Shown here: piece after piece, positions 1 through 64,000 of the stretch
Layout: the number at the start of each line of letters is the position of its first letter
Numbering within the stretch: the first letter of the stretch is position 1
NCBI RefSeq assembly: GCF_011065895.1
Contig: NZ_JAALCR010000027.1
Location: 1 to 64,000, forward strand
Direction of reading: 5' to 3'
Source: Paludisphaera rhizosphaerae
GTDB taxonomy: Bacteria; Planctomycetota; Planctomycetia; Isosphaerales; Isosphaeraceae
DNA length: 64,000 nucleotides
The notes under the pieces: generated by a model
What the model was told of the DNA's origin: nothing
Databases searched by the model: none
Seen by the model: only the letters and a program-made list of their open reading frames with translations
Program-made: the position numbers and the translations under genes

Positions 1-396
1 ATACCGCGAGGCTACCCGATCCGTCAACAGGGCGCTATACCTTCAAGGAAATCGGCCTGGCTTCGGGGCATGGCAGAAATCTAAAGTTTTCCGCCATGCT
101 GTACAACCGGCTCCACGCCGCAACGCCATCCTCAGGTCTCACTTCCGACCTCGAACCCGGCTTAGCGTACGATTTCGTCCGTTCCGAGGAGTGACCCCGG
201 ATAGGGGGGGGCGTGTGCGCCAGGGCCTCCGGGTTCTGAGGTCTGATGAATTCTCGCCAGCAGTCGTTTAGGCCACCCAACCCCTTCGTTCGAAACCCGC
301 CACTTGACGATCACGTGACCGAGGAATGTACGGTAGAATTATGAGACCGTCTTAATTACAGCCTCAATTCATTGTAAGGTCGAGCGGGCACATCAC
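1..396. other. 5' flank with no recognisable gene
   Basis: No reading frame here resembles a known protein; the short minus-strand frame at 35-280 has no recognisable motif. A TTGACG at 304-309 and a TAGAAT at 334-339 lie upstream of the first gene but are 24 bases apart, too far for a standard sigma-70 promoter, so no promoter is called. Confidence 0.5.
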
Positions 397-3279
397 ATGG
401 AGAATCAAGCGACTCCCGCAGTCGATCGTTCGGGCGTCGACCTCGCCGAGGTTCGGAACGAGGCGAAGCGATATCCGATCGACCTCGGGAACGGTCGGGA
501 CGATCCGGACCTGCTCTTCGTGCTCGGCGTGCTCGCCTTGAAGGAAAGGCGGTACGACGCCGCGTCGGAGTTCCTGGGGAGGGTCGTCGTGTTGGACGGC
601 GGGAGGGCGGACGCGCATCACCTGCTCGGCTCCGCCTACCGTGGGTTGAAACGTCCGGAAGAGGCCCTCGCATGCTTCGCGAAGGCCGCACGCCTCCAGG
701 GCGGCAACCCCCATCTCCATTACGACGTCGGCGCGTTGCATGAGGAAGCCGGTCGGATCGGCGACGCCGTCGCGAGCTTCCGGCGGGCCGTCGAACTGGA
801 TCCGACGCACGCCGACGCTCACTATCGGATGGGCTTCCTGGCCCTCCGGGCGGGTCGCCTTGAAGATGCGGCCTCGGCGTTCCAGTCGACCCTGCGGACA
901 GCCCCCGGCAGGCACGACGCCGCTCGCGGCCTCGGCGGCGTCCGCATGAAACAGGGGCGGGATGCGGACGCAATCGAGGCTTATCGGGCGGCCGTTCGGA
1001 TCCGTCCGGAGGACTTCGAAGCCAACAACGAACTGGGAATCCTGCTGGCCCGGATGCGCCGCTTCGCCGAGGCGGAGTCGTGCTATCGCGAGGCCCTTAA
1101 GCACAAGCCCGACTACCCCGACGCCCATAACAACCTGGGCAACGCGCTCCGCAACCAGGGCAAGTTGGACGAGGCGGCGGCCTGCTTTCGCGAGGCCCTG
1201 CGCCTGAGGCCCAAGTATCCCGAAGCTTTCAACAACCTGGGAATCACGCTCAAGCATCAAGGCAAACTGTCGGAGGCTCTGGTCCACTACGAAAAGGCTC
1301 TCAGCCTCCGGTCGGACTACCCGGAGGCCCACAACAACCTGGGGTTGGCCCTGGCGAGCCGGGGCAAGCTCGAGGCGGCGGTCGTCAACTACCAGCAGGC
1401 GCTGCGGTTCAAGCCGGACTACGTCGAGGCGGCCGCCAACCTGGCCGACGCGCTCTCGGGCCTAGGCCGCCATCCCGAGGCGGCGGCCGTTTACAAGCAG
1501 GCGATCGCGGTGCGGCCGAACGAGCCCAGGCTGCGCAAGAGCTTGGGGAACGCCCTGGCCCGGATGGAGAAATATACCGAGGCCGAGGCGAGCCACCGCG
1601 AGGCGATCCGCCTCGCCCCGAACTACGCCGACGCCCATAACGACCTCGGCATCGCGCTCGCGAGGATGGGACGGTTCGCGGAGGCCGTCGACAGCTACCG
1701 CCGTGCGATCGAGGCGTCGCCCAAGTATGCGGAAGCCTACAACAACCTGGGCAACGCCCTGAGGCACCTCGGCCGGTTCGAGGAGAGCCTGGAGTGCTAC
1801 CAGACGGCGCTGGCCCACAAGCCGCAGTACGCCGACGCCTACAACAACCTGGGAATCGCTTACGCCGAGATGGGCCGTTGCCGCGACGCCGTGGAAAATT
1901 ACACCCAGTGCCTGCGGATCAACCCCAACCACGTCGACGCCCACATGAACCGGGCGTTGACGTGGCTGCGGATGGGGGATTACGCCCAGGGCTGGGCCGA
2001 GTACGAATGGCGTTGGAAGAAGCGCGTCCTGACCCGACGCCCGCTGATCATGCCGCAGTGGAACGGGTTCCCGCTCCAGGGCCGCAGGATCCTGCTGATC
2101 TCCGAGCAGGGGCTCGGCGACACGCTCCAGTTCGTTCGGTTCGCCATGCTCCTGAAGCGGAACGGGGCGGGCGAGGTCATCCTCGAATGCCCCGAGAGGC
2201 TGATCCCGCTGCTCTCGGGGTCGCCGTGGATCGACCACCTCGTCGGCCACGGCCGCCCGCTGCCGGACTACGACGTCTACTGCCCCCTGCTCAACGTCCC
2301 CGGCCTGACCGCGACGTCCGTCGAGGCGATCCCGGCGGAGGTCCCCTACATCCACGCCGGCCCCCGGCTCGTCGAGTCCTGGGGGCGCGAGCTGGGGGCG
2401 ACGCCGGGCTTGAAGGTGGGGATCAACTGGCAGGGCAACCCCAAGTACGCCGGCGACCGGCATCGGTCGATCCCGCTCAAATTCTACGAACCGCTGGCCC
2501 GAATTCCCGGGGTTCAGCTCTTCAGCATTCAGAAGAACGCGGGGCTCGAGCAGCTCGACGCCTGCAAGGGGGCCTTCCCGGCGACGGACCTTGGGCGTCG
2601 CCTGGACGAGTCGACCGGGCCGTTCATGGACACCGCCGCGGTCATGAAGAACCTCGACCTGTTCATCACCTCGGACACCGCCGTGGCGCACCTGGCCGGG
2701 GCGCTCGGCGTGCCGACGTGGATGGCCCTGTCCACGACGCCCGACTGGCGCTGGATGACGGCCCGCGAGGACACGCCCTGGTATCCGACGATGCGAATCT
2801 TCAGGCAGACGGAGCACATGGCCTGGGGGCCGGTCTTCGACCGGATCGCCGACGAGCTGCGGTCGGAGGTCAAGCGGCGGGCCCGGACGCGGGCGATCCC
2901 CGTCAAGATCGCGCCCGGGGAGCTGATCGACAAGATCACGATTCTGGAGATCAAGGCCGAGCGGCTCGCCGACCCCGACAAGCTGCGCCACGTCCGGGAC
3001 GAGCTGGCCATGCTCCGGCAGTGCCACGAGAGCTTCGTCTTCGACCCCGAAGCCGTCCGCGAGCTGACGGCCGAGCTGAAGGAGGTCAACGCGACTCTCT
3101 GGACGATCGAGGACGAGATCCGCGACTTCGACCGAGACGACCACGTCGACCCCCGCTTCGTCGAGCTGGCGCGGGCGATCTACCGGACGAACGACCGGCG
3201 GGCGCAGATCAAGCGGCGGATCAACGAACGGCTGGGGTCGGACCTGGTCGAGGAGAAGTCGTACGGCGGCGGGCGGTAG
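397..3279 (+). CDS. TPR-rich protein with GT9-like glycosyltransferase and C-terminal DUF6165 domain
   Basis: Predicted 960-residue cytoplasmic protein. Residues ~30-530 are back-to-back tetratricopeptide repeats (recurrent A-x-NNLG-x-A and P-x-Y-x-EA motifs, roughly 14 copies). Residues ~535-820 resemble the ADP-heptosyltransferase/GT9-like module often fused to TPRs; visible signatures are ISEQGLGDTLQFVRF and SDTAVAHLAGALGVPTW. Residues ~828-960 match DUF6165 as I know the family (PGELIDKITILEIKAERL, TNDRRAQIKRRIN, ending EEKSY). The start ATG was taken because the TPR pattern begins soon after it. It converges on the GT2 gene with only 7 bases between stops and lies near a GT4 gene, so a role in surface glycan assembly or protein glycosylation is inferred. 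The sugar donor and acceptor are unknown. Family assignment is firm for TPR, good for the other two parts. Confidence 0.88.
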   Translation: MENQATPAVDRSGVDLAEVRNEAKRYPIDLGNGRDDPDLLFVLGVLALKERRYDAASEFLGRVVVLDGGRADAHHLLGSAYRGLKRPEEALACFAKAARLQGGNPHLHYDVGALHEEAGRIGDAVASFRRAVELDPTHADAHYRMGFLALRAGRLEDAASAFQSTLRTAPGRHDAARGLGGVRMKQGRDADAIEAYRAAVRIRPEDFEANNELGILLARMRRFAEAESCYREALKHKPDYPDAHNNLGNALRNQGKLDEAAACFREALRLRPKYPEAFNNLGITLKHQGKLSEALVHYEKALSLRSDYPEAHNNLGLALASRGKLEAAVVNYQQALRFKPDYVEAAANLADALSGLGRHPEAAAVYKQAIAVRPNEPRLRKSLGNALARMEKYTEAEASHREAIRLAPNYADAHNDLGIALARMGRFAEAVDSYRRAIEASPKYAEAYNNLGNALRHLGRFEESLECYQTALAHKPQYADAYNNLGIAYAEMGRCRDAVENYTQCLRINPNHVDAHMNRALTWLRMGDYAQGWAEYEWRWKKRVLTRRPLIMPQWNGFPLQGRRILLISEQGLGDTLQFVRFAMLLKRNGAGEVILECPERLIPLLSGSPWIDHLVGHGRPLPDYDVYCPLLNVPGLTATSVEAIPAEVPYIHAGPRLVESWGRELGATPGLKVGINWQGNPKYAGDRHRSIPLKFYEPLARIPGVQLFSIQKNAGLEQLDACKGAFPATDLGRRLDESTGPFMDTAAVMKNLDLFITSDTAVAHLAGALGVPTWMALSTTPDWRWMTAREDTPWYPTMRIFRQTEHMAWGPVFDRIADELRSEVKRRARTRAIPVKIAPGELIDKITILEIKAERLADPDKLRHVRDELAMLRQCHESFVFDPEAVRELTAELKEVNATLWTIEDEIRDFDRDDHVDPRFVELARAIYRTNDRRAQIKRRINERLGSDLVEEKSYGGGR

Positions 3280-3286
3280 GTCGGGC

Positions 3287-4108
3287 TCACGCGCCATCCG
3301 GTCCGTTCGAGGTCATCCGTTTCTTCAAGGCCTCCATCTCGTGGCGGAAGAACACGCTGCCGAGCGCCACCTGGAGCCGGCGCTCGTCCGACTCCTTTTC
3401 CTGGTGGAGCCCGGGGGCGACGCGAAACTTCTCGTACTGGCGGTCGAAGGAGTTGCCGGGCCTTCTCGTGTAGCGGACGGTTTCCTCGGCCAGGAAGACG
3501 CAGCGGAAGAGGCGGAAGAGGGCTTGGTTGTAGAAGACGTCCTCGATCGACCGGAACACGTCCAGCTCGTGGACGAGACGGCCGTCGCGTTTGCGGAAGA
3601 GGTGGACGTCGAAGAAACCGCCGATCTCGTCGTGGAGCCGCCGCCGCAGCGCCAGGTTGATCACCAGGCTGTTGACGATGCGGGCCCGCCAGGTCGGGTG
3701 GACGGGGTCGTCGAGGGCGACGCCGGTCTTGACGACGTCGACCGTCGGGTCATCCAGCGCCCGCAGAACCAGGGAGACGTGAGGCTCCAGGAAGAGGTCG
3801 TCGGCGTCCAGGAAGAGGAGGACGTCGCCCGACGAAGCGGCGACGCCCGCGTTCCTGGCGGAGGCGGGGCCGCCGGGCTCGTCGCGTCGGATCAGCACGC
3901 GATCGGGCCGGCCGACGCAGTAGCCCGCCGCCAGTTCGGACGTCGCGTCGCGCGAGCAGTCGTCCACGATCACGATCTCGCAAGACCGGCCGCCGCCGTC
4001 CTGGGTTTGGAAGTGCTCCCACGACCGTTCGACGCTCCGGAGGGCGTCGAGGAGGGTGGCCTCGTCGTTGTGGGCCGGCACGACGACGGAGATCTTCTCG
4101 GATTTCAT
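3287..4108 (-). CDS. Glycosyltransferase family 2
   Basis: Predicted 273 residues, a GT-A fold transferase using a nucleotide-sugar donor. The N-terminus has the GT2 opening motif VVVPAHND (residues 8-15), followed by IVIVDDCSRDAT and the metal-binding DxD in LFLDADDLF (D101, D103). The open frame continues upstream to 4915, but the ATG at 4108 places the conserved first beta strand at the usual distance, and the upstream part overlaps the divergent GT4 gene. The C-terminal half has no further recognised domain. It is divergent from the GT4 gene (249-base gap) and convergent with the TPR-GT gene, suggesting one glycan-synthesis locus. Specificity cannot be read from sequence. Confidence 0.9.
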   Translation of the reverse strand: MKSEKISVVVPAHNDEATLLDALRSVERSWEHFQTQDGGGRSCEIVIVDDCSRDATSELAAGYCVGRPDRVLIRRDEPGGPASARNAGVAASSGDVLLFLDADDLFLEPHVSLVLRALDDPTVDVVKTGVALDDPVHPTWRARIVNSLVINLALRRRLHDEIGGFFDVHLFRKRDGRLVHELDVFRSIEDVFYNQALFRLFRCVFLAEETVRYTRRPGNSFDRQYEKFRVAPGLHQEKESDERRLQVALGSVFFRHEMEALKKRMTSNGPDGA

Positions 4109-4357
4109 GGGGACGACGTCGCCCAGGCGCTCGGTCGAAGCGAGGGCCGCGACGACCTTCGGCTCGCTCGACCGCGAATGTTGAAAACGGCGTCCAGTAT
4201 GACCGGGACGATCCCTCGCGCCGACCCCGCACCCGCCGCAATCTCGACGCGGATCGGCAATGGAAGCCCGGGTTCGGCGTCTTTCACCCGAGGGCTCGCA
4301 TGCCCTAGAATCTCGGGGCCTGGGGCGATGCGACGGGGCATGATTCGGGGGTAGGCG

Positions 4358-5563
4358 ATGGGAATCGATCGGGTCCTCTTCGCGTCGGTCCACGGCTACG
4401 TCGACCCTTCGAGCGGGGCGGCGGTCTCGACGCGCGAGCTGATGGAGCTGCTCGCCGCCGGGGGGATCGACGCCCGCGTCCTCTCGACCGGCCTGGTCGA
4501 CTTTCCCGACGAGACGCCGCTGGGGGGACTGCTCGACGGGCTCGGGACGCCCTATCGACGGGCCAGGGCCGCCCTCTCGACGCCCGACGCCGGGGCGGAC
4601 GTCGAGGTCTTCGACCTGACGCTCGGCGGCGTCCGGGTCGCGCTCATGCCGACGGCCGGCAGCCGGATCGCCAGGTGGGCGGACTCGGCCGAGGCCGTCG
4701 CGTTCCTCGACCTGGCCGACCAGGTCTTCGCCCGATTCCGGCCCCAGGTCATGTTCACCTACGGCGGCCACGTCGTCGGCCGCGAGCTGATGGCGCGGGC
4801 TCGGCGGCGGGGGATCGCCGTTGTCTTCCACCTCCGGAACTTCGAGTACTCGAAGCCCGACCTGTTCCGCGACGTCTCGGCCCTGGTCGTGACGACCGAG
4901 TACGCCCGCCGCCACTACGCCGAGGTCCTGGGCCGCGACTGCGTGGTGATCCCCAACGCGATCCGACCCGATCGCGTGGTCGCCGCCGACCGCGCGCCGC
5001 GCTACCTGACCTTCGTCAATCCGCAGCTCGCCAAGGGGGCGGCGGTCTTCGCCCGAATCGCCGCCGAGCTGGGCCGGCGGAGGCCCGACATCCCCATGCT
5101 GGTCCTCGAGTCCAGGGCGCGGGCGAAGGGGCTTGAGCGGGTGCCGCTCGACCTGTCGGGCGTCGCCAATCTACATCGGATGGCCAACACGCCCGATCCT
5201 CGCGACTTTTACGGGGTGAGCCGGGCGGTGCTGATTCCGTCGCTGGTGCGGGAGACGTTCGGCCGGGTCGCCGCCGAGGCGATGTCCAACGGCCTGCCGG
5301 TGCTGGCCAGCGACCGCGGGGCCCTCCCCGAGGTCGTCGGCGACGGCGGCTTCGTCCTGCCCGTCCCGCCGCGGCTGACGCCCTCCTCGACCGAGCCCCC
5401 CACGGCCGAGGAAGTCGCCCCCTGGCTCCAGATCATCGAGCGGCTCTGGGACGACCCCGCCTGGGAGGCCGAACAATCCGCCCGCGCCCTGGCCTGGTCC
5501 CGGCGCTGGGACGAGGGCCGAATCCTGGAGCAGTATCACGACTTCTTCCGCTCCCTCGCCTGA
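4358..5563 (+). CDS. Glycosyltransferase family 4 (group 1)
   Basis: Predicted 401 residues with GT-B layout. The N-terminal half has a Rossmann-like acceptor domain (HGYVDPSSGAAVSTREL near residue 11). The C-terminal half has the donor-site pattern of GT4 enzymes: VIPSLVRETFGRVAAEAM followed by GLPVLASDRGALPEVVGDGG, in which the Glu of RETFG corresponds to the conserved E of the EX7E motif. The product would be a retaining transferase that adds a sugar to a lipid or growing glycan at the cytoplasmic face. The start ATG at 4358 precedes the first strand. Neighbouring GT2 and TPR-GT genes support a cell-surface polysaccharide or glycoprotein role. Confidence 0.9.
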   Translation: MGIDRVLFASVHGYVDPSSGAAVSTRELMELLAAGGIDARVLSTGLVDFPDETPLGGLLDGLGTPYRRARAALSTPDAGADVEVFDLTLGGVRVALMPTAGSRIARWADSAEAVAFLDLADQVFARFRPQVMFTYGGHVVGRELMARARRRGIAVVFHLRNFEYSKPDLFRDVSALVVTTEYARRHYAEVLGRDCVVIPNAIRPDRVVAADRAPRYLTFVNPQLAKGAAVFARIAAELGRRRPDIPMLVLESRARAKGLERVPLDLSGVANLHRMANTPDPRDFYGVSRAVLIPSLVRETFGRVAAEAMSNGLPVLASDRGALPEVVGDGGFVLPVPPRLTPSSTEPPTAEEVAPWLQIIERLWDDPAWEAEQSARALAWSRRWDEGRILEQYHDFFRSLA

Positions 5564-6062
5564 TGTGGGCGATCCGCTGAAACGCTCCGGGGGCCCGTGA
5601 GGTCGTCGGCGTGAGAAGAGGCGCCGTCGTCCGAGCCGCAGTCCACCGTCGCAGCGCCGGCTTCGATCGGGTTCGTCCGCGCAGCGCGGCGACCGAAACT
5701 GTTCGACGCAAGTCATGCATTGGGATCAGGTGGAATCCGTATTTCCCGCGTCGCGCGGTGGCTTCGTTCGGTCGGTTTTGATAGCCAAACGAAGCACGTC
5801 CCGCGTGAGCGAGGATGCCGAACGCCGGATTGCCAAGGATCGCCCTCTGTAGGAAGTATGATGCGGAATCGCGCGAATGAAACGAAAAATCCGGGCGATT
5901 CGGCACGGGCGTCGCCTCCCCTCCGCGACGATCCGGGCCGATGGAAAACCAAGAACCAGCCCCCAGGCCGCCCGAGCCGTCGCGTCACGCGACTAGGGCT
6001 CTACCAGCTATTATTCGCGTATGCCGCCCGAGGGCAAACCGCTGTAATGTCATCGGATTTGC
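5564..6062. other. Intergenic stretch, nothing recognised
   Basis: About 500 bases between the GT4 gene and the convergent candidate immunity gene. Short frames on both strands have no recognisable domain and shift base composition compared with the flanking genes. No hairpin with a T-run was found by eye. Confidence 0.4.
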
Positions 6063-6368
6063 TCAAACGGAGGATGATATCGCAAGAAGTATCTGACGCT
6101 TCAACGATCGCAAATCCTTGGCTCCGACTTGAAGTACCGGCCGTTCCCAGTCGCCGTTCTGAACGACCGTAACCTTGAACTCTCCTTGAGGATCAAACGA
6201 AGGGTACCAACCAAGATCAAGTATGGTTCCGCCCGGAAAGGCGATCTGCGCCAAATCCTCTTTGAGATCATCAACTTGTTCACTCAACGGGGCAACCTCG
6301 TTGATCCCATCTAAATCCCAGAAGACAATCCTGCCAGACTTCCAATCAAACATCTCTTGGTCCATCAT
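6063..6368 (-). CDS. Candidate immunity protein for the RHS toxin
   Basis: Predicted 101-residue acidic, soluble protein without signal peptide or membrane segment. Its ATG (6366-6368) overlaps the TGA of the giant RHS gene (6365-6367), an ATGA junction typical of translational coupling; a second in-frame ATG follows immediately. The central part (IAFPGGTILDLGWYPSFDP, then GEFKVTVVQNGDW) resembles small proteins often found behind polymorphic toxins in my recollection, but I cannot name the family. Position directly after the variable toxin tip, small size and overlap support an immunity role: binding and neutralising the C-terminal toxin in the producing cell. Not proven; it could also be an unrelated small protein. 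Confidence 0.65.
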   Translation of the reverse strand: MMDQEMFDWKSGRIVFWDLDGINEVAPLSEQVDDLKEDLAQIAFPGGTILDLGWYPSFDPQGEFKVTVVQNGDWERPVLQVGAKDLRSLKRQILLAISSSV

Positions 6369-9300
6369 CTCACCTTGGTAAGTTTTTGAAATTCTTCGGC
6401 CGTGATTGGATGTCCATGAATTGTTCCGCCGCTCTCCTCAACTCGCACCCACCTTGATGGTTTTCCAGCGGAGGCACCAATTTCGTCCGGAAACTCCATC
6501 ACCCTCCAAGGTTTCCCGTTCGTTGCGGGAATTCCTTGACTATGAACCATTCGTTCAAGTTGTTCGATGTCAGTCCCCGGCTTGTATTTAGCAGGACCGT
6601 TCTTCGTTCCTTTGACAATCGTTTTCCAATCGAGTTTGCCGGAGGCTACATGCTTTCCGTTGTAGTTGGTCCAATTTGGACGTTGTGCGTTTGGAGCAGC
6701 CGTTTCGCCCGCCGCGGCTTCGTCGGCTGCGGCGGCCTCGCCGGCCTCGGCGGCTTCCTCGGCCCCGTTGGTGTTGTGGACGAGGACGCCGTTCCAGCCT
6801 ACCGCGTAGCACTCCAGCTCGTCGACGTGGAAGTTGTAGACGTCGTCGTGGTACGGCTCGATTCGGACTCCCCGCACGGGGACGACCCGCCCGTCGCGGA
6901 GGAGTAGTTCGTCGCCGACACGAAGGTCGCCGGCGTCGACCCAGCGGCCGGGCGTCGTGGAGCCGTCGGGAGCGGCGGGGAGGTGGTCCCGCCGGGGGCG
7001 GTCGTCCAGCGCTTCGCCCCGGATCACCCAGAACGGGTGGAGCAGGGTCGCATCGACGGTTTCCTCCGCTTCGGCCGCTACGGTGACGGAGACGGAGTGG
7101 CCCTCGTAGAGGGTCCGGAATGTCTGAAGGACCCGGCGGAGCTTCCACACGCCCGCAGTCAGGTCGAAGGCCCAGACGAAGTCCCCTTCCTGGACTTTCT
7201 CGATGACCAGGAGGCCCTCCGACGTCGCCACCAGCGTGCCGGCCGGGAAGCAGTTCATCAGGCCCTTGACGGTTCCCCAAGCGCTCAGCGCGGCCATGCC
7301 CAGGTGGTCGATGCCGTTGGCGATGTCGCCCTTCGAGAAGGACTCGTAGGCTTTACCGCTTTCAGTGACGGCGACCACGCCGCCGACGACCGTTAGGGCG
7401 GTGGCAGCGTAGGGTGCGTAGGGGGCCATGGTCGCGAGGATCCGTGCGGCACCCGGTATGGCTGGCGCCACTTTCGACGCAACCGCTACGCCGCCGACGA
7501 CGACCGCCACCTGGCCCGCGCGGCCCAGGAGCTTGGCGACCCCGAACCCGACCTGAGCGGCGACGTCGCCGCGCTCCATCGCGGCTTGCTGGGCCTGCTG
7601 GGCCCGTTCGTGCCCCGCGTACCCGAAAGAGAAGGTGTCGGCGGCGACGGCGCCCGTATCGAGGACACTGTTCCCGACGGCTTCCTTCACCGCCTGGTAG
7701 GCGTCGTCCGAGGCGTTGATGTCCCCCGTGTAGACCCCGCGCATGACCTTGTCGCCGACGTAGGCCGCCGCGTCGTACACGGACGACCACAACGACAGCC
7801 CGCTGGGGTCGGTGTAGTCGACGGGGTCGCCGGCGGCGTAGCGGTAGACGTTCGGGTCGCCGGCGGCGAGGTTGGAGGGGTCGGGCTCGATCCAGGTTCC
7901 GGTGCGAGGGTCGTACCAGCGGGCGCGGTTGTAGTACAGGCCGGAGAGAGGGTCGTATTCGCGGGCGGTGAATTTGTAGCGGTCGCCGTACGAGGGGTTG
8001 GTTTCGACCGTGACGTTGCCGGCGGTATCGTAATCAAGGTGGTCGAGGACGGTTCCCGATGTACCCACGATGTCGCGCACGGAGCCCAGGCGGTCGGTCA
8101 GGTACCACGCGGGGCCCGTCGAGGAGGATTCGAGGGCGAGGATCTGGTCGGTGCCGTCGCCGAAGACGTAGCGCGTCGTGAGTTGGTTGTTGGCGTTGAA
8201 GTCGGCCCAGGCGTTGGGGCCGTCGTAGGACTGGCGGACGACGGTTGGCGAGGCGGCCCCGGCGGTCCAGGCGGTCTCCTGGATGCGGTCGCCGAAGACG
8301 TCGTAGACGTTGATCTCGCTGGCGACGACCGCGCCGGAGGCGTCCTTCTCGACGGCCGAGACGAGGCGGTCGGCGTCGTCGTAGGCGTAGGTCCAGGAGA
8401 CGCCCGTCGAAGGGTCGGTCTTGCCGACGCGGTCGCCGGCGGCGTCGTACGTGTAGTTCCACGTGCCGTCAGAGAGGAGTCGATTGCCGGCGCCGACGAC
8501 GTAGCCGCCGCCGGTGCGGTTGCCGGCGGCGTCATATGTATACGTCGTCGTGCCGTCGGAGGTCAGGCGGCCGGCGTCGTCGTACGTGTAGGACGTCGCG
8601 CCGGGGACCTCGGGCTCGGAGGGGGTCGGGTCGTCGACCTCGCCCCCGCCTTCATCGCCGCCGCTTTCGACGTCAGAGCCGCCGTCGTCAGAGCCGCCGT
8701 CGTCGACGCCGTCGAGCTCGGACGCCACGCGGCCGTTGTCGTCGTACGTGTAGGCTTGCGAGTCGACGAGGTTGCCGGCGGCGTCGTGGTCGAGGATCGT
8801 TTCCACGTCGCCCGAGGCGTCGTACGCGTAGGTCGTCGAGCCCGAGGCGGCGCCGTTGGTCGTCCGCGTGATCGAGGCCAGTCGGCCGGCGGCGTCGTAC
8901 GTGAAGAAGGCTTCCAGGGTGGGCTGGCCGGGCGCGACGGTGCGGCGCGAGACGAGCCGGTCTTGAGAGTCATAGATCGAGACCTGCCGGCCGCCGGCGG
9001 AGTCCAGCCGGGTGACGACCTCGCCGTTGTAGCGGAAGCTGAGCCAGTGGTTGCCGGGCTCGGTCTCGTAGACGAGGCGGCCTTGCGAGTCGTACAGGAA
9101 CGTGTACGCGCCGGCGTCGTTCGATGCGGCGGCCAGGCGGCCGGCGGCGTCGTAGGCGAAGCGCAAGCGGTCCACCAGCATGCCCGCGGCGTCGTACCAG
9201 TCCTCGGCGACGATGCGACCGGCGGCGTCGTAGACGAAGGTCCGCCTGCGGCCGTCGGGGTCGACGGTCGCCGCCACACGGCCGGTCGAGTCGTAGGAGT

Positions 9301-12300
9301 ACGTCGTCACGCCGCCGGTGGGGTCGGTCTTCCGGTCCAGTCGGCCCTGGTCGTCGTAGGCGTAGGAGGTCGTGCCGCCGTCGGGATCCGTGACCGCGAC
9401 AGCCTCGCCGGCCGCGTTGTAATCCACCGTCGTGGCGTCGCCCGCGCCGTCGGTATAGACGACCACCTGGGCGACGGTGGAGCTTTCGGACGACGAGTCG
9501 CTTTGGTCGATGGTCGTCGCGGCCCGGCCGAGGGCCAGGTTGGCGAGGTCGGGCCCGTGGATGAACCCGGGGCCGATCCCCGCCGGCTCGATCGACGGAT
9601 TGAACGTCGCCGAGGGCGAGACCAGGCCGCCCCGGGGCCGGTTCGCGAAGCCCGCGTCGGCCGACAGCGGCGCCAGCGAGACCAGGGGGTCGCCCGACGA
9701 ATCCCCCAGCGTGAACCCACTCAAACCGCCTGACCTGAAGCCGAAATCCCAGCCCCCCGAGTAACCACCCGAAGCGCCGCCTGAATATCCGCCGGAGCCG
9801 CCCCCCGAGTATCCGCCCGATCCGCCCCCCGAATATCCGCCCGATCCGCCCCCCGACTCGCCGCCGCCCCCGGTATCGCCCGAACCGGCGGAGCCCAGCC
9901 CGCCCCAGAGCAGGACGGTGGCGGCCTTGGGCCGTCGCCCCGCGGCGGCAAGGCCAGTCAGCACGTCGGCCTGGTCGGGCGGGTCGTCGCGCGAGACGCC
10001 GTCGGGCACCCCGACGTTCTGGACGAAGCTCCCCAGCTTCGTCGCCTCCTCGACCGGCCGACCGTCCGCCGTCATGGCGTCCACGTTGGGCGCGGCCGTG
10101 CCGTACGTTAGGTCGCCCGTGAGATTGTAGGCCGTGTCGGCGTCGATCTCCCCTTCCCCGATCGTCGCGTCCGGTCGATAGACGGCGACGTTTCGTGGCG
10201 GGGGTTGCGTCAAGGAGATCCGACAACCGCTGAGGTCGGCGTCGAAGCCCAACTCCGCCTGGGTGGGATACCTCTCCTCGGCCAGGCCGAGCAGGCTGCC
10301 GGTCCCGCCCAGTGTGGGCATGGGGACCCAATAGTATTCGGCGACGATCGGATAGTCCGGCAGGCCGTACGGCGGGCTGCCGACGGACGTCCCGTGGATC
10401 ACCGGCGGGTCACTGCTGGTCGCCAGCTGAGAGCCGGTGCCTGACGACCCCCATTCCGTCGCGGTGAAATCATCGCTGTCGTCGCCGCTTGACGACCACG
10501 AGCCATTCTGGTCGCTCCCGACGTCGCCGCCGGACTGCGAGGACATGAACGTTTGCCCGAGCGAGAACGATTCCTCCCCATCGCTGGAAGTATAGACGCC
10601 GTCGTCGGATTGCGAGCTTTGGCCGATGCGGAATTGGGCATCGATGTACGGGTCGGACGTTGAGTTCAGCGACTGTCCCGATTCGGTGTTTGTGAAGCTG
10701 TTGGAGTCGTAATAATCCGAGCTAAGGCCGAGGGATGACGTGACGAGGCCGTCTGTGTCCGTCGAGTCCTGACCGTTGGCGTAGAAGTCGAACGCCTCGG
10801 AGGTGCTTGCGCCCTCAAGCACCTGATAACCGTCCGAGCCGGTCGCCTGATAATCGAACGAAGTCTGGCTGGTGCGAGCCTCCTCGGCGTGGTAGGAGTC
10901 CGACGACGAATTGAGCGTGCCGGACGTCGTGGAGCCCCCAGCCTCGTGCAGGCTGATGGAGTCGGTCGAGGGATTGTCGTCGATCATGAGGCCTTCGCTG
11001 AACGAGGCGCTGGAATCTGCCTCACCCGCGTCAGAGACCATGTCGTCGAGGGTATAGCTCTCCGTCGCCTCGGCGAGCGTCGGGGTCGTCGCGCCGCCGT
11101 AACCGTATCCGTCGTCGCCGGATTCGTCCGCGCTCAGGGTATCGTATCCGGACGCATGCAGATTGAAGGATTGAGTCGCCGACCCATGGAAGTCGGTCAG
11201 GCCGTGGTTCCCAGAGGAGGCGTCGGAGTAAGTCTGCAGATCCGAAACGTCCGAATCGAGGGTATGGACGTCATCCCAGGTGTAGGTCTCGGTCCGGCCG
11301 GAGAGCGTGTCGCCGTCGGTGTAGACGTCGACGCCGTGGTCGCCCCAAGAGGAGTCGACGGAGTCGGTCAGGTTGTAGGAGTACGTCCCGCCCGAGGAAT
11401 TGTGGTTGGAGCGGTCGATTTCGTATTCGTCGTTCCCCTCCTGGCTCCAGGAGAACGAGATCGTGCCCGGGACGTCGACGCCGCCGGTCGTGATGGACTC
11501 GGTCCCCGACTCGCCGAAGCCGTAGGAGTCGCCGCTCGACTCGGCGACGGCGAACGAGGCCCCGACGCCCGAGAGGTCGAGGACGCGGTCCAGCGACCTT
11601 CCCTCGCTCCAGGAGAAGCTGGCCGAGCCTTCGAGGATCGTGCCGTTCGTCCCCAGCGTCTCCGTGCCGTCCTCTTGCGCCGCGTTCTCGTGCGAGAACG
11701 TCGTCGTCATCCCCATCGATTCGGTCTGGCTGGAGCCGCCGCCGTCGTCGCCGATCGTTTCGGTCCCCGCTTCGACGCGGGTCGAATCGTCGTCGGCGGA
11801 GGAACTCACGGTGTAGCTGAGGTAACCCGACGCGATGGTCCCGCCCGTCCCCAGTTCGTCGGCGAATTCCTGGTGGATCGTGCTGGTGGAGGAGTCGGTC
11901 CCGTCGACCGTCGCCGTCCCGCTGAGGGGGCGTCCGGTGTCCGACGAGGTCTCGGGGCCCGTTCCGTGCAGCGTCCCGCTGGACGCGTCGAACTCGTCGA
12001 TCGTGTAGGAGTCGGAGCCGGAGACGACTGTCCCCTGGTCGCCGAGGGTCGCCTCCGCCCAGCCCGAGATCGTCTCGCGCTCGGTGGTCGTCTCGCCGGT
12101 TGACTCCGTCAGCGTCATCGTGACGTTGGAGGACATGGACCCGGAGATCGCGTCGGTGACGGTCATGACGGCCGAGTCGGATTCCGTGACAGTCGAGTCC
12201 GACGAGTCTTGGAGGGTCTGGCTCTCGAAGCCGTCGGCAACAGTGCCGTCGAGCCCCAGATCTTCGGTCAGGGTGCCGATCTGGACCCGCGTCGACGACC

Positions 12301-15300
12301 CGGACTCCGAGTCGGAGTCGGCGGCGGTCCCGGCCGCCCAGTCGTTCTCGCCCCCGGCCGAGTCCTCCCAGCCGCCCATCTCGTCGCCGGAGGAATCCCC
12401 GCCGCCGGAGGCGTCGCCGATCACCTCATGATCGCTCTCGGAGAAGCTGATGGTCGTGGCGCCGCCGACGACCCGTCCGTCGTCCCCCAACGTCTCCGTC
12501 GTCGAGGTGTAGAGCGTCGACGAACCGTCCAACGGCTCGGTCGTCTCCAAGGTCCCGCTGACGTGTTCCTGGTCGTCGCCGGAGGAGGAGTCGGCCCCGG
12601 AATTTTCGAGGTCGTCGATCGTGATGTTGGACGAATAAGCGTCCTCGTCGTCGAGGGTCCAGCCGCCGTCGCCGTGCCCGGAACCGGTGCTGACGACGGA
12701 GCCTCCGGTCACGACGCCGTAGGCGCCGAGGACCAGGCTGCTCAGGACGGTCCCGGATTCGTCGAGCGAGATCCCGCTCCCGGTCTCGACCAGGGTGGGC
12801 GACGAGTGGACCGACTCGACCTCGCGGGCGTTGGAGTTCGAGTCGGCGGAGTCGATCCTGGAGGAGTTTTTCGTATCGTCGTCGGACTCCTCGTCGTCGA
12901 CGTCCTCGACCGAATCGTCCGAATAGGTCGCCGACCCGGTGGTCGACCCGCCCAAGATCACGCCGCCCGCGCCGATGGTTTCGTTGGTCTGCTCGGAATC
13001 GTCCTCCTCGTCGTCGGCGTCGTCCGTGTCGACGTCGTGTTCGAAGACCGACTCGTTCTCCTGAATCGAGAGGGTGCTCCCGCCCAGGAAGGCGTTGATC
13101 AGGTCGCTGAGGTAGTCCGTCGCGTCGAACGTGTCCGAATCCGTGGCCTCGTCCGAGCCGTGATCCGATTCGGTCGTCGAGGAGCCGCCGCCCAGGACCG
13201 CCATCGCGGCCCCGAGCGCGAACGTCGACAGGCCGCTCTCGTGGACCGTGTTCTGGAGGACGTCCTGGATCTGGTCCACCTCGTTCGTCGAGTCGTCGGC
13301 CGAGTCGTCTTCTTCCTCGCCCGCCTGGGCGTCCTCTTCGTGGGACGAGACGTGCGCCGAGAGGGAGACTTGATCCCCCAGCGTGTTCTCGTCCGTGTCG
13401 TCGAGGGAAGATCCGATCGTCGTCGCCCCGTCCAGGACCTCGCCGCCGGCCCCGTAGTCGAGTTGGACGGTCTCGTTCTCGGATTCGATCCCCTGGTCGG
13501 AATCGGAGTCGGAATCGGAGTCGGATTCGCCCCCCGACTCATTGCTCGAGGCGGTATCCCCGCCGACCTTGCGCGTGTCGATCTCGACGTCCTGGAGCGT
13601 TTCCGAGCCCGTGTTGGAGTCCGTCTCCTGAAACTGGTCGACCGCGCTCTTGAAGAAGTATCCAACGCCGGAAACGACGACGCCCGCCGCGCCGAGCGCG
13701 AGGCTGGTCGTGTCGGTCAGCCCGTCGGTCTCGGAGTCGGTCTCGGTCTCCGTGTTGGAGGATCCGCCGCTCTCGGTCGAGCTGACCGAAACGGATTCGC
13801 CCGCCGCGGAGTCGGTCTCGGTCTCGAAGTCGGAATCCTGCTCGGAACCCGTCGCGGCGTCTACGATCTGGTCGAAGATGCTGGGATCGATCAGGCTGCT
13901 GAAGAATGATCCGCCGGTCACGCCGCCCGATCCGAATGACACCGTCCCCGATTCGACGGAGGTCGGCTGATCGACTTCGGATTCCTGGATCGTCGAGTGG
14001 TCGTTCTCGGACTCGCCGAACGAGACGGTCGACCGCGAACTCGTCGAGGAGTCGGCCTCGCCGCCCGAAGCCGTGATCGACTCGGATTCGTTCACCGTGG
14101 AATTCGCGGTGTCGGAGTCGGTCTCGCCGAGCGAGAATCCGACGATCAAGCCGCCGGCCCCGAGCGCCAAGGTCCCGCCGGAGGAGACGATCGCGTCGAC
14201 GAGTGTGCTCGTCGCGGTCTCGCCGTCCTGGATCGATTCGCCGTCCTGGTCGTCGATCGACGCCGTGGATCCGCTCGCGACGTCGACGTCGACGTCGTCC
14301 TCGGATTTCGATTCCGTGTCCTGGTCGTTCTCGACCGATGTCGCGGTCGTCGTGGTCCCGCCGGCCTCGCTGATCGTCGCGTCTCCTCCGCTGACGAGCC
14401 CGTACGAGCCGAACGTCTCGTGTCCGTTCTGGGAGTCCGTGGCATGGCCGGTTTCGACGTCGGTCTCGGTCGCGCCGATCGTCAAGGATTCGCCGAGGGA
14501 CGAGGAAAGCGAGTTTCCAGACTCGGTTCGACGTTCCACGTCGTGATCGTCGATCGAGTCCTGGTCGGTTTCGACTTGCGTGTCCGTGCCGTCGACGGTC
14601 CGGTTCCAGCTGAACGTCGAATTCCCCGAGGAGACGACGCTCCCGCTGAACGCCTGAGTCCCCGTCGCCGCGAGCGTCGAGGCCACGTGTCCCTGATCGT
14701 GATCGCTGAACGAATCGTTGAACTGATCTTCCTCGTCCGCCGTGTCGCCGGCGTCCGCCGCCGAGAGTGAGCTTTCGTCGGTTTCCAACCCCGTGTCGGT
14801 CGCGTCGTCGGACGAGTGGAAGTCGTATCCCACCGTCTCCGACCAGCCGTAGGACGTCCCTTCGGAGGATGTAAACGTCTCGCTCCCCGTCTCGCCGTAG
14901 CTTGTCGACTCTCCCTCGGAGTCGCTCTCGGAATCCCCCTGCGTTTCGGCCTCGCCGCTCTCGGCGATCGTCGATTCCCCCACCTCCGTCGACGACGCGC
15001 TCGAGGAATCGCTTTCGCCCCAGGTGAACTGATTCGACCCGGTGGGCAGAAAGCCGCCCGAGGCGATCGTATCGACGCCCGTGACATGGAGCGTCCGGCC
15101 GCCGGAGCCTTCACCGTTCGAAGACGCCGATTCGTCTTCGTCGACGCTCGAGGAGCTGGAGGACTGTCCGGACAGGGCCGTGATCGTCGAAGTGTCGGAG
15201 CCGCTCTCGTCGAAGACGTAGTGGTCGCTCCCCGAACTCACGGCGCCGGAGCCGTCGACCGCCTCGGTCTGGGTCTCGTTCAGGGAAAACGAGTCGGATC

Positions 15301-16891
15301 CTCCATCGATCTCGGTCGTGCTTTCCGACGCGTTGGCGGCTCCCGACGCCGATTGATCGTTCGACAGAGTCAGTGTGTAGTGGTCGGACCCCGTGAGTTG
15401 GTCGGTCAACGTGTGCGTCGAGGTTCCGCCGGACCCGTTGATGGACAGGGTCGCAGATCCGACGTCGTCGAGCGTGAACTGCGACCCGTCCGGAGCGTAG
15501 CCGGTCTCCTGGAAGCTGTAGCTGAGGTAGGCGGAGTCGGACGTGCCGAAGCTCGACCCGCTGTACGACCCGTTGATCGTGTAACCGCCGCCGGCGGTGA
15601 ACTCGTAATCTCCCAGGCCGTCGCTGGCGCTGATTGAGGTCGCCGTCGGCGTGGCGACGATGTTCGTCCCCCCCGTGTCGGTGGGGTTCAGGGAAGCCAG
15701 TGCGCCGTCGATGTAGCTGAGCAGCAAGGCGTCGAGCGTTCGGAAGCCGGCCGAGGAGGCGTCGCCTCCGACCGGGCCGTCGCTGTACGGCGCCGTCGAC
15801 GGCGAAGGAGGAAGCAATCGATACACCTGCGCGAAAACCCCGCCCTTGCCGCCGCCGACGGGACGCACCATCGCGTAAGCGCTCGACAGCATGGGGGACG
15901 CCGACGTGCTCGCGGCGCTCTCGAGGCTCGCCTCGTCCAGAGTCGGATCGAAGCCGCCGTCGGTCGACCCGGCCGCGACGCGACCGCTCGCCAAGGTCGA
16001 ACCGAGGATCGACGTCGGATCGGAGCCCGTTGAATCGAGCGAACCGTGTGCATTTCGAGGCCGCGTCGACATCGGGCCGTGGAGCCGCGTCGAATGACTC
16101 GATGAAAGCCCATCGGTCGACGACGAGGCGTTCGAGCCGATCTCGGCCCAGGGGTTGATCGGAGACCTGGCCGCGAGCCGCTTGGAGTCGCCGGTTCCGG
16201 TCGCCGAATGGACGGCGGAAGAATTCGGCTGATTTTGGAAAGCCGCGTTCTTCGAGGCGTCCGTCGCCGAGGGAGTCGAACCGCCTCCGGGCGATTGGAC
16301 CGCGCCGCTCGCCGCGGCGGACGCGGGCGATCCCCGATCGGCGACGGCCGCACCGGCGTTCGCGCCCAGGCCGACCGAAGCCGACATGGAGGAGTTGGCC
16401 TGGGGGACTGGGACCGCCGGCAGTCGGAAGCCGGCGTTGGACTTCGCCCGGGCCTGGGCGGAGGAGCCTCCCGTCCCTCCGCCGACGACGGGGCCGCCTG
16501 CGCCTGACGATCTGGGGCGTTGCCCGGGGCTGAGGCCGGCGGAATTGTTCGGCCGAATCGTTGCTGCGAATCCGACGAATGGGTCGGACGCCTGGACATT
16601 CTTAAACGCGGCGTCGGGTCCACGTCGGATCGGCCCGCTTCCAAGGTCGGTGGGGGGCGAATCGAGCGAACCGGCCCGACGAAGATGAGCGCGACCCGCC
16701 TCCGCCGCGATCGGTATCCGCCGAGCTTCAGTCCCGGATGCCGAGGGAAGGCCCGTGGGCATGATCGAAATGGGCAGCAGGCCGGGCGGGGCGAACAGCA
16801 TGCTGGACGATTTGATCGGCTCCAGCGGCAATTCGATCGGCGAGGGGCGGTAAGCTCTCGATCGTCGCGAAGCCCTTGCTCTTCCGCCCAT
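6365..16891 (-). CDS. Giant RHS/YD-repeat polymorphic toxin with Ser/Asp-rich stalk, HINT domain and C-terminal toxin candidate
   Basis: Predicted 3508 residues. Layout: ~1-330 Ala/Ser-rich, with PIELPLEPIKSSSMLF near residue 17; ~417-2155 a Ser/Thr/Asp/Glu-rich region built from a degenerate ~65-80-residue repeat; ~2340-2385 a Gly/Tyr spacer (GGSGGYSGG copies); ~2475-3035 RHS/YD repeats (YDDQGRL, YDAAGR) closing with the RHS core signature (DRLGSVRDI, YDPLSGLYYNRARWYDP, DPSGL); ~3085-3205 hydrophobic Ala/Val segments; ~3211-3370 a HINT domain starting CFPAGT, with the LLHPFW block and ending VLVHN; ~3373-3508 a short basic tip as toxin candidate. By family knowledge the RHS shell encapsulates the toxin and HINT or the core releases it. 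ATG 16891 follows a GGGGGAGGA ribosome site. No PAAR, VgrG or Sec signal is visible, so the export route is open. Confidence 0.93.
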   Translation of the reverse strand: MGGRARASRRSRAYRPSPIELPLEPIKSSSMLFAPPGLLPISIMPTGLPSASGTEARRIPIAAEAGRAHLRRAGSLDSPPTDLGSGPIRRGPDAAFKNVQASDPFVGFAATIRPNNSAGLSPGQRPRSSGAGGPVVGGGTGGSSAQARAKSNAGFRLPAVPVPQANSSMSASVGLGANAGAAVADRGSPASAAASGAVQSPGGGSTPSATDASKNAAFQNQPNSSAVHSATGTGDSKRLAARSPINPWAEIGSNASSSTDGLSSSHSTRLHGPMSTRPRNAHGSLDSTGSDPTSILGSTLASGRVAAGSTDGGFDPTLDEASLESAASTSASPMLSSAYAMVRPVGGGKGGVFAQVYRLLPPSPSTAPYSDGPVGGDASSAGFRTLDALLLSYIDGALASLNPTDTGGTNIVATPTATSISASDGLGDYEFTAGGGYTINGSYSGSSFGTSDSAYLSYSFQETGYAPDGSQFTLDDVGSATLSINGSGGTSTHTLTDQLTGSDHYTLTLSNDQSASGAANASESTTEIDGGSDSFSLNETQTEAVDGSGAVSSGSDHYVFDESGSDTSTITALSGQSSSSSSVDEDESASSNGEGSGGRTLHVTGVDTIASGGFLPTGSNQFTWGESDSSSASSTEVGESTIAESGEAETQGDSESDSEGESTSYGETGSETFTSSEGTSYGWSETVGYDFHSSDDATDTGLETDESSLSAADAGDTADEEDQFNDSFSDHDQGHVASTLAATGTQAFSGSVVSSGNSTFSWNRTVDGTDTQVETDQDSIDDHDVERRTESGNSLSSSLGESLTIGATETDVETGHATDSQNGHETFGSYGLVSGGDATISEAGGTTTTATSVENDQDTESKSEDDVDVDVASGSTASIDDQDGESIQDGETATSTLVDAIVSSGGTLALGAGGLIVGFSLGETDSDTANSTVNESESITASGGEADSSTSSRSTVSFGESENDHSTIQESEVDQPTSVESGTVSFGSGGVTGGSFFSSLIDPSIFDQIVDAATGSEQDSDFETETDSAAGESVSVSSTESGGSSNTETETDSETDGLTDTTSLALGAAGVVVSGVGYFFKSAVDQFQETDSNTGSETLQDVEIDTRKVGGDTASSNESGGESDSDSDSDSDQGIESENETVQLDYGAGGEVLDGATTIGSSLDDTDENTLGDQVSLSAHVSSHEEDAQAGEEEDDSADDSTNEVDQIQDVLQNTVHESGLSTFALGAAMAVLGGGSSTTESDHGSDEATDSDTFDATDYLSDLINAFLGGSTLSIQENESVFEHDVDTDDADDEEDDSEQTNETIGAGGVILGGSTTGSATYSDDSVEDVDDEESDDDTKNSSRIDSADSNSNAREVESVHSSPTLVETGSGISLDESGTVLSSLVLGAYGVVTGGSVVSTGSGHGDGGWTLDDEDAYSSNITIDDLENSGADSSSGDDQEHVSGTLETTEPLDGSSTLYTSTTETLGDDGRVVGGATTISFSESDHEVIGDASGGGDSSGDEMGGWEDSAGGENDWAAGTAADSDSESGSSTRVQIGTLTEDLGLDGTVADGFESQTLQDSSDSTVTESDSAVMTVTDAISGSMSSNVTMTLTESTGETTTERETISGWAEATLGDQGTVVSGSDSYTIDEFDASSGTLHGTGPETSSDTGRPLSGTATVDGTDSSTSTIHQEFADELGTGGTIASGYLSYTVSSSADDDSTRVEAGTETIGDDGGGSSQTESMGMTTTFSHENAAQEDGTETLGTNGTILEGSASFSWSEGRSLDRVLDLSGVGASFAVAESSGDSYGFGESGTESITTGGVDVPGTISFSWSQEGNDEYEIDRSNHNSSGGTYSYNLTDSVDSSWGDHGVDVYTDGDTLSGRTETYTWDDVHTLDSDVSDLQTYSDASSGNHGLTDFHGSATQSFNLHASGYDTLSADESGDDGYGYGGATTPTLAEATESYTLDDMVSDAGEADSSASFSEGLMIDDNPSTDSISLHEAGGSTTSGTLNSSSDSYHAEEARTSQTSFDYQATGSDGYQVLEGASTSEAFDFYANGQDSTDTDGLVTSSLGLSSDYYDSNSFTNTESGQSLNSTSDPYIDAQFRIGQSSQSDDGVYTSSDGEESFSLGQTFMSSQSGGDVGSDQNGSWSSSGDDSDDFTATEWGSSGTGSQLATSSDPPVIHGTSVGSPPYGLPDYPIVAEYYWVPMPTLGGTGSLLGLAEERYPTQAELGFDADLSGCRISLTQPPPRNVAVYRPDATIGEGEIDADTAYNLTGDLTYGTAAPNVDAMTADGRPVEEATKLGSFVQNVGVPDGVSRDDPPDQADVLTGLAAAGRRPKAATVLLWGGLGSAGSGDTGGGGESGGGSGGYSGGGSGGYSGGGSGGYSGGASGGYSGGWDFGFRSGGLSGFTLGDSSGDPLVSLAPLSADAGFANRPRGGLVSPSATFNPSIEPAGIGPGFIHGPDLANLALGRAATTIDQSDSSSESSTVAQVVVYTDGAGDATTVDYNAAGEAVAVTDPDGGTTSYAYDDQGRLDRKTDPTGGVTTYSYDSTGRVAATVDPDGRRRTFVYDAAGRIVAEDWYDAAGMLVDRLRFAYDAAGRLAAASNDAGAYTFLYDSQGRLVYETEPGNHWLSFRYNGEVVTRLDSAGGRQVSIYDSQDRLVSRRTVAPGQPTLEAFFTYDAAGRLASITRTTNGAASGSTTYAYDASGDVETILDHDAAGNLVDSQAYTYDDNGRVASELDGVDDGGSDDGGSDVESGGDEGGGEVDDPTPSEPEVPGATSYTYDDAGRLTSDGTTTYTYDAAGNRTGGGYVVGAGNRLLSDGTWNYTYDAAGDRVGKTDPSTGVSWTYAYDDADRLVSAVEKDASGAVVASEINVYDVFGDRIQETAWTAGAASPTVVRQSYDGPNAWADFNANNQLTTRYVFGDGTDQILALESSSTGPAWYLTDRLGSVRDIVGTSGTVLDHLDYDTAGNVTVETNPSYGDRYKFTAREYDPLSGLYYNRARWYDPRTGTWIEPDPSNLAAGDPNVYRYAAGDPVDYTDPSGLSLWSSVYDAAAYVGDKVMRGVYTGDINASDDAYQAVKEAVGNSVLDTGAVAADTFSFGYAGHERAQQAQQAAMERGDVAAQVGFGVAKLLGRAGQVAVVVGGVAVASKVAPAIPGAARILATMAPYAPYAATALTVVGGVVAVTESGKAYESFSKGDIANGIDHLGMAALSAWGTVKGLMNCFPAGTLVATSEGLLVIEKVQEGDFVWAFDLTAGVWKLRRVLQTFRTLYEGHSVSVTVAAEAEETVDATLLHPFWVIRGEALDDRPRRDHLPAAPDGSTTPGRWVDAGDLRVGDELLLRDGRVVPVRGVRIEPYHDDVYNFHVDELECYAVGWNGVLVHNTNGAEEAAEAGEAAAADEAAAGETAAPNAQRPNWTNYNGKHVASGKLDWKTIVKGTKNGPAKYKPGTDIEQLERMVHSQGIPATNGKPWRVMEFPDEIGASAGKPSRWVRVEESGGTIHGHPITAEEFQKLTKVR
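9745..9870 (-). repeat. Gly/Tyr/Ser tandem repeat inside the RHS protein
   Basis: A ~24-base tandem unit on the minus strand encodes GGGSGGYS-type octapeptides about five times (residues ~2340-2385). It separates the stalk-side region from the YD repeats and is probably a flexible linker. Confidence 0.85.
10430..15300 (-). repeat. Degenerate ~65-80-residue acidic Ser/Thr-rich protein repeat
   Basis: The encoded segment recurs around a core reading roughly [TAF]-[LIF]-G-x-x-G-x-[VI]-x-x-G-[SGA]-x-[ST]-[FY], each core followed by a Ser/Asp/Glu/Thr-rich spacer. Clear cores: LALGAAGVVVSGVGYF (~13690), LDYGAGGEVLDGATTI (~13440), ETIGAGGVILGGSTTG (~12965), LVLGAYGVVTGGSVVS (~12715), ETLGDDGRVVGGATTI (~12480), ATLGDQGTVVSGSDSY (~12030), ETLGTNGTILEGSASF (~11635). 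Spacing falls from ~240 to ~200 bases toward the C-terminus. At least 15 copies by eye. Confidence 0.8.
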
Positions 16892-17040
16892 GCCGTCCTC
16901 CCCCGCCGAACCGAAGTCGCCTTAAGAGGCGTTCATGAGAGGCGATAAATCATGGTGGTGCTTACCGTGCAAGCACCCTGCGAAAAAATTTCTTAACGAT
17001 TAGATTCCTCCGATCGAGGAGTTGTGCACGCCGGAATTCA

Positions 17041-17709
17041 TCCGACTCGACCCAATCCCCGGCGCCCGACCCGACGCCGTTGCCCCCACACGTCCCGGCC
17101 GTCGTGGGGAACGAACGCGGAGGCGGTCGTCCGCGTCGCCCCCGCATTCGATCGAACCGCCCGAGCCGTCGATCTCGGACCCGTCGATTCGAGCACCCAT
17201 TCGTCGGGGATGCCGAGCCCGCGCAGGGAGGAGAGCCGTTCGATTCTTTTGAGGATGTGGCCGGGATTCGGTGCCCCGCCGGTCTGGCGTCACCACCCAA
17301 GGAGGGTCTGGCGGGAGTCGGCGCGCGGCGTCAGGAGTTCATCCAGTCGGACTCGCTGCTCCGAGGTCAGATCGGCGGACAGCACCTGGTAGCCTCCTGG
17401 CGGGCGCGATGGCGTGCGGCCGAGGCCCAGCACCGGCAATGCCGGGGCCAGGATGTGACGCCGCCACAGCTCGTCCAAGAGGGTTTTGATCAGCGCGAGG
17501 CCACGATCCATGCTGTGCGCCAACGCGGTCAGCCAAGTCGACATCTCACGATGTTCCGGCGGATCGAAGGTTCTCCACGGGGCTGGCACCGATTCATCAT
17601 GGGCCCAGGGACGGCCGAGGTGACGGAGGAACGCGAGCTGGACCGCAAAGCCCGAACGGCTCGGTTCGCCAGGACGTTTGGCGATCAGATCGAGGTCCAT
17701 CCAACCAAA
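17041..17709 (-). pseudogene. Decayed Tn3-family transposase (TnpA N-terminal fragment)
   Basis: Read on the minus strand, 17700-17041 gives the N-terminal DUF4158 part of a Tn3-type transposase: MDLDLIAKRPGEPSRSGFAV, QLAFLRHLGRPW, then LLDELWRRHILAPALPVL, LTSEQRVRLDELLTPR and, past an in-frame TGA, HILKRIERLSSLRGLGIP and DEWVLESTG. The part normally between the first two blocks and the rest is shortened, so there is an internal deletion. One in-frame TGA near 17292 interrupts the frame, and the DDE catalytic domain is absent. It lies behind the promoter of the RHS gene. It is a relic of past transposition and not active. Confidence 0.75.
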
Positions 17710-17715
17710 TGCGAC

Positions 17716-18553
17716 GCCGGGATGGGGCGTATGCGCCGGTCGCAGCGGTCGCGCCGCGGGCGACGCCCGCGAAAGCCTCCTCCGGTCGGCCCGACGACTC
17801 GATGTCTTAAAAAGTGAACGAGAGGCGCTCTGGGGACCCGTGAGCAGGTCCACAAAACGTCGGTTCCGGCGCTTCCGGCGTATGAAACGCGGGCGGCCTG
17901 CGCGCATACCCATGGGGTGCATAATCCGCCGCCGGCGGTTTTCGCGCGCAGGGACGACGATCGGAGGCCATGGTGAATATAAACGCCCCCACCCCTCCCC
18001 CCACCCCCAGGGGGTCAGGGGGTTGGTGTACCTGTGCCGGGCCGAAGCGGGCGTCGGCGATCCGCGTTCCTGTGCTTTGCATGAAGGCGGGGTGAAGAAG
18101 ACGTCGACGCTCATCGAGGGACGTTCTTCGGATCAGGCCGATCCCGGAGGACAGCGTACATCGAATCCAAGCATCGCTCGACGACATGATTTAAAAGATT
18201 TTAGTTTCAGAATGCGTCGGACTTGGGAATTTTCGTATTCATCAATGATTCATAGGTTTACGTCGACCTTGGATGCCATCCGTGAAGCCTGATTCGACGC
18301 ATCCAAGCGTCGAGGCAGGCGGCAGGGGCTTGAAGGCCGGCGTCGGTCCGGTTTATCAGTGGGGTCGGTCGCAGCGACGATAGAGCCTTGCGACGCGCCG
18401 TCCGCGTGCAAGGCGGTCGACGACCCAACCTCCCCGCGTCTTCGGACGACCCGGGATCGAAACGATCGCGATCGAACGGCCGGCGGGACTCTCGCGTCCC
18501 CACCCCGTTCGGCGTGCGCGCCGATCCGAACGCCCGCACTCGAGAAGCCCGCC
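17716..18553. other. Intergenic stretch between Tn3 relic and surface-protein gene
   Basis: No recognisable gene. A C/G-run-rich block at 17985-18025 and AT-richer sequence at 18185-18260 are visible; the latter could hold the promoter of the downstream surface-protein gene, but no convincing -35/-10 pair was found. Confidence 0.4.
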
Positions 18554-21500
18554 ATGAGCCGCAAGCCCGCCGACCGACGTCGCATTCGCGAGTCCCGCCG
18601 CGCCCGCACGCTGAGAGGGTTCGTCCCGTCGATCCAGCCGCTGGAGGCCCGCCAGCTGATGACCGGCGAGATTTATGTGAGCGACCTGGCGTGGTCGTCG
18701 TCGAGCAACGGCTTGGGGCCGGTGGAACGGGACGCGAGCGTGGGGGGGGGGCCGGCTTGAGCGACGGCTCCGCGATCACGCTGGACGGAGCGACGTACGC
18801 CAAGGGTCTGGGAGCGTACGGGGCCAGCGACGTAGAAGTGGCGTTGGACGGCCGCTACTCGCGGTTCCAGGCGGTCGTGGGGATCGACGACGACGCCTCG
18901 GGTGCCGGATCGGCCGTGTTCCAGGTGTGGGCGGACGGGGTGAAGCTGTTCGACTCGGGGGTGCTGACCCTCGCGGACGCGGCGGCGTCGATCGACGTCC
19001 CTGTCGCGGGCAATTCGACGCTCCACCTGATGACGACCGACGGCGGCGACGGCTCCGCATCTGACCACGCCGATTGGGCCGACGCCAAGCTGACGAAGGC
19101 CTCGTCGGCAGCGTACGTGGGGACGGACGCGACGACCCAGGGGGATTGGCTCGGGGTCTACGGCGGCGATGGCTACAAGTTGGCGGGCGACGACACGGAC
19201 GATCCGGACTACGCGACGGTCTCCATCGACGACGGCGTCGAGCATACGTGGGACCCCAATCCGGGCTCGTCGACGACGCGGGCGTTGCAGCGGGCCGACG
19301 GCTCCGGGCGGGTGGCGGCGACCTGGTTCAACACCTCGGAATTCGCGGTGGTCGTCGACGTGACGCCGTCGGATGACGCGACCCACCGGATCAGCCTCTA
19401 CCTGCTGGACTGGGATGCCGGCGGGCGCACGGAGCGGATCGACGTGGTGAGCCTGGCGACCGGCGACGTGCTGGACAGCCGGAACGCGTCGGATTTCGCC
19501 GGCGGGGCGTACCTGACCTGGGACGTGCGCGGTGCAGTGCGGTTCCGGGTGGTCCACGACGGCGGGTCGAACGCGGTCGTCAGCGGCGTCTTCTTCGACC
19601 CCGTCCCCAACTCGGCCTCCGCCTCGTTCGTGAAGCCCGACGCGACGACCCAGGGCGACTGGATCGGCTCGTACGGCGGTGACGGCTATTCGCTGGCCGG
19701 AGGCTGGGAATCCCAGCCGGGTTATGCAACCGTCAGTTTCAACAACAAGCTCGACTACGTCTGGGATTCGAACGTCGTCGCTGGAGAGACGCGGGCGGTG
19801 CAGAAGCCCGACGGTTCGGGCCGCGTCGCGGCGGCCTGGTTCAACTCGTCGCCGTTCGAGGTGGTCGTCGACGTGACGCCGTCGGACGATGCGACGCATC
19901 GGATCAGCCTGTACCTGCTGGATTGGGACGGCATCGCTCGAATTACTCAGATCGAGGTCGTCGATCCGGTGACGGGCGCGGTGTTGGACTCCCGAGAGGC
20001 GTCGCAATTCCACGACGGCCTCTACCAGACGTGGGACGTCCGCGGTTCGGTGCAGTTCCGCATCACCCGGGTGGGAGGAGCCAACGCCGTGGTCAGCGGG
20101 ATCTTCTTCGACCCGGTCCCAGGAATGTCGACGGCCCCTGCCACGCCCACGGGCGTCGTCGCGGCGGCCGTGTCGGATTCGGCGGTGCAGGTGACGTGGA
20201 CCGCCTCGGCGGGCGCCGACGGCTACACGATCGAACGGAGCGTCGACGGGTCGGACTGGTTCCTAATCGGCACGACGGTCGGGGCGAACGCCACGAGCTA
20301 CCTGAACTTGGGCCTTTCCGAGGGGACTCGCTACTCTTACCGCGTCGCGGCGACCAACGAATCGGTGAGTTCCACGCCCAGCGGTTCGGAGTCCGCGAGG
20401 ACGCTCTTGAAGACTCCGACGGGCTTGACGGCCGTCTTCGTCTCGGCCTCGAGCGTCGTTCTGGCTTGGGTCGACGTCTCGGCCCTAGAAACGGGCTATA
20501 TCGTCGAGATGTCGCAGGACGGGGTCAACTGGGTCGAAGCGACAACGACAGCGGAGAATGCGACCAATGCGACGGTGACGGGCGCATTCGGCTCAGTGGC
20601 GACGCACTTCCGAGTCAGTGCTTTCGGAACTGACGGCCGTACCTCTGGCATGTCAAACACCGAGACGGTATTGCCGAGCCTGGGGGCCCCGACCAATCTC
20701 TCGGCGACCCCAGCCTCCGCCACTCAGGTCGACCTGACGTGGACAGACAATTCCAGCGACGAACAGAGTTTCGTGGTGGAACGGTCGTCGGACGGTGGAG
20801 CCACTTGGCAGGTCGCAAGTGTGGGAGCCGATCAGAACACGTACGCCGCCACAGGCTTGACCGCGGGAGTCACGTATTTATTCCGAGTCTATGCCAGCAA
20901 CGAATCGGGGGATTCCGCGTTTTCCAACGTTGTTTCCATAACAACACCGGTCTACCCGAGCCGACCGACGCTGAACACGGCGACGGCGTTGTCGGATTCG
21001 AGCATCGCCCTGTCGTGGACGGACGTCGCGGGCGAGACGGGCTACCGCATCGAACGCAGCACCAACAGTGGTTCGACATGGACGACGGCGGGAACCGCTG
21101 ATGCCGGGGCGACCACGTTCACCGACTCCGGGCTCTTGGAAGCGATCTTCTACACCTACCGAGTCGTCGCGACCAACAAGGCGGGGGACTCCCAACCGAG
21201 CGGGACCAAGGTCGTCGCAACCTTGCCATCCGCCCCTATCAACCTGTCGGCGACGGTGATCTCCGGCGACCGGATCGACCTAACGTGGGCTCCACATTCC
21301 ACGTTGGCTGATCTCTACTACGTCGAACAGTTGATCAACGGCACGACTTGGACGCAAGTCGGCACCGCTCTTGGAGCGACTCGGACCAGCTACTCCGCCA
21401 GCGGTCCTTTCGACGCATCGACGACATATTACTTCCGCGTCCGTGCCTATCGATACGTCGGCGGCTACTCCGCCTATTCGGCAATTGTGTCGCCGACAAC

Positions 21501-24500
21501 ACCGGCCTACCCGAGCCGACCGACGCTGAACACGGCGACGGCGTTGTCGGATTCGAGCATCGCCCTGTCGTGGACGGACGTCGCGGGCGAGACGGGCTAC
21601 CGCATCGAACGCGTCAACTACCGTTTTGATTCGATTTGGACGACGGCGGGAACTGCTGATGCCGGGGCGACCACGTTCACCGACTCCGGGCTCTTGGAAG
21701 CGAACTCTTACACCTACCGAGTCGTCGCGACCAACACGGCGGGGGACTCCCAAGCGAGCTTGACCAAAGTCGCCGCGACTCAGCCATCCGCTCCTACCGA
21801 CCTGTCGGCGACGGTGATCTCCGGCGACCGGATCGACCTAAGCTGGGTCACCCATTCCACGTCGATTGGTTACTACTCCGTCGAACGGTTGATCAACGGC
21901 GCGACGTGGACGGAGGTGGGCACCGTTAGCGGGCTGATGACGAACAAGTACACTGCCAGCGGTCCTTTCGACGCATCGACGACATATTACTTCCGCGTCC
22001 GTGCCTTTGGATACGAAGCCGGCTACTCCACCTATACGCCGGCAGCGTCGCCGACGACGCCCGCTTTTCCGCCCGCGCCTGCCAACTTGACGGCGACGCC
22101 CGCCTCACCAACAGCGATCCTTCTCTCCTGGTCTGCCTCAGCAGGCGCGACGAAATATGTGGTCGAGCGGAGGCCGAGCTGGTCGCCTGGATTTACGGAG
22201 GTTGCTGAAGTATCTGACGGCCAAACGACTTACACTGACGCTGGCTTGATCGAAGCGGCGACCTACTATTACCAAGTAAGGGCGCGAGGAAGCTTCGGCG
22301 ATTCCGCGCGGAAATCCGCCTCCACATCGACCTTGTACTACACGCCGACGATTGCGAATCCCGCTACGGCCAGCGCTTCAACCGTCACCGGCACAACCGT
22401 GAATCTAGCCGTTCTGGGTGCCGTGACTGGGGGGGAATCGAAACTCCGGTACATCTGGTCGATCGTCTCCAAGCCCGCAAGCGCCCCCTCCCCGTCGTTC
22501 AGTACAAACACTATAAATTCATCCAAGAATGCCACTGCAACGTTTGGTGCAGCTGGCAACTACACATTCTTGGCGACCATCAGCAACGGCAATCAGTCGG
22601 TGTCCAGCAGCGTCTCGGTCGTGGTCCAGCAGCAGGTGACGAACATCGTCGTGAGCTCGCGGCCTGCCAACGACGAGCCGGACGGCAAATTCCAATTCAC
22701 GGCCGACGCGCGGGACCAATTCGGGCAGGAGATGGCGGTTCCGCAGTCCTTCGCCTGGTCTATACCACCCGACAGTTCCGGCACGATCTCGGCGGACGGC
22801 CTCTACTCTTCCGCCGATCCTTCGGCGGTCGCGCCGGCAGCCGTACAAGTTTCGGCGGGAGGGATGACCAAGACCGCCGTGACCAATCCCGGATATATCA
22901 AATATACGCTCAAGGGGGATTACGTCGCGGCCGGCGTCGGGATCCGAGGCAAGAATGCGGGCACGATCACGATCGGCGAGATACCCTCCGGGGCGACCGT
23001 GAAGGGTGCCTATCTATATTGGGCCTATCTGGCCAACAGCGAGAATCCAGCGTTCGCGAAACTTGGATTCGACGGCGTCGCGATCACCGGAAGTCGTATT
23101 GGGACCGGCATCGATACAAACTGGGGTCTGAACTCCAGTTATTCATACAGGGCCGACGTCACCAAGCAGGTCACCGGCAACGACATGTTTACGCTCACCA
23201 ACATCGTCTCCTCCAGCCAAAGTTTAGCTCAGGGGGCCTCGCTCGTCGTCATATACAACGACGAACTTGCCGTCGCGAAGACGGTCATCATCCAGGACGG
23301 CAACAGCGTGATCTATTACGCCGGCGACTCGTTCACCAAGCAATTCAAGGATTTTTACGCCGTCGGTCCCGTCGAGGCTCGGACGACGTTCATTGTCGGT
23401 GATGGGCAGGACGATGGATCGACGGACTACGATGACCGTGCCAAGTTCACCGGGAGCACCGGTCAGATTCCCTGGACGAATTCCTTCACTGGTGCGGATG
23501 GCGCGTACTGGGACACTCAAACCTACGACGTCTCGTCAACGATCAAGCTGGGCGACACCTCGGCCTCCGTCTCGATCACCGGGGACGGCGACTGCCTCAT
23601 GTGGGTCGCCCAGATTTTCTCGGTGACGAGCCCCATGGTCGACTTGGACGTCGACTCTGACAATTCCGGCACGGTGGACCGTTCGCCAGAGGAAGATCGC
23701 ATTGAGGCCGACGAGAAGCGGACCGGCTACCTGATCGCCGTCGAAACCGAAGACGACGACCGCGACGGGGTGCCCGGCTTCGCTGACGGCTATAACCGCG
23801 ACGGGAACGCCGGCAACGCCGACGACAGCGCAGGAGCGAACCAGAAATTCGGCCGGATGTTCCTGGAAATCCCGCAGTCGTTCGACCTGTCCAACGTGAA
23901 GATCCGGATCACGTACCTTTACTCGGACCCGTCTGTCGTCAGCGTGAATGCCGACGGAAAATATATACCCGACGGAGGCAGGCTCCGGATCTGGACGAAG
24001 GACGCGTCTGCGGCCCGCAATCCGGCCGCCGCCAGCGCGTCCGGCGACTTCGTGCCTTCGGGCGTCTACGATCCGTCGCAACTCGGACTTTCGGGGTCGA
24101 AGCGGACAATCCCCCTCTTCCTTGAGGGGATTGCTGCGGGCAGCGTGGATATCCTGGTTGAAATCGACCCGGACGGAGCCGGGCCAGCCGGGTACGTGAC
24201 CCGGGACTCGGTTCTGGTCCGGGTGGTGAACGTCGACCTCGACGTCAATGGCAACGGATCGCTCCTCGATGCCGTCGATGGTGCCATGAATTATCTGCCT
24301 GGGTATGAGGGCAAGACGCAGAAAATCTCCACCGGGAACAGCTTCAAGAATACGACATTCGTCGGACAGAATATGAGCATCATCGCCGACGGCGTGGGTG
24401 CCGGGATGGGGATCGATTCCGTCCAGTTCAGTTTGACGACTACGTCCCACCTAGGCTATGCAGGCAACGCCGGACTCACCGACCCGGCTTTCGGTCCCGG

Positions 24501-25824
24501 CGGCGCGAATAATAACGACTTTTCATTCCTGCAGAGCACGAATGGCATTTCGGCGATGGGCGTGATGGCGCAGCGCCTAACCTCCGTCGATTTTTGGGCC
24601 AAGGACTACGGCGGGGCCGCCGTGGTGAAAGTCGAATTCATGTCGGGCGGGAGGGTGATACTGACGGTGAACCTCCGCGTGCCGCTCGACATGGACTCGG
24701 ACGGCATCTCCGACGCTTGGGAGCGGCAGAAAGTTCAGGAGTGGAACGTCCAGTACGGGACGAGCCATCCGGTCGATGTCACCGTCTTCTCCAATGGAGA
24801 TGACTCTGAGCTCCAAGATCCTGACGGCGGCACTGGGATTCTCAGCTTCAGCTACGGACCGGCCATGGGAAACCAGGCGGCGGTCGGCGACGGCAAGACT
24901 GTATTCCAAGAGTACCGAGGTTACATTTTCGACGGGGGTGGTTACGATTGGAATGGCACCAACAACCTCAACGCCAGCGGGCATACGCGGCTCAACCCCG
25001 CGTTTAAAGAGCTCCTAGTTGAGGTCGATGCGATGGCCGGGATCGCCCACCTTCCCACTGATATCAGGTCCTGGATGAACACCGTTTCTTGGGGCATGAG
25101 TCAGGCGGTCGACGGTGCAGGTATCCGTATGTTTTACGTTCTCGATGACCTCGCGACCACATTTTCAACTCTACCAAGTCCTGCAAGTCTTGTGGCTTAC
25201 GATCAGGCGAACGCGAACGCTGACATGCCATATCCTACGTTCAGACACCTTCAACTGGTTTCGCGATTCGGATTCACGCCCCAGGGGGGGCTTTCCACCC
25301 GTGTAGAGGGCTCGAATTACGCGGTAGATTTCGGGTTCGATTTTGCGAACTACTATAGCATTTCCACTGATATATCGGCCGCGGCGTTCATCAGCCATGA
25401 GCTGGCGCACATCATAACGTATAACGGAGGCAATGATGGGGCCGGCCATTTCAACGATCCCAACGGCGATGGGACGTCCGCTGATGCAGACGATCAAACT
25501 CGTGTCAACTGGAATTATTTTTATAACTACCCATCCAGACTGCTTACTGTAGAAATGAATTCCGCGTCAACGTCGATCACGCTGGATAGCACCGCAGGCC
25601 TGACAACGGCAGGACTTATTCGAATCGGCGGATTTGCTGGAGAGCTGATTGCCTACACGGGCATTGTCGGAAATACATTAATTGGATTGACTCGGGGATT
25701 TGATGGCACGCCGATTGCGAATTCTTCCGCCGTAGGGACTGCTGTCACACCAGCGTATTACGCCATGGACATGAGAAGGATTCGTTACGGGTACGGTACC
25801 GTGCGATTTATCGACGTCAGGTGA
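18554..25824 (+). CDS. LEPR-type surface protein: NPCBM, paired TTQGDW modules, eight FN3 domains, HExxH C-terminus (frame interrupted at G10)
   Basis: After one inserted base at the G run 18742-18751 the product is ~2423 residues; as written, the frame from 18554 stops at 18758 and the rest is open in another frame. Order: a basic N-terminus ending SIQPLEARQLMTG, the planctomycete LEPR-XLL sorting motif; an NPCBM carbohydrate-binding domain split by the run (YVSDLAWSSSSNGLGPVERD / GATYAKGLGAYGASDVEV / DHADWADAKL); two ~165-residue modules each opening DATTQGDW; eight fibronectin III domains (20140-22340); an Ig/PKD-like segment; a DUF3344-like domain (KGAYLYWAYL, GASLVVIYND); an acidic DxDxDN calcium-type loop (~23640); and near residue 2280 SHELAHIITY, a HExxH zincin-like site. 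Predicted envelope-associated, sugar-binding, possibly proteolytic. The 314-residue gene follows after 16 bases. Confidence 0.82.
18742..18751 (+). other. G10 tract at reading-frame break
   Basis: Ten consecutive G. The upstream frame (LEPR motif and first half of NPCBM) hits TGA at 18758, while the second half of NPCBM reads on in the frame one base back. Eleven G (or eight) would join them. Compatible with a homopolymer sequencing deletion, a phase-variable tract or -1 slippage. Confidence 0.85.
20952..22062 (+). repeat. Recent in-frame duplication of a two-FN3 unit
   Basis: Sequence from 20952 recurs from 21507, a 555-base (185-residue) shift covering exactly two FN3 domains. The first ~110 bases of each copy (SRPTLNTATALSDSSIALSW and onward) are almost identical at DNA level; a one-codon difference near the STNSGSTW/VNYRFDSIW site makes the later offset 558. 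Confidence 0.9.
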
Positions 25825-25840
25825 AACCAGGACATCTCGC

Positions 25841-26785
25841 GTGTTGGCAACGATCGCATTCGCTCTCGCTTGTTCCACCCAGGCCTGGAGTGTCCAAGAT
25901 CCGGTCGAGGGGCCGCGATTCTTCGACGTCCGAGTCCACCTCGACGAGCCGGTTTACCCACTGGGCTCGCCGACTTTCGTCAACCTCGAGCTCGTCAATG
26001 TTCTGAGAGAGATGAATTATCTGAAGCTGGATCACCTCGGGTTGCCGTCGCCCCTCGAATATCGGTTGACAGCCCCGGACGGTCGCCGATCGGACGCACA
26101 GAACTTGGACCGGGACCCCAATTGGATCATCGACGGTCCGCCTATTCCCCATAAATTGTCCGAGCTTTACCCCATCAAACCCGGAGATAGCGTAACACTT
26201 CGCTATGACCTCGCCCGGTTCTTCAGAATTCAACGGCCCGGAACCTATCACCTTGAAGTCGCCGAGCCGGGACGCCCTGCGATCTGCCGAGTCGATTTCG
26301 ACGTCGTGGGGCTTGAAATCCTACAGGCAATCAAGATCAATGAACTATGCGAGCTGCCGCTCAGCTTATTCGAGAAGAATAATGTCTATACTGCACCTAT
26401 CGAGTGTCATCTCGAGATCGGAAAGGTCCCAGTTCGCGAAGGCGGGCCGTGGTTCGCTGTGATCTCAGACGTCATGATCACGGGGCGGAACGTCGCTCGC
26501 GTGGCTCCTCCACTCGTCGTACCTCCCAAGACCCGCGTCGCGGCAAGTGCGATCGACGTCCGAGGTCAGCTCTGGATGGTCTTGGTGGCCGAGGACGCCA
26601 GTACCCTGATGATCTGGGATCTGAAGGAAGGTCGTCGGCGGAGAGCGATCCCGTGGGGAAAGTATGTGATCGAGTTGGGATCGACGCCGATTCGCCCGTT
26701 TTCGAAGGGGAAGGTCGTTATCGCCGGTGTGCCGGGGCAGCCTAAGCTGAGCACGCAACTTGACGCGCAGATCGACCAGCGTTAG
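25841..26785 (+). CDS. Secreted hypothetical protein
   Basis: Predicted 314 residues beginning at GTG 25841. The N-terminus (MLATIAFALACSTQAWSVQD) is a short hydrophobic leader that could be a Sec signal peptide or, because of the Cys in ALACS, a lipoprotein signal. The next ~150 residues look beta-rich (FFDVRVHLDEPVYPLGSPTF, later LRYDLARFFRIQRPGTYHLE), like a macroglobulin- or Ig-type domain, but I cannot assign a family. It starts 16 bases after the surface protein stop on the same strand, so co-transcription with that protein is likely. A decayed IS5-like transposase follows immediately. Function unknown. Confidence 0.7.
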   Translation: MLATIAFALACSTQAWSVQDPVEGPRFFDVRVHLDEPVYPLGSPTFVNLELVNVLREMNYLKLDHLGLPSPLEYRLTAPDGRRSDAQNLDRDPNWIIDGPPIPHKLSELYPIKPGDSVTLRYDLARFFRIQRPGTYHLEVAEPGRPAICRVDFDVVGLEILQAIKINELCELPLSLFEKNNVYTAPIECHLEIGKVPVREGGPWFAVISDVMITGRNVARVAPPLVVPPKTRVAASAIDVRGQLWMVLVAEDASTLMIWDLKEGRRRRAIPWGKYVIELGSTPIRPFSKGKVVIAGVPGQPKLSTQLDAQIDQR

Positions 26786-27359
26786 ACATCACGCATGCGG
26801 AGTGCGAGGCCCAGACCTCCTGAACGACCAGCAGGCGGTCGGAGCGGGCCCGCATGCGTTGCAGGCCCTTGAGCGAGCTGATGGGCCGCTCGACGATCCA
26901 GCGGACCACGCCCAAGCCGCTGCCGTGCGGCGTCCTCCAAGCCATAGGGGCTCGATCCCCATCCACTGCAGCAGGTCCCGGGCCCCTTCGAGTCGTAGCC
27001 CCGGTTGGCCAACAGGTCGTCGGGCAGCTCCTTCGGCCGGCCCGGCTTGCCGCCGACCTTGGGATAGTCGAGGACCAGGGGGATGATGTGGCGATGGTCC
27101 AAGGCGTTCGCCCCGGCGGTCCGGATCCTCACGCTGTCGACCACGACCGTGTCGGCGTCAAGTTTGCCGGCCCGCTTCAACCCCCCGAGCAGGCCATCGC
27201 GGCCGGCACGTCCTCCCAGCGCCAGTTAGTCGCCAAGAGGAACCAGATCACCCGCAATACCTTGCGGTGCGCGATCGGCGGCCGTCCCCCATCGCGGCCG
27301 ACCGGACGCTCCGGCGGCGAGGGGGATGAAAAGGGGCCACTCTTAAATACGCCGGGCAA
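26786..27359 (-). pseudogene. Decayed IS5-family transposase
   Basis: Minus-strand fragments in different frames read as parts of one IS5-type transposase: PPERPVGRDGGRPPIAHRKV and VIWFLLATNWRWEDVPAAMA (N-terminus), KRAGKLDADTVVVDSVRIR, then TAGANALDHRHIIPLVLDYP, GRPKELPDDLLANRGYDS, and finally HGSGLGVVRWIVERPISSLK ending in RRMRARSDRLLVVQEVWAS. The central stretch carrying the catalytic Asp region is partly deleted and the frame shifts near 26950. The 3' end abuts the preceding gene. Non-functional relic. Confidence 0.8.
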
Positions 27360-27420
27360 TTAGGGGGGGATGAAAAGGGGGGATGAAAAGGGGCCACTCT
27401 TAAATACGCCGGGCAATTAG
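27321..27420. repeat. Two direct copies of a 43-base IS-end-like sequence
   Basis: Bases 27321-27363 recur at 27378-27420 (period 57), each GGGGGATGAAAAGGGGCCAC followed by the same 23 bases ending CAATTAG; 27361-27380 looks like a partial third copy. The block lies at the 5' end of the IS5-like relic, so it may be a duplicated terminal repeat of that element. Confidence 0.8.
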
Positions 27421-27893
27421 GAAATCTAGGATTTTTTTGCCAACTGCTGCGATGGCAACGGCCATGTGGTCCTGACCACTACGCCGACCGGACCACCGCC
27501 TCCGCCGCCTGCGACGCCTTCAGTCGGCTCCAGCCAGCGACCAACTCAACGGCCACGTCGACGCTCCCGAGGATTGCATAGACGCCAAGGCGGTCTTCGC
27601 CCCCGTCATCGACGCCCTACGACGGCAATGGCCGTCTCTTCAAACGCCGGTAGTCCACGCGTCTGAATCACGGGCGTAATTCTTGTCGACGACGGGTCAC
27701 GCCCGTCGCCGCGACGTTGCGCTTGGCGTTCGACCGCCGACGCCGGCGGAAATCATGTCGCCACGCGTGCGTTCGTGCTACATTTGTGTCGGTGGTACAT
27801 AGCACCCGGCCGATCGGGACGACGTCCGAGCCGACTGCGGCGAGACCCCACGTCGCGATCCTCGAGTCGGCGGAAAATGGAGAGCACACCGGG
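27421..27893. other. Intergenic stretch before the YifB-like gene
   Basis: Proline-rich short frames only; nothing recognised. It may contain further IS debris given the flanking relic. Confidence 0.35.
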
Positions 27894-29515
27894 ATGCCCG
27901 CCGAGACCAAACAAGCGCGAGTCCGCCGCCTTTCGCACCTGCTCGAGCGCGACCACTCCCTCAACGGCGGCATCCTCTTCGGGCTCGACGGATACGTCGT
28001 GGAAATCCAGGCGAGGGCGATGTCGGTCTTGAACGCCCCGACCCCTTGGCGATTGGCCACGGGGATCACCGGCATGGCGTCCGGCACCGTCCGCGAGGCG
28101 CTCGATCGGATCGCGGGCGCCTTCCGCAAATGCCGCATCCCCGATCCCGACGTCGAGATCCTCATCAACCTGACGCCGGCCACCCTGGAGAAGGACGGCT
28201 CGTGGCTCGACCTGCCGCTGGCCGTCATCATGCTCCAGGCCGCGGGCATGCTGCCTGACCTGCCCGAGCATCGCGAGGGGGACTTCGTCCTGCTCGGCGA
28301 GCTCGGCATCCACGGCGAGATTCGCCGCGTCCCCGGGCCCTCTCGATCGCCTACTGCGCCCGGCCCGGACAGAAGCTGATCGTCCCGGCCGGCAACGAGA
28401 AGGAATGCGCCCTCATCCTCGCCAAGCCGGGCCACGAAGGCTGCGGGATCTACCCGGTCGCGCTCCTGGAGGACGTCGTCGCGTATTTCCGAGGCGAGCG
28501 GAAGCTGGATAACGCCCTCAAGGCGGGGATCTCGTTCGACTCGTTCATCGAGCGAGCCCCGGATTTCGGCTTGATCCGGGGTCAGGCGAAATCCAAGGAG
28601 GCGGCCTGCATCGCGGCCGCCGGAGGGCACAACCTCCTGCTGATCGGCCCCCCGGGCGAAGGCAAATCGCTGATGGCCAGCGCCCTGCCGGGCATCCTGC
28701 CACGCCTCAGCGACGAAGAGAAGGTCCAGCTCACGAGGATCTATTCCGCCTATGGGGCGCTCGAAAAAGACGGTGTCGCCGTGACGCGTCGACCCATGCG
28801 GACGATCCATCACACGGCGTCCCGCCAATCCGTCGTCGGGGGCGGTTCCCGGATACCGCGGCCCGGCGAGATCACGCTCAGCCATCTCGGGGTCTTGTTC
28901 CTGGACGAGATCGCCGAGTTCTCCACGTCGACGCTCGAGGCGCTTCGCCAGCCCATGGAGAGCGGCGAGATCCAGATCTCCCGGGTCGGGGCGACGCTGT
29001 CGTACCCGGCCCGGTTCACGTTGGTGGCGGCCATGAACCCCTGCCCTTGCGGGTATTACGGCACGGACCTGTGCCGCTGCAAGAACGTGGACGTTCGGAA
29101 GTATCAACGCAAGCTCAGCGGACCGATCCTGGATCGCATCGACCTCCAGGTCGAGCTCAGCCGCCTCTCGACCGACGAGCGATTCGCCGAGACGAAGGAG
29201 GAATCGCCGCGGCTGCGTGCGCTCGTCGAGCGGGCCAGGGAACGTCAACGCAAACGGTTCGCCGGCCTGCCGATCCCGCACAACGCCGCAATGCCGGGCG
29301 GCCGCGTCCTCGAGTATTGCAACTTCGGCGAGGATGCGAGGGCGTCGCTGCGTTCGATCGTGGACCGCAACGTCCTCTCGACGCGCTCGATGGACCGGCT
29401 CTGCAAGGTCGCCCGGACCGTGGCGGACCTTAAGGACTGCGAGCAGGTCGAACCCGCCCATCTGGAGAAGGCGGCCGAATTCGTCGTCGGCGGAATGCTG
29501 CGGGAAGCGTTGTGA
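27894..29515 (+). CDS. yifB: YifB/ComM-type Mg-chelatase-like AAA+ ATPase, frame interrupted near 28337
   Basis: A ComM/YifB-family ATPase, ~540 residues if one base is restored. The N-terminal ChlI-like part reads GILFGLDGYVVEIQ, EILINLTPATLEKDG and FVLLGELGIHGEIRRVPG, after which the frame runs into a stop at 28379. The continuation lies one frame back (ALSIAYCARPGQKLIVPAGN, then GLIRGQAKSKEAACIAA), so one base is missing in or near CCCCGGGCCC (28331-28340). The ATPase part is intact: Walker A GPPGEGKS, Walker B VLFLDEIAEF, the family Cys cluster NPCPCGYYG, and the C-terminal helical domain. The family's ComM member acts as a branch-migration helicase in natural transformation. Divergent compared with usual homologues. 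The upstream limit is uncertain; ATG 27894 precedes the conserved start by ~35 residues. Confidence 0.8.
28331..28340 (+). other. Reading-frame break in the YifB-like gene
   Basis: CCCCGGGCCC at this point switches the conserved YifB sequence from one frame to another; an additional G (GGGG) would restore GEIRRVPGALSIAYC as one reading frame. Confidence 0.75.
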
Positions 29516-30062
29516 GTCCAGGAGCCCCATCGGACGTCGGCGAATCGTGCTTCCGATAAAGGCAGCTCTGGATCACCAGCTAATAAAGCCCTGGGCACAC
29601 CGCACATCCTTTATAATCATTTTATGTTCAATTAGTCAAAACTGAGCGCCATTATTTAACCCAGGCCCAAGGGCTCAAGCCAGCCCCTTTTCAACCCTGA
29701 GAGCCAACCCGTCCGACCGTCCGATCTTGGGTGTTATGATCGCCAATGTGAAAACTAGCCGGCACTGAAGGCCACGCCTCTTGAAGGCCTCGCCGACCGT
29801 CGGATAACCGGCCTTTATGTTGCGCTCGCGCCGAGGCCGTCGGCGATCGGCTTCCGAGATCTCTCTGAGATGAGATCGCCTCGTTCGCCCGGCTCTCGTT
29901 CATCGACGAACCAGTTCAAACAAACGGAGGGCAGGGGAATTTTGCAGGCGAGCCGCCTGAAAGGATGCGGTCTCGACGGCCGGGTCTTGCCGGGAGGTCG
30001 CCGCGCTCGGAACTTGGATCGACGCGTCATCACCATCGGCCCGCGATCCGGAGGCGTCCGCG
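29516..30062. other. Intergenic stretch, nothing recognised
   Basis: About 550 bases including an AT-rich block at 29595-29645 unlike its high-GC surroundings. No conserved frame; possible promoter zone for the gene at 30063. Confidence 0.4.
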
Positions 30063-30838
<776 letters not shown>

Positions 30839-30842
<4 letters not shown>

Positions 30843-31213
30843 CCTCCCCGGGCGGTAGGTCGACCCGTCGGCTGCTTCAACCCAACGGCTATCCCCGTCG
30901 CTTGGTGGGCGAGATCAATCAGGCCTTAAAGGAGCTTGATCAACCTGAAGAAAAAAGTCGCCATCCGAAACAGATCGCACCTCGCCAAAACCTCGCCGAG
31001 GTTCTCGAGCGCGCACGGAACAACCATGGGGGCTGGTCGTTCACCCACGGCCCCGACCCCAAGGGCGATCCTCGGTTCCGACGACTCATCGTGACTTCGC
31101 CGGACGGCCGTATTATTCGGAAAGGCATTCTCGTCAAGGGCGCTCAACAGACCCTGGCCGCAGACATCAATCGCACCGTAGCCAGCCTCAAGGCCGGGGC
31201 CGCCGACGGTTAA
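30839..31213 (+). CDS. Hypothetical protein with a repeated VTSPxGR domain
   Basis: Predicted 124 residues from GTG 30839. It contains two related ~55-residue units: VTSPGGRSTRRLLQPNGYPR followed by LVGEINQAL, and WSFTHGPDP...RRLIVTSPDGRIIRKG followed by LAADINRTVASL. The first unit is complete only if the sequence upstream of the GTG (GWTFSTSTEVGASDAQEWVV in the same frame) is included, which parallels WSFTHGP in the second. That suggests the true protein begins further upstream, probably as part of the preceding gene. No family recognised. Two tandem hairpin terminators follow the stop. Confidence 0.55.
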
Positions 31214-31228
31214 TCCCCAATCATCATC

Positions 31229-31253
31229 AGCCCGCCCGAGGGCCAGGCGGGCT
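31229..31253 (+). terminator. Hairpin terminator, copy 1
   Basis: AGCCCGCC / GGCGGGCT 8-bp perfect stem with a 9-base loop, then TTCTCT, 15 bases after the stop of the upstream gene. T-run is weak, but the position supports termination. Confidence 0.7.
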
Positions 31254-31271
31254 TCTCTACCGATCATCATC

Positions 31272-31296
31272 AGCCCGCCCGAGGGCCAGGCGGGCT
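31272..31296 (+). terminator. Hairpin terminator, copy 2 (tandem duplicate)
   Basis: Identical stem, loop and downstream TTCTCT, exactly 43 bases after copy 1. The flanking CATCATC is duplicated too, so this is a tandem duplication of a terminator unit. Confidence 0.7.
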
Positions 31297-31302
31297 TCTC
31301 TA

Positions 31303-32288
31303 TCATCAGGAGACCGCCCCTATAGCTCCCGACGTATCTCACGGGGCCAAGGCAGCCGCCCGCTGGGCGACTCCGTCGAGACGGTTGAATACCGTTATTC
31401 ATTCTGGGCTTGGTAGGCAGGAGAGTTCGTCTCGTCGTCGCCTCGGCCCGGCACCCATCGGATCGTCATGAGGGCCTGATGGCTGCGGAGGCCGTTCGAG
31501 GGAACCGGTGAAAAGGCTGACGCGGTGGGTTCCGTCTTGACCGCGAGCGATCGATGATCTCCCACCCGCTTGCGTCCTGCTAAGGTCGGTCGGCAGCGTT
31601 TCTCAAAGGCCCGATGCTCGATTCAATAAGACAGTCGAGTCGGCGACTCCGCTAGGATCGTCCGAATCTCCTGCACTCGCCGTTTGTTGTCGCCCCTCGG
31701 CCGACCGCGTATGCGTCACCCCTCCAGCCGCAAGCTTCCGCCTTCTCGGCCGAGTGAGGTTCGACGCCGCCTCTTGAAAGCAAGGCGAGAGCGTCTGCCC
31801 ACGTCGAAAGCTTGTCGATCTCCCAGAGATTCGGCGAACGAACGACGAGCGCCGTGACCAGGTCGGCCGTGGCGCGAGAGGCTACCTATCAGGGCGGCCT
31901 GTCTGCGTCGGAGGCGCCCGCTAAGGTCCACAGATGGGAGGCCCCTGGCTTTTGGAAACTGCACTCTCTGCGCCGCGAGCCCCCCGTGTAACGTTTGGTC
32001 ACACCGTGCCACCACGGAGCCGGCTTCCAGGAGATCAAGGAGCCGTAACGACCTCGAGTCTTCGGCGCGATTGCGAATAGCAAGCGAAGTCGCCGGAGAC
32101 GGCAGGCGGACGAGCGACTCCCAACATTCATCCGCCGATCTGAATGGGTCGAAAGACGTTCCCAAATGAACGACGTGATCCAAAACGAACTTCGTCGCGT
32201 CCAGGGTTCACCGGAGAGGTCGGTGACGTCGCCCGAGGAGCTCGCGCCCTATCTCGCACTCGCCGCCGCCGACATCGCCCGGCTCGTC
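31303..32288. other. Gene-poor stretch, possible degraded mobile DNA
   Basis: Nearly 1 kb without a convincing gene. A minus-strand frame at 31716-32183 (VVHLGTSFDPFRSADEC) faintly recalls IS4-type transposases but lacks a firm motif. Position between terminators and an integrase suggests decayed mobile sequence. Confidence 0.35.
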
Positions 32289-33620
32289 CTATGCCTCATC
32301 GTCGAGGACGAGCTGCGGCGGCGCCTCGCCCTTTTCCGCCCCGAGGACACGCTCGCGCAGCCAGTCCAGCGCCTCGAAAAACTCGGCGTCTGAAGGCCGC
32401 GTATAGTGCTTCTCGGACATACCTTTGGGCGAGTCGGCGAGGAAGTAGGTGGTGTAGAACTTGTATTGCGGATGTTCCCCGAGCAGCGTCGATCCGGTCT
32501 TCCGCAAGTGCTTCATGCTCAGCCGGATCTTCCCTCCCATGACCTCGGCGAGGCGGTTCCAACCCGACTGGATCGCGTCGTAGCGACGCATCTTGCCGCC
32601 CTCCATCCAGTATTTGACCATCGGCTTCCCGCGCTCCGTGGTCAACGCCAGGTCGCCCTCGCCGCGGTGCCGCTTCAGCAGATCGAACGTCTCGGGCCAG
32701 AGCTTGTAAGCGACCACCGGCCCCTTGCGTTCGCGGGTCTTGCTGCGGGCGCGGGTGATCACGCCCGCTTTCCAGTCCACCTCGCTTTGCTTGAGTTCGG
32801 CCACGTCGTTCTGGTACATGCCGCACTGAACCATGAGCAGCAGGCAGAGCCGCATGCGTTCGGGGGCGGCGGCCAGCAGCGCCCGGACCTCCTCGACGGC
32901 GAAGACCTCGATCTCGGCCGCGACCGAATGATTGAACTTGAACCGCCTGTCGCGGATGTTCCCGGGCAGCGGGATGAGCTTCCGAGCCGCCAGCCGGGTG
33001 ATGAACTGGCGGGCGGTCATCAGGAGGGTGTGGGCGTAGGCGGGGGAGTAGGCGGCCGCCCTGATCTTCTCGGTGAGGTGGCTGAAGAACGCCTCCAGCT
33101 TGTCTTCGTCGACGGCGTCGACGGACGTCTGCGGGCCGATCCACGCGACGAAGGTGCCGATATTGCGACAGTACGCGTCGAACCGCCCCTCGGAGAGCTG
33201 CCCGGCGTGGCACGAATCGCGGAGCAGATTCTTCCAGTTCTCGACCTGGACGCCGATCGTCCGTTCCGGGGCCGCGTCGTCCATTCCGGCGAGCATGCCG
33301 CCGGCCTTGGCCTTCAGCCCGTCGTAGGAGCCGACGCCCAGCAGCGCCTCGACGGCCTCCCTGCGGGCCTGGTCGTCCAGCTTGGCGAAGTCGTCGACCA
33401 GGTTCTTCACCCGCACCGCCTGGGCGACGCGGTCGTCCTCGGAGGGGGCGTCGACGAGCGCCTGCTCCCGTTCCCACCACTCGTTGGCGGCCTTCCAGGA
33501 GGCTTCCTTGGTCTCCGGGACGCCGAGCTGCTTGCAGGAGACAGAGTACCACTTACCCTTCACGCACTTGCGCCAGCGGCGCGCGGACGGGTACCAGGTC
33601 ATGCGATATCGGCTCGGCAT
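32289..33620 (-). CDS. Tyrosine recombinase/integrase
   Basis: Predicted 443 residues, ATG 33620 with GGAGGG five bases upstream. N-terminal arm-type region, a SAM-like core-binding region (residues ~120-215) and a C-terminal catalytic domain. Visible catalytic features: KHLRKTG (H-x-x-R, ~365-368) and EKHYTRP with the nucleophile Tyr near residue 405. The first catalytic Arg block, usually GLRxxEL, reads LLLMVQCGMYQNDVAEL (~260-275) with no Arg. Related planctomycete integrases show the same change in my recollection, so activity is uncertain rather than excluded. It would catalyse site-specific strand exchange of a mobile element. It is divergent from the DUF1501 gene, with short repeats upstream. 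No attachment site or tRNA was identified. Confidence 0.85.
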   Translation of the reverse strand: MPSRYRMTWYPSARRWRKCVKGKWYSVSCKQLGVPETKEASWKAANEWWEREQALVDAPSEDDRVAQAVRVKNLVDDFAKLDDQARREAVEALLGVGSYDGLKAKAGGMLAGMDDAAPERTIGVQVENWKNLLRDSCHAGQLSEGRFDAYCRNIGTFVAWIGPQTSVDAVDEDKLEAFFSHLTEKIRAAAYSPAYAHTLLMTARQFITRLAARKLIPLPGNIRDRRFKFNHSVAAEIEVFAVEEVRALLAAAPERMRLCLLLMVQCGMYQNDVAELKQSEVDWKAGVITRARSKTRERKGPVVAYKLWPETFDLLKRHRGEGDLALTTERGKPMVKYWMEGGKMRRYDAIQSGWNRLAEVMGGKIRLSMKHLRKTGSTLLGEHPQYKFYTTYFLADSPKGMSEKHYTRPSDAEFFEALDWLRERVLGAEKGEAPPQLVLDDEA

Positions 33621-34146
33621 GTCGCCCTCCGTTTAGCCAGGAATGCCGTATAGGGGATGATACGAACGGAGGGAGTTCGCATCAACGGCTTGGCTAAGAT
33701 TCCTGGCTAAGATCGGGCGGCTCGGCTAAGGAATCGGCGCGGGCGGGATTTTTTTGATTCGGCGTAAATCGCGGCTTCCGAAGGCTTTATGGTCGATCAA
33801 AATATGCAGATTGGATCAACCCATGCATTTCCAGTGCCGCACCTTCGGCCTCTCGGCCACCTCTCCAATGCTCTCAACACCTAACCAGATCAGAGGCTTA
33901 CGTCAACCGAGAGACGCCTCCTTTCTGTCAAAGCCTCTTATCGTCTAAGGTCTGTCAAACCTTGGTCCGGTGGCTTGGAAATGAGGACACCCGAGCGGGC
34001 GGCGAATTGTCAAAGGCAGCATCCCGGCTTCCCTGCCGCAATGCGGGTGGACCGATAAGTCTCCGCGCTTCTCGTTGTACAACAATTGCTGACCACATTA
34101 GAATACGCGGCGAGACGACTTGGCCGACCTTGACGAGGGATGCGTG
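33621..34146. other. Divergent intergenic region between integrase and DUF1501 gene
   Basis: Contains the GGCTAAG repeats described separately in its first 110 bases. The remaining ~400 bases are less GC-rich than neighbours and hold no recognisable gene. A GAGGGA ribosome site at 34135-34140 serves the downstream gene. Confidence 0.5.
33633..33730. promoter_or_regulatory. GGCTAAG repeats upstream of the integrase
   Basis: TTAGCCAGGA at 33633-33642 is inverted relative to TGGCTAAG at 33691-33698, TCCTGGCTAAG at 33701-33711 and CGGCTAAG at 33723-33730. Four copies within 100 bases next to the integrase start suggest recombinase arm sites or an autoregulatory operator. Confidence 0.45.
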
Positions 34147-35493
34147 ATGGCACCGGAACCTCCTTGCATCGGGACCATGCCTCGACGAGCGTTCCTGAGA
34201 GCCTCGCTCACGGGGTTCTCAGCGCTGGGGATTTCCGACCTGCTGCGGCTGCAAGCGGCGGGGGCGTCGACGGCTGGGGCGAAAGGCCCGGCGATGATCG
34301 TCGTCTGGCTGTGGGGCGGCCCCAGCCACATGGAGACCTTCGATCTCAAGCCCGACGCCCCGGAAGCCTATCGCGGCCTCTTCCGCCCGATCCCGACGAG
34401 CGTCCCCGGCATCGAGATCAGCGAGAAGCTGCCGAGGATCGCCTCGATCGCCGATAAGTGCGCGATCATCCGGTCGATCACCCACGACAGCCCCGGCCAC
34501 GCCAACAGCACGCACACCGTCCTGACCGGCTACGTCGGCGACGTTGTGGAGACGGCCCCGTTCACGCCCAAGTATCCCTACGTCTTCAACGCCGCCAACA
34601 AGTTTCTCCCCGAGCCCTCGGGGCTGCCGAAATGGGTCGCGATGCCCAGCCTCCCCTATGAGGGCGGCGGCGGGCTGGGACGATCCTACGGGCCGTTCAA
34701 GGTGGCCGCCGACCCCAACAAGCCCGAGTTCAAGGTCCCGGAGTTGATCCTCGACGAGGCTCGCCGCGAGCGGATCGCTGGGCGTTCGCGGCTGCTGGCC
34801 GGTTTCGACGCCGCCAGGAGGGCCATCGAGCCCACGGCCACCCGCTCGTTCGACGACTTCCAGCGTCGGGCTCTCGACGTCCTGACGAATTCCACGGCGC
34901 GTGACGCCTTCGACCTCTCGCGCGAGCCCGACGCCCTGCGCGACCACTACGGGCGCAACGTCGTCGGCCAGCGCTGCCTGCTGGCGAGGAGGCTGGTTGA
35001 GGCCGGCGTCCGGCTGGTCACGATCGACTTCCCGTGCGTCCCCGGTCAGAAGGCCTTCTCCTGGGACGACCACGCCAGCGTCTGGAACATCTTCGAGCAG
35101 ATGGACATCCGCCTGCCCGTGCTGGACCAGGCCGTCTCCGCGCTCATCGAAGACGTCCACGCCCGAGGCATGGAGCAGGAGACCCTGATCGTCGTGATGG
35201 GCGAGATGGGACGCACTCCCAAGCTCTCCAATCATCAAGGGCAGCCGGGCCGCGAGCACTGGGGCAAGGCGATGTCCGTCCTGATGTCCGGCGGCGGCAT
35301 GCCGATGGGCCAGGTGATCGGCTCGACAACCGCCAAGGGCGAGGAACCCAAGGACCGTCGCTTCACCCCCAACGACCTTCTCGCCACCTGGTACAAGTAC
35401 CTGGGCATCGACCACAGGCTGACCTACCCGGACGTCTCCGGCCGGCCCATCGCCCTACTGCCCCACGGCGAACCGATCTCCGAGTTGATCTAA
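34147..35493 (+). CDS. DUF1501 family secreted protein
   Basis: Predicted 448 residues. The N-terminus (MPRRAFLRASLTGFSALGIS) carries a Tat twin-arginine leader, so export in folded form is expected. The body matches DUF1501, an alkaline-phosphatase-superfamily-like fold common in planctomycetes: WLWGGPSHMETFDLKPDAPE early, HGNSTHTVLTGY-like block (HANSTHTVLTGY) in the middle, and VVMGEMGRTPKL near the C-terminus. ATG 34147 is chosen for its GAGGGA six bases upstream and because it places the twin arginines near the start. In many planctomycetes DUF1501 genes neighbour DUF1553/cytochrome genes; here it stands alone. Substrate unknown. Confidence 0.92.
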   Translation: MAPEPPCIGTMPRRAFLRASLTGFSALGISDLLRLQAAGASTAGAKGPAMIVVWLWGGPSHMETFDLKPDAPEAYRGLFRPIPTSVPGIEISEKLPRIASIADKCAIIRSITHDSPGHANSTHTVLTGYVGDVVETAPFTPKYPYVFNAANKFLPEPSGLPKWVAMPSLPYEGGGGLGRSYGPFKVAADPNKPEFKVPELILDEARRERIAGRSRLLAGFDAARRAIEPTATRSFDDFQRRALDVLTNSTARDAFDLSREPDALRDHYGRNVVGQRCLLARRLVEAGVRLVTIDFPCVPGQKAFSWDDHASVWNIFEQMDIRLPVLDQAVSALIEDVHARGMEQETLIVVMGEMGRTPKLSNHQGQPGREHWGKAMSVLMSGGGMPMGQVIGSTTAKGEEPKDRRFTPNDLLATWYKYLGIDHRLTYPDVSGRPIALLPHGEPISELI

Positions 35494-35646
35494 CGCAGAC
35501 GCCCAATCCAACTCGCCCTCTCGCCATCCCAGTCGGGCTGAACTCCCCTCCGTTCGGCCCGTCGCTTGCATTGGTACAGGAACCGAACGATCCACCTCCG
35601 TGCAGGTCGATCGAGTTCCCTATCCAGGCGAGCGGAGACGGCAATC

Positions 35647-35904
35647 ATGGTGGCCTCGAAAAATCACGACGGCGCTCACGATCACGAGTCCGAATGGGGC
35701 CTCTGCAAGGCCTGCAAGTGGTGGCAGCTTGAGCCCGAGGCGCACGTGGAGAACCTGACCCTGGGGCTCTGCATCGACGAGGAGTTGCAGCCGTACAACC
35801 TCCGTGTGTCGGGGTTGAGCGGCTGCAACCACTTCATGGCCGGCAAGCCGGCGCGGGCGAAGGGCTCGGCCGAGGCCCCGCCGACAGCCAAGGCCACGCG
35901 GTGA
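35647..35904 (+). CDS. Small Cys-rich protein, putative metal-binding
   Basis: Predicted 85 residues, ATG 35647 with GGAG nine bases upstream. Four cysteines are spaced as LCKACKWW, LGLCIDEEL and SGCNHF, a layout consistent with a small zinc- or iron-binding knuckle. No leader peptide is seen, so it is probably cytoplasmic; a Lys/Ala-rich tail follows. It converges on the minus-strand gene with a 7-base gap. Similar small proteins occur in planctomycetes, but I cannot name the family. Confidence 0.7.
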   Translation: MVASKNHDGAHDHESEWGLCKACKWWQLEPEAHVENLTLGLCIDEELQPYNLRVSGLSGCNHFMAGKPARAKGSAEAPPTAKATR

Positions 35905-35911
35905 AGGTCGT

Positions 35912-37066
35912 TCATCGACCGCGAGGTCGAACGCGGTACAGGTGAACCTGATAGTCGGCGAAGCGATCCGTCCAGGCTCCGGCCGAAGCCGGGAGCTCTC
36001 GGCCTTCGTCGAGCACTGCTACACTCGCATCGCTCCCCGTCGACAGGCGCATCCGGACGCTCGCCTCACCCTTGCGAAGCGATGCGACGAAGATGTAGAC
36101 GTCCCCGTCATACCGCTTCACAAGGGAAGCGACGGGGATCGACGGGTTCTCGGAGACGACCTCCGCGGCGTCCGGAGCGTCGGGGCTGTTCAGCACGGGC
36201 GCAAGTTCGTGGATGCGGCGATTCGTGGCGGCGATTTCGCGCGCAACGGCCTCATCCGCGAGCAGGCCCGCCTCGACGAAACGCGGCTTGAACTGGTGGG
36301 CGAAGTAGACGAGCCCCTTCGCCCCTCGGATCAAGGCCATCCAGACCTCGGAATGGATCTGGGCGGGCGTCGCCCGACGGGTCTCGTTGTCGATGCCCGT
36401 CGTCTCGATGCAGCACCACACCGGCCTTTCCGGGCCAGCCCACGACCGGAGCCTCTCGACGCCGTGCGGCACGTACCAGAGGTTGCCGGCGACGGCTTCG
36501 CTGCTATGGCAGGCTGGGTAAATGTCGAACGAGGCGATGTCGCAACCCTGAATGTACCTGGGGTAGTCCTCCGGGTGGTTCGTCCGCGTCCCACGTCCGA
36601 ACCAGCCGTCCCAGGCGACGCCCTGACCGAGGTTCAACAGGACCGGCCGATCGGGATCGGCCTCACGCATCTCGCGATAGCGCGCCACGATCGCGTCGGG
36701 CGTGATCGGCGGCCCGTAACCCTTGCCGCCCTTGAGGGCCTGGGCGTTGTCCGGCTCGTCGTCGTGCATCCAGCCGACGATCGTGGGGCGATCCTTGAAC
36801 GCCAGTGCAGCCCGGCTTTGGCCGGCGACCAGTCGGACGCCCGCCGCATCGAGCGCGTCGAGTTGGGCTTCGGTCGGTCCCCGCCAGAGGCCGACGTACA
36901 CGTTGATCCCGACGTCTCGATACTTCGGCGCGTTCTTGACGTCCTGAAGCCAGACGGCGATCGGGAAGTAGTCGGGCTTATCTGGAAGGCCCTTCGAGAA
37001 GCGGCCCTCCTCGCCCCTCGCGCCGATGGCCCACGCCGAGAGCAGAAGAAACGTCGCGATCCGCAT
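35912..37066 (-). CDS. Secreted TIM-barrel-like protein (glycoside-hydrolase-like)
   Basis: Predicted 384 residues. ATG 37066 with GGAG upstream opens a Sec leader (MRIATFLLLSAWAIGARGEE). The mature part has blocks typical of a beta/alpha barrel: YFPIAVWLQDVKNAPKYRDV, INVYVGLWRGPTE, TIVGWMHDDEPDNAQ, CDIASFDIYP, WCCIETTGIDN and GLVYFAHQF. The acidic DDEPD and IETTG positions sit where barrel hydrolases carry catalytic acids. The C-terminal ~90 residues look like a small beta-sandwich. No EC activity can be assigned; a carbohydrate-active function is inference. Frame extends upstream to 37198, but that part lacks leader properties and overlaps the next gene. Confidence 0.8.
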   Translation of the reverse strand: MRIATFLLLSAWAIGARGEEGRFSKGLPDKPDYFPIAVWLQDVKNAPKYRDVGINVYVGLWRGPTEAQLDALDAAGVRLVAGQSRAALAFKDRPTIVGWMHDDEPDNAQALKGGKGYGPPITPDAIVARYREMREADPDRPVLLNLGQGVAWDGWFGRGTRTNHPEDYPRYIQGCDIASFDIYPACHSSEAVAGNLWYVPHGVERLRSWAGPERPVWCCIETTGIDNETRRATPAQIHSEVWMALIRGAKGLVYFAHQFKPRFVEAGLLADEAVAREIAATNRRIHELAPVLNSPDAPDAAEVVSENPSIPVASLVKRYDGDVYIFVASLRKGEASVRMRLSTGSDASVAVLDEGRELPASAGAWTDRFADYQVHLYRVRPRGR

Positions 37067-37083
37067 GGCGCGCTCCTCGCGAG

Positions 37084-38319
37084 TCAGACCGAGTTGAGAA
37101 ATCGGGCGAAAATATCTCGATTCACCAAGGCGTTGGCGGCCATGAAGTAGGAGCCGTGCGCGCACTCGGGGTTGACCAGGCCGAGGAACGAGCGACACCC
37201 GACGGGGTCGAGGTCGACGAAGTCGAAGTCGACGGCGTAAGGCCGTCCCTGGAGCGGACCGCCGACCACGTCGCCGCGGGCGTCGAGGTTGGCCCAGCGG
37301 CGGACGTTCGCCGGCTTACGGCCGTCGCGGTTGGCGGGGCGGAGGCGGAGCTTCACCGCGCCGATGGAAAGGGCGGCGCCGACGGTGAAGAAGTCGCGCA
37401 CCAGGGGCGTGCGAAGGCCCTCGTCCTCAAGCTGGCGGAGGCCCTCATAGGCGACGACGCTCCCCCAACTGTGGGCGATCACGTCAAGGGCTCGACCCGC
37501 TTTCAACTCAGGGCGGACGACCTCGAGGAATCGGTCGACGATCCGGCCGCGGACGGCCTCGTCGACGAGGTAGATCGAGAAATCGTCGACGCAGGAGGCA
37601 CCCGGGATCGAAAGCAGAGTCGCCGCTGCGGGCGCCTGCGAGGCGAAGGCCCGCACACGAGGGGCCGCCTGAATCGCCTGCTGGTCGGTTCGGTCGCGGA
37701 GCGTCTCCTTGATTTCCTCGGAGGCCCGCTCCCGGTCCCGTTCGAGGGCTCGCGACGCCGCTGCGGCCGGTGCGGCGAACCGCCCGGCCTCAGCACCCCG
37801 GAGCGAGGTCGCGGCCTTGTTCACGACGTCGCTCCAGACGACTTCCAGGCGCGTCGCGCCCAGGTCGCCCGCCCCGAATACGGTCGGGACGTAAGGATGG
37901 AGCGAGCCCCACCAATCGTCGGAATATCCTGGATCGTGGCGGCAGATGCCGTGCACGTACACCAGCCGACGCTCCGCAGATGCCGTCGACGCCGGCAGAG
38001 GAGGAGGCGCCGCCGCGAACATCGGGGCCAACTCGGCGGCCATGGGAAGCAGGGCCGTTACGGCCCCCGGCACGGCGGCGGGCTCCTGCGCCATCAGGGT
38101 CGCGAACATTTCCAGGGCTTGCCGCTGGAGTTCCGGAGTCAGCGGCCCAGCCCCGACGATTCGATCCAGCAGCGCGATCATCTCGCGACGGTCGTCGGCC
38201 GTCCGGGGCGCGTCCACGTCGGCCAGAGGCGGTGCGGAGCCGATCAGGGTCGGCGCCGATTGAGGCGGCTGCTCCTGAGGCGCCTTTCGAGGGCTCGTTC
38301 GCTTCTTCGGGTCGGCCAC
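37084..38319 (-). CDS. Alpha/beta hydrolase
   Basis: Predicted 411 residues from GTG 38319, preceded by GGAGGAC. Residues 1-115 are Pro/Ala-rich and probably disordered. Then come RRLVYVHGICRHDPGY (oxyanion-type strand end HG), the nucleophile elbow VIAHSWGSVVAYEG (Ser near residue 282) and a late NPECAHGSYFM whose His may complete the triad. No signal peptide. Lipase/esterase-type chemistry is expected. It sits 18 bases upstream of the secreted barrel protein on the same strand, so the two may be co-transcribed. Longer than a minimal hydrolase because of the leader region. Confidence 0.8.
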   Translation of the reverse strand: MADPKKRTSPRKAPQEQPPQSAPTLIGSAPPLADVDAPRTADDRREMIALLDRIVGAGPLTPELQRQALEMFATLMAQEPAAVPGAVTALLPMAAELAPMFAAAPPPLPASTASAERRLVYVHGICRHDPGYSDDWWGSLHPYVPTVFGAGDLGATRLEVVWSDVVNKAATSLRGAEAGRFAAPAAAASRALERDRERASEEIKETLRDRTDQQAIQAAPRVRAFASQAPAAATLLSIPGASCVDDFSIYLVDEAVRGRIVDRFLEVVRPELKAGRALDVIAHSWGSVVAYEGLRQLEDEGLRTPLVRDFFTVGAALSIGAVKLRLRPANRDGRKPANVRRWANLDARGDVVGGPLQGRPYAVDFDFVDLDPVGCRSFLGLVNPECAHGSYFMAANALVNRDIFARFLNSV

Positions 38320-38407
38320 GGACGTCCTCCCGGTGAGAGTCGACTGACGATACGGCGATCACTATTTCATGAACCGTTTCGAAGGTCAACGACTCGCCGG
38401 ATCGGCG

Positions 38408-38722
38408 CTACTTCCCCCGAGTCTGGCCTCGCATGAACTGGGCCAGCCGCGATTGCGCGGGTTCCCACGAGCCGGATTTCGCCTCGGCGGCGATACCTTC
38501 CAACTCTTCGAGTGGGCCGCCATCGATCTTGCCGGCGTCGCGAAGCGAGGCCAACGTCGCCACGCAGCGGTCGACGCGGTCGGGCTCGCGCAGGGAGACG
38601 GCCGTGTAGAGGGCGTCGACGGCCTTGAACGCATCGGGGTCGGCCCCGATCTGGGAAGCGCCGCCGCAGCCGGCCAGCACGAGACACGTCACCATCACAA
38701 ATCGAGTCTTCTGTGTTGTCAT
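38408..38722 (-). CDS. Small lipoprotein
   Basis: Predicted 104 residues with a clear lipobox LVLAGCGG; Cys19 would be lipidated. The mature part is helical and charged (DPDAFKAVDALYTAVSLREP). It starts six bases after the stop of the DUF1559 gene on the same strand and lacks its own strong ribosome site, so translation coupling is likely. In planctomycetes DUF1559 genes are often followed by such a small lipoprotein. Function unknown. Confidence 0.85.
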   Translation of the reverse strand: MTTQKTRFVMVTCLVLAGCGGASQIGADPDAFKAVDALYTAVSLREPDRVDRCVATLASLRDAGKIDGGPLEELEGIAAEAKSGSWEPAQSRLAQFMRGQTRGK

Positions 38723-38728
38723 AGTGGT

Positions 38729-39796
38729 TCAATAGTCGCCGGAGACGACCTCGCCGCCGTTCCGAGTTGAGAGGGCGACCCAGGTGTAGGGGTGGATCGT
38801 CTCCTTGATCCAGCGGACGGAGCCGTCGCCCATCAGGACGTTGGAGCCATTGCCGTCCTGGGAGTACATCTCGTCGGTGTGGCCGAAGGGGTGGTTCGGG
38901 GCGTGGATGATGACCTGGGGGTGGTCGCGGACGTCGGGCCCGCTGTGGGCGCCGACCAGGCAGCCGCCGCTGTTTGGATCCGACGGCCAACCCTGACGCG
39001 GGGGCGTGCAGGAGAAGGGGACCACTCCCACCCAGGTTGCGTCGCAAAGGTTCGACGACTTCTCGCCCAGGAACACGGTGTTCGACAGGCCGTCCGATAC
39101 CGAGGCGACGCGAGTTCGCGAGTTCCGGTAGAACGGTCCGTTGATGACGTGCGGAGCAGGGGCACCCGGGATGGGCTCGGCGACGTCAAAGTCGGCCGAG
39201 TAAGCCGTGCTACGGCCCCACGGCTGGTTCACGCCGGCGTTCGTCACGTAGTGGCTGCGCGAGAAAACGATCCGAGGCGCGAACTCCCCCGCGTCGTTCG
39301 GAGAGCCCGAGTCGCCGTTGTCATACCGGTGAAGGGCGAACGGCTCGACGCCGCCCGTCGCCGACGGGCAGAGGAAAACCGACAGCCGCGTCGTCGCCCC
39401 CGTGACGTTGGCCGGCGCCCAGCAGGGAAGGTTCGTATTGAAGCTGGCGTAAACCGTCGCCTGTTCCATGTACGGCAGCGCGAGCATCCCCCAGGCGAAC
39501 CCCGGAGTCGTGTTCAGATTGCCGTCGGGGTAGGTCACGCCGAAGGCCGTCCCCGTCGCCCTGGGATCGCCCACGTAGGCCGGGGGATAGGCCGTGATCG
39601 CCGATTCGTAGTTCGCCAGCGCCAACCCGATCTGCTTCAGGTTGTTCACGCACTGCACCCGCCGCGCCGCCCCCCGCGCCGCCTGAACGGCCGGCAGCAA
39701 CAGGCTGATCAACACCGCGATCACGCTAATCACCACTAGCAGCTCGATCAGCGTAAATCCGCTGCGTGTGTGTCTCCCGTTCCCTTGATATCTCAT
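38729..39796 (-). CDS. DUF1559 family protein with type IV pilin-like N-terminus
   Basis: Predicted 355 residues. ATG 39796 gives a 13-residue leader ending G before FTLIELLVVISVIAVLISLL, the prepilin peptidase site and N-terminal helix of pseudopilins. Next come the DUF1559 hallmarks: LLPAVQAARGAARRVQCVNN and LKQIGLALANYESA, a cysteine-bearing middle, and the C-terminal LMGDGSVRWIKETI. This is the most amplified secreted family of planctomycetes, with a presumed cell-envelope role. A GAGGGA sits upstream of the chosen start; another ATG at 39838 would only lengthen the leader. A lipoprotein gene follows in the same direction. Confidence 0.93.
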   Translation of the reverse strand: MRYQGNGRHTRSGFTLIELLVVISVIAVLISLLLPAVQAARGAARRVQCVNNLKQIGLALANYESAITAYPPAYVGDPRATGTAFGVTYPDGNLNTTPGFAWGMLALPYMEQATVYASFNTNLPCWAPANVTGATTRLSVFLCPSATGGVEPFALHRYDNGDSGSPNDAGEFAPRIVFSRSHYVTNAGVNQPWGRSTAYSADFDVAEPIPGAPAPHVINGPFYRNSRTRVASVSDGLSNTVFLGEKSSNLCDATWVGVVPFSCTPPRQGWPSDPNSGGCLVGAHSGPDVRDHPQVIIHAPNHPFGHTDEMYSQDGNGSNVLMGDGSVRWIKETIHPYTWVALSTRNGGEVVSGDY

Positions 39797-39978
39797 GAAA
39801 TCATTCCCTCGACGATTGCCTGTTTGCCCGTTATCCATCTCGAGTTTTCGACATCATAACGCCATCGCTGAGCACTGCAAATTTAAATTTTTGGTCACCC
39901 GAAATTTCAGTCGCTCGTCTCCGAGCATCGAGAGCCAAAACTTGTCGTCCGCCTCGGGTCCGGGGATAATGCGTGGGC

Positions 39979-40215
39979 ATGCCGACCATCCATCGTGAAG
40001 GGCCGTATCGCTTCTTTTTTTACTCAGGCGATCGGGGTGAGCCTCCGCACGTCCACGTCGAGCGAGACGACTGTGCGGCGAAATACTGGCTCGACCCGGT
40101 CCGCTTGGAGCGAAGCGGAGGGTTCTCCGCGAAAGAGCTCAATCACATCCTGGCGATCATCGAGAGGAGCCGGCAGACGATGCTGGACAGCTGGAATGAG
40201 TTCTTCGGCAACTGA
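39979..40215 (+). CDS. DUF4160 family protein
   Basis: Predicted 78 residues. It shows the family's conserved pattern: MPTIHREGPYRFFFYSGDRG, then EPPHVHVERDDCAAKYWLDP and a C-terminal helix with LNHILAIIERSRQTML. A GTG six bases upstream is the only alternative start. Its last 20 bases overlap the DUF2442 gene. DUF4160 genes are commonly next to DUF2442 genes and the pair has been suggested as a toxin-antitoxin-like module; the biochemical role is not known. Confidence 0.92.
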   Translation: MPTIHREGPYRFFFYSGDRGEPPHVHVERDDCAAKYWLDPVRLERSGGFSAKELNHILAIIERSRQTMLDSWNEFFGN

Positions 40216-40504
40216 ACTGAGGGTGGCCGTCGCGTCATCGGTCGAAACCACCGACGCCACGCTCGCCGTGGCTTTGGTCGACGGCCGTACGATCGTCGTG
40301 CCCCTGGCCTGGTATCCGCGACTGCTCAACGGCACGGCTGAGGAGCGAGGTCGATGGCGCATGATCGACGGCGGTCGCGGACTCCACTGGCCGGACCTGG
40401 ATGAGGACGTTTGCGTTGAGGACCTCCTCGCCGGCCGTCCCTCGGGTGAGAGTCAGGCCTCGCTCCGAAAATGGCTCGACCGACGGGCGGGCGGCCGATC
40501 GTAG
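40196..40504 (+). CDS. DUF2442 family protein
   Basis: Predicted 102 residues beginning at ATG 40196 within the end of the DUF4160 gene, in another frame. The body matches DUF2442: LAVALVDGRTIVVPLAWYPR, then ERGRWRMIDGGRGLHWPDLD and EDVCVEDLLAGRPSGES. In family members this is the small beta-rich domain sitting with a DUF4160 or RelE-like partner. The 20-base overlap points to coupled translation of the pair. A YCF48-like gene follows 20 bases later. Confidence 0.92.
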   Translation: MSSSATELRVAVASSVETTDATLAVALVDGRTIVVPLAWYPRLLNGTAEERGRWRMIDGGRGLHWPDLDEDVCVEDLLAGRPSGESQASLRKWLDRRAGGRS

Positions 40505-40523
40505 TCAGCTTCGAGGTCCCGCC

Positions 40524-41525
40524 GTGCGTCGATCCCTCCTGGTTTTTATTGCCTTGTTCTGGAACCAACTTGCTCCAGCGCAGTGGGCTCCTCAACCCTC
40601 CGGGACAATCGCCCGCTTGCGAGGCATCGGCGTCGTGGATAATCGCACGGCATGGGCGAGCGGGGCAGGGAGCATGATCTTGCTCACGACGGACGCCGGC
40701 GCGACCTGGCGACGCTGCACCGCTCCAGACGCCGAGGACCGCGACTTCCGCGACGTGCAGGCGTTCGACGACCGCAAGGCGCTGGTGCTGGCGATCGGCG
40801 AGGGGGAGAAGTCGCGGATCTTCAAGACGACCGACGGCGGCGAAACCTGGTCGCTGCGGCACATTAACCAGGACGCCACAGGCTTCCTGGATGCAATCGC
40901 CTTCTGGGATCGCGACCACGGCCTGGCGCTCGGCGATCCCGTCGGCGGCCGGTTCGTGATCCTGGCGACCGACGACGGCGGCGACACCTGGAACCGCGTG
41001 GGCCTCGACATGCCCGAGGCGCTCCCGGGCGAGGGGGCCTTCGCGGCCAGCGGAACCTGCCTGGCGGTGCAGGGGGGTCGATTCGCCTGGTTCGGAACCG
41101 GCGGCGGCCGGATTTTTCACAGCGAGGATCGGGGACGCTCGTGGACCGTTCACGCGACGCCGATCAAGGGGGGCGCCTCATCGGGAATCTTCTCGCTGGC
41201 CTTCCGCGACGCCGAGCATGGCGTCGCCGTCGGCGGCGACTACAAGGACGCGGCCGCGCCAGGTCCTTTCGCCGCCGTCACCAGCGACGGCGGCCGAACC
41301 TGGTCGACTCCCACAGGAACCGGCCCAGCCGGCTACCGATCCGCCGTGGCCCTGCTGCCGGGCGCGTCAATGATCGCCGTCGGCCCCGCCGGCGCCGACC
41401 GCTCGAACGACGGCGGCGCTTCCTGGGCGAAGCTCGGCGACGCCGGCTTCCACGCCATCGCCTTCGCCGGGCGTTTCGGCTGGGCCGTGGGCGAGGACGG
41501 ACGCCTCGCGCGGTTCGGAGAGTGA
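40524..41525 (+). CDS. YCF48/BNR-repeat beta-propeller protein, secreted
   Basis: Predicted 333 residues from GTG 40524, with GAGG upstream. A Sec leader (MRRSLLVFIALFWNQLAPAQ) precedes a propeller built of Asp-box repeats: LLTTDAGATWRRC, FKTTDGGETWS, LATDDGGDTWNR, FHSEDRGRSWTV, VTSDGGRTWSTP and RSNDGGASWAKL. The family resembles photosystem II assembly factor YCF48 and sialidase-type propellers, but in a non-photosynthetic planctomycete the role is unknown; a secreted binding scaffold is plausible. A longer in-frame start at 40401 overlaps the DUF2442 gene and lacks the leader at its N-terminus, so it was rejected. Confidence 0.88.
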   Translation: MRRSLLVFIALFWNQLAPAQWAPQPSGTIARLRGIGVVDNRTAWASGAGSMILLTTDAGATWRRCTAPDAEDRDFRDVQAFDDRKALVLAIGEGEKSRIFKTTDGGETWSLRHINQDATGFLDAIAFWDRDHGLALGDPVGGRFVILATDDGGDTWNRVGLDMPEALPGEGAFAASGTCLAVQGGRFAWFGTGGGRIFHSEDRGRSWTVHATPIKGGASSGIFSLAFRDAEHGVAVGGDYKDAAAPGPFAAVTSDGGRTWSTPTGTGPAGYRSAVALLPGASMIAVGPAGADRSNDGGASWAKLGDAGFHAIAFAGRFGWAVGEDGRLARFGE

Positions 41526-41621
41526 CGGAGTCTCCCGTCGATGACAGCTTATGCATCCCCGAGGCGAACCGTATAGTTGTAGTTGACGACCATCGTGTCA
41601 ACGCCCGAACAGGAGGCCCTC

Positions 41622-42137
41622 ATGTCAACGCCTACGGGAAGCCCCGTCGCGACAAGTCTCAAGGACTACCTACTCTCGAAGGCCGACGAGTACGGCGTTC
41701 GAGACCGCAATGCGAGGCGCAAGGAATGGCTTGAAGCTGTCGGCGGCCTCCTCGATCAAATTCGCGGGTGGATGGGGGAAGCCGATCCGGAAGGGCTCCT
41801 CGACGTTATCCCTTATCAGGTCAGCCGCAGCGAGCGGGGCTACGGCACATATGATGCACCGGCCCTGCAGATCCGTTTCGGGCCGGCAGAGGTCACGATC
41901 GAGCCGATCTCAGCCGAAGCGAATACTTCACTCGACGTCGCGCTGGAGCGAAATCAATCCGCGACCTCGACGGCCCGTACGGCTGGGCGCATCGACGTCT
42001 CGAATGGATTGCGAACGTGCCATCTCTTCCGCCTTCAACGCGACGGCGGCTACGAATGGAGCATTCGACGCCCAGATGGATTCGTGAAGCTGGACCGCGC
42101 CGAGTTCGAGTCCGTTCTCAAGGAACTTCTCGCGTGA
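41622..42137 (+). CDS. Hypothetical protein, partner of HEPN-like gene
   Basis: Predicted 171 residues; ATG 41622 has AGGAGG five bases upstream. It is a soluble, mixed alpha/beta protein: an N-terminal helical part (SLKDYLLSKADEYGVRDRNA), a middle strand-rich part (APALQIRFGPAEVTIEPIS) and a C-terminal strand-helix end (YEWSIRRPDGFVKLDRAEFE). No family recognised. Its stop overlaps the GTG of the HEPN-like gene by four bases (GTGA), so the two proteins are made together. Such an arrangement fits an antitoxin or regulator before a HEPN toxin, but the role is inference. Confidence 0.7.
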   Translation: MSTPTGSPVATSLKDYLLSKADEYGVRDRNARRKEWLEAVGGLLDQIRGWMGEADPEGLLDVIPYQVSRSERGYGTYDAPALQIRFGPAEVTIEPISAEANTSLDVALERNQSATSTARTAGRIDVSNGLRTCHLFRLQRDGGYEWSIRRPDGFVKLDRAEFESVLKELLA

Positions 42138-42679
42138 TTCGGACTCTCGAAGAGGCCCGGGAATGGCATGCGTCCGTCAAGCGTCTCGCCGCCCTGATGC
42201 AGCGGTTGGCCAGGCGATATTGGGCCGAGGAAGACGGCTCCAGGACACTGGCCGAGACAATTCATCGAGACAACGAATTCCGCTCGATCGAAGCAGCGGA
42301 ACTCGAAGACTTGGCGAGCCGGGTGCTTGAGGATCTCGACGACCTGGCAGTCCTTCTGATTTTCTCGGTCTTTGAGGCCGACGTCAGAAGTCGCGCTTCG
42401 GAGGAGTTGAAGACGCTCACAGCACAGCTTCCCGAGCACCCTGTACTCAAGACGGCGATCGACGAAGCGCGCGAGCGAATCGAGAGCGGCAGCTTCTTCA
42501 AACTGACGGAATCGTACGGAGAGGGCGATCCCGATCTGCGAACCCAGGTCGATCAGGTGCGGAGATATCGGAACTGGGTAGCCCACGGTCGCCGCGATCG
42601 GCCTCAGAACGACGTCAGGCCCGATCAAGCGATCCAACGGCTGGGTCGGTTCCTCGCTCTCCTGGACGGAGCCCCTTGA
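42134..42679 (+). CDS. HEPN-like protein with R-x4-H motif
   Basis: Predicted 181 residues, nearly all alpha-helical. Near the C-terminus RYRNWVAHG contains R146-N-x3-H151, the R-x4-6-H signature of HEPN-superfamily ribonucleases, usually placed at the start of the last helix as here. The preceding helices (LEDLDDLAVLLIFSVFEADV, ELKTLTAQLPEHPVL) fit the MAE_28990-type HEPN architecture, which is my best guess. HEPN proteins cut RNA in toxin-antitoxin, abortive infection and CRISPR contexts. Start is GTG 42134 because the open frame upstream belongs to the overlapping gene. It converges on the luciferase-like gene. Catalytic activity untested. Confidence 0.7.
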   Translation: MIRTLEEAREWHASVKRLAALMQRLARRYWAEEDGSRTLAETIHRDNEFRSIEAAELEDLASRVLEDLDDLAVLLIFSVFEADVRSRASEELKTLTAQLPEHPVLKTAIDEARERIESGSFFKLTESYGEGDPDLRTQVDQVRRYRNWVAHGRRDRPQNDVRPDQAIQRLGRFLALLDGAP

Positions 42680-42713
42680 ACTCCGATGCCGCGGCAGGCA
42701 CGGCCGACGCTCC

Positions 42714-43715
42714 TCAGCCTGACCGCCGTGCTTGCATCAACAGCTCGTACGAGTGTATCCGCGCAGCGTGATCGAAAACATGTCCGGAGAAGATGATCTC
42801 ATCGGGGCGGACGGCGTTGAACAGCGAACGGAGCGGACCCAGGATCGTCGACGGAGAGCCCACGAGTGAGACGCGCGTCATGCGGTCGACGGCTGCGCGC
42901 TCTTCGGGGGTGCAGCGGGAATCGACGTCGTCGATGGGAGGGGGGAGAAGTCCCGGACGGCCTCGGACGAGATTCACGATCGCCTGGCGGTGAGACGAGA
43001 AAAGCCGCACGGCTTCCTCGTCGGTGTCGGCCAGGAACGCGTTGACGCCGATCATGACCTTGGGCTCGGCCAGCGTCGCGGAGGGGACGAACGACTCGCG
43101 GTACGCCGCCACGGCGTCGAACAGGTGGTCGGGGGCGAAGTGCGAGGCGAACGCGTAGGGAAGCCCCAACTGAGCCGCCAGACGGGCGCCGAAGTCGCTG
43201 GAGCCCAGGATCCAGATTGGCACGTCCAGGCCCTCGCCCGGGATGGCGTGCACGAATCGCCCCGGGGTCGCCGGCTGAAAGTAGGCCTGAAGCTCCTGCA
43301 CGTCCTTCGGGAAGGCGTCGACCTCCTCGAAATAGCGTCTCAGCGCGCGGGCCGTCCGCTGGTCGCCCCCCGGCGCGCGACCGACTCCCAGATCGATCCG
43401 GCCGGGGAACAGCGAGGCCAGCGTCCCGAACTGCTCGGCGATCACCAGCGGCGCGTGGTTCGGCAGCATGATCCCGCCCGCCCCCACGCGGATCCGCGAC
43501 GTCCCCGCCGCAACGTGCCCGATCACCACGGCCGTCGCGGCGCTCGCCACGCCGGGGATGTTGTGGTGCTCGGCCACCCAGTATCGATGATACCCCAGCC
43601 GTTCCGCATGGCGGGCCAGGTCCAGCCCGTTGCGGAAGGCGTCGACGGCCGTCCCTCCCTCGACGATCGGGCACAGGTCCAGGACTGAGAACGCCGTTTC
43701 ACTCAAGCTGTTCAC
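42714..43715 (-). CDS. LLM-class flavin-dependent oxidoreductase
   Basis: Predicted 333 residues from GTG 43715. A TIM-barrel luciferase-like monooxygenase: [15 protein letters not shown] at the start, then [40 protein letters not shown], and [20 protein letters not shown] with [13 protein letters not shown]. Length and these motifs are those of the YhbW/LuxA-like group that use reduced FMN. Cytoplasmic; substrate not predictable. The open frame extends to 43859 but that part has no similarity and overlaps the divergent gene's upstream region. Confidence 0.93.
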
Positions 43716-43876
43716 GCGAGGTCTCCCCGGCCGCCGAGACGCGGCGTCGGGGAATTGTAGGCGCGACGGTGGAATCCGACCAATCGATTCACTCCGGGGG
43801 ACCGCCGCTGTATAGTGCGCAGGATCGGCACGGGACGACGCCCAGGCACCTCTCCACACCCCAGGGACGCAACGAC

Positions 43877-44959
43877 ATGGACCGGCGCGAATTCCTCAGG
43901 CGCGGAGCCGTCGCCGCGACGGCCGCCACGACAGCGGCGGCGACCGGCCCCTTCATCCACGCCGACGACAAGGCAGGTTCGAAGACACCGACCGTCGGCG
44001 AGGGCGACCACCGCTACGAGTGCCGGCACGACTTCTTCCAGGCCCCCGGCTCGATCCACTGGTATGAGACTCACGGCGTGGCCGTGGACTCCCAGGGGTT
44101 CATCTACATCGCCCACCGCGGCGGCGCAACCAAGCCGAAGTCGCCGACCGACGCCCAGGACACGATCGCCGTCTTCGACCCCGAGGGGAAGTTCGTCCGG
44201 TCGTTCGGCAAGCAATTCCACGGCGGCGGCCACGGCGTCGACGTCCGCCGTGAGAACGGCGTCGAATACCTGTACCTGGCCTGCATGATGCCGGTGAACC
44301 TCGTCGCCAAGACCGACCTCAAGGGCGAAGTCGTCTGGATCAAGGAAGCCCCGACCGAGCCTCACGTCTACGACGACCCCAAGGCCAAGTTCGCCCCGAC
44401 GAACGTCGCCTTCGGCCCCGACGGCGACTTCTTCGTCGCCGACGGCTACGGGTCGCATTACGTCCACAAGTACGATAAGGACGCGAAGTGGGTGAAGACC
44501 TTCGGCGGGGCTGGGACTGAGGAAGGGAAGTTCAAGACGCCGCACGGAATCTGGCTCGACGATCGACCGGGCCGCCAGCCCGTGCTGGTCGTCGCCGACC
44601 GCGCCAACGCCCGGCTCCAGCATTTCACGCTCGACGGCGAGCACGTCGGCGAGGACTTCCACAACGTCTCCCTCCCGGCGAGCTTCGACATCCGCGGCGA
44701 CGTCCTGCTGGTTCCGGACCTGTACGCGCGGGTGACGCTCCTGGACGGGAACGACAAGCTGATCTCCCACCTGGGCGACGATCCGGAGTGGACCAAGGCC
44801 GTGCTCGCCGACGGCAGGAAGATGCGAACCCAGCCCGACCGCTGGAAGGACGGCAAGTTCGTCCACCCGCACGACGCCTGCTTCGACCACGACGGGAACA
44901 TTCTGGTGGCTGAATGGGTTTCGACCGGCCGGCTGACGAGGCTGAAGCGGTTGAGTTGA
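43877..44959 (+). CDS. Tat-exported NHL/beta-propeller protein
   Basis: Predicted 360 residues. ATG 43877 begins a Tat leader ([20 protein letters not shown]). The mature part is an NHL-type six-bladed propeller: [92 protein letters not shown] and [18 protein letters not shown]. Resembles the lyase-like part of peptidyl-glycine amidating enzymes, common in planctomycetes. Likely a periplasmic binding or lyase-type protein; no catalytic site can be assigned. Divergent from the luciferase-like gene, 44 bases before the YqgE gene on the same strand. Confidence 0.88.
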
Positions 44960-45002
44960 CGGCGAACCCTGGGCGTGGCCGCAGGGCCGCGATCGACTCA
45001 TC

Positions 45003-45560
45003 ATGAAATCGCTGCGAGGACGCCTCCTGATCGCCGCCCCCGGGCTGACCGATCCGAATTTCCATCGGACGGTCGTCCTGATCGCGGCCCACAGCGAGAC
45101 CGGCACGCTGGGCCTGATCCTGAACCGAGAGACCGACACGGATTTCGCCGAGGTCTGGCGACGGATCAGCACCCAGCCCTGCGCCCGCACGGAGAAACTC
45201 CGCCACGGCGGCCCAGTGACCGGCAGCCTGATGGCTCTGCACGACCAACGTCCCCAGGCCGACATCCTCGTCGCTGATGGGATCTACGTCGCCACGGAAC
45301 TGGCCGCCATGGAGTCATTGGCCGCGTCCGCCGAGGGCCGAGTCCTCTTCTACGCCGGCCACGCCGGATGGGGTCCCGGGCAGCTTGAAGACGAACTGGC
45401 TGAGGGGAGTTGGTTGCTGGCGACCGCTTCCGCCGAACACGTCTTCGACCTCTGGGACGCGGCCTCGCTCTGGAAGACGGCCGCCACCGCCGCCGGCCGT
45501 CGCGAGGTCCATGAACTCGTCGAACCTCGCCACATTCCCGAAGACCCCCGCGCCAACTGA
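45003..45560 (+). CDS. YqgE/AlgH family protein
   Basis: Predicted 185 residues matching the YqgE/AlgH (DUF179) family: SLRGRLLIAAPGLTDPNFHR then TVVLIAAHSETGTLGLILNR, and late VLFYAGHAGWGPGQLEDELA with EGSWLLATASAEHVFD. Soluble cytoplasmic protein; the family's role is poorly defined, although AlgH affects alginate gene expression in Pseudomonas. Start ATG 45003 puts the family core at residue 3. It follows the NHL-type gene and precedes the ABM gene by 58 bases, but the neighbours share no obvious pathway. Confidence 0.93.
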   Translation: MKSLRGRLLIAAPGLTDPNFHRTVVLIAAHSETGTLGLILNRETDTDFAEVWRRISTQPCARTEKLRHGGPVTGSLMALHDQRPQADILVADGIYVATELAAMESLAASAEGRVLFYAGHAGWGPGQLEDELAEGSWLLATASAEHVFDLWDAASLWKTAATAAGRREVHELVEPRHIPEDPRAN

Positions 45561-45618
45561 TTGATCCTGAGCCGCGCCGGGGATCAACGAACCGATCGAC
45601 CGAAAGGAACCGCTCGAT

Positions 45619-45903
45619 ATGATCTGCCTCGCCGTCACCCTCATCGCCCGTCCCGGCGCCGAAGACCGCGCCGCCGAGTGCTTCCGGAAGCTCACCGAGC
45701 ACAGCCGCACCGAAGCGGGCTGCATCATGTACCAGTTCCACCGCTCGACGGACGACCCCCGCAAGTTCTTCGTCTACGAGCAGTACGTCGACGAGGCCGC
45801 CCTCCAGGCGCACAACAACTCAAGCCACTACGCCCACTACGTGCGAGGTGAATTCCCGACCCTGGTCGAAAGCGCCGACCTGGTGAAGTACGTGCCGATC
45901 TGA
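45619..45903 (+). CDS. Antibiotic biosynthesis monooxygenase (ABM) family protein
   Basis: Predicted 94 residues of the ferredoxin-like ABM fold: MICLAVTLIARPGAEDRAAE, SRTEAGCIMYQFHRSTDDP, KFFVYEQYVDEAALQAHNNS and HYAHYVRGEFPTLVESADLV. Such small dimeric proteins oxidise aromatic substrates without cofactors (YgiN-like) or degrade haem. No leader. AAAGGA upstream is the ribosome site. A strong bidirectional terminator hairpin follows 36 bases after the stop. Confidence 0.93.
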   Translation: MICLAVTLIARPGAEDRAAECFRKLTEHSRTEAGCIMYQFHRSTDDPRKFFVYEQYVDEAALQAHNNSSHYAHYVRGEFPTLVESADLVKYVPI

Positions 45904-45939
45904 CCCGCGCGTCCCGCCGCCATCCACCGCGCATGCAAT

Positions 45940-45966
45940 CGGCCCGGGGTCGAAGACCCCGGGCCG
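45940..45966. terminator. Bidirectional hairpin between convergent genes
   Basis: CGGCCCGGGGTC and GACCCCGGGCCG form a perfect 12-bp stem around the loop GAA. It lies between the ABM gene and the convergent Tyr/Pro-rich gene (stop at 45973), so it can end both transcripts. Confidence 0.85.
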
Positions 45967-45972
45967 CTTCGT

Positions 45973-46317
45973 TCAACGCTTGAAGGGTTGGATGCCGCCG
46001 GGGAACCCACCGTATCCACCGCCCCAGCCGCCGCCCGGGTAGCCGGGGAACCCGCCGCCGGGGAAAGGATACGGCGGATAGGGCTGTGGGTAAGGGCTCG
46101 GGTACGGATACGGCTGGGGGCAGGGCCTGGGATACGGATAGGGGTAAGGGTTTGACGGCGGGCAGGGGTATGGGTAGCAGTTCTGCCGGAAGCCCGAGCC
46201 GCCGGACGAGAATTTCTGCGGCCCGTGGCCGGGGCCCTGGGCCTTCGCGTCGCAGGCCGCCAGGATTCCAAAGAACGTCAACGCCGCCGCCAGGGTCAGG
46301 ATTCGCTGGGTCTTCAT
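45973..46317 (-). CDS. Secreted Tyr/Pro/Gly-rich protein
   Basis: Predicted 114 residues. A Sec leader (TLAAALTFFGILAACDAKAQ; the ILAAC could be a lipobox) is followed by a short Gly/Ser region and ~35 residues of PYPYP-type repeats, then a GGGFPGYPGGGWGGGYGG tail. Low complexity with few charges; resembles planctomycete cell-wall or structural proteins. A further short linker has two Cys (CYPYPC). Function unknown; expected extracytoplasmic. Confidence 0.8.
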   Translation of the reverse strand: MKTQRILTLAAALTFFGILAACDAKAQGPGHGPQKFSSGGSGFRQNCYPYPCPPSNPYPYPYPRPCPQPYPYPSPYPQPYPPYPFPGGGFPGYPGGGWGGGYGGFPGGIQPFKR

Positions 46318-46522
46318 CGTGAACCTCCGTCGCTTCTCGTAATCATCGTTCGTACTTGTCTGGGACGCCCGTGACGTCCTTCACGACGGGTTATCACCAT
46401 CGCGAGGCCGACCGGACGCGGAGCCGAACGAAATTTCAGCGCGGACGGGTTCCCGAAAACCTGCGGTCAAGGGATGATCGACGCATCGGAATCCGAGGCG
46501 CCCGAACGAGGAGCGAGCCGAC

Positions 46523-47155
46523 ATGTCCGAACCGACACCCGAAGCCGAGGGCTTCAAGGCCCTCATCGGCCGAGTCCGCGACGGCGACGAAGACGCGGCC
46601 TCCGAACTGGTCCGCCGCTACGAGCCGGCCGTCCGCCGCGCCGCGAGGGTCCGCCTCCTCGACACGCGGCTCAACCGCATGCTGGATTCGATGGACGTCT
46701 GCCAGTCCGTCATGGCCAGCTTCTTCGTCCGCACGGCGCTGGGGCAGTACGAGCTGGACACGCCCGACCAGCTCCTGAAGCTGCTGGCGACCATGACCCG
46801 CAACAAGCTGGCGAACGTCGTGAAGGCCCAGGGCGCCCAGCGCCGCGACTTCCGCCGCACGAAGCCCGGCGAGGGCGAAGCCGGCGCGGGCGACTCGTCC
46901 GCGGTCGGCGCAGGCGCCTTCGCCGACGTCCCCGGCGCCTCGCCGACGCCCAGCCGCGAGGTCGCCGCCCGCGAGATGCTCGTCGAGGCCCGCCGCCGCC
47001 TCTCGCCCGAGGAGCTTCGCCTCCTGGACGACCGCGAAGCCGGCCGCGACTGGGCCGAGATCGCCGCCGAGATGGGCGCCACCCCCGAAGCCCTGCGCAA
47101 ACGCCTGGCCCGCGCCGTCGACCGCGTGGCGACCGAGTTGGGGTTGGAGGAATGA
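46523..47155 (+). CDS. ECF-type RNA polymerase sigma factor
   Basis: Predicted 210 residues. Region 2 is recognisable in the first ~85 residues (SELVRRYEPAVRRAARVRLL, CQSVMASFFVRT) and region 4 as a C-terminal helix-turn-helix (RRLSPEELRLLDDREAGRDW, then AEIAAEMGATPEALRKRL). A ~45-residue Gly/Ala-rich insert lies between. GAGGAG precedes the ATG. It resembles the planctomycete ECF groups associated with serine/threonine kinases; 13 bases later the giant kinase gene begins, so kinase-controlled sigma activity is likely. Binds RNA polymerase core in the cytoplasm; target promoters unknown. Confidence 0.93.
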   Translation: MSEPTPEAEGFKALIGRVRDGDEDAASELVRRYEPAVRRAARVRLLDTRLNRMLDSMDVCQSVMASFFVRTALGQYELDTPDQLLKLLATMTRNKLANVVKAQGAQRRDFRRTKPGEGEAGAGDSSAVGAGAFADVPGASPTPSREVAAREMLVEARRRLSPEELRLLDDREAGRDWAEIAAEMGATPEALRKRLARAVDRVATELGLEE

Positions 47156-47168
47156 GCGGGCAGGGTCC

Positions 47169-50100
47169 ATGAACACCCCGAACGCCACCGGCCCGTCGAC
47201 CGCGACGGCCGCCCGACTCATGCAGGAGCACCGCGACCTCTGGCGGCGAGGTGAGCGGCTGCGCGTCGAGGAGTTCCTGAAAAATCTGGGCCGGAAGCGC
47301 GTCGCGCCGGCCGACCTGCTCGACCTGGTCTACGGCGAGGTCCTCCTGCGCGAAGAGGACGGCGAAACGCCCGAGATGCAGGAGTACCTCGACCGCTTCC
47401 CCGAGCATGCCGACGAGCTGCGGGCCCAGTTCGAGGTTCATGACGCCCTCCGCCTGAGCAAACCGTTCAGCGTGGCCCTTTCCTCCGTGTCGGGCCCGAC
47501 AGACGCCTGGGACGGTCCGACCAACGTCCCCGAGACGTTCAATTACGGCCCCACGTCGCACGTCGGCGAAGCCCCCAACGAGGCCGCCGCTCCTACCGCG
47601 CCGCCACGCGACCCTCGGCTCCCCACCGTGGCCGGCTATGACGTGCTGGACGTGCTGGGGAGCGGCGGCATGGGGACCGTCTTCAAGGCCTTCGACCGCA
47701 AGAGCCGCCGCATGGTCGCCATGAAGACCATGAACCGGGCCAACGCCGCGGCGCTCCTGCGGTTCAAGCACGAGTTCCGCTCGCTGCTGGACGTCGTCCA
47801 CCCCAACCTCGTCAACCTGTACGAGTTGCTGAGCGACGGCGAGAACTGGTTCCTGACGATGGAGCTGCTGGACGGCGTCGACTTCCTGACGTACATCCGC
47901 GAGCCCGGCGCCGACCGCGTCGGCCGGATTCGCGCCGCGATTCGACGCCTGGCCGACGGCGTGCAGGCCCTCCACGAAGCCGGCAAGCTGCACCGCGACA
48001 TCAAGCCCTCCAACGTGATGGTCACGCGCGACGGCCGCGTCGTGCTGCTGGACTTCGGACTGGCCGCCGAGCAGGACGAGGATGGGCAGCACCAGAGCAG
48101 CGACGACCGGATGGTCGGCACGGCGGCCTACATGGCCCCGGAGCAGGCCGCGGCCCTGCCGGTCTCGGCGGCCGCCGACTGGTACAGCGTCGGCGTCATG
48201 CTCTTCGAGTCCCTCGCCGGCCGGTTGCCGTTCACGGGCAGCGCGCTGATGATCCTGATGGACAAGCAGCGTCGCGAGGCGCCCGCCCCGTCCGAGTTCG
48301 CCTCCGACGTTCCGCCGGATCTCAATTACCTCTGCAACGACCTGCTGAACCGTCGCCCCGAGGACCGCCCGGCCGGCCCGGACGTCCTCCGTCGCCTGGG
48401 AACGGCCGGCGAAGTCGCTCAGCCGGGGCAACGGCTCCGAGCCCGGGCCGATGTGTCCCATCCGTCGTCAACCGGGAGGGGCGTCGGACTCGTCGGCCGA
48501 GAACATCAGCGGGCGGAGCTTCGCCGGGCGTTGGAGGACGTCCGCAACGGCCGACCGGTCGCCGTATATCTGCACGGGGGTTCGGGAGCCGGCAAGACGG
48601 CGCTGTTGCAGGGGTTCCTCGACGAACGGGCCGATGAGGAGGACGCGATCGTCCTGTCCGGCCGCTGCTATGAGCGTGAAACCGTCCCGTACAAGGCGTT
48701 TGACAGCCTCGTCGATGCGCTGGCCCGGCGGCTCGGCCGCATGAGCGACGTGGACCTGGCCGCGGTCCTGCCGCGCGACGTCTCATCGTTGGCCCGCGTC
48801 TTTCCGAGCCTTCGTCGCGTCGAGGCCGTCGCCAGGAGTCCCGGTCGCGGCCGCGAGACGCCCGACCTCCAGGAACTACGCCGTCGCGCCTTCGCCGCTC
48901 TCCGCGAGTTGCTGGCGCGGCTGGGAGACCGCGGCACGCTGATCGTGGCCGTGGACGACCTGCAATGGGGAGACGCCGATAGCGCGGCGATGCTCGTCGA
49001 GGTGATGCGGCCTCCCGACGCCCCCGTCTTCCTCTTCGCCGCCACCTATCGCACCGAGGACGAGCCGACGAGCCCGCTGCTCCAGGCCCTTGCGCGAGCC
49101 GGAGCGCTGGGCGTGGGCCAGGCTCCGGCCGCCGGCCTCGACGCCCGATCATTGCACGTCGAGCCCCTGTCGCCGGCGGAGGCCCGTGAACTGGCCTCGG
49201 CGCTGCTGGTCGGCGACGAGGAGGCCTCGGCCATACGTCGAAACCTGGCGGAGACCGTCGCCCGGGAATCTCAGGGGAACCCGTTCTTCATCGCCGAGTT
49301 GGTCCGTCACGTTCACGCCGGCGCGCTGGACCTCGACGCGGGCGACGAGGATGCAGGCCGTCGGCTCGTGCTCGACGACGTGCTCTGGTCCCGCATCCAG
49401 CGCCTTCCGGAAGACGCCCGCGAGGTCCTGGAAATCATCGCCGCTTCGGGCCGACCGCTTCGCCTCGTCGATCTGGGAGCCTGCCTGGACGACCCGATCG
49501 ACGAGCGTTCGGCGCTGGCCGTCCTCCGCGCCGGACGGCTCGTGCGCGGGACCGGGCGGGCGGAGACCGACGAGGTCGAAGCGTATCACGACCGCGTCCG
49601 CGAAACGGTCGCGTCCCGGCTCTCCCCCGAGGTTTCGCGCGACCGCCACCGCCGCCTGGCGACGGCGCTGGAGGCGTCTGGCGCCGCCGACCCCGAAGCC
49701 CTGGGCGTCCACTTCCTGGGCGCCGGCGAGCCGGCCCGGGCCGCTGGGTTCTTCGCCGAGGCCGCCGACGAGGCCGCGGAGGCGTTGGCCTTCGAGCGCG
49801 CCGCCGGGCTCTATCGGAAGGCGATCGAGCATGGCCTCTTCGAAGCCGATCGCAGGGGCCTGCTGCTGGAGCGGCTGGGCGACGCCCTGGCGAACGCCGG
49901 ACGAGGCGTCGAGGCAGCCCAGGCTTACTTGACCGGTTCGACCGACGCGCCGGCCGACGACGCCCTGGAACGCCGTCGCCGCGCGGCCATGCAGTTCCTT
50001 GTCAGCGGCCACATCGACCGGGGTCTGGAGACGTTGCAGGACGTGCTGGCCCGCGTCGGTATGAGCCTGCCGGGGACGCCCAAGCGGGCGCTCGTATCGC

Positions 50101-51332
50101 TGCTCTGGCGTCGCGCGTTGCTGCGACTCCGCGGCCTGAATTACCGCGAGGCCGACGCGGCGCAGATCGATCCGGCGGCCCTGAGGAAAATCGACGTCTG
50201 CTGGTCGGCCGGCGTGGGCCTGAGCGTCGTCGACACCATCCTCGGCGCCGACTTCCAGGCGCGCGGGCTCTTGCTCTCCCTGGCCGCCGGCGAGCCCTCG
50301 CGGATCGCCCGCGCGTTGGCGATGGAAGCGGCCCACGCGGCCTCCACCGGGGGCTCCAACCGCCGCCGGACCGAGCGTCTCCTGGAGACCGCCGAGACGC
50401 TGGCGCGTCGCGTCGAACACCCCTACGCGCTGGGGATGGTCACGATGGCCCGGGGCGTTTCCGCCTATCTTGAGGGCCGCTGGAAGCCCGCGCAGATCCA
50501 GTGCGACGAGGCCGAGGCGATCTTCCGCGATCGTTGCACGGGCGTCGCCTGGGAGCGCAACACCGCCGACGCCTTCTCGCTCTGGGGGCTGAGCCACCAG
50601 GGGGAGGCCGGCGAGCTTTCGCGACGGTGGCCCATCCTGCTGGCCCAGGCCCTCGACCGCGGCGACCTCTACGCGGCCATGAACCTCAGTTCCTACCTCA
50701 TGTCGATCGTCCGCCTGGCGGCCGACGAGCCCGCTCGCGCCCGCGAGGAGTTGGCCGCCACCAACGCCCGATGGTCGCGGAAGGGCTACCACGTCCAGCA
50801 CAACGACGCCCTCTGGGCGGCCGTGCAGATCGAGCTTTACGACGGTCGGGGACGCGAAGCCTGGCGGCTGCTCGAAGAATCGTGGCCGGCGCTGCGGCGT
50901 TCGCTGCTGCTGCGGGTCCAGTTCATCCGGACCTCGATGCGGTTCCTCCGCGCCCGGGCCGCGATCGCCGCCGCCGCCGAGATCCGACCGACCAACCCGA
51001 CCGAGGCTCGCCGCCTGCTGGCCGTCGCCGAGGCCGACGCCAAGGCCCTCTCCCGCGAGAAGATGCCCTGTCCGGACGCCTACGCGAAGATGATCGCCGC
51101 CACGCTCGCCCCAACGCCCGACCGCGCCGTGCCCCTCTGGCGCGAGGCCGTGCGCGCGTTCGAGTCCGTCGACATGGGCCTCTGCGTCGCCGCCTCCCGC
51201 CGCCGACTCGCCCAGGCCCTCGGCAGTAACGCCGGCGCGGCGGAACTAGCCGCCTCCGAGGAATGGATGCGTTCCCGCCTTTATCGCGAGCCCGAGAAGG
51301 CCGCCCGGATGATCGCCCCTGCGAAGGGATGA
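47169..51332 (+). CDS. Giant Ser/Thr kinase fused to AAA-type ATPase and helical repeats
   Basis: Predicted 1387 residues. Residues 1-150 form a sigma-partner-like N-terminus. A Hanks-type kinase occupies ~155-420: GSGGMGTVFKAFD, VAMKTM (Lys), catalytic LHRDIKPSNVMV (~273), LLDFGLA (DFG, ~293) and MVGTAAYMAPEQ. A signal-transduction ATPase follows: Walker A GGSGAGKTALL (~470) and Walker B LIVAVDDLQWGD (~590). The C-terminal ~600 residues are TPR-like helices (LDRGDLYAAMNLSSYLMSIV), as in PknK/MalT-like regulators. No transmembrane helix is evident. It lies 13 bases after the ECF gene on the same strand, so the pair forms a stress/signal circuit. Ligand and phosphorylation target unknown. Alternative starts were not evident. 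Confidence 0.9.
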   Translation: MNTPNATGPSTATAARLMQEHRDLWRRGERLRVEEFLKNLGRKRVAPADLLDLVYGEVLLREEDGETPEMQEYLDRFPEHADELRAQFEVHDALRLSKPFSVALSSVSGPTDAWDGPTNVPETFNYGPTSHVGEAPNEAAAPTAPPRDPRLPTVAGYDVLDVLGSGGMGTVFKAFDRKSRRMVAMKTMNRANAAALLRFKHEFRSLLDVVHPNLVNLYELLSDGENWFLTMELLDGVDFLTYIREPGADRVGRIRAAIRRLADGVQALHEAGKLHRDIKPSNVMVTRDGRVVLLDFGLAAEQDEDGQHQSSDDRMVGTAAYMAPEQAAALPVSAAADWYSVGVMLFESLAGRLPFTGSALMILMDKQRREAPAPSEFASDVPPDLNYLCNDLLNRRPEDRPAGPDVLRRLGTAGEVAQPGQRLRARADVSHPSSTGRGVGLVGREHQRAELRRALEDVRNGRPVAVYLHGGSGAGKTALLQGFLDERADEEDAIVLSGRCYERETVPYKAFDSLVDALARRLGRMSDVDLAAVLPRDVSSLARVFPSLRRVEAVARSPGRGRETPDLQELRRRAFAALRELLARLGDRGTLIVAVDDLQWGDADSAAMLVEVMRPPDAPVFLFAATYRTEDEPTSPLLQALARAGALGVGQAPAAGLDARSLHVEPLSPAEARELASALLVGDEEASAIRRNLAETVARESQGNPFFIAELVRHVHAGALDLDAGDEDAGRRLVLDDVLWSRIQRLPEDAREVLEIIAASGRPLRLVDLGACLDDPIDERSALAVLRAGRLVRGTGRAETDEVEAYHDRVRETVASRLSPEVSRDRHRRLATALEASGAADPEALGVHFLGAGEPARAAGFFAEAADEAAEALAFERAAGLYRKAIEHGLFEADRRGLLLERLGDALANAGRGVEAAQAYLTGSTDAPADDALERRRRAAMQFLVSGHIDRGLETLQDVLARVGMSLPGTPKRALVSLLWRRALLRLRGLNYREADAAQIDPAALRKIDVCWSAGVGLSVVDTILGADFQARGLLLSLAAGEPSRIARALAMEAAHAASTGGSNRRRTERLLETAETLARRVEHPYALGMVTMARGVSAYLEGRWKPAQIQCDEAEAIFRDRCTGVAWERNTADAFSLWGLSHQGEAGELSRRWPILLAQALDRGDLYAAMNLSSYLMSIVRLAADEPARAREELAATNARWSRKGYHVQHNDALWAAVQIELYDGRGREAWRLLEESWPALRRSLLLRVQFIRTSMRFLRARAAIAAAAEIRPTNPTEARRLLAVAEADAKALSREKMPCPDAYAKMIAATLAPTPDRAVPLWREAVRAFESVDMGLCVAASRRRLAQALGSNAGAAELAASEEWMRSRLYREPEKAARMIAPAKG

Positions 51333-51552
51333 TCACGAGCGATGTGGCGATCGTATCGGCCGAGTTCTCCGAAAATCCATCCGGCCGGCGATCGGAATCG
51401 TCACGTGGAGCCCATGCTGAAAATGGAGGGCGATGGTTCCCGGCTCTTTCTCAATCCGAAACTTCAGGAGGAAGGCGAGCGCGAAGATAACGCGACTCGC
51501 TGAACATCACCAAAACTCGCCCGAAGCCATTTCGGGATGAACGGTTGAACTC

Positions 51553-51650
51553 GGGTGCCGTGGCCACGTTTGCGTGGCCATGAACCGGCGTGGGCGACCG
51601 CGTGACCGTCGCCGATCGCATGGCCACGCAAGCGTGGCCATGGCACCCAG
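51553..51650 (-). repeat. Nested-palindrome dispersed repeat (REP/MITE-like), copy 1
   Basis: Two small hairpins, GTGGCCAC...GTGGCCAT and ATGGCCACGC...GCGTGGCCAT, flank a core containing GACCGTCGCCGATCGC, and the whole is bounded by GGGTGCC / GGCACCC inverted ends. The reverse complement matches the copy at 60252-60353 through the outer ends, the hairpins and CATGCGATCGGCGACGGTC. Confidence 0.8.
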
Positions 51651-51901
51651 GCTCTGCTTTTCTTCGACGGCGTCGAGCGAGGAGGTCTCGTTTCTCGCCG
51701 ATCGAAGCCAAACGCTGGAGACGCTGCAAAGCCCATAACAATAACACGTTAACCGCCGTCCAACAGCCTCGAACATACGGCGAGCGAACCCAATTCGAAG
51801 CCGGTTTCGGGCGTCAGCGGGTGGTCGTTGATGAGCCTGGCGGTTCCCAGCCGGGGCGGACCAGCGGGTGACCGAGAGAGGCGATTCTCACGAAACGCCA
51901 A

Positions 51902-51944
51902 GGGCGGCGCGGGCCGAGCCGGAGGGGCTCGACGCGCGCCGCCC
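51902..51944 (-). terminator. Hairpin terminator after the M16 gene
   Basis: GGGCGGCGCG (51902-51911) pairs with CGCGCCGCCC (51935-51944), with an inner CGAGCC/GGCTCG stem. On the minus strand it lies about 30 bases after the M16 stop codon, so it probably ends that transcript. No T-run is seen. Confidence 0.6.
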
Positions 51945-51975
51945 GGAAGCGGTCGGTCCGGTTAGAGAGCCGGGG

Positions 51976-54735
51976 TCACTTCTTCTCGGCGGCCTTGAAG
52001 TCGCCGGCGGTGACGACGGAGAACTTCGAGAAGTCGACGTACTTCTTGATCGCGGCGTTGACGGCCGCCACGTCGAGGGCCTTGACCTTGGCTTCGAGGT
52101 CGGCGTCGAACTGGAGCGTGCGGCCCAGGTAGAGGTTCTGGGCGAGGTCGCCGGCCAGCGAGCCGTCCTCGGTACGGCTGATCTCCTGGCGGCGGAGCCA
52201 GCCGTCCTTCGCCTGCTTCAGCTCTTCCTCGGTGACGCCTTCCTTGACGATCCGCTCGATCTCCTCGCGGACGCCCGCCTCCACCTTGGAGACGTTCATC
52301 GGGTTGTAGATCGCCGAGACTCCCAGCGAGGCCCGCGGGTCGAGCGGCGAGGCGTTGAAGCTTGAGCCGGCCGAGTAGGACAGGCCCCCCTTGCCGCGAA
52401 GCCGGTCGGCGATCCGCGACGAGATCGAGCCTCCGCCCAGGATGAAGTTCCCCAGGGCCAGGGCCGGGTAGTCCGGAGCGTCGTCCTTGAGGGGGAAAAG
52501 CATCCGGGCCTGGTAGACGGCGTTCGCCTTGTCGGGCGTCTCGATGGCCACGGTCTCCGGCGTCAGGCCGGGCTGATAGGGCCGCTCGATCCGCGCGTAG
52601 GGCTTGTCGGACTTCCAACCCTTGAGCGTCTTCTCCAGGATCGGCATGATTTCCGAAGGCTCGAAGTCGCCGACGATCGCCAGCTCGCCGTGGCTCGCGC
52701 CCAGGTACTCGTTGTAGATCTTGCGGATCTGCTCGATGGTCGTCGCCTTGAGCCGGGCGATGCTCTCGTCGGTGGTCGGCTCGTAGCGGACGTCGTCGGG
52801 CGGGTACTTCGACTGGATCTTCGCCAGCTTCTCGCCGGCCAGCGTTCCGGGCTCGGTGCGCGAGGCTTCCAGCCCGGCGAGGGCGCCGGTCTTCTGGACC
52901 TCGAACTCGGCCTCGGGGAGCAGGGGCTCGCGGAGGACCTGGCGGAGAAGCTCCAGCGCCGCCGGCAGGTTGGCCCGACGGGTCGTCACGCCGAACTGGA
53001 TCGAGCCCAGCCCGCCGCCGCCGCCGATCGTGGCGAAGTTCTTGTCCAGCTCGTCCTGAAGCTGCAGCTTGGTCAAGTTCTTGGTGCCGCCCCGGCTCAT
53101 CAGCGAACCCAGGAATTCGGAGGCCTCGACGAGCCCCTTGAGGCTTTCGGCGTCACCGTAGTGGAGCCGCAGGGTGAGGCGGACGGCCTCGCCGCGGGTC
53201 TTCTTGGGGAGCAGGGCGAGCTTCACGCCCTCGATCTCGGACGGCCGCTGGACGCGGGCCTCGATTGCCGCGGGGGTGACGTCGAACGCCTCGCCGGCCG
53301 ACTTCGACTCACGGCCCTTGTAGTTGTCAACCAGCTTGGCGACGTCCGGGTTGCCGGGGATCGGCGTCCGCTCGGCCTTGTCCGACGGCAGGAAGTAGCC
53401 GACCGTCCGGTTGCTGGGCTCGAAGTACGCGGCGGCGACGCGCTTCACGTCCTCGGGCGTAACGGTCTCCATCCGGTCGCGGGCCAGGAAGTAGAGCCGC
53501 CAGTCGCCCTGCGCGGCCCACTCGGAGAGATTCAGGGCGATCGAGTTGGGGTCGGCCGACTGCATCTCAAAGTTCTTGGCGTAGCGTCGCTTGGCGCGGT
53601 CGACCTCCTCGGCCGTCACGCCCTCCTTGGCGACCTTCTCAAGCTCGGCGTAGATCACGTCGCGGATCTTGTCCAACTCGGCGCGGTCCTTGGTGTTGGC
53701 CTCGGCGAGAACCTGGAAGAGGCTCGGGTCGTGGTTGGCCCGGGCGCCGGCGAAGACGTTGGCCGCCTTGCGAGTCTCAATCAACGCCTTGTACAGCCGA
53801 CCCGAGGGCCGCGTCGTCAGGACGTCGCCCAGGACGCGGAGCGCCGGGAAGTCGTCTTGCGGACCCGACGGGACGTGGTAGGCGATCCCCAGCATGCCGA
53901 CGTCGCCGATGCGCCGCAGGGTGACGGTGCGCTCGCCGTCCTGGGGAGGCTCTTCGGTGTAGGTCTTGGGGAGTTCACGCTCGGGCTTCGGCAGGGCGCC
54001 GAAGTACTTGACGGCGTACTCCTTGGCCTTATCCACGTCGAACTTGCCGGCCACGACGAGCATCGCGTTGTCGGGCTGGTAGTACTTCTTGTAGAAGGCC
54101 CGCAGGTTGTCGACCGGCACGCGCTCGATGTCCGAGCGGTTGCCGATGGTCGACTTGCCGTAGTTGTGCCAGTCGAACGCGGCCGACTCGATCCGCTGCG
54201 AGAGGATCCGCATCGGGCTGTTCTCGCCGCGCTCGAACTCGTTGCGGACGACGGAGAACTCGGTCGCCAGGTCCTCGGCCTTGATCGGGCTGTTGACCAT
54301 GCGGTCGGCCTCGAGCCGGACGGCGAACTCCAGGTTGTCGTCGGAGGATGTCAGAGACTCGAAGTAGTTGGTCCGGTCGCTGTTGGTGGTGCCGTTGAAC
54401 TGGGCCCCGCGCTCCTTGAAGACGCCGGGGATGTTCGGGTGGTCGGGGGTCCCCTTGAAGACCATGTGCTCCAGCAGGTGGGCCATGCCGGTCTCGCCGT
54501 AGCCCTCGTGCCGCGAGCCGACGAACACCGTCAGGGCGACCGTCACCTTGGGCTTGGACTGATCCGGGAAGAGGAGGACCCGCATCCCATTGGGAAGGCG
54601 GTATTCCGTGATCCCCTCCACCGAGGCGACCTCCTGGAGAGGCCCTTTCGCCTGAGCGAACGCGCCCGCCGGGGCGGCGATCGTTCCAAGGACCGCCGCG
54701 ATCGAAAGGATCGCGCGGCGCTTCGTCGTCATCAT
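51976..54735 (-). CDS. M16 family zinc metallopeptidase (tandem two-domain)
   Basis: Predicted 919 residues from ATG 54735 (AAGGACAG upstream). A Sec leader (ILSIAAVLGTIAAPAGAFAQ) indicates export. The first half has the inverted zinc motif HLLEHMVFKGT (H86-E89-H90) plus the downstream Glu region NEFERGENSP; the second half is the inactive-like partner domain (RLHYGDAESLKGLVEASEFL, LGGGSISSRIADRLRGKGGL). Such pitrilysin/PqqL-type proteins form clam-shell chambers that cut small peptides; here they would act in the periplasm. The open frame runs 20 codons further upstream, but those lack leader character. Terminator hairpin downstream. Neighbours are an unrelated membrane protein upstream and the kinase gene convergent. 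Confidence 0.92.
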   Translation of the reverse strand: MMTTKRRAILSIAAVLGTIAAPAGAFAQAKGPLQEVASVEGITEYRLPNGMRVLLFPDQSKPKVTVALTVFVGSRHEGYGETGMAHLLEHMVFKGTPDHPNIPGVFKERGAQFNGTTNSDRTNYFESLTSSDDNLEFAVRLEADRMVNSPIKAEDLATEFSVVRNEFERGENSPMRILSQRIESAAFDWHNYGKSTIGNRSDIERVPVDNLRAFYKKYYQPDNAMLVVAGKFDVDKAKEYAVKYFGALPKPERELPKTYTEEPPQDGERTVTLRRIGDVGMLGIAYHVPSGPQDDFPALRVLGDVLTTRPSGRLYKALIETRKAANVFAGARANHDPSLFQVLAEANTKDRAELDKIRDVIYAELEKVAKEGVTAEEVDRAKRRYAKNFEMQSADPNSIALNLSEWAAQGDWRLYFLARDRMETVTPEDVKRVAAAYFEPSNRTVGYFLPSDKAERTPIPGNPDVAKLVDNYKGRESKSAGEAFDVTPAAIEARVQRPSEIEGVKLALLPKKTRGEAVRLTLRLHYGDAESLKGLVEASEFLGSLMSRGGTKNLTKLQLQDELDKNFATIGGGGGLGSIQFGVTTRRANLPAALELLRQVLREPLLPEAEFEVQKTGALAGLEASRTEPGTLAGEKLAKIQSKYPPDDVRYEPTTDESIARLKATTIEQIRKIYNEYLGASHGELAIVGDFEPSEIMPILEKTLKGWKSDKPYARIERPYQPGLTPETVAIETPDKANAVYQARMLFPLKDDAPDYPALALGNFILGGGSISSRIADRLRGKGGLSYSAGSSFNASPLDPRASLGVSAIYNPMNVSKVEAGVREEIERIVKEGVTEEELKQAKDGWLRRQEISRTEDGSLAGDLAQNLYLGRTLQFDADLEAKVKALDVAAVNAAIKKYVDFSKFSVVTAGDFKAAEKK

Positions 54736-54825
54736 CTTTCGCTGTCCTTGATCTGGATTCGGGAGACCGTACTCAGGTCGTTGATCATCGATCATCCATG
54801 AAGAGCCGCTGAACGCGTCTCGCGA

Positions 54826-55707
54826 TCAGAGAGAGGAGGTGGCTGCGGGAACGGGCGGAGGCGACGGCGGCCCGGCCGGAGGAGGCGGGGCGGGAGCGGG
54901 CTCCGGCGGCGGAGGCGCCGGGTCCGGTTTGTGATTCTTGGGGGCGTCCTCCTCACGTCGCGAGGGCGTCCGAGGGGTGACGATCATGACGCCGTCCTTG
55001 ACCTCGATCGAGGCGATATGGCGGAGCATCCCCTTGAGCCGACGCTCGAATTCCGGGTCGTGGCGGTCCTCTTGTTCGTCCTCGTCGTCATCGTCGTCGA
55101 GGAAGATGTTCGACTTGGTGATCACGTCGCGCACAAACCCCGGCAACGGCTTGCCGTCGACGAGCATGGAGACCGCCTCGATTTTCAGCGACCCGTTCCG
55201 AAGCCTCAGCTTGACGTCGGCCTCGCCGTTGAAGAACCGCCCCTTGACCAGGCTGACGTCCGAAAGCTCGTCCAGGGGGACGCTGACCTTGGCCTTGATC
55301 CTGTCCCCTTCCAGAGCCAGGAAGACCCGGTCCTTGAGTTCGGGCTCCTCCTGGATCAGGGCGTTGAGGTCGTCGCCGGTGAGGGTCAGCGGCTCGACGT
55401 CCTTCCCGTCCTCGACGGCGTCTCGAAAGGCCGACGCCCGCTCGACGACCTGCTTCCGCTCCGGCTCCGAAAGCTGGAGCTTCGGCAGCGGGACCGGCTG
55501 CAGAGCCGTGTACATGTCGCGATATTTGATCATCGTCCGGTAGGCGACGAGGGCGCTCAAGGCCAGTCCCAGCGCCAGCAGAACCGAAAGGACGATCGCC
55601 GTGACGCAGCCGTAGAAGAGACAGCCGCGGCCCCGAGGCTCGGGGTCGTACGTAGGCGGCGCCTTATCTCTGTCGACGCCGTGGAAGTCGGGGTCGTAGC
55701 TCGCCAT
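54826..55707 (-). CDS. Single-pass membrane protein with extracytoplasmic domain
   Basis: Predicted 293 residues; ATG 55707 with GAGGGA upstream. Residues ~32-58 form one transmembrane helix (CVTAIVLSVLLALGLALSAL) after a short cytoplasmic N-terminus, giving an exported C-terminal domain. That domain has lipoprotein/LEA-like beta content (LTLTGDDLNALIQEEPELKD, AKVSVPLDELSDVSLVKGRF) and a Pro-rich tail (DPAPPPPEPAPAPPPP). An Asp/Glu-rich stretch (FLDDDDDEDEQEDRHD) is notable. No named family. It follows the second membrane protein gene after a 114-base gap and may share its transcript. Confidence 0.75.
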   Translation of the reverse strand: MASYDPDFHGVDRDKAPPTYDPEPRGRGCLFYGCVTAIVLSVLLALGLALSALVAYRTMIKYRDMYTALQPVPLPKLQLSEPERKQVVERASAFRDAVEDGKDVEPLTLTGDDLNALIQEEPELKDRVFLALEGDRIKAKVSVPLDELSDVSLVKGRFFNGEADVKLRLRNGSLKIEAVSMLVDGKPLPGFVRDVITKSNIFLDDDDDEDEQEDRHDPEFERRLKGMLRHIASIEVKDGVMIVTPRTPSRREEDAPKNHKPDPAPPPPEPAPAPPPPAGPPSPPPVPAATSSL

Positions 55708-55821
55708 GATCCCTCGGAGCTTGATTCCGGCCGCGTCGCCGTGCGTGCGGCCACTCCGTGGGCCTCCGGCCGGCCTTCCGATCATCGTCGAACCCGACCG
55801 GAAAGGGAAGGGGCGAGGTCG

Positions 55822-56676
55822 TCACGCGCCCGGGGTCGGCTCGTGTTCCTCTTCAAACCTCGTCGGCGCGACGAACAGCGCGACGCCCGCCGATATGAAC
55901 AGGGCGGCCAACGCGCGGGCCACCAGCCGCGACTCCCGGCTGTCGGAGATCGGTCGTGTGGCGCCCGACTGGGGGAATGCGACCGTTGCGACCAGTTCGA
56001 ACGCAGCCGCGCCCAGCAGTCCCCCCAGCACACCGCCGACCAGGCCGAGCGTGGCGCGTTTCCACCCGCCCATGCCTGCCCCGAACACCATGCCTCCCGC
56101 CGCGCCGATCGCCGCCCAGACGGCGCCCAGCGCCAGCGAGGCGTAGAGGATTGCGTGAGCCTGCGTTTCAGCCTGGCCCAGGTATTTCGCGTAGACGGGC
56201 ACGACCGCCATCGAGGCCGCCGCCCCCGCCGCGGCCCCCAGGACGAGCCCCATCAGCCCCGCCGCGACGGCCGCCCGCGAAGACTGCCGGATCATCGCCC
56301 CGGCGACGCCCAGCAGAAGGCCCATCAGCCCACCCAACAGCCCGAAGGCCGCGGCCGTGTTGTGGGTGAGCGCCGTTGTAACGGCTTCGGCCAGTTGTGA
56401 ATCTGGCACGAACCAGTTGAGCAGGAATTCTCCGATCGTCCACGACGCCAGTCCCGCCAGGCCGCCGCCGGCCAGGGCCCACGCCCAGACCTGTGCAGCG
56501 CGTGGGCGCGAGACGCCCGGGTCCTGCAACGGACCGAGCTTCACGTGAAGGTCCACGGCCGACGGAACCACCGGTTCGGCGGCCGCGGCCGCGACAGCCT
56601 CCGGCGCCCGGGTGAAATCCGGCTCCGGAGGGGGATCGAGCGGGACGGCTGGCTCGTCGAGAGGGATGTCCGACAT
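55822..56676 (-). CDS. Polytopic membrane protein, Gly/Ala-rich
   Basis: Predicted 284 residues. An acidic ~60-residue N-terminus precedes five or six Gly/Ala-rich membrane segments (AGGGLAGLASWTIGEFLLNW, AAFGLLGGLMGLLLGVAGAM, GLMGLVLGAAAGAAASMAVV, IGAAGGMVFGAGMG, LVGGVLGGLLGAAAFELVAT, ALAALFISAGVALFV). No family recognised; similar Gly-zipper proteins occur in planctomycetes. The start ATG 56676 precedes a Pro/Ala-rich acidic segment. It is in the same direction as the neighbouring single-pass membrane gene, consistent with co-transcription. Confidence 0.75.
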   Translation of the reverse strand: MSDIPLDEPAVPLDPPPEPDFTRAPEAVAAAAAEPVVPSAVDLHVKLGPLQDPGVSRPRAAQVWAWALAGGGLAGLASWTIGEFLLNWFVPDSQLAEAVTTALTHNTAAAFGLLGGLMGLLLGVAGAMIRQSSRAAVAAGLMGLVLGAAAGAAASMAVVPVYAKYLGQAETQAHAILYASLALGAVWAAIGAAGGMVFGAGMGGWKRATLGLVGGVLGGLLGAAAFELVATVAFPQSGATRPISDSRESRLVARALAALFISAGVALFVAPTRFEEEHEPTPGA

Positions 56677-56760
56677 GGTCGTCGTTCCTGTTGCGACGCG
56701 GAGAGAGCCCGCGAAGGAGCGTCTCCCCGAATTACAACGCGCCGCGACGACCAGGTAAAG

Positions 56761-56789
56761 CGTGCGCCGCCCGCGATGGGCGGCGCACG
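56761..56789 (-). terminator. Hairpin terminator after the Gfo/Idh gene
   Basis: CGTGCGCCGCCC and GGGCGGCGCACG form a perfect 12-bp stem with a 5-base loop, 20 bases beyond the Gfo/Idh stop codon in the minus direction, followed by CTTTACC. Confidence 0.8.
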
Positions 56790-56809
56790 TTGATCTTGGT
56801 CAACTCAAC

Positions 56810-58114
56810 TCAGCTCAGCTTGGTAAAGCCGGGGACGGCGATCGGCGCGACCGGCAGCGGGTCGGGGCCGAAGGCGTACGACGGCGGGCTGAGGTCCTGG
56901 GCCGAGTCGAGGATCTGCTGCGGGGTGACGATCTCCCCGGTATACGCGGCGGCGCGGCCCATCAGGCCCAGCAGCGTGGAGGACGCGGCCTGCTCGCCGT
57001 TGTTGAGGATCTTCCCGGCCCGGAGCGCGGCGTACATCTCGTCGTGCTCGACCTGGTACATGTCGTACTTCTTGGTGTCGCCGGTGTCGCGATAGCGCCA
57101 CTTGTTCTTGCCGCTGAGGGAGTTCCCGAAGACGTCGGCCGTACCGTCGCTCCCCAGGATGTAGTCCTTCACGCGGTTGGCCGAATTGACCCAGTGGCGG
57201 CACTGGTGATAGCCGCGCACGTTGTTCTCGTACTCGTAGACGATCGAGAAGTGGTCATAGATGTTGCCGTACTTCGGATCGGTCCGCACGGTCCGGCCGC
57301 CGACGCCGAAGCAGCGCTCAGGGAGCTTGTCGCGCATCGCCCAGGCCATGGTGTCCAGGCCGTGGATGGCCTGCTCGACGATATGGTCGCCGGAGAGCCA
57401 GGTGTAGTAGTACCAGTTGCGCTGCTGGTATTCCATGTCCGACCCGCACTGTTCACGGGTCTTGCGGGGTTCCCAGACGCCCTGCGAGTTGTACGTGGTC
57501 TCGATCGTCCGGATCTCACCGATCTGGCCGTCGAAGACCTGCTGCATGGTGGCCCGGCGCGGCGGGTGGTAGCGCCAGCAGAAGCCGTTGACGATGGAGA
57601 CGTTCTTGGCCTTGGCGTCCTGCACGGCCTTGAGGAACTTGCGGAGGCCGGGGCCGTCGACCGCCATCGGCTTCTCAACGAAGGCGTGGACGCCCTTCTC
57701 GACGGCGTAGGCGGTGTGGAGGGGGCGGAAGTGGGGCGTCGTGGCCAGGACGACGACGTCGACCTGATCGATGACGTTCTTGTAGGCGTCGAACCCGGTG
57801 TAGCAGTGGTCCTTGTCGGCCACGACCCGCGAGCCGACCGACGAGCCCTTCAGCGCTGAGACGCACTCGGCCAGTCGATCGCCGAACAGGTCGCCGATCG
57901 CGACGAGCTTGGTCCCGCTGTCAGCCGAAAGAGCCTGTTCCGCCGCCCCCGTGCCTCGACCGCCGGCGCCGACGAGGCCGACCTTGATCGTGTCGCTGCC
58001 GCCCGCGTGGACCATCGGCGCCCAGGAAGCCGCGGCCCCAACCGCCGCGACGGCGGATCCCTTCAGAAACTCACGTCGACTCGCCCCGTCGTTCGCGCAA
58101 GGTCGCTCGGTCAC
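56810..58114 (-). CDS. Secreted Gfo/Idh/MocA family oxidoreductase
   Basis: Predicted 434 residues from GTG 58114, with AGGAG eight bases upstream. Tat leader: SRREFLKGSAVAAVGAAASW, so it is exported folded with its cofactor. The Rossmann part reads IKVGLVGAGGRGTGAAEQAL (GxGxxG), then VDVVVLATTPHFRPLHTAYA and HAFVEKPMAVDGPG containing the family EKP motif. The C-terminal alpha/beta domain continues with NGFCWRYHPPRRATMQQVF. Family members oxidise sugars or inositols with NAD(P). Planctomycetes carry many Tat-exported paralogues. Starts further upstream exist but lack the leader. Substrate unknown. Divergent from poxB. Confidence 0.93.
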   Translation of the reverse strand: MTERPCANDGASRREFLKGSAVAAVGAAASWAPMVHAGGSDTIKVGLVGAGGRGTGAAEQALSADSGTKLVAIGDLFGDRLAECVSALKGSSVGSRVVADKDHCYTGFDAYKNVIDQVDVVVLATTPHFRPLHTAYAVEKGVHAFVEKPMAVDGPGLRKFLKAVQDAKAKNVSIVNGFCWRYHPPRRATMQQVFDGQIGEIRTIETTYNSQGVWEPRKTREQCGSDMEYQQRNWYYYTWLSGDHIVEQAIHGLDTMAWAMRDKLPERCFGVGGRTVRTDPKYGNIYDHFSIVYEYENNVRGYHQCRHWVNSANRVKDYILGSDGTADVFGNSLSGKNKWRYRDTGDTKKYDMYQVEHDEMYAALRAGKILNNGEQAASSTLLGLMGRAAAYTGEIVTPQQILDSAQDLSPPSYAFGPDPLPVAPIAVPGFTKLS

Positions 58115-58483
58115 GGCAAAATCTCCTGATGACTGGATGAGTGGAGATGCCATCCGGCCGGTCGACCCGACCGTCACGCGCCGCCAGTGAGAAGGCGACG
58201 CCGATCGGCCGACCCGCTGCGATCCGTGGATGATGGATCGAGCCCGGACGACGGCTTGTGTCGCGACACATCCTACATCACCCGCCGTCGTGGTCGCCAG
58301 CGAGAAATGGCCGTCGCCGCGGGGCTGCGAAGCTTCAATCGGCCTTCGATACGGAACTCCGGCGGTACCGCCGGCAATTCCAGATCGTCCTAACGGCTTG
58401 GGATTTGCTGGCAATCACCCCTACGTCCCCTAAAATGCGTCCCATCCACCAGAAGTACGATCAACGACGAAGGAGGAGAAGCG
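58115..58483. other. Divergent intergenic region between Gfo/Idh and poxB
   Basis: 369 bases likely holding both promoters. A strong AGGAGG (58471-58476) precedes poxB by seven bases. No operator or riboswitch-like structure was recognised. Confidence 0.6.
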
Positions 58484-60217
58484 ATGGCGCAATCGGTCAG
58501 CGAAGTCTTCGTCGACACCCTCGTCGCGGCGGGGGTGAGGCGGGTCTATGGGGTGGTCGGCGACTCGCTGAACGGGATCACCGAAGTGATCCGCCGCCGC
58601 GAGGGGATCGACTGGATGCACGTCCGGCACGAGGAGGTCGCCGCCTTCGCGGCCGGGGCCGAAGCTCACCTGACGGGCGAACTGGCCGTCTGCGCGGGCA
58701 GTTGCGGGCCAGGGAACATGCACCTCATCAACGGACTGTACGACTGCCACCGCAGCCGGGTCCCGGTCCTCGCCATCGCCGCGCAGATCCCCAGCAGCGA
58801 GTTGGGCTCAAACTACTTCCAGGAGACCAACCCTCAGCTTCTGTTCAAGGATTGCAGCCATTATTGCGAGTTCATCTCCCAGGCCGAGCATGCGATTCGC
58901 GTGCTGGGGATCGCCATGAGAACGGCGATCGCCAGGAAGGGCGTGGCCGTCGTGATCCTCCCCGGCGACGTCGCCCTGCGGAGCACCTCGGCCAGGCCCG
59001 CGTTCCTGGCGATGGACTACTCGCCCTCGCTGGTTCAGCCGCCGTCGGAATCGATCTCCGCCGCGGCCGACCTCCTGAACACGGCCGACCGCGTCGCGAT
59101 CCTCGGCGGCGCGGGCTGCGCGGGGGCGCATGACGAGTTGATGCAAACGGCAAGCCAGCTCAAGGCGCCGATCGTCCACGCGATGCGGGGCAAGGAGCAC
59201 ATCGAGCCCGACAACCCGTTCGACGTCGGCATGACCGGCCTGCTGGGGTTCTCCTCCGGCTACCACGCGATGATGAACTGCGACGCCCTGCTGATGCTGG
59301 GGACCGACTTCCCCTACCCGCAGTTCTACCCCACCGGCGCGAAGATCGTGCAGGTGGACGTCCGCGGCGAGCAGATCGGTCGTCGCACCCGCGTCGACCT
59401 GGGTCTGATCGGCGGCGTCAAGGAAACGCTGACCGCACTGTCGCCGCTCCTGACGAACAAGCCCGACCGCACTTACCTGGACGACTGCCTGGAACACTAC
59501 GCGAAAACCCGCGAGAGCCTGGACGATCTGGCCGTCGGCTCGCCGGGACGAAAGCCGATCCACCCTCAGTACGTCGCCAGGGAGATCAACGCCCTGGCCG
59601 CCGACGACGCCGTGTTCACCTGCGACGTCGGCACGCCGACGATCTGGGCCGCGCGTTATCTGCATATGAACGGCCGTCGTCGTCTGCTTGGATCGTTCAG
59701 CCACGGCTCGATGGCCAACGCCCTGTCGCAGGCCGTGGGCGCGCAGGCGTCGCATCCGGGGCGACAGGTGGTGAGCCTGAGCGGCGACGGCGGCCTGGCC
59801 ATGCTGCTGGGCGACCTGCTGACGCTCCGACAGCTCAAGCTCCCAGCCAAGGTCGTCGTCTTCAACAACGGCTCGCTCGGCTTCGTCGAGTTGGAGATGA
59901 AGGCCGCCGGACTCCTCGAATACGGCACTGACCTGGTCAACCCGGACTTCGCCAGGCTGGCGCAGTCGGCCGACATCATGGGCCTCCGCGTCGAGGACCC
60001 CGTCGACGTCCGCCCCGCGCTCCAGCAGGCGTTCGCCCACGACGGCCCAGCCCTCGTCGACATCGTGGTCAACCGCCAGGAACTCGCCATGCCGCCGTCG
60101 ATCTCGGCCTCACAGGCGCTGGGCTTCAGCCTCTATCTCATCCGGGCCGTTATTGACGGCCGCGGCGAGTCGGTCGTCGACCTGGCGAAGACCAACTTCC
60201 TATCGCGTGGAAAGTAA
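58484..60217 (+). CDS. poxB: Thiamine-diphosphate pyruvate oxidase (PoxB type)
   Basis: Predicted 577 residues, close to PoxB's usual ~572. The N-terminal domain has the catalytic Glu in [16 protein letters not shown]; the middle domain binds FAD; the C-terminal domain has the ThDP/Mg motif [20 protein letters not shown] then [15 protein letters not shown]. The C-terminus [18 protein letters not shown] then LAKTNFL is the amphipathic membrane-binding tail seen in E. coli PoxB. By family knowledge it oxidises pyruvate to acetate and CO2 and passes electrons to quinone at the inner membrane. ATG 58484 has a strong AGGAGG. CutC follows about 150 bases later after a REP-like element. Confidence 0.9.
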
Positions 60218-60251
60218 AACGCGACCCGTCGGTAAGAGTCGGAAGTGCCTC

Positions 60252-60353
60252 CTGGGTGCCATGCCCACTCTCGCCGTGGGCATGCGATCGGCGACGGTCT
60301 CGCGACCATCCCTCGCCGGTCCATGGCCACCCAAGGGCGGCCATGGCACCCAG
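60252..60353 (+). repeat. Nested-palindrome dispersed repeat (REP/MITE-like), copy 2
   Basis: CTGGGTGCCATGCCCAC ... GTGGGCATGCGATCGGCGAC and CCATGGCCACCCAAGGGCGG ... GGCACCCAG form two hairpins around the shared GCGATCGGCGACGGTC core. It is the reverse complement of the copy near 51.6 kb, with substitutions that partly keep the stems paired. It sits between poxB and cutC. Confidence 0.8.
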
Positions 60354-60371
60354 CAAAACCGATCCTCCCCT

Positions 60372-61130
60372 ATGAATGACGAGACCAACACTCCAAGATC
60401 CCATCCGCTGGTCGAGATCTGCGTCGGCGACCTGCGCTCCGCGCTGGCGGCGGGCGAAGGGGGCGCCGACCGGGTGGAACTCTGCGACCGTCTGGAGGTC
60501 GGCGGGACGACCCCCAGCGCGGGGACGATCGCCGAGGCCTGCCGCCGTCTGACGATCCCCGTCCACGTCCTGATCCGCGTTCGCGCCGGCGACTTCGTCC
60601 CCAACGATCCGGAGTGGGCCGCGATGCGCGACGACGTCGACGCGGCCCGCCGCCTGGGCGCCTCGGGCGTGGTGATCGGCGCGCTGCATCGCGACGGGAC
60701 GATCGACCGCGACGAGACCGCCCGCCTCGTCGAACTCGCCCGGCCGATGAGCGTGACGTTCCACAAGGCGTTCGACCAAACGCCCGACCTCGGCGAGGCC
60801 CTCGAAACGCTGATCGACCTGGGAGTCGACCGCGTGCTGACCTCCGGAGGCCGGCCTTCGGCCGAGGAAGGCGCGGACGCTCTGGCGAGCCTGATCGCTC
60901 AGGCCGGCGACCGCATCGGCGTGATCGTCGCCGGCCGGCTCTCGCTGGCGAATCTCCCGGCCGTGGTCCGCCGCACGGCCGCGCGCGAGGTTCACCTCGG
61001 TTCCGCGGCCGTCGACGCCGTCGGAAGCTCCTGCACGTTCAACCCACGAGACGGCTCCACCCTCGACTGGTCGGGCGTCACGGCGGAGAAAGTGCGGCGG
61101 ATCATGGAGGTCGTCGTTACTTGTCGATGA
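60372..61130 (+). CDS. cutC: CutC family copper homeostasis protein
   Basis: Predicted 252 residues, a TIM-barrel CutC protein: LVEICVGDLRSALAAGEGGA, ADRVELCDRLEVGGTTPSAG, RRLTIPVHVLIRVRAGDFV, MSVTFHKAFDQTPDLGEAL, LGVDRVLTSGGRPSAEEGAD and DRIGVIVAGRLSLANLPAV. The family is linked to copper homeostasis, but the biochemical function is not settled. ATG 60372 gives the family N-terminus; the open frame upstream runs through the repeat element and was rejected. Its last 14 bases overlap the 3' end of the convergent PVC dehydrogenase gene. Confidence 0.92.
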   Translation: MNDETNTPRSHPLVEICVGDLRSALAAGEGGADRVELCDRLEVGGTTPSAGTIAEACRRLTIPVHVLIRVRAGDFVPNDPEWAAMRDDVDAARRLGASGVVIGALHRDGTIDRDETARLVELARPMSVTFHKAFDQTPDLGEALETLIDLGVDRVLTSGGRPSAEEGADALASLIAQAGDRIGVIVAGRLSLANLPAVVRRTAAREVHLGSAAVDAVGSSCTFNPRDGSTLDWSGVTAEKVRRIMEVVVTCR

Positions 61131-64000
61131 TCGGCTGGCTGACGCGGAGGTACGCGAGCAGGTCGCGAAGCTGGGCGTCGGACAGGTCGTCGAGCAGGCC
61201 CTCCGGCATGATGGAGGTCTTCGAGGGCTCGAACGCCTCGACGTCGGTACGGGCGAAGGTGCGTTCCTCTCCGTCAGACGTGCGCAGGACGATGACGTTC
61301 GGGTCCATGTCAGCGCAGACGCCGGCGAAGACGCGGCCGTCCGTGGTGGCGAGCGTGTAGGGGACGTAGCCTTCGCGGATCTCGGCCGATGGGGCGACGA
61401 GCGCCGGCAGAAGCACGTCGACGTCGTCGCGGCGGAACGAGGTCAACTCGGGCCCGACCTTCCCTCCCTTGCCGAACAGGGCGTGGCAGCGTTCGCAACG
61501 CTCCTGGTAGATCGTCCGCCCCGCCTTGGGGACGCCGCCGCCGGCGCGGGCGACTTCGGCCAGCCGGGCGACCTTGGCCTTGAAGTCGGCCGGCGTGGCA
61601 GGGGCTGCGCCGAACGCGCGGTCGGCCAGGGCGTCGACCTTTGCATCCTTCAATGCCCGGAGCCGCGCGACGACCTCGCGGGGGATTGTCTTCGGGTCGA
61701 TCCGCCCGTCGTTCGCGGCCTCAAGGAACTTCGCCGCCCAGGCGCGACGGGTCGCCAGCAGACCCCAGGCTGAGGACAAAAGATCGTCGGAGAGTGACGG
61801 ATAAACCGCCAGGACCTCGTCGGCGATCGCTGGATCGTCGTACACGGCGAGCGCCCCGAAGGCCGCCGAGCGGAGCGGATTGACGGGCGAGTTGCGGGCG
61901 ATGGACTCGATCGCGGGCCGGCAGGCGTCGACGCGGACTTCACCCAGGACCCGGAGGTACTGGAGTTGCTTCTCGCGGTCGCCGGTGGGACTGGCGAGGG
62001 TCTTGATCGCCTCGGCGACGGCCTCCGGTTTCGCGCGTCGCAGGCCCAGGACGACCGACGAGCCGCCGTGACGCTCCATCGCCTCGGCCAGCTTGGGCGG
62101 GAGCCCCGCCGTGGAGCGTCCCATGAAGGCGGCTTCCAGCCCAGTCATCAGCCGGGCGACGTGCGCGGGGCTGGGCGCCGAATCCAGCAGCCGGACGCAG
62201 CCCTCCAGATCCTTGCGCCCGCCGGCCGCGGCCAGGCGACGCATCAACCGCTCCTCGATCGTCGATGCGGCGATCGGCGCGTCCCAGGTCGCGGGATCGG
62301 TGAAGAGGGAGAGGACGGCTTCCGGATCGGTCGTCGTCTTCGCCTCGACGGCCCACCAGAGCAGCAGCGGAATCTGGATGTCCGTCGCGTCCTCGCCCCG
62401 GCGGAGCAGGGGGGCGACGACCGCCAGCGCCTCGCGCGCCGGCAATCGCCTGGCCGAGGCCGCCATTTGCGCGCGGACCTCGACGTTCGGCTCGGTCGCG
62501 GCCGTCGCGGTGATCGCCTGGACGACCTCCGCCGCCGGCTTGCCGTCGTCGCAGGCCAATCGAACGGCCCACGACCGGACCGACTCATCGTCGTGATGCA
62601 GGGCGGCGAGCGTCGTCGGCGTGTCCAGCCCGCCGACGAGGTTCAACGCCCAAAGGGCCTCCAGCGCCCGGCCGCCTTTGAGTCGCTCCCGCAATTCGGC
62701 CGCGATCGACGCGTCCTTGCGATCGCCGATCAACCGCAGCGCCGTGAAGCGGACCCAGCGGTTCGGGTCGTCGAGCCGGTCGACCAGTTCACGCGAGGAG
62801 AGCCGGGACAGGTCGACGGCCGCGCCACCCGGCTTCGCGTCGCGGGGGCGCAGTCGGTAGATGCGGCCCGTGTCCACGTCCACCAGCCCTTCGTTGTTCT
62901 TGAGGTGGCTGACGTACGAGTCGTGCCAGTCGGCGACGTACACAAAGCCGTCGGGGCCCGTCGTCAGGTCGACGGGGCGGAACCGGGCGTCGTCGGTCGT
63001 CATCGCATGACCGACGTCCTCGGTGCGGAACGTCGAACCGTCCGGGATGACTCGGCTCATGACGACGTGATTCAGCAACGGGGCGACGCCGAGCAGCATT
63101 CCGTCATAACTCGATGGAAGCCGCCCGCCCTGATAGATGAGGAAGTCGTGCGTGAACCGCGGCGTCTTGGCGTGCTTCATCGCCGGGAAGTAGCCGAAGG
63201 CGTAGGGGTTGGAGAGCGGCCCGTGCTTGTCGAACCCCTTCTGAAGATACGCCCCCTGGACGTAGTAGAACCCCCGCGTATCGCCGCCGTTGTGGCCGGA
63301 GAAAATCCGGCCACGCGCGTCGACCTCCACGCCGAAGGCGTTGCCGCCCCCTTCGGCGAAGACCTCATACAACCGCTTCTCGGGATGGTAGCGCCAGACG
63401 AGCTGGCCCAGCGAGCGGACGGGCTCGCGGCCGTCGTCGAGGCCCGGGCGCGAGACGTGGCCGGAGACCGTGCTCCCCTGCGTCGCGTAGAGCCAGCCGT
63501 CGGGGCCCCAGGTCAGGCTGTTGACGACCGAGTGGGTGTCCTCCAGGCCGAAGCCCGTCAGGCGGACTTCGGGATCGCCGTCGGGGACGTCGTCGTTGTC
63601 GCGGTCGGGGTAGAAGAGGAGGTACGGCGGGTTCGTCACCCACACGCCCCCGCGCCCGCGTGCGACGGACGTGGCCAGGTTCAGGCCCTGGACGAACGTC
63701 TTGTGGCGGTCGTATGAGCCGTCGCCGTCGGTGTCTTCGTGGATCGTGATCCGGTCCAATCCTCGGACGTGATTCGGCGGCGGCTGGGGGACCTTGTCAT
63801 AGGCCACGCGCCAGACGCCGTCGCGGCTGAGGATCTTCAGGCCGGCTGGGTGCGGATACTGGGCGTACTCGACGACCCACATCCGGCCGCGCTCGTCGAA
63901 ATTGATGTTCACGGGCTGGCGGATCGTCGGCTCGCTCAGGACGAGGTCGACGGCCAGGTCGTCGGGCGTCTTGAACGAGGTCGCCGGCGCGGCGGGATCG
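61117..64000 (-). CDS. PVC-type membrane-bound dehydrogenase with C-terminal cytochrome c (5' end outside window)
   Basis: About 960 residues are inside the window and the frame is still open at 64000, so the start is missing. The upstream part is a sugar-dehydrogenase/NHL-like beta-propeller: NINFDERGRMWVVEYAQYPH, LDRITIHEDTDGDGSYDRHK, LEDTHSVVNSLTWGPDGWLY and GGNAFGVEVDARGRIFSGHN. Then HEAT-like repeats (RWVRFTALRLIGDRKD). The C-terminal ~140 residues are the planctomycete haem-binding domain with CERCHALFGKGGKVGP, a c-type CxxCH site, and the C-terminal LDDLSDAQLRDLLAYLR. This family is typical of planctomycetes and is presumed to be exported and to oxidise a sugar or alcohol. Convergent with cutC, overlapping it by 14 bases. 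Confidence 0.93.
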   Translation of the reverse strand, partial: DPAAPATSFKTPDDLAVDLVLSEPTIRQPVNINFDERGRMWVVEYAQYPHPAGLKILSRDGVWRVAYDKVPQPPPNHVRGLDRITIHEDTDGDGSYDRHKTFVQGLNLATSVARGRGGVWVTNPPYLLFYPDRDNDDVPDGDPEVRLTGFGLEDTHSVVNSLTWGPDGWLYATQGSTVSGHVSRPGLDDGREPVRSLGQLVWRYHPEKRLYEVFAEGGGNAFGVEVDARGRIFSGHNGGDTRGFYYVQGAYLQKGFDKHGPLSNPYAFGYFPAMKHAKTPRFTHDFLIYQGGRLPSSYDGMLLGVAPLLNHVVMSRVIPDGSTFRTEDVGHAMTTDDARFRPVDLTTGPDGFVYVADWHDSYVSHLKNNEGLVDVDTGRIYRLRPRDAKPGGAAVDLSRLSSRELVDRLDDPNRWVRFTALRLIGDRKDASIAAELRERLKGGRALEALWALNLVGGLDTPTTLAALHHDDESVRSWAVRLACDDGKPAAEVVQAITATAATEPNVEVRAQMAASARRLPAREALAVVAPLLRRGEDATDIQIPLLLWWAVEAKTTTDPEAVLSLFTDPATWDAPIAASTIEERLMRRLAAAGGRKDLEGCVRLLDSAPSPAHVARLMTGLEAAFMGRSTAGLPPKLAEAMERHGGSSVVLGLRRAKPEAVAEAIKTLASPTGDREKQLQYLRVLGEVRVDACRPAIESIARNSPVNPLRSAAFGALAVYDDPAIADEVLAVYPSLSDDLLSSAWGLLATRRAWAAKFLEAANDGRIDPKTIPREVVARLRALKDAKVDALADRAFGAAPATPADFKAKVARLAEVARAGGGVPKAGRTIYQERCERCHALFGKGGKVGPELTSFRRDDVDVLLPALVAPSAEIREGYVPYTLATTDGRVFAGVCADMDPNVIVLRTSDGEERTFARTDVEAFEPSKTSIMPEGLLDDLSDAQLRDLLAYLRVSQPIIDK

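What the first reader, a model, noticed from the sequence alone, without database searches (positions are those of the whole stretch)
10430..15300. Regular ~65-80-residue acidic repeat forms a ~1700-residue stalk in a polymorphic toxin
Behind the obvious Ser/Asp low complexity lies a periodic core, roughly L/I-G-x-x-G-x-V/I-x-x-G-S-x-S-F/Y, repeated at least 15 times with ~200-250-base spacing. It extends an RHS toxin to 3508 residues. This looks like a delivery stalk or surface fibre and I know of no named family with this repeat. Spacing shortens toward the C-terminus, suggesting stepwise expansion.
Basis: seen in the sequence. Interest (0 to 1): 0.78.

Follow-up and report, generated by a model that had tools for sequence, protein, structure and literature searches.

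The report
Giant hairpin-repeat carrier of bacterial toxins
A planctomycete bacterium encodes a 3,500-residue protein that seems to carry a toxin on a huge repeated sheet built from 80-residue hairpins with one serine/threonine face, and a likely sugar-attaching enzyme is encoded close by in the three genomes where this carrier was found.

Summary
In ORF 6365..16891(-) (3508 aa) a core LGxxGx(V/I)xxG recurs every 77-83 aa in the middle of residues 545-1857 and more closely at both ends. Relatives in two other Isosphaeraceae genera (3 carriers among 397 sampled genomes of the class) keep nearly the same spacings and core number although unit sequences are saturated. Between cores, Ser/Thr alternates with period 2, locked in phase to the core, and the phase flips at a second Gly turn at mid-unit, as an antiparallel hairpin requires: 82 of 92 strands obey; shuffles reach at most 56. 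One of five AF2 models shows two 35-residue strands per unit. No Pfam, NCBIfam or PDB sequence family matches. The same carrier bears three different tips, in one genome without RHS repeats. A TPR-glycosyltransferase-DUF6165 gene lies near the carrier gene in 3 of 3 loci. Best reading: a Ser/Thr-faced giant beta-hairpin sheet, O-glycosylated by a dedicated FlmG-like enzyme, displays polymorphic antibacterial toxins. "Stepwise expansion" is not supported; "stalk" is plausible, but fixed core number and tapering also fit a closed shell. Glycosylation, secretion and toxicity are inferred.

The parts
6365..16891 (-). Gene of the 3508-aa polymorphic toxin (P0001)
   Evidence: RHS_repeat 1.3e-34 and PT-HINT 9.8e-14
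16712..16891 (-). Conserved N-terminus (aa 1-60), basic then hydrophobic; possible unusual export signal (inference)
   Evidence: aligned in the three family members; among 40 genomes only these three match strongly, other hits E >= 0.02
15863..16711 (-). Pro/Ser/Gly-rich, poorly conserved linker (aa 61-343)
14972..15862 (-). Conserved head (aa 344-640), includes the first hairpin units
   Evidence: 50% and 43% identity to the relatives; found in 3 of 397 sampled class genomes, own included
11162..15259 (-). Giant hairpin array (aa about 545-1910), 17 anchored cores in the window, 18 if the 138-aa gap holds a degenerate one
12257..14653 (-). Middle of the array with 77-83-aa units (aa 747-1545)
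   Evidence: AF2 model of aa 1056-1318
9494..11161 (-). End of the acidic region and post-array segment (aa about 1911-2466), with a conserved DGVS-x-PP stretch and a Gly-rich linker
   Evidence: three-way alignment
7796..9493 (-). RHS/YD repeats and RHS core-associated domain (aa 2467-3032)
   Evidence: no RHS family hit in the G009 relative
6773..7252 (-). Pretoxin HINT protease region (aa 3214-3373)
   Evidence: PT-HINT and Hint_2 hits, PT-HINT pieces
6368..6670 (-). C-terminal toxin tip (last 101 aa)
   Evidence: no Pfam family above cut-off and no NCBIfam family (both on the last 135 aa); 37% identity, E 5e-10, to a place annotated 'S-type pyocin domain-containing protein | hypothetical protein' on a Klebsiella michiganensis plasmid
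6063..6368 (-). Candidate immunity gene, 101 aa, overlapping the toxin stop by 4 bases
   Evidence: no family above cut-off; inference from position
397..3279 (+). TPR + glycosyltransferase (GT9-like, weak) + DUF6165 protein, 960 aa
   Evidence: the only PF19662 place found in this genome
3341..4354 (+). ORF of 337 aa, no family
4358..5563 (+). Family-4-like glycosyltransferase
   Evidence: Glyco_trans_1_4 1.7e-11

Best explanation
The segment is an array of about 18 giant antiparallel beta-hairpins. Each 80-residue unit is two strands of about 35 residues joined by a Gly turn at mid-unit (VGG-like) and linked to the next unit by the LGxxGx(V/I)xxG turn. One face of the sheet is rich in Ser/Thr, the other in Asp/Glu plus hydrophobic residues. 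The linked TPR-glycosyltransferase-DUF6165 enzyme O-glycosylates the Ser/Thr face, probably in the cytoplasm before export, as FlmG does for flagellin. The resulting sugar-coated acidic sheet is exported and holds the C-terminal toxin (through an RHS cage and HINT protease in two of three genomes, without RHS repeats in the third) away from the producer for delivery to competitors; the adjacent small gene gives immunity. Shown by sequence: repeat, spacing, phase-locked alternation, differing tips, gene linkage. Inferred: the fold in detail, glycosylation, export, target and toxicity.
For: Repeat and spacing conserved in three genera. S/T alternation at lag 2: z = 3.2, 9.0, 4.3 against 12-aa block shuffles. 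Phase lock: more S/T on the predicted face in 82 of 92 strands (26 v 3, 28 v 2 and 28 v 3 in window, G009, G019; 2 ties); null mean 41.3, max 56 of 2000. Faces: S/T 53% and 47% on one, 15% and 18% on the other; acid 39% and 33% on the other. Gly at offset 46 in 71% of 14 exactly-80-aa units. AF2: six strands of 35-36 residues, two per unit, turns at the predicted places. Tips differ: Ntox21 E 2.7e-26 in G019, no family in the window, only a sub-cutoff methyltransferase hit (E 0.04) in G009, whose carrier pieces have no Pfam hit at all, so no RHS. PF19662 gene on the same contig near the carrier gene in 3 of 3 carrier genomes, and PF19662 in only 6 of the 42 other family genomes; the three linked copies group with one further copy (98/99). 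FlmG is a cytoplasmic TPR + GT-B O-glycosyltransferase (PMC7591256, abstract and passages).
Against: AF2 support is thin: one of five models at pLDDT 60.6, the others 31-35; the end-unit job failed at 29.5. Fold search gives shape-class matches only (Foldseek TM about 0.1-0.25; best VIA Z 9.5). 10 of 92 strands do not show the S/T excess (8 reversed, 2 ties). The acid half of the pattern is weaker: G019 acid has no lag-2 signal (z -0.9), and in end units the acid sign test is only p 0.04 and 0.10. Profiles of middle and C-terminal units are not clearly alike (probability 3.8%, E 0.011; head against middle 44%, E 2.4e-4), so their unity rests on core, order and phase. Core anchors were curated (see Tried and rejected). 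Units and orthologues are not independent samples. The GT domain hits Glyco_transf_9 below its cut-off (21.0 against 22 bits), and the PDB gives only weak hits to glucansucrases (E 0.015). TPR-GT-DUF6165 genes also occur without the carrier (G008, G043, G045, G046, G048, second copies in G009 and G019; G024 has DUF6165 alone). The G009 carrier and TPR-GT frames each hold an in-frame stop, so that copy may be decayed. No secretion-signal predictor was on hand. Only three members are known.
Confidence: 0.48

Rival explanations
1. Disordered acidic Ser/Thr linkers (like SD repeats) spaced by short sticky LGxxG cores; the chain is an extended, flexible stalk.
For: Composition: 19% Ser, 13% Gly, 12% Thr, 20% acid, 4 Lys, no Cys in 1746 aa. 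Low AF2 confidence. Weak profile similarity between middle and C-terminal units.
Against: Middle unit length stays at 77-83 aa across three genera while sequence is near saturation. S/T alternation is locked to the core and flips phase at the mid-unit Gly turn; a disordered SD linker has no reason for either.
Confidence: 0.21
2. A second, RHS-unrelated cage: the hairpin strip closes into a large barrel or spindle that houses or conducts the toxin.
For: Anchored core number nearly fixed (17, 17, 18) and spacing shrinks at both ends. No RHS hit in G009 while the array is present. Known RHS cocoon: 76 antiparallel strands spiralling into a hollow 86 x 65 A shell (PMC8765631, passages). Foldseek and VIA-align tops are giant-hairpin pores and barrels.
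Against: RHS repeats are still present in two of three. No membrane belt visible: hydrophobics are spread along the strands. Profile comparison with the YD repeats is null (E 0.76 and 0.78). Structural matches are by shape only.
Confidence: 0.2
3. Tandem Ig-like or other small globular domains of 80 aa forming a rod, as in many adhesins.
For: 80 aa is Ig-like size (recalled); the neighbour gene has Fn3 domains.
Against: No Ig-like or Fn3 hit in the array (two Ig-like PDB chains only at E 0.44-0.47). Few buried hydrophobics; a period-2 pattern over about 35 residues fits long strands, not seven short ones.
Confidence: 0.07
4. Composition-driven low complexity with no selected repeat (artefact of GC-rich Ser/Asp codons).
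For: Strong compositional bias; the loosest regex is within the shuffle range for the window.
Against: Stricter regex, held-out profiles and phase test all exceed shuffles.
Confidence: 0.02

Closest known systems
RHS/YD-repeat polymorphic toxins (RhsA, Tc BC components)
   Same: Same gene holds RHS repeats, RHS core-associated domain, HINT and a variable C-terminal tip with a candidate immunity gene; both may use antiparallel hairpin strips.
   Different: The array is a different repeat (80-aa hairpins, acid and Ser/Thr faces), has no profile similarity to the YD repeats of the same proteins, and in G009 leads to a tip without RHS.
Serine-rich repeat glycoproteins (Fap1, PsrP) and SD-repeat adhesins
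   Same: Very long Ser-rich surface proteins with linked glycosyltransferase genes; SRR2 forms an extended stalk (PMC7661464, passages).
   Different: No simple dipeptide array; about 80-aa units with two Gly turns and a nearly fixed core number; planctomycete; TPR enzyme instead of GtfA/GtfB; toxin tip (SRR details partly recalled).
FlmG and flagellin (Caulobacter)
   Same: TPR N-terminus plus glycosyltransferase C-terminus; cytoplasmic O-glycosyltransferase with dedicated substrates (PMC7591256, abstract and passages).
   Different: Window enzyme has an extra DUF6165 domain and a giant acidic substrate is proposed instead of flagellin; homology to FlmG itself not tested.
HMW1/HMW1C (Haemophilus)
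   Same: A glycosyltransferase that modifies a large secreted adhesin (search listing with start of abstract only).
   Different: N-linked; two-partner secretion (same listing); repeat unrelated (recalled).
O-glycosylated S-layer protein of Kuenenia (planctomycete)
   Same: Heavy O-glycosylation of a planctomycete surface protein (search listing with start of abstract only).
   Different: S-layer, not a toxin carrier.

Membership tests
RHS polymorphic toxin | RHS/YD repeats | tested here: met
   Window: RHS_repeat 1.3e-34, 7 stretches; G019: 2.3e-48; G009: none at E <= 0.1
RHS polymorphic toxin | RHS core-associated domain before a variable C-terminal tip | tested here: met
   TIGR03696 1.5e-18; tips differ
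RHS polymorphic toxin | Pretoxin HINT or aspartyl autoprotease | tested here: met
   PT-HINT 9.8e-14; cleavage not tested
RHS polymorphic toxin | Immunity gene directly downstream | tested here: inconclusive
   Small ORF overlaps or abuts the toxin stop in all three; function unknown, no family above cut-off
YD repeat (array as a divergent member) | Profile similarity to YD repeats | tested here: not met
   hhalign of C-terminal units and of middle units against the RHS parts of window and G019: E 0.76 and 0.78; no Pfam hit in the array
Known repeat family (Pfam, NCBIfam, PDB sequences) | Match of the array at E <= 0.1 (Pfam, NCBIfam) or a convincing PDB match | tested here: not met
   PDB with head and C-terminal-unit profiles, best E 0.44; the middle-unit profile was not run against the PDB
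Giant beta-hairpin pore/barrel folds (MAC/perforin, BamA class) | Same fold by structure comparison | tested here: inconclusive
   Foldseek TM about 0.2, VIA Z up to 9.5 on a model of pLDDT 60.6
RTX adhesin/toxin | GGxGxDx nonapeptide arrays (recalled) | tested here: not met
   No RTX-type family among the hits at E <= 0.1
Serine-rich repeat glycoprotein | Ser-x dipeptide repeats, accessory Sec export, GtfA/GtfB | not tested
   Only review passages read
FlmG-type O-glycosyltransferase (linked gene) | TPR N-terminus with GT C-terminus | tested here: inconclusive
   TPR E 2.3e-99; Glyco_transf_9 2.3e-4 but 21.0 bits against a cut-off of 22
FlmG-type O-glycosyltransferase (linked gene) | Glycosylates its protein substrate | not testable with these tools
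   needs mass spectrometry and gene deletion

The most novel reading that the evidence does not exclude
A single chain forms a closed giant beta structure of about 36 strands, each about 35 residues long in the middle, tapered at both ends and sugar-coated on one face: a second kind of toxin capsule or conduit, unrelated to the RHS cocoon and able to replace it (as in G009), with its own dedicated O-glycosyltransferase.
Probability: 0.16. Interest if true: 0.88.

Novelty: new variant of a known kind. Interest (0 to 1): 0.65.

Why it matters
It adds a carrier element to polymorphic toxins that matched no known repeat family here, with a sequence code (Ser/Thr alternation locked in phase to a turn motif) that predicts very long hairpins from sequence alone. 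If the linked TPR enzyme glycosylates it, this would be, as far as the searches here show, the first polymorphic toxin with a dedicated O-glycosylation gene, and a tractable test case for how planctomycetes display giant proteins. Searches behind 'first': in open-licence papers only, mostly seen as listings.

Tried and rejected
Recent tandem expansion: rejected; adjacent units hardly more alike than distant ones. Divergent YD repeats: no profile similarity. Other carriers of the repeat: of 397 sampled class genomes the head profile finds 3; the tail profile 3 strongly, plus G040 at 2.7e-5 and four weak hits that I do not trust (E 0.0095-0.093); the unit profile 3 plus one weak hit in G158 (6.6e-4). 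Only a capped number of first-look candidates per genome was scored in these searches. Plasmid collection: no match to the head. The first genome-contig scan found nothing; the second found the same two relatives with names, an Isosphaeraceae MAG and a Singulisphaera MAG. Overlapping 3-unit windows as rows for AF2 failed because MAFFT aligned each to itself; non-overlapping windows were used. The AF2 job on the C-terminal units gave no information. A tblastn of the three proteins on L026 without low-complexity filter gave many compositional hits; I kept only the 119-aa fragment that the profile also found. The first leave-one-out HMM run was void because of incompatible options and was repeated. 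Viral fold library: shape matches only. PADLOC: no hit to tip or immunity candidate; TPR and other repeat-type matches to the TPR enzyme. Immunity candidate against plasmids: one partial match, 36% over 52%, E 2e-4, in an unannotated Subdoligranulum record.

Core anchors and the phase test. The anchors are curated: most come from the PSSM list, G019 1106 from the regex, and window 987 and G019 945, 1186, 1267 were placed by eye at the expected spacing. Listed places not used as anchors: window 1713 and 1857; G009 519, 1435, 1954 and 1999. In the first version (24 units) S/T sat on the odd face of strand A in 21 of 24; two of the three exceptions were G019 units whose core start I had set one residue late. 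I moved these (1187 to 1186, 1268 to 1267; also 946 to 945) and one window anchor from 988 to 987, which created an exception that I left in. (46 units): 44 of 46 for strand A and 38 of 46 for strand B (6 against, 2 ties). The 138/139-aa intervals, one per protein, were dropped. An earlier count said that acid alternates at lag 2 in all three proteins; that is wrong for G019.

They confirm the absence of RHS in G009 and add the weak similarity of unit profiles; I lowered the main confidence from 0.50 to 0.48 and the novel case from 0.17 to 0.16 for that, and raised the disordered-linker rival from 0.20 to 0.21.


Full report
WHAT IS THERE. The window holds one open frame of 3508 aa at 6365..16891(-). 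Pfam and NCBIfam see only the C-terminal third: RHS repeats, the RHS core-associated domain and a pretoxin HINT region. The segment from about aa 420 to 2165 has no family at E <= 0.1, is 20% acidic with 4 Lys, 19 Arg and no Cys in 1746 aa; profiles of the head and of the C-terminal units have no convincing PDB sequence match (best E 0.44).

THE REPEAT. A core LGxxGx(V/I)xxG recurs. The regex [LIVYF]G..G.[VIL] hits 11, 12 and 13 times in the window and two relatives, against means of 0.5-0.7 and maxima of 4-6 in 2000 global shuffles; a much looser regex gives 16, 18 and 16 against means of 8.2, 7.1 and 4.4 with maxima of 20, 17 and 13, so it does not decide for the window. Trained on the two relatives only, a PSSM lists 18 places in the window, 13 of them above a 5% whole-sequence threshold (15 of 21 in G009, 9 of 14 in G019). 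A unit HMM finds 11 stretches in the window, 12 in G009 and 11 in G019 when each is held out; 100 shuffles that keep local composition and 100 that also keep alternation give at most 1 each. Spacings of the curated anchors are 64,138,80,83,77,79,80,80,80,82,80,77,71,64,66,54 in the window, 65,139,81,80,80,81,80,80,80,80,80,76,67,70,67,54 in G009, and 64,138,80,81,80,81,80,80,80,80,81,92,88,71,64,67,52 in G019: 17, 17 and 18 anchors, or 18, 18 and 19 if the 138/139 interval holds a degenerate core (visible by eye; inference). Thus 80 is nearly a fixed number in the middle, and both ends are shorter, with two longer intervals in G019.

NOT RECENT. Adjacent window units share 30% of residues, units nine apart 26%; nucleotide identity is 55-60% at every distance. 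Orthologous units of window and G009 share 33%, non-orthologous ones 27%.

THE HIDDEN CODE. S/T residues alternate with period 2 in all three proteins (lag-2 z = 3.2, 9.0, 4.3); acid residues do so in the window and G009 (6.2, 3.1) but not in G019 (-0.9). Stacked by the core, offsets 10-44 carry S/T on odd and D/E on even positions; at offsets 45-46 there is a Gly turn (Gly 43% and 71% of 14 units); beyond it the parity is reversed. An antiparallel hairpin, where i+j is constant and odd, demands exactly that. Over all anchored intervals of up to 100 aa, 82 of 92 strands have more S/T on the predicted face (8 reversed, 2 ties); shuffling within strands gives a mean of 41.3 and a maximum of 56 in 2000. 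The units outside 78-83 aa, mostly end units, obey as well (A strands 20 of 20, B strands 19 of 20), although their acid pattern is weak (p 0.04 and 0.10). One face is about 50% S/T; the other 33-39% acid and 28-31% hydrophobic. The anchors were set from the core, and the curation is told under Tried and rejected. At the level of whole profiles the head and C-terminal units are alike (probability 85%, E 6e-6), head and middle less (44%, E 2.4e-4), middle and C-terminal units hardly (3.8%, E 0.011).

STRUCTURE MODEL. AF2 on window aa 1056-1318 with nine rows gave strands 20-54, 57-91, 99-134, 137-172, 180-214 and 217-251, i.e. two per unit with turns at both Gly sites, but only in the best of five models (pLDDT 60.6; others 31-35). 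The C-terminal job failed (29.5). Foldseek and VIA-align place the model with giant-hairpin pores and outer-membrane barrels by shape (Foldseek TM mostly 0.1-0.25; VIA Z up to 9.5), with no homology implied. I therefore lean on the sequence evidence and use the model only as agreement.

RELATIVES AND TIPS. No match in the five other genomes of the window's genus or the rest of 45 family genomes, apart from a 119-aa fragment in G040 that the tail profile finds (2.7e-5). The carrier is shared, the C-terminus is not: in the window RHS + HINT + a tip without family, similar to a place annotated 'S-type pyocin domain-containing protein | hypothetical protein' on a Klebsiella michiganensis plasmid (37%, E 5e-10); in G019 RHS + HINT + Ntox21 (E 2.7e-26); in G009 no Pfam family at E <= 0.1 in either piece and a tip with only a weak methyltransferase hit (E 0.04). 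Each is followed by a small ORF on the same strand, in the window with a 4-base overlap: candidate immunity genes by position only.

A LINKED GLYCOSYLTRANSFERASE. Window 397-3279(+) encodes TPR repeats, a GT9-like domain (2.3e-4, slightly below the curated cut-off) and DUF6165; it lies beyond the 3' end of the carrier, 3.1 kb away, with two other ORFs between, one of them a family-4-like glycosyltransferase. PF19662 occurs once in the window's genome: here. In G009 (frames 9138-11090 and 11094-11630 of L005, carrier start 9122) and in G019 (frame 14445-17648 of L006, carrier start 13938) it lies directly beyond the carrier's 5' end, pointing away. In the family, 9 of 45 genomes have PF19662, all 3 carrier genomes among them and 6 of the other 42; by my arithmetic such overlap has a chance of about 0.006 before adjacency is counted. 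In a tree of ten GT + DUF6165 regions (G024, which has DUF6165 alone, left out) the three carrier-linked copies and that of G048 form a group (98/99), the three alone 76/80. Of the six genomes with unlinked copies that I fetched, none shows an acidic Ser/Thr-rich frame by the filter; in three I looked at the neighbours, and two (G048, G046) have Ser/Thr-rich secreted-looking ORFs next door. FlmG of Caulobacter, a TPR + GT-B protein, is a cytoplasmic O-glycosyltransferase whose TPR part binds flagellin (PMC7591256, abstract and passages). The inference that this enzyme glycosylates the Ser/Thr face follows from linkage, domain type and the substrate's composition; it is not shown.

HOW IT MAY WORK. 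Inferred order: synthesis; O-glycosylation of the Ser/Thr face; export by an unknown route (the conserved basic-hydrophobic N-terminus is the only candidate signal seen); display of a broad, negatively charged, sugar-coated sheet; release of the tip by HINT where present; killing of non-immune neighbours. Whether the sheet is a ribbon-like stalk or closes into a shell is open: nearly fixed core number, tapering and the lack of RHS in G009 favour a defined closed body; the presence of RHS in the other two argues that the sheet is not the only cage. Known RHS cocoons are built from 76 antiparallel strands (PMC8765631, passages), so hairpin strips as toxin shells have a precedent. Stalks of polymorphic toxins are a known concept (PMC3482391, passages).

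VERDICT. Observation confirmed and sharpened; interpretation partly supported. A new variant of a known kind (polymorphic toxin carrier) with a new repeat architecture and an unexpected enzyme partner. Literature searches behind the novelty statement: in open-licence papers only and mostly seen as listings.

Noticed in passing
L006 (G019:C269) 27-579: Eight copies of a repeat (about 36 bases by eye; the last copy 68% alike) with 72-74-base spacing, a CRISPR-like array near the contig start, about 700 bases from the immunity-like ORF.
   Followed up: partly
L006 841-1131 (-): Orphan fragment of a carrier tail (profile match 1015-1215, E 7e-18, one stop inside) downstream of the immunity-like ORF, as if a second carrier or displaced cassette had decayed there.
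   Followed up: partly
L026 (G040) 7482-7838 (+): A 119-aa carrier-like fragment in another genus, ending near an IS66-like transposase ORF (L020 1879-3072(-), name recalled).
   Followed up: partly
L005 (G009:C76): Both the carrier gene and the TPR-GT gene hold one in-frame stop in this MAG: decay, assembly error or mixed strains.
   Followed up: no
L055 3543-5915 (+) and L053 3370-4401 (+): Unlinked TPR-GT-DUF6165 copies in G046 and G048 are followed by Ser/Thr-rich secreted-looking ORFs; the enzyme family may generally sit beside its substrates.
   Followed up: no
window 18388-25824 (+): 2478-aa ORF with NPCBM and seven Fn3 stretches.
   Followed up: no
window 30247-30380: GC-rich 6-base tandem array of about 22 copies.
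   Followed up: no
window 17290-18114 (-): ORF with DUF4158 (1e-14), often a Tn3-type transposase part (recalled), upstream of the toxin gene's 5' end.
   Followed up: no
G030 C1:3927981-3928268 and G027 C1:1690241-1690471: PT-HINT matches (1e-6; 2.8e-4 and below the cut-off) inside open frames of 10696 and 5455 aa in other planctomycetes: possible other giant toxins, not examined.
   Followed up: no
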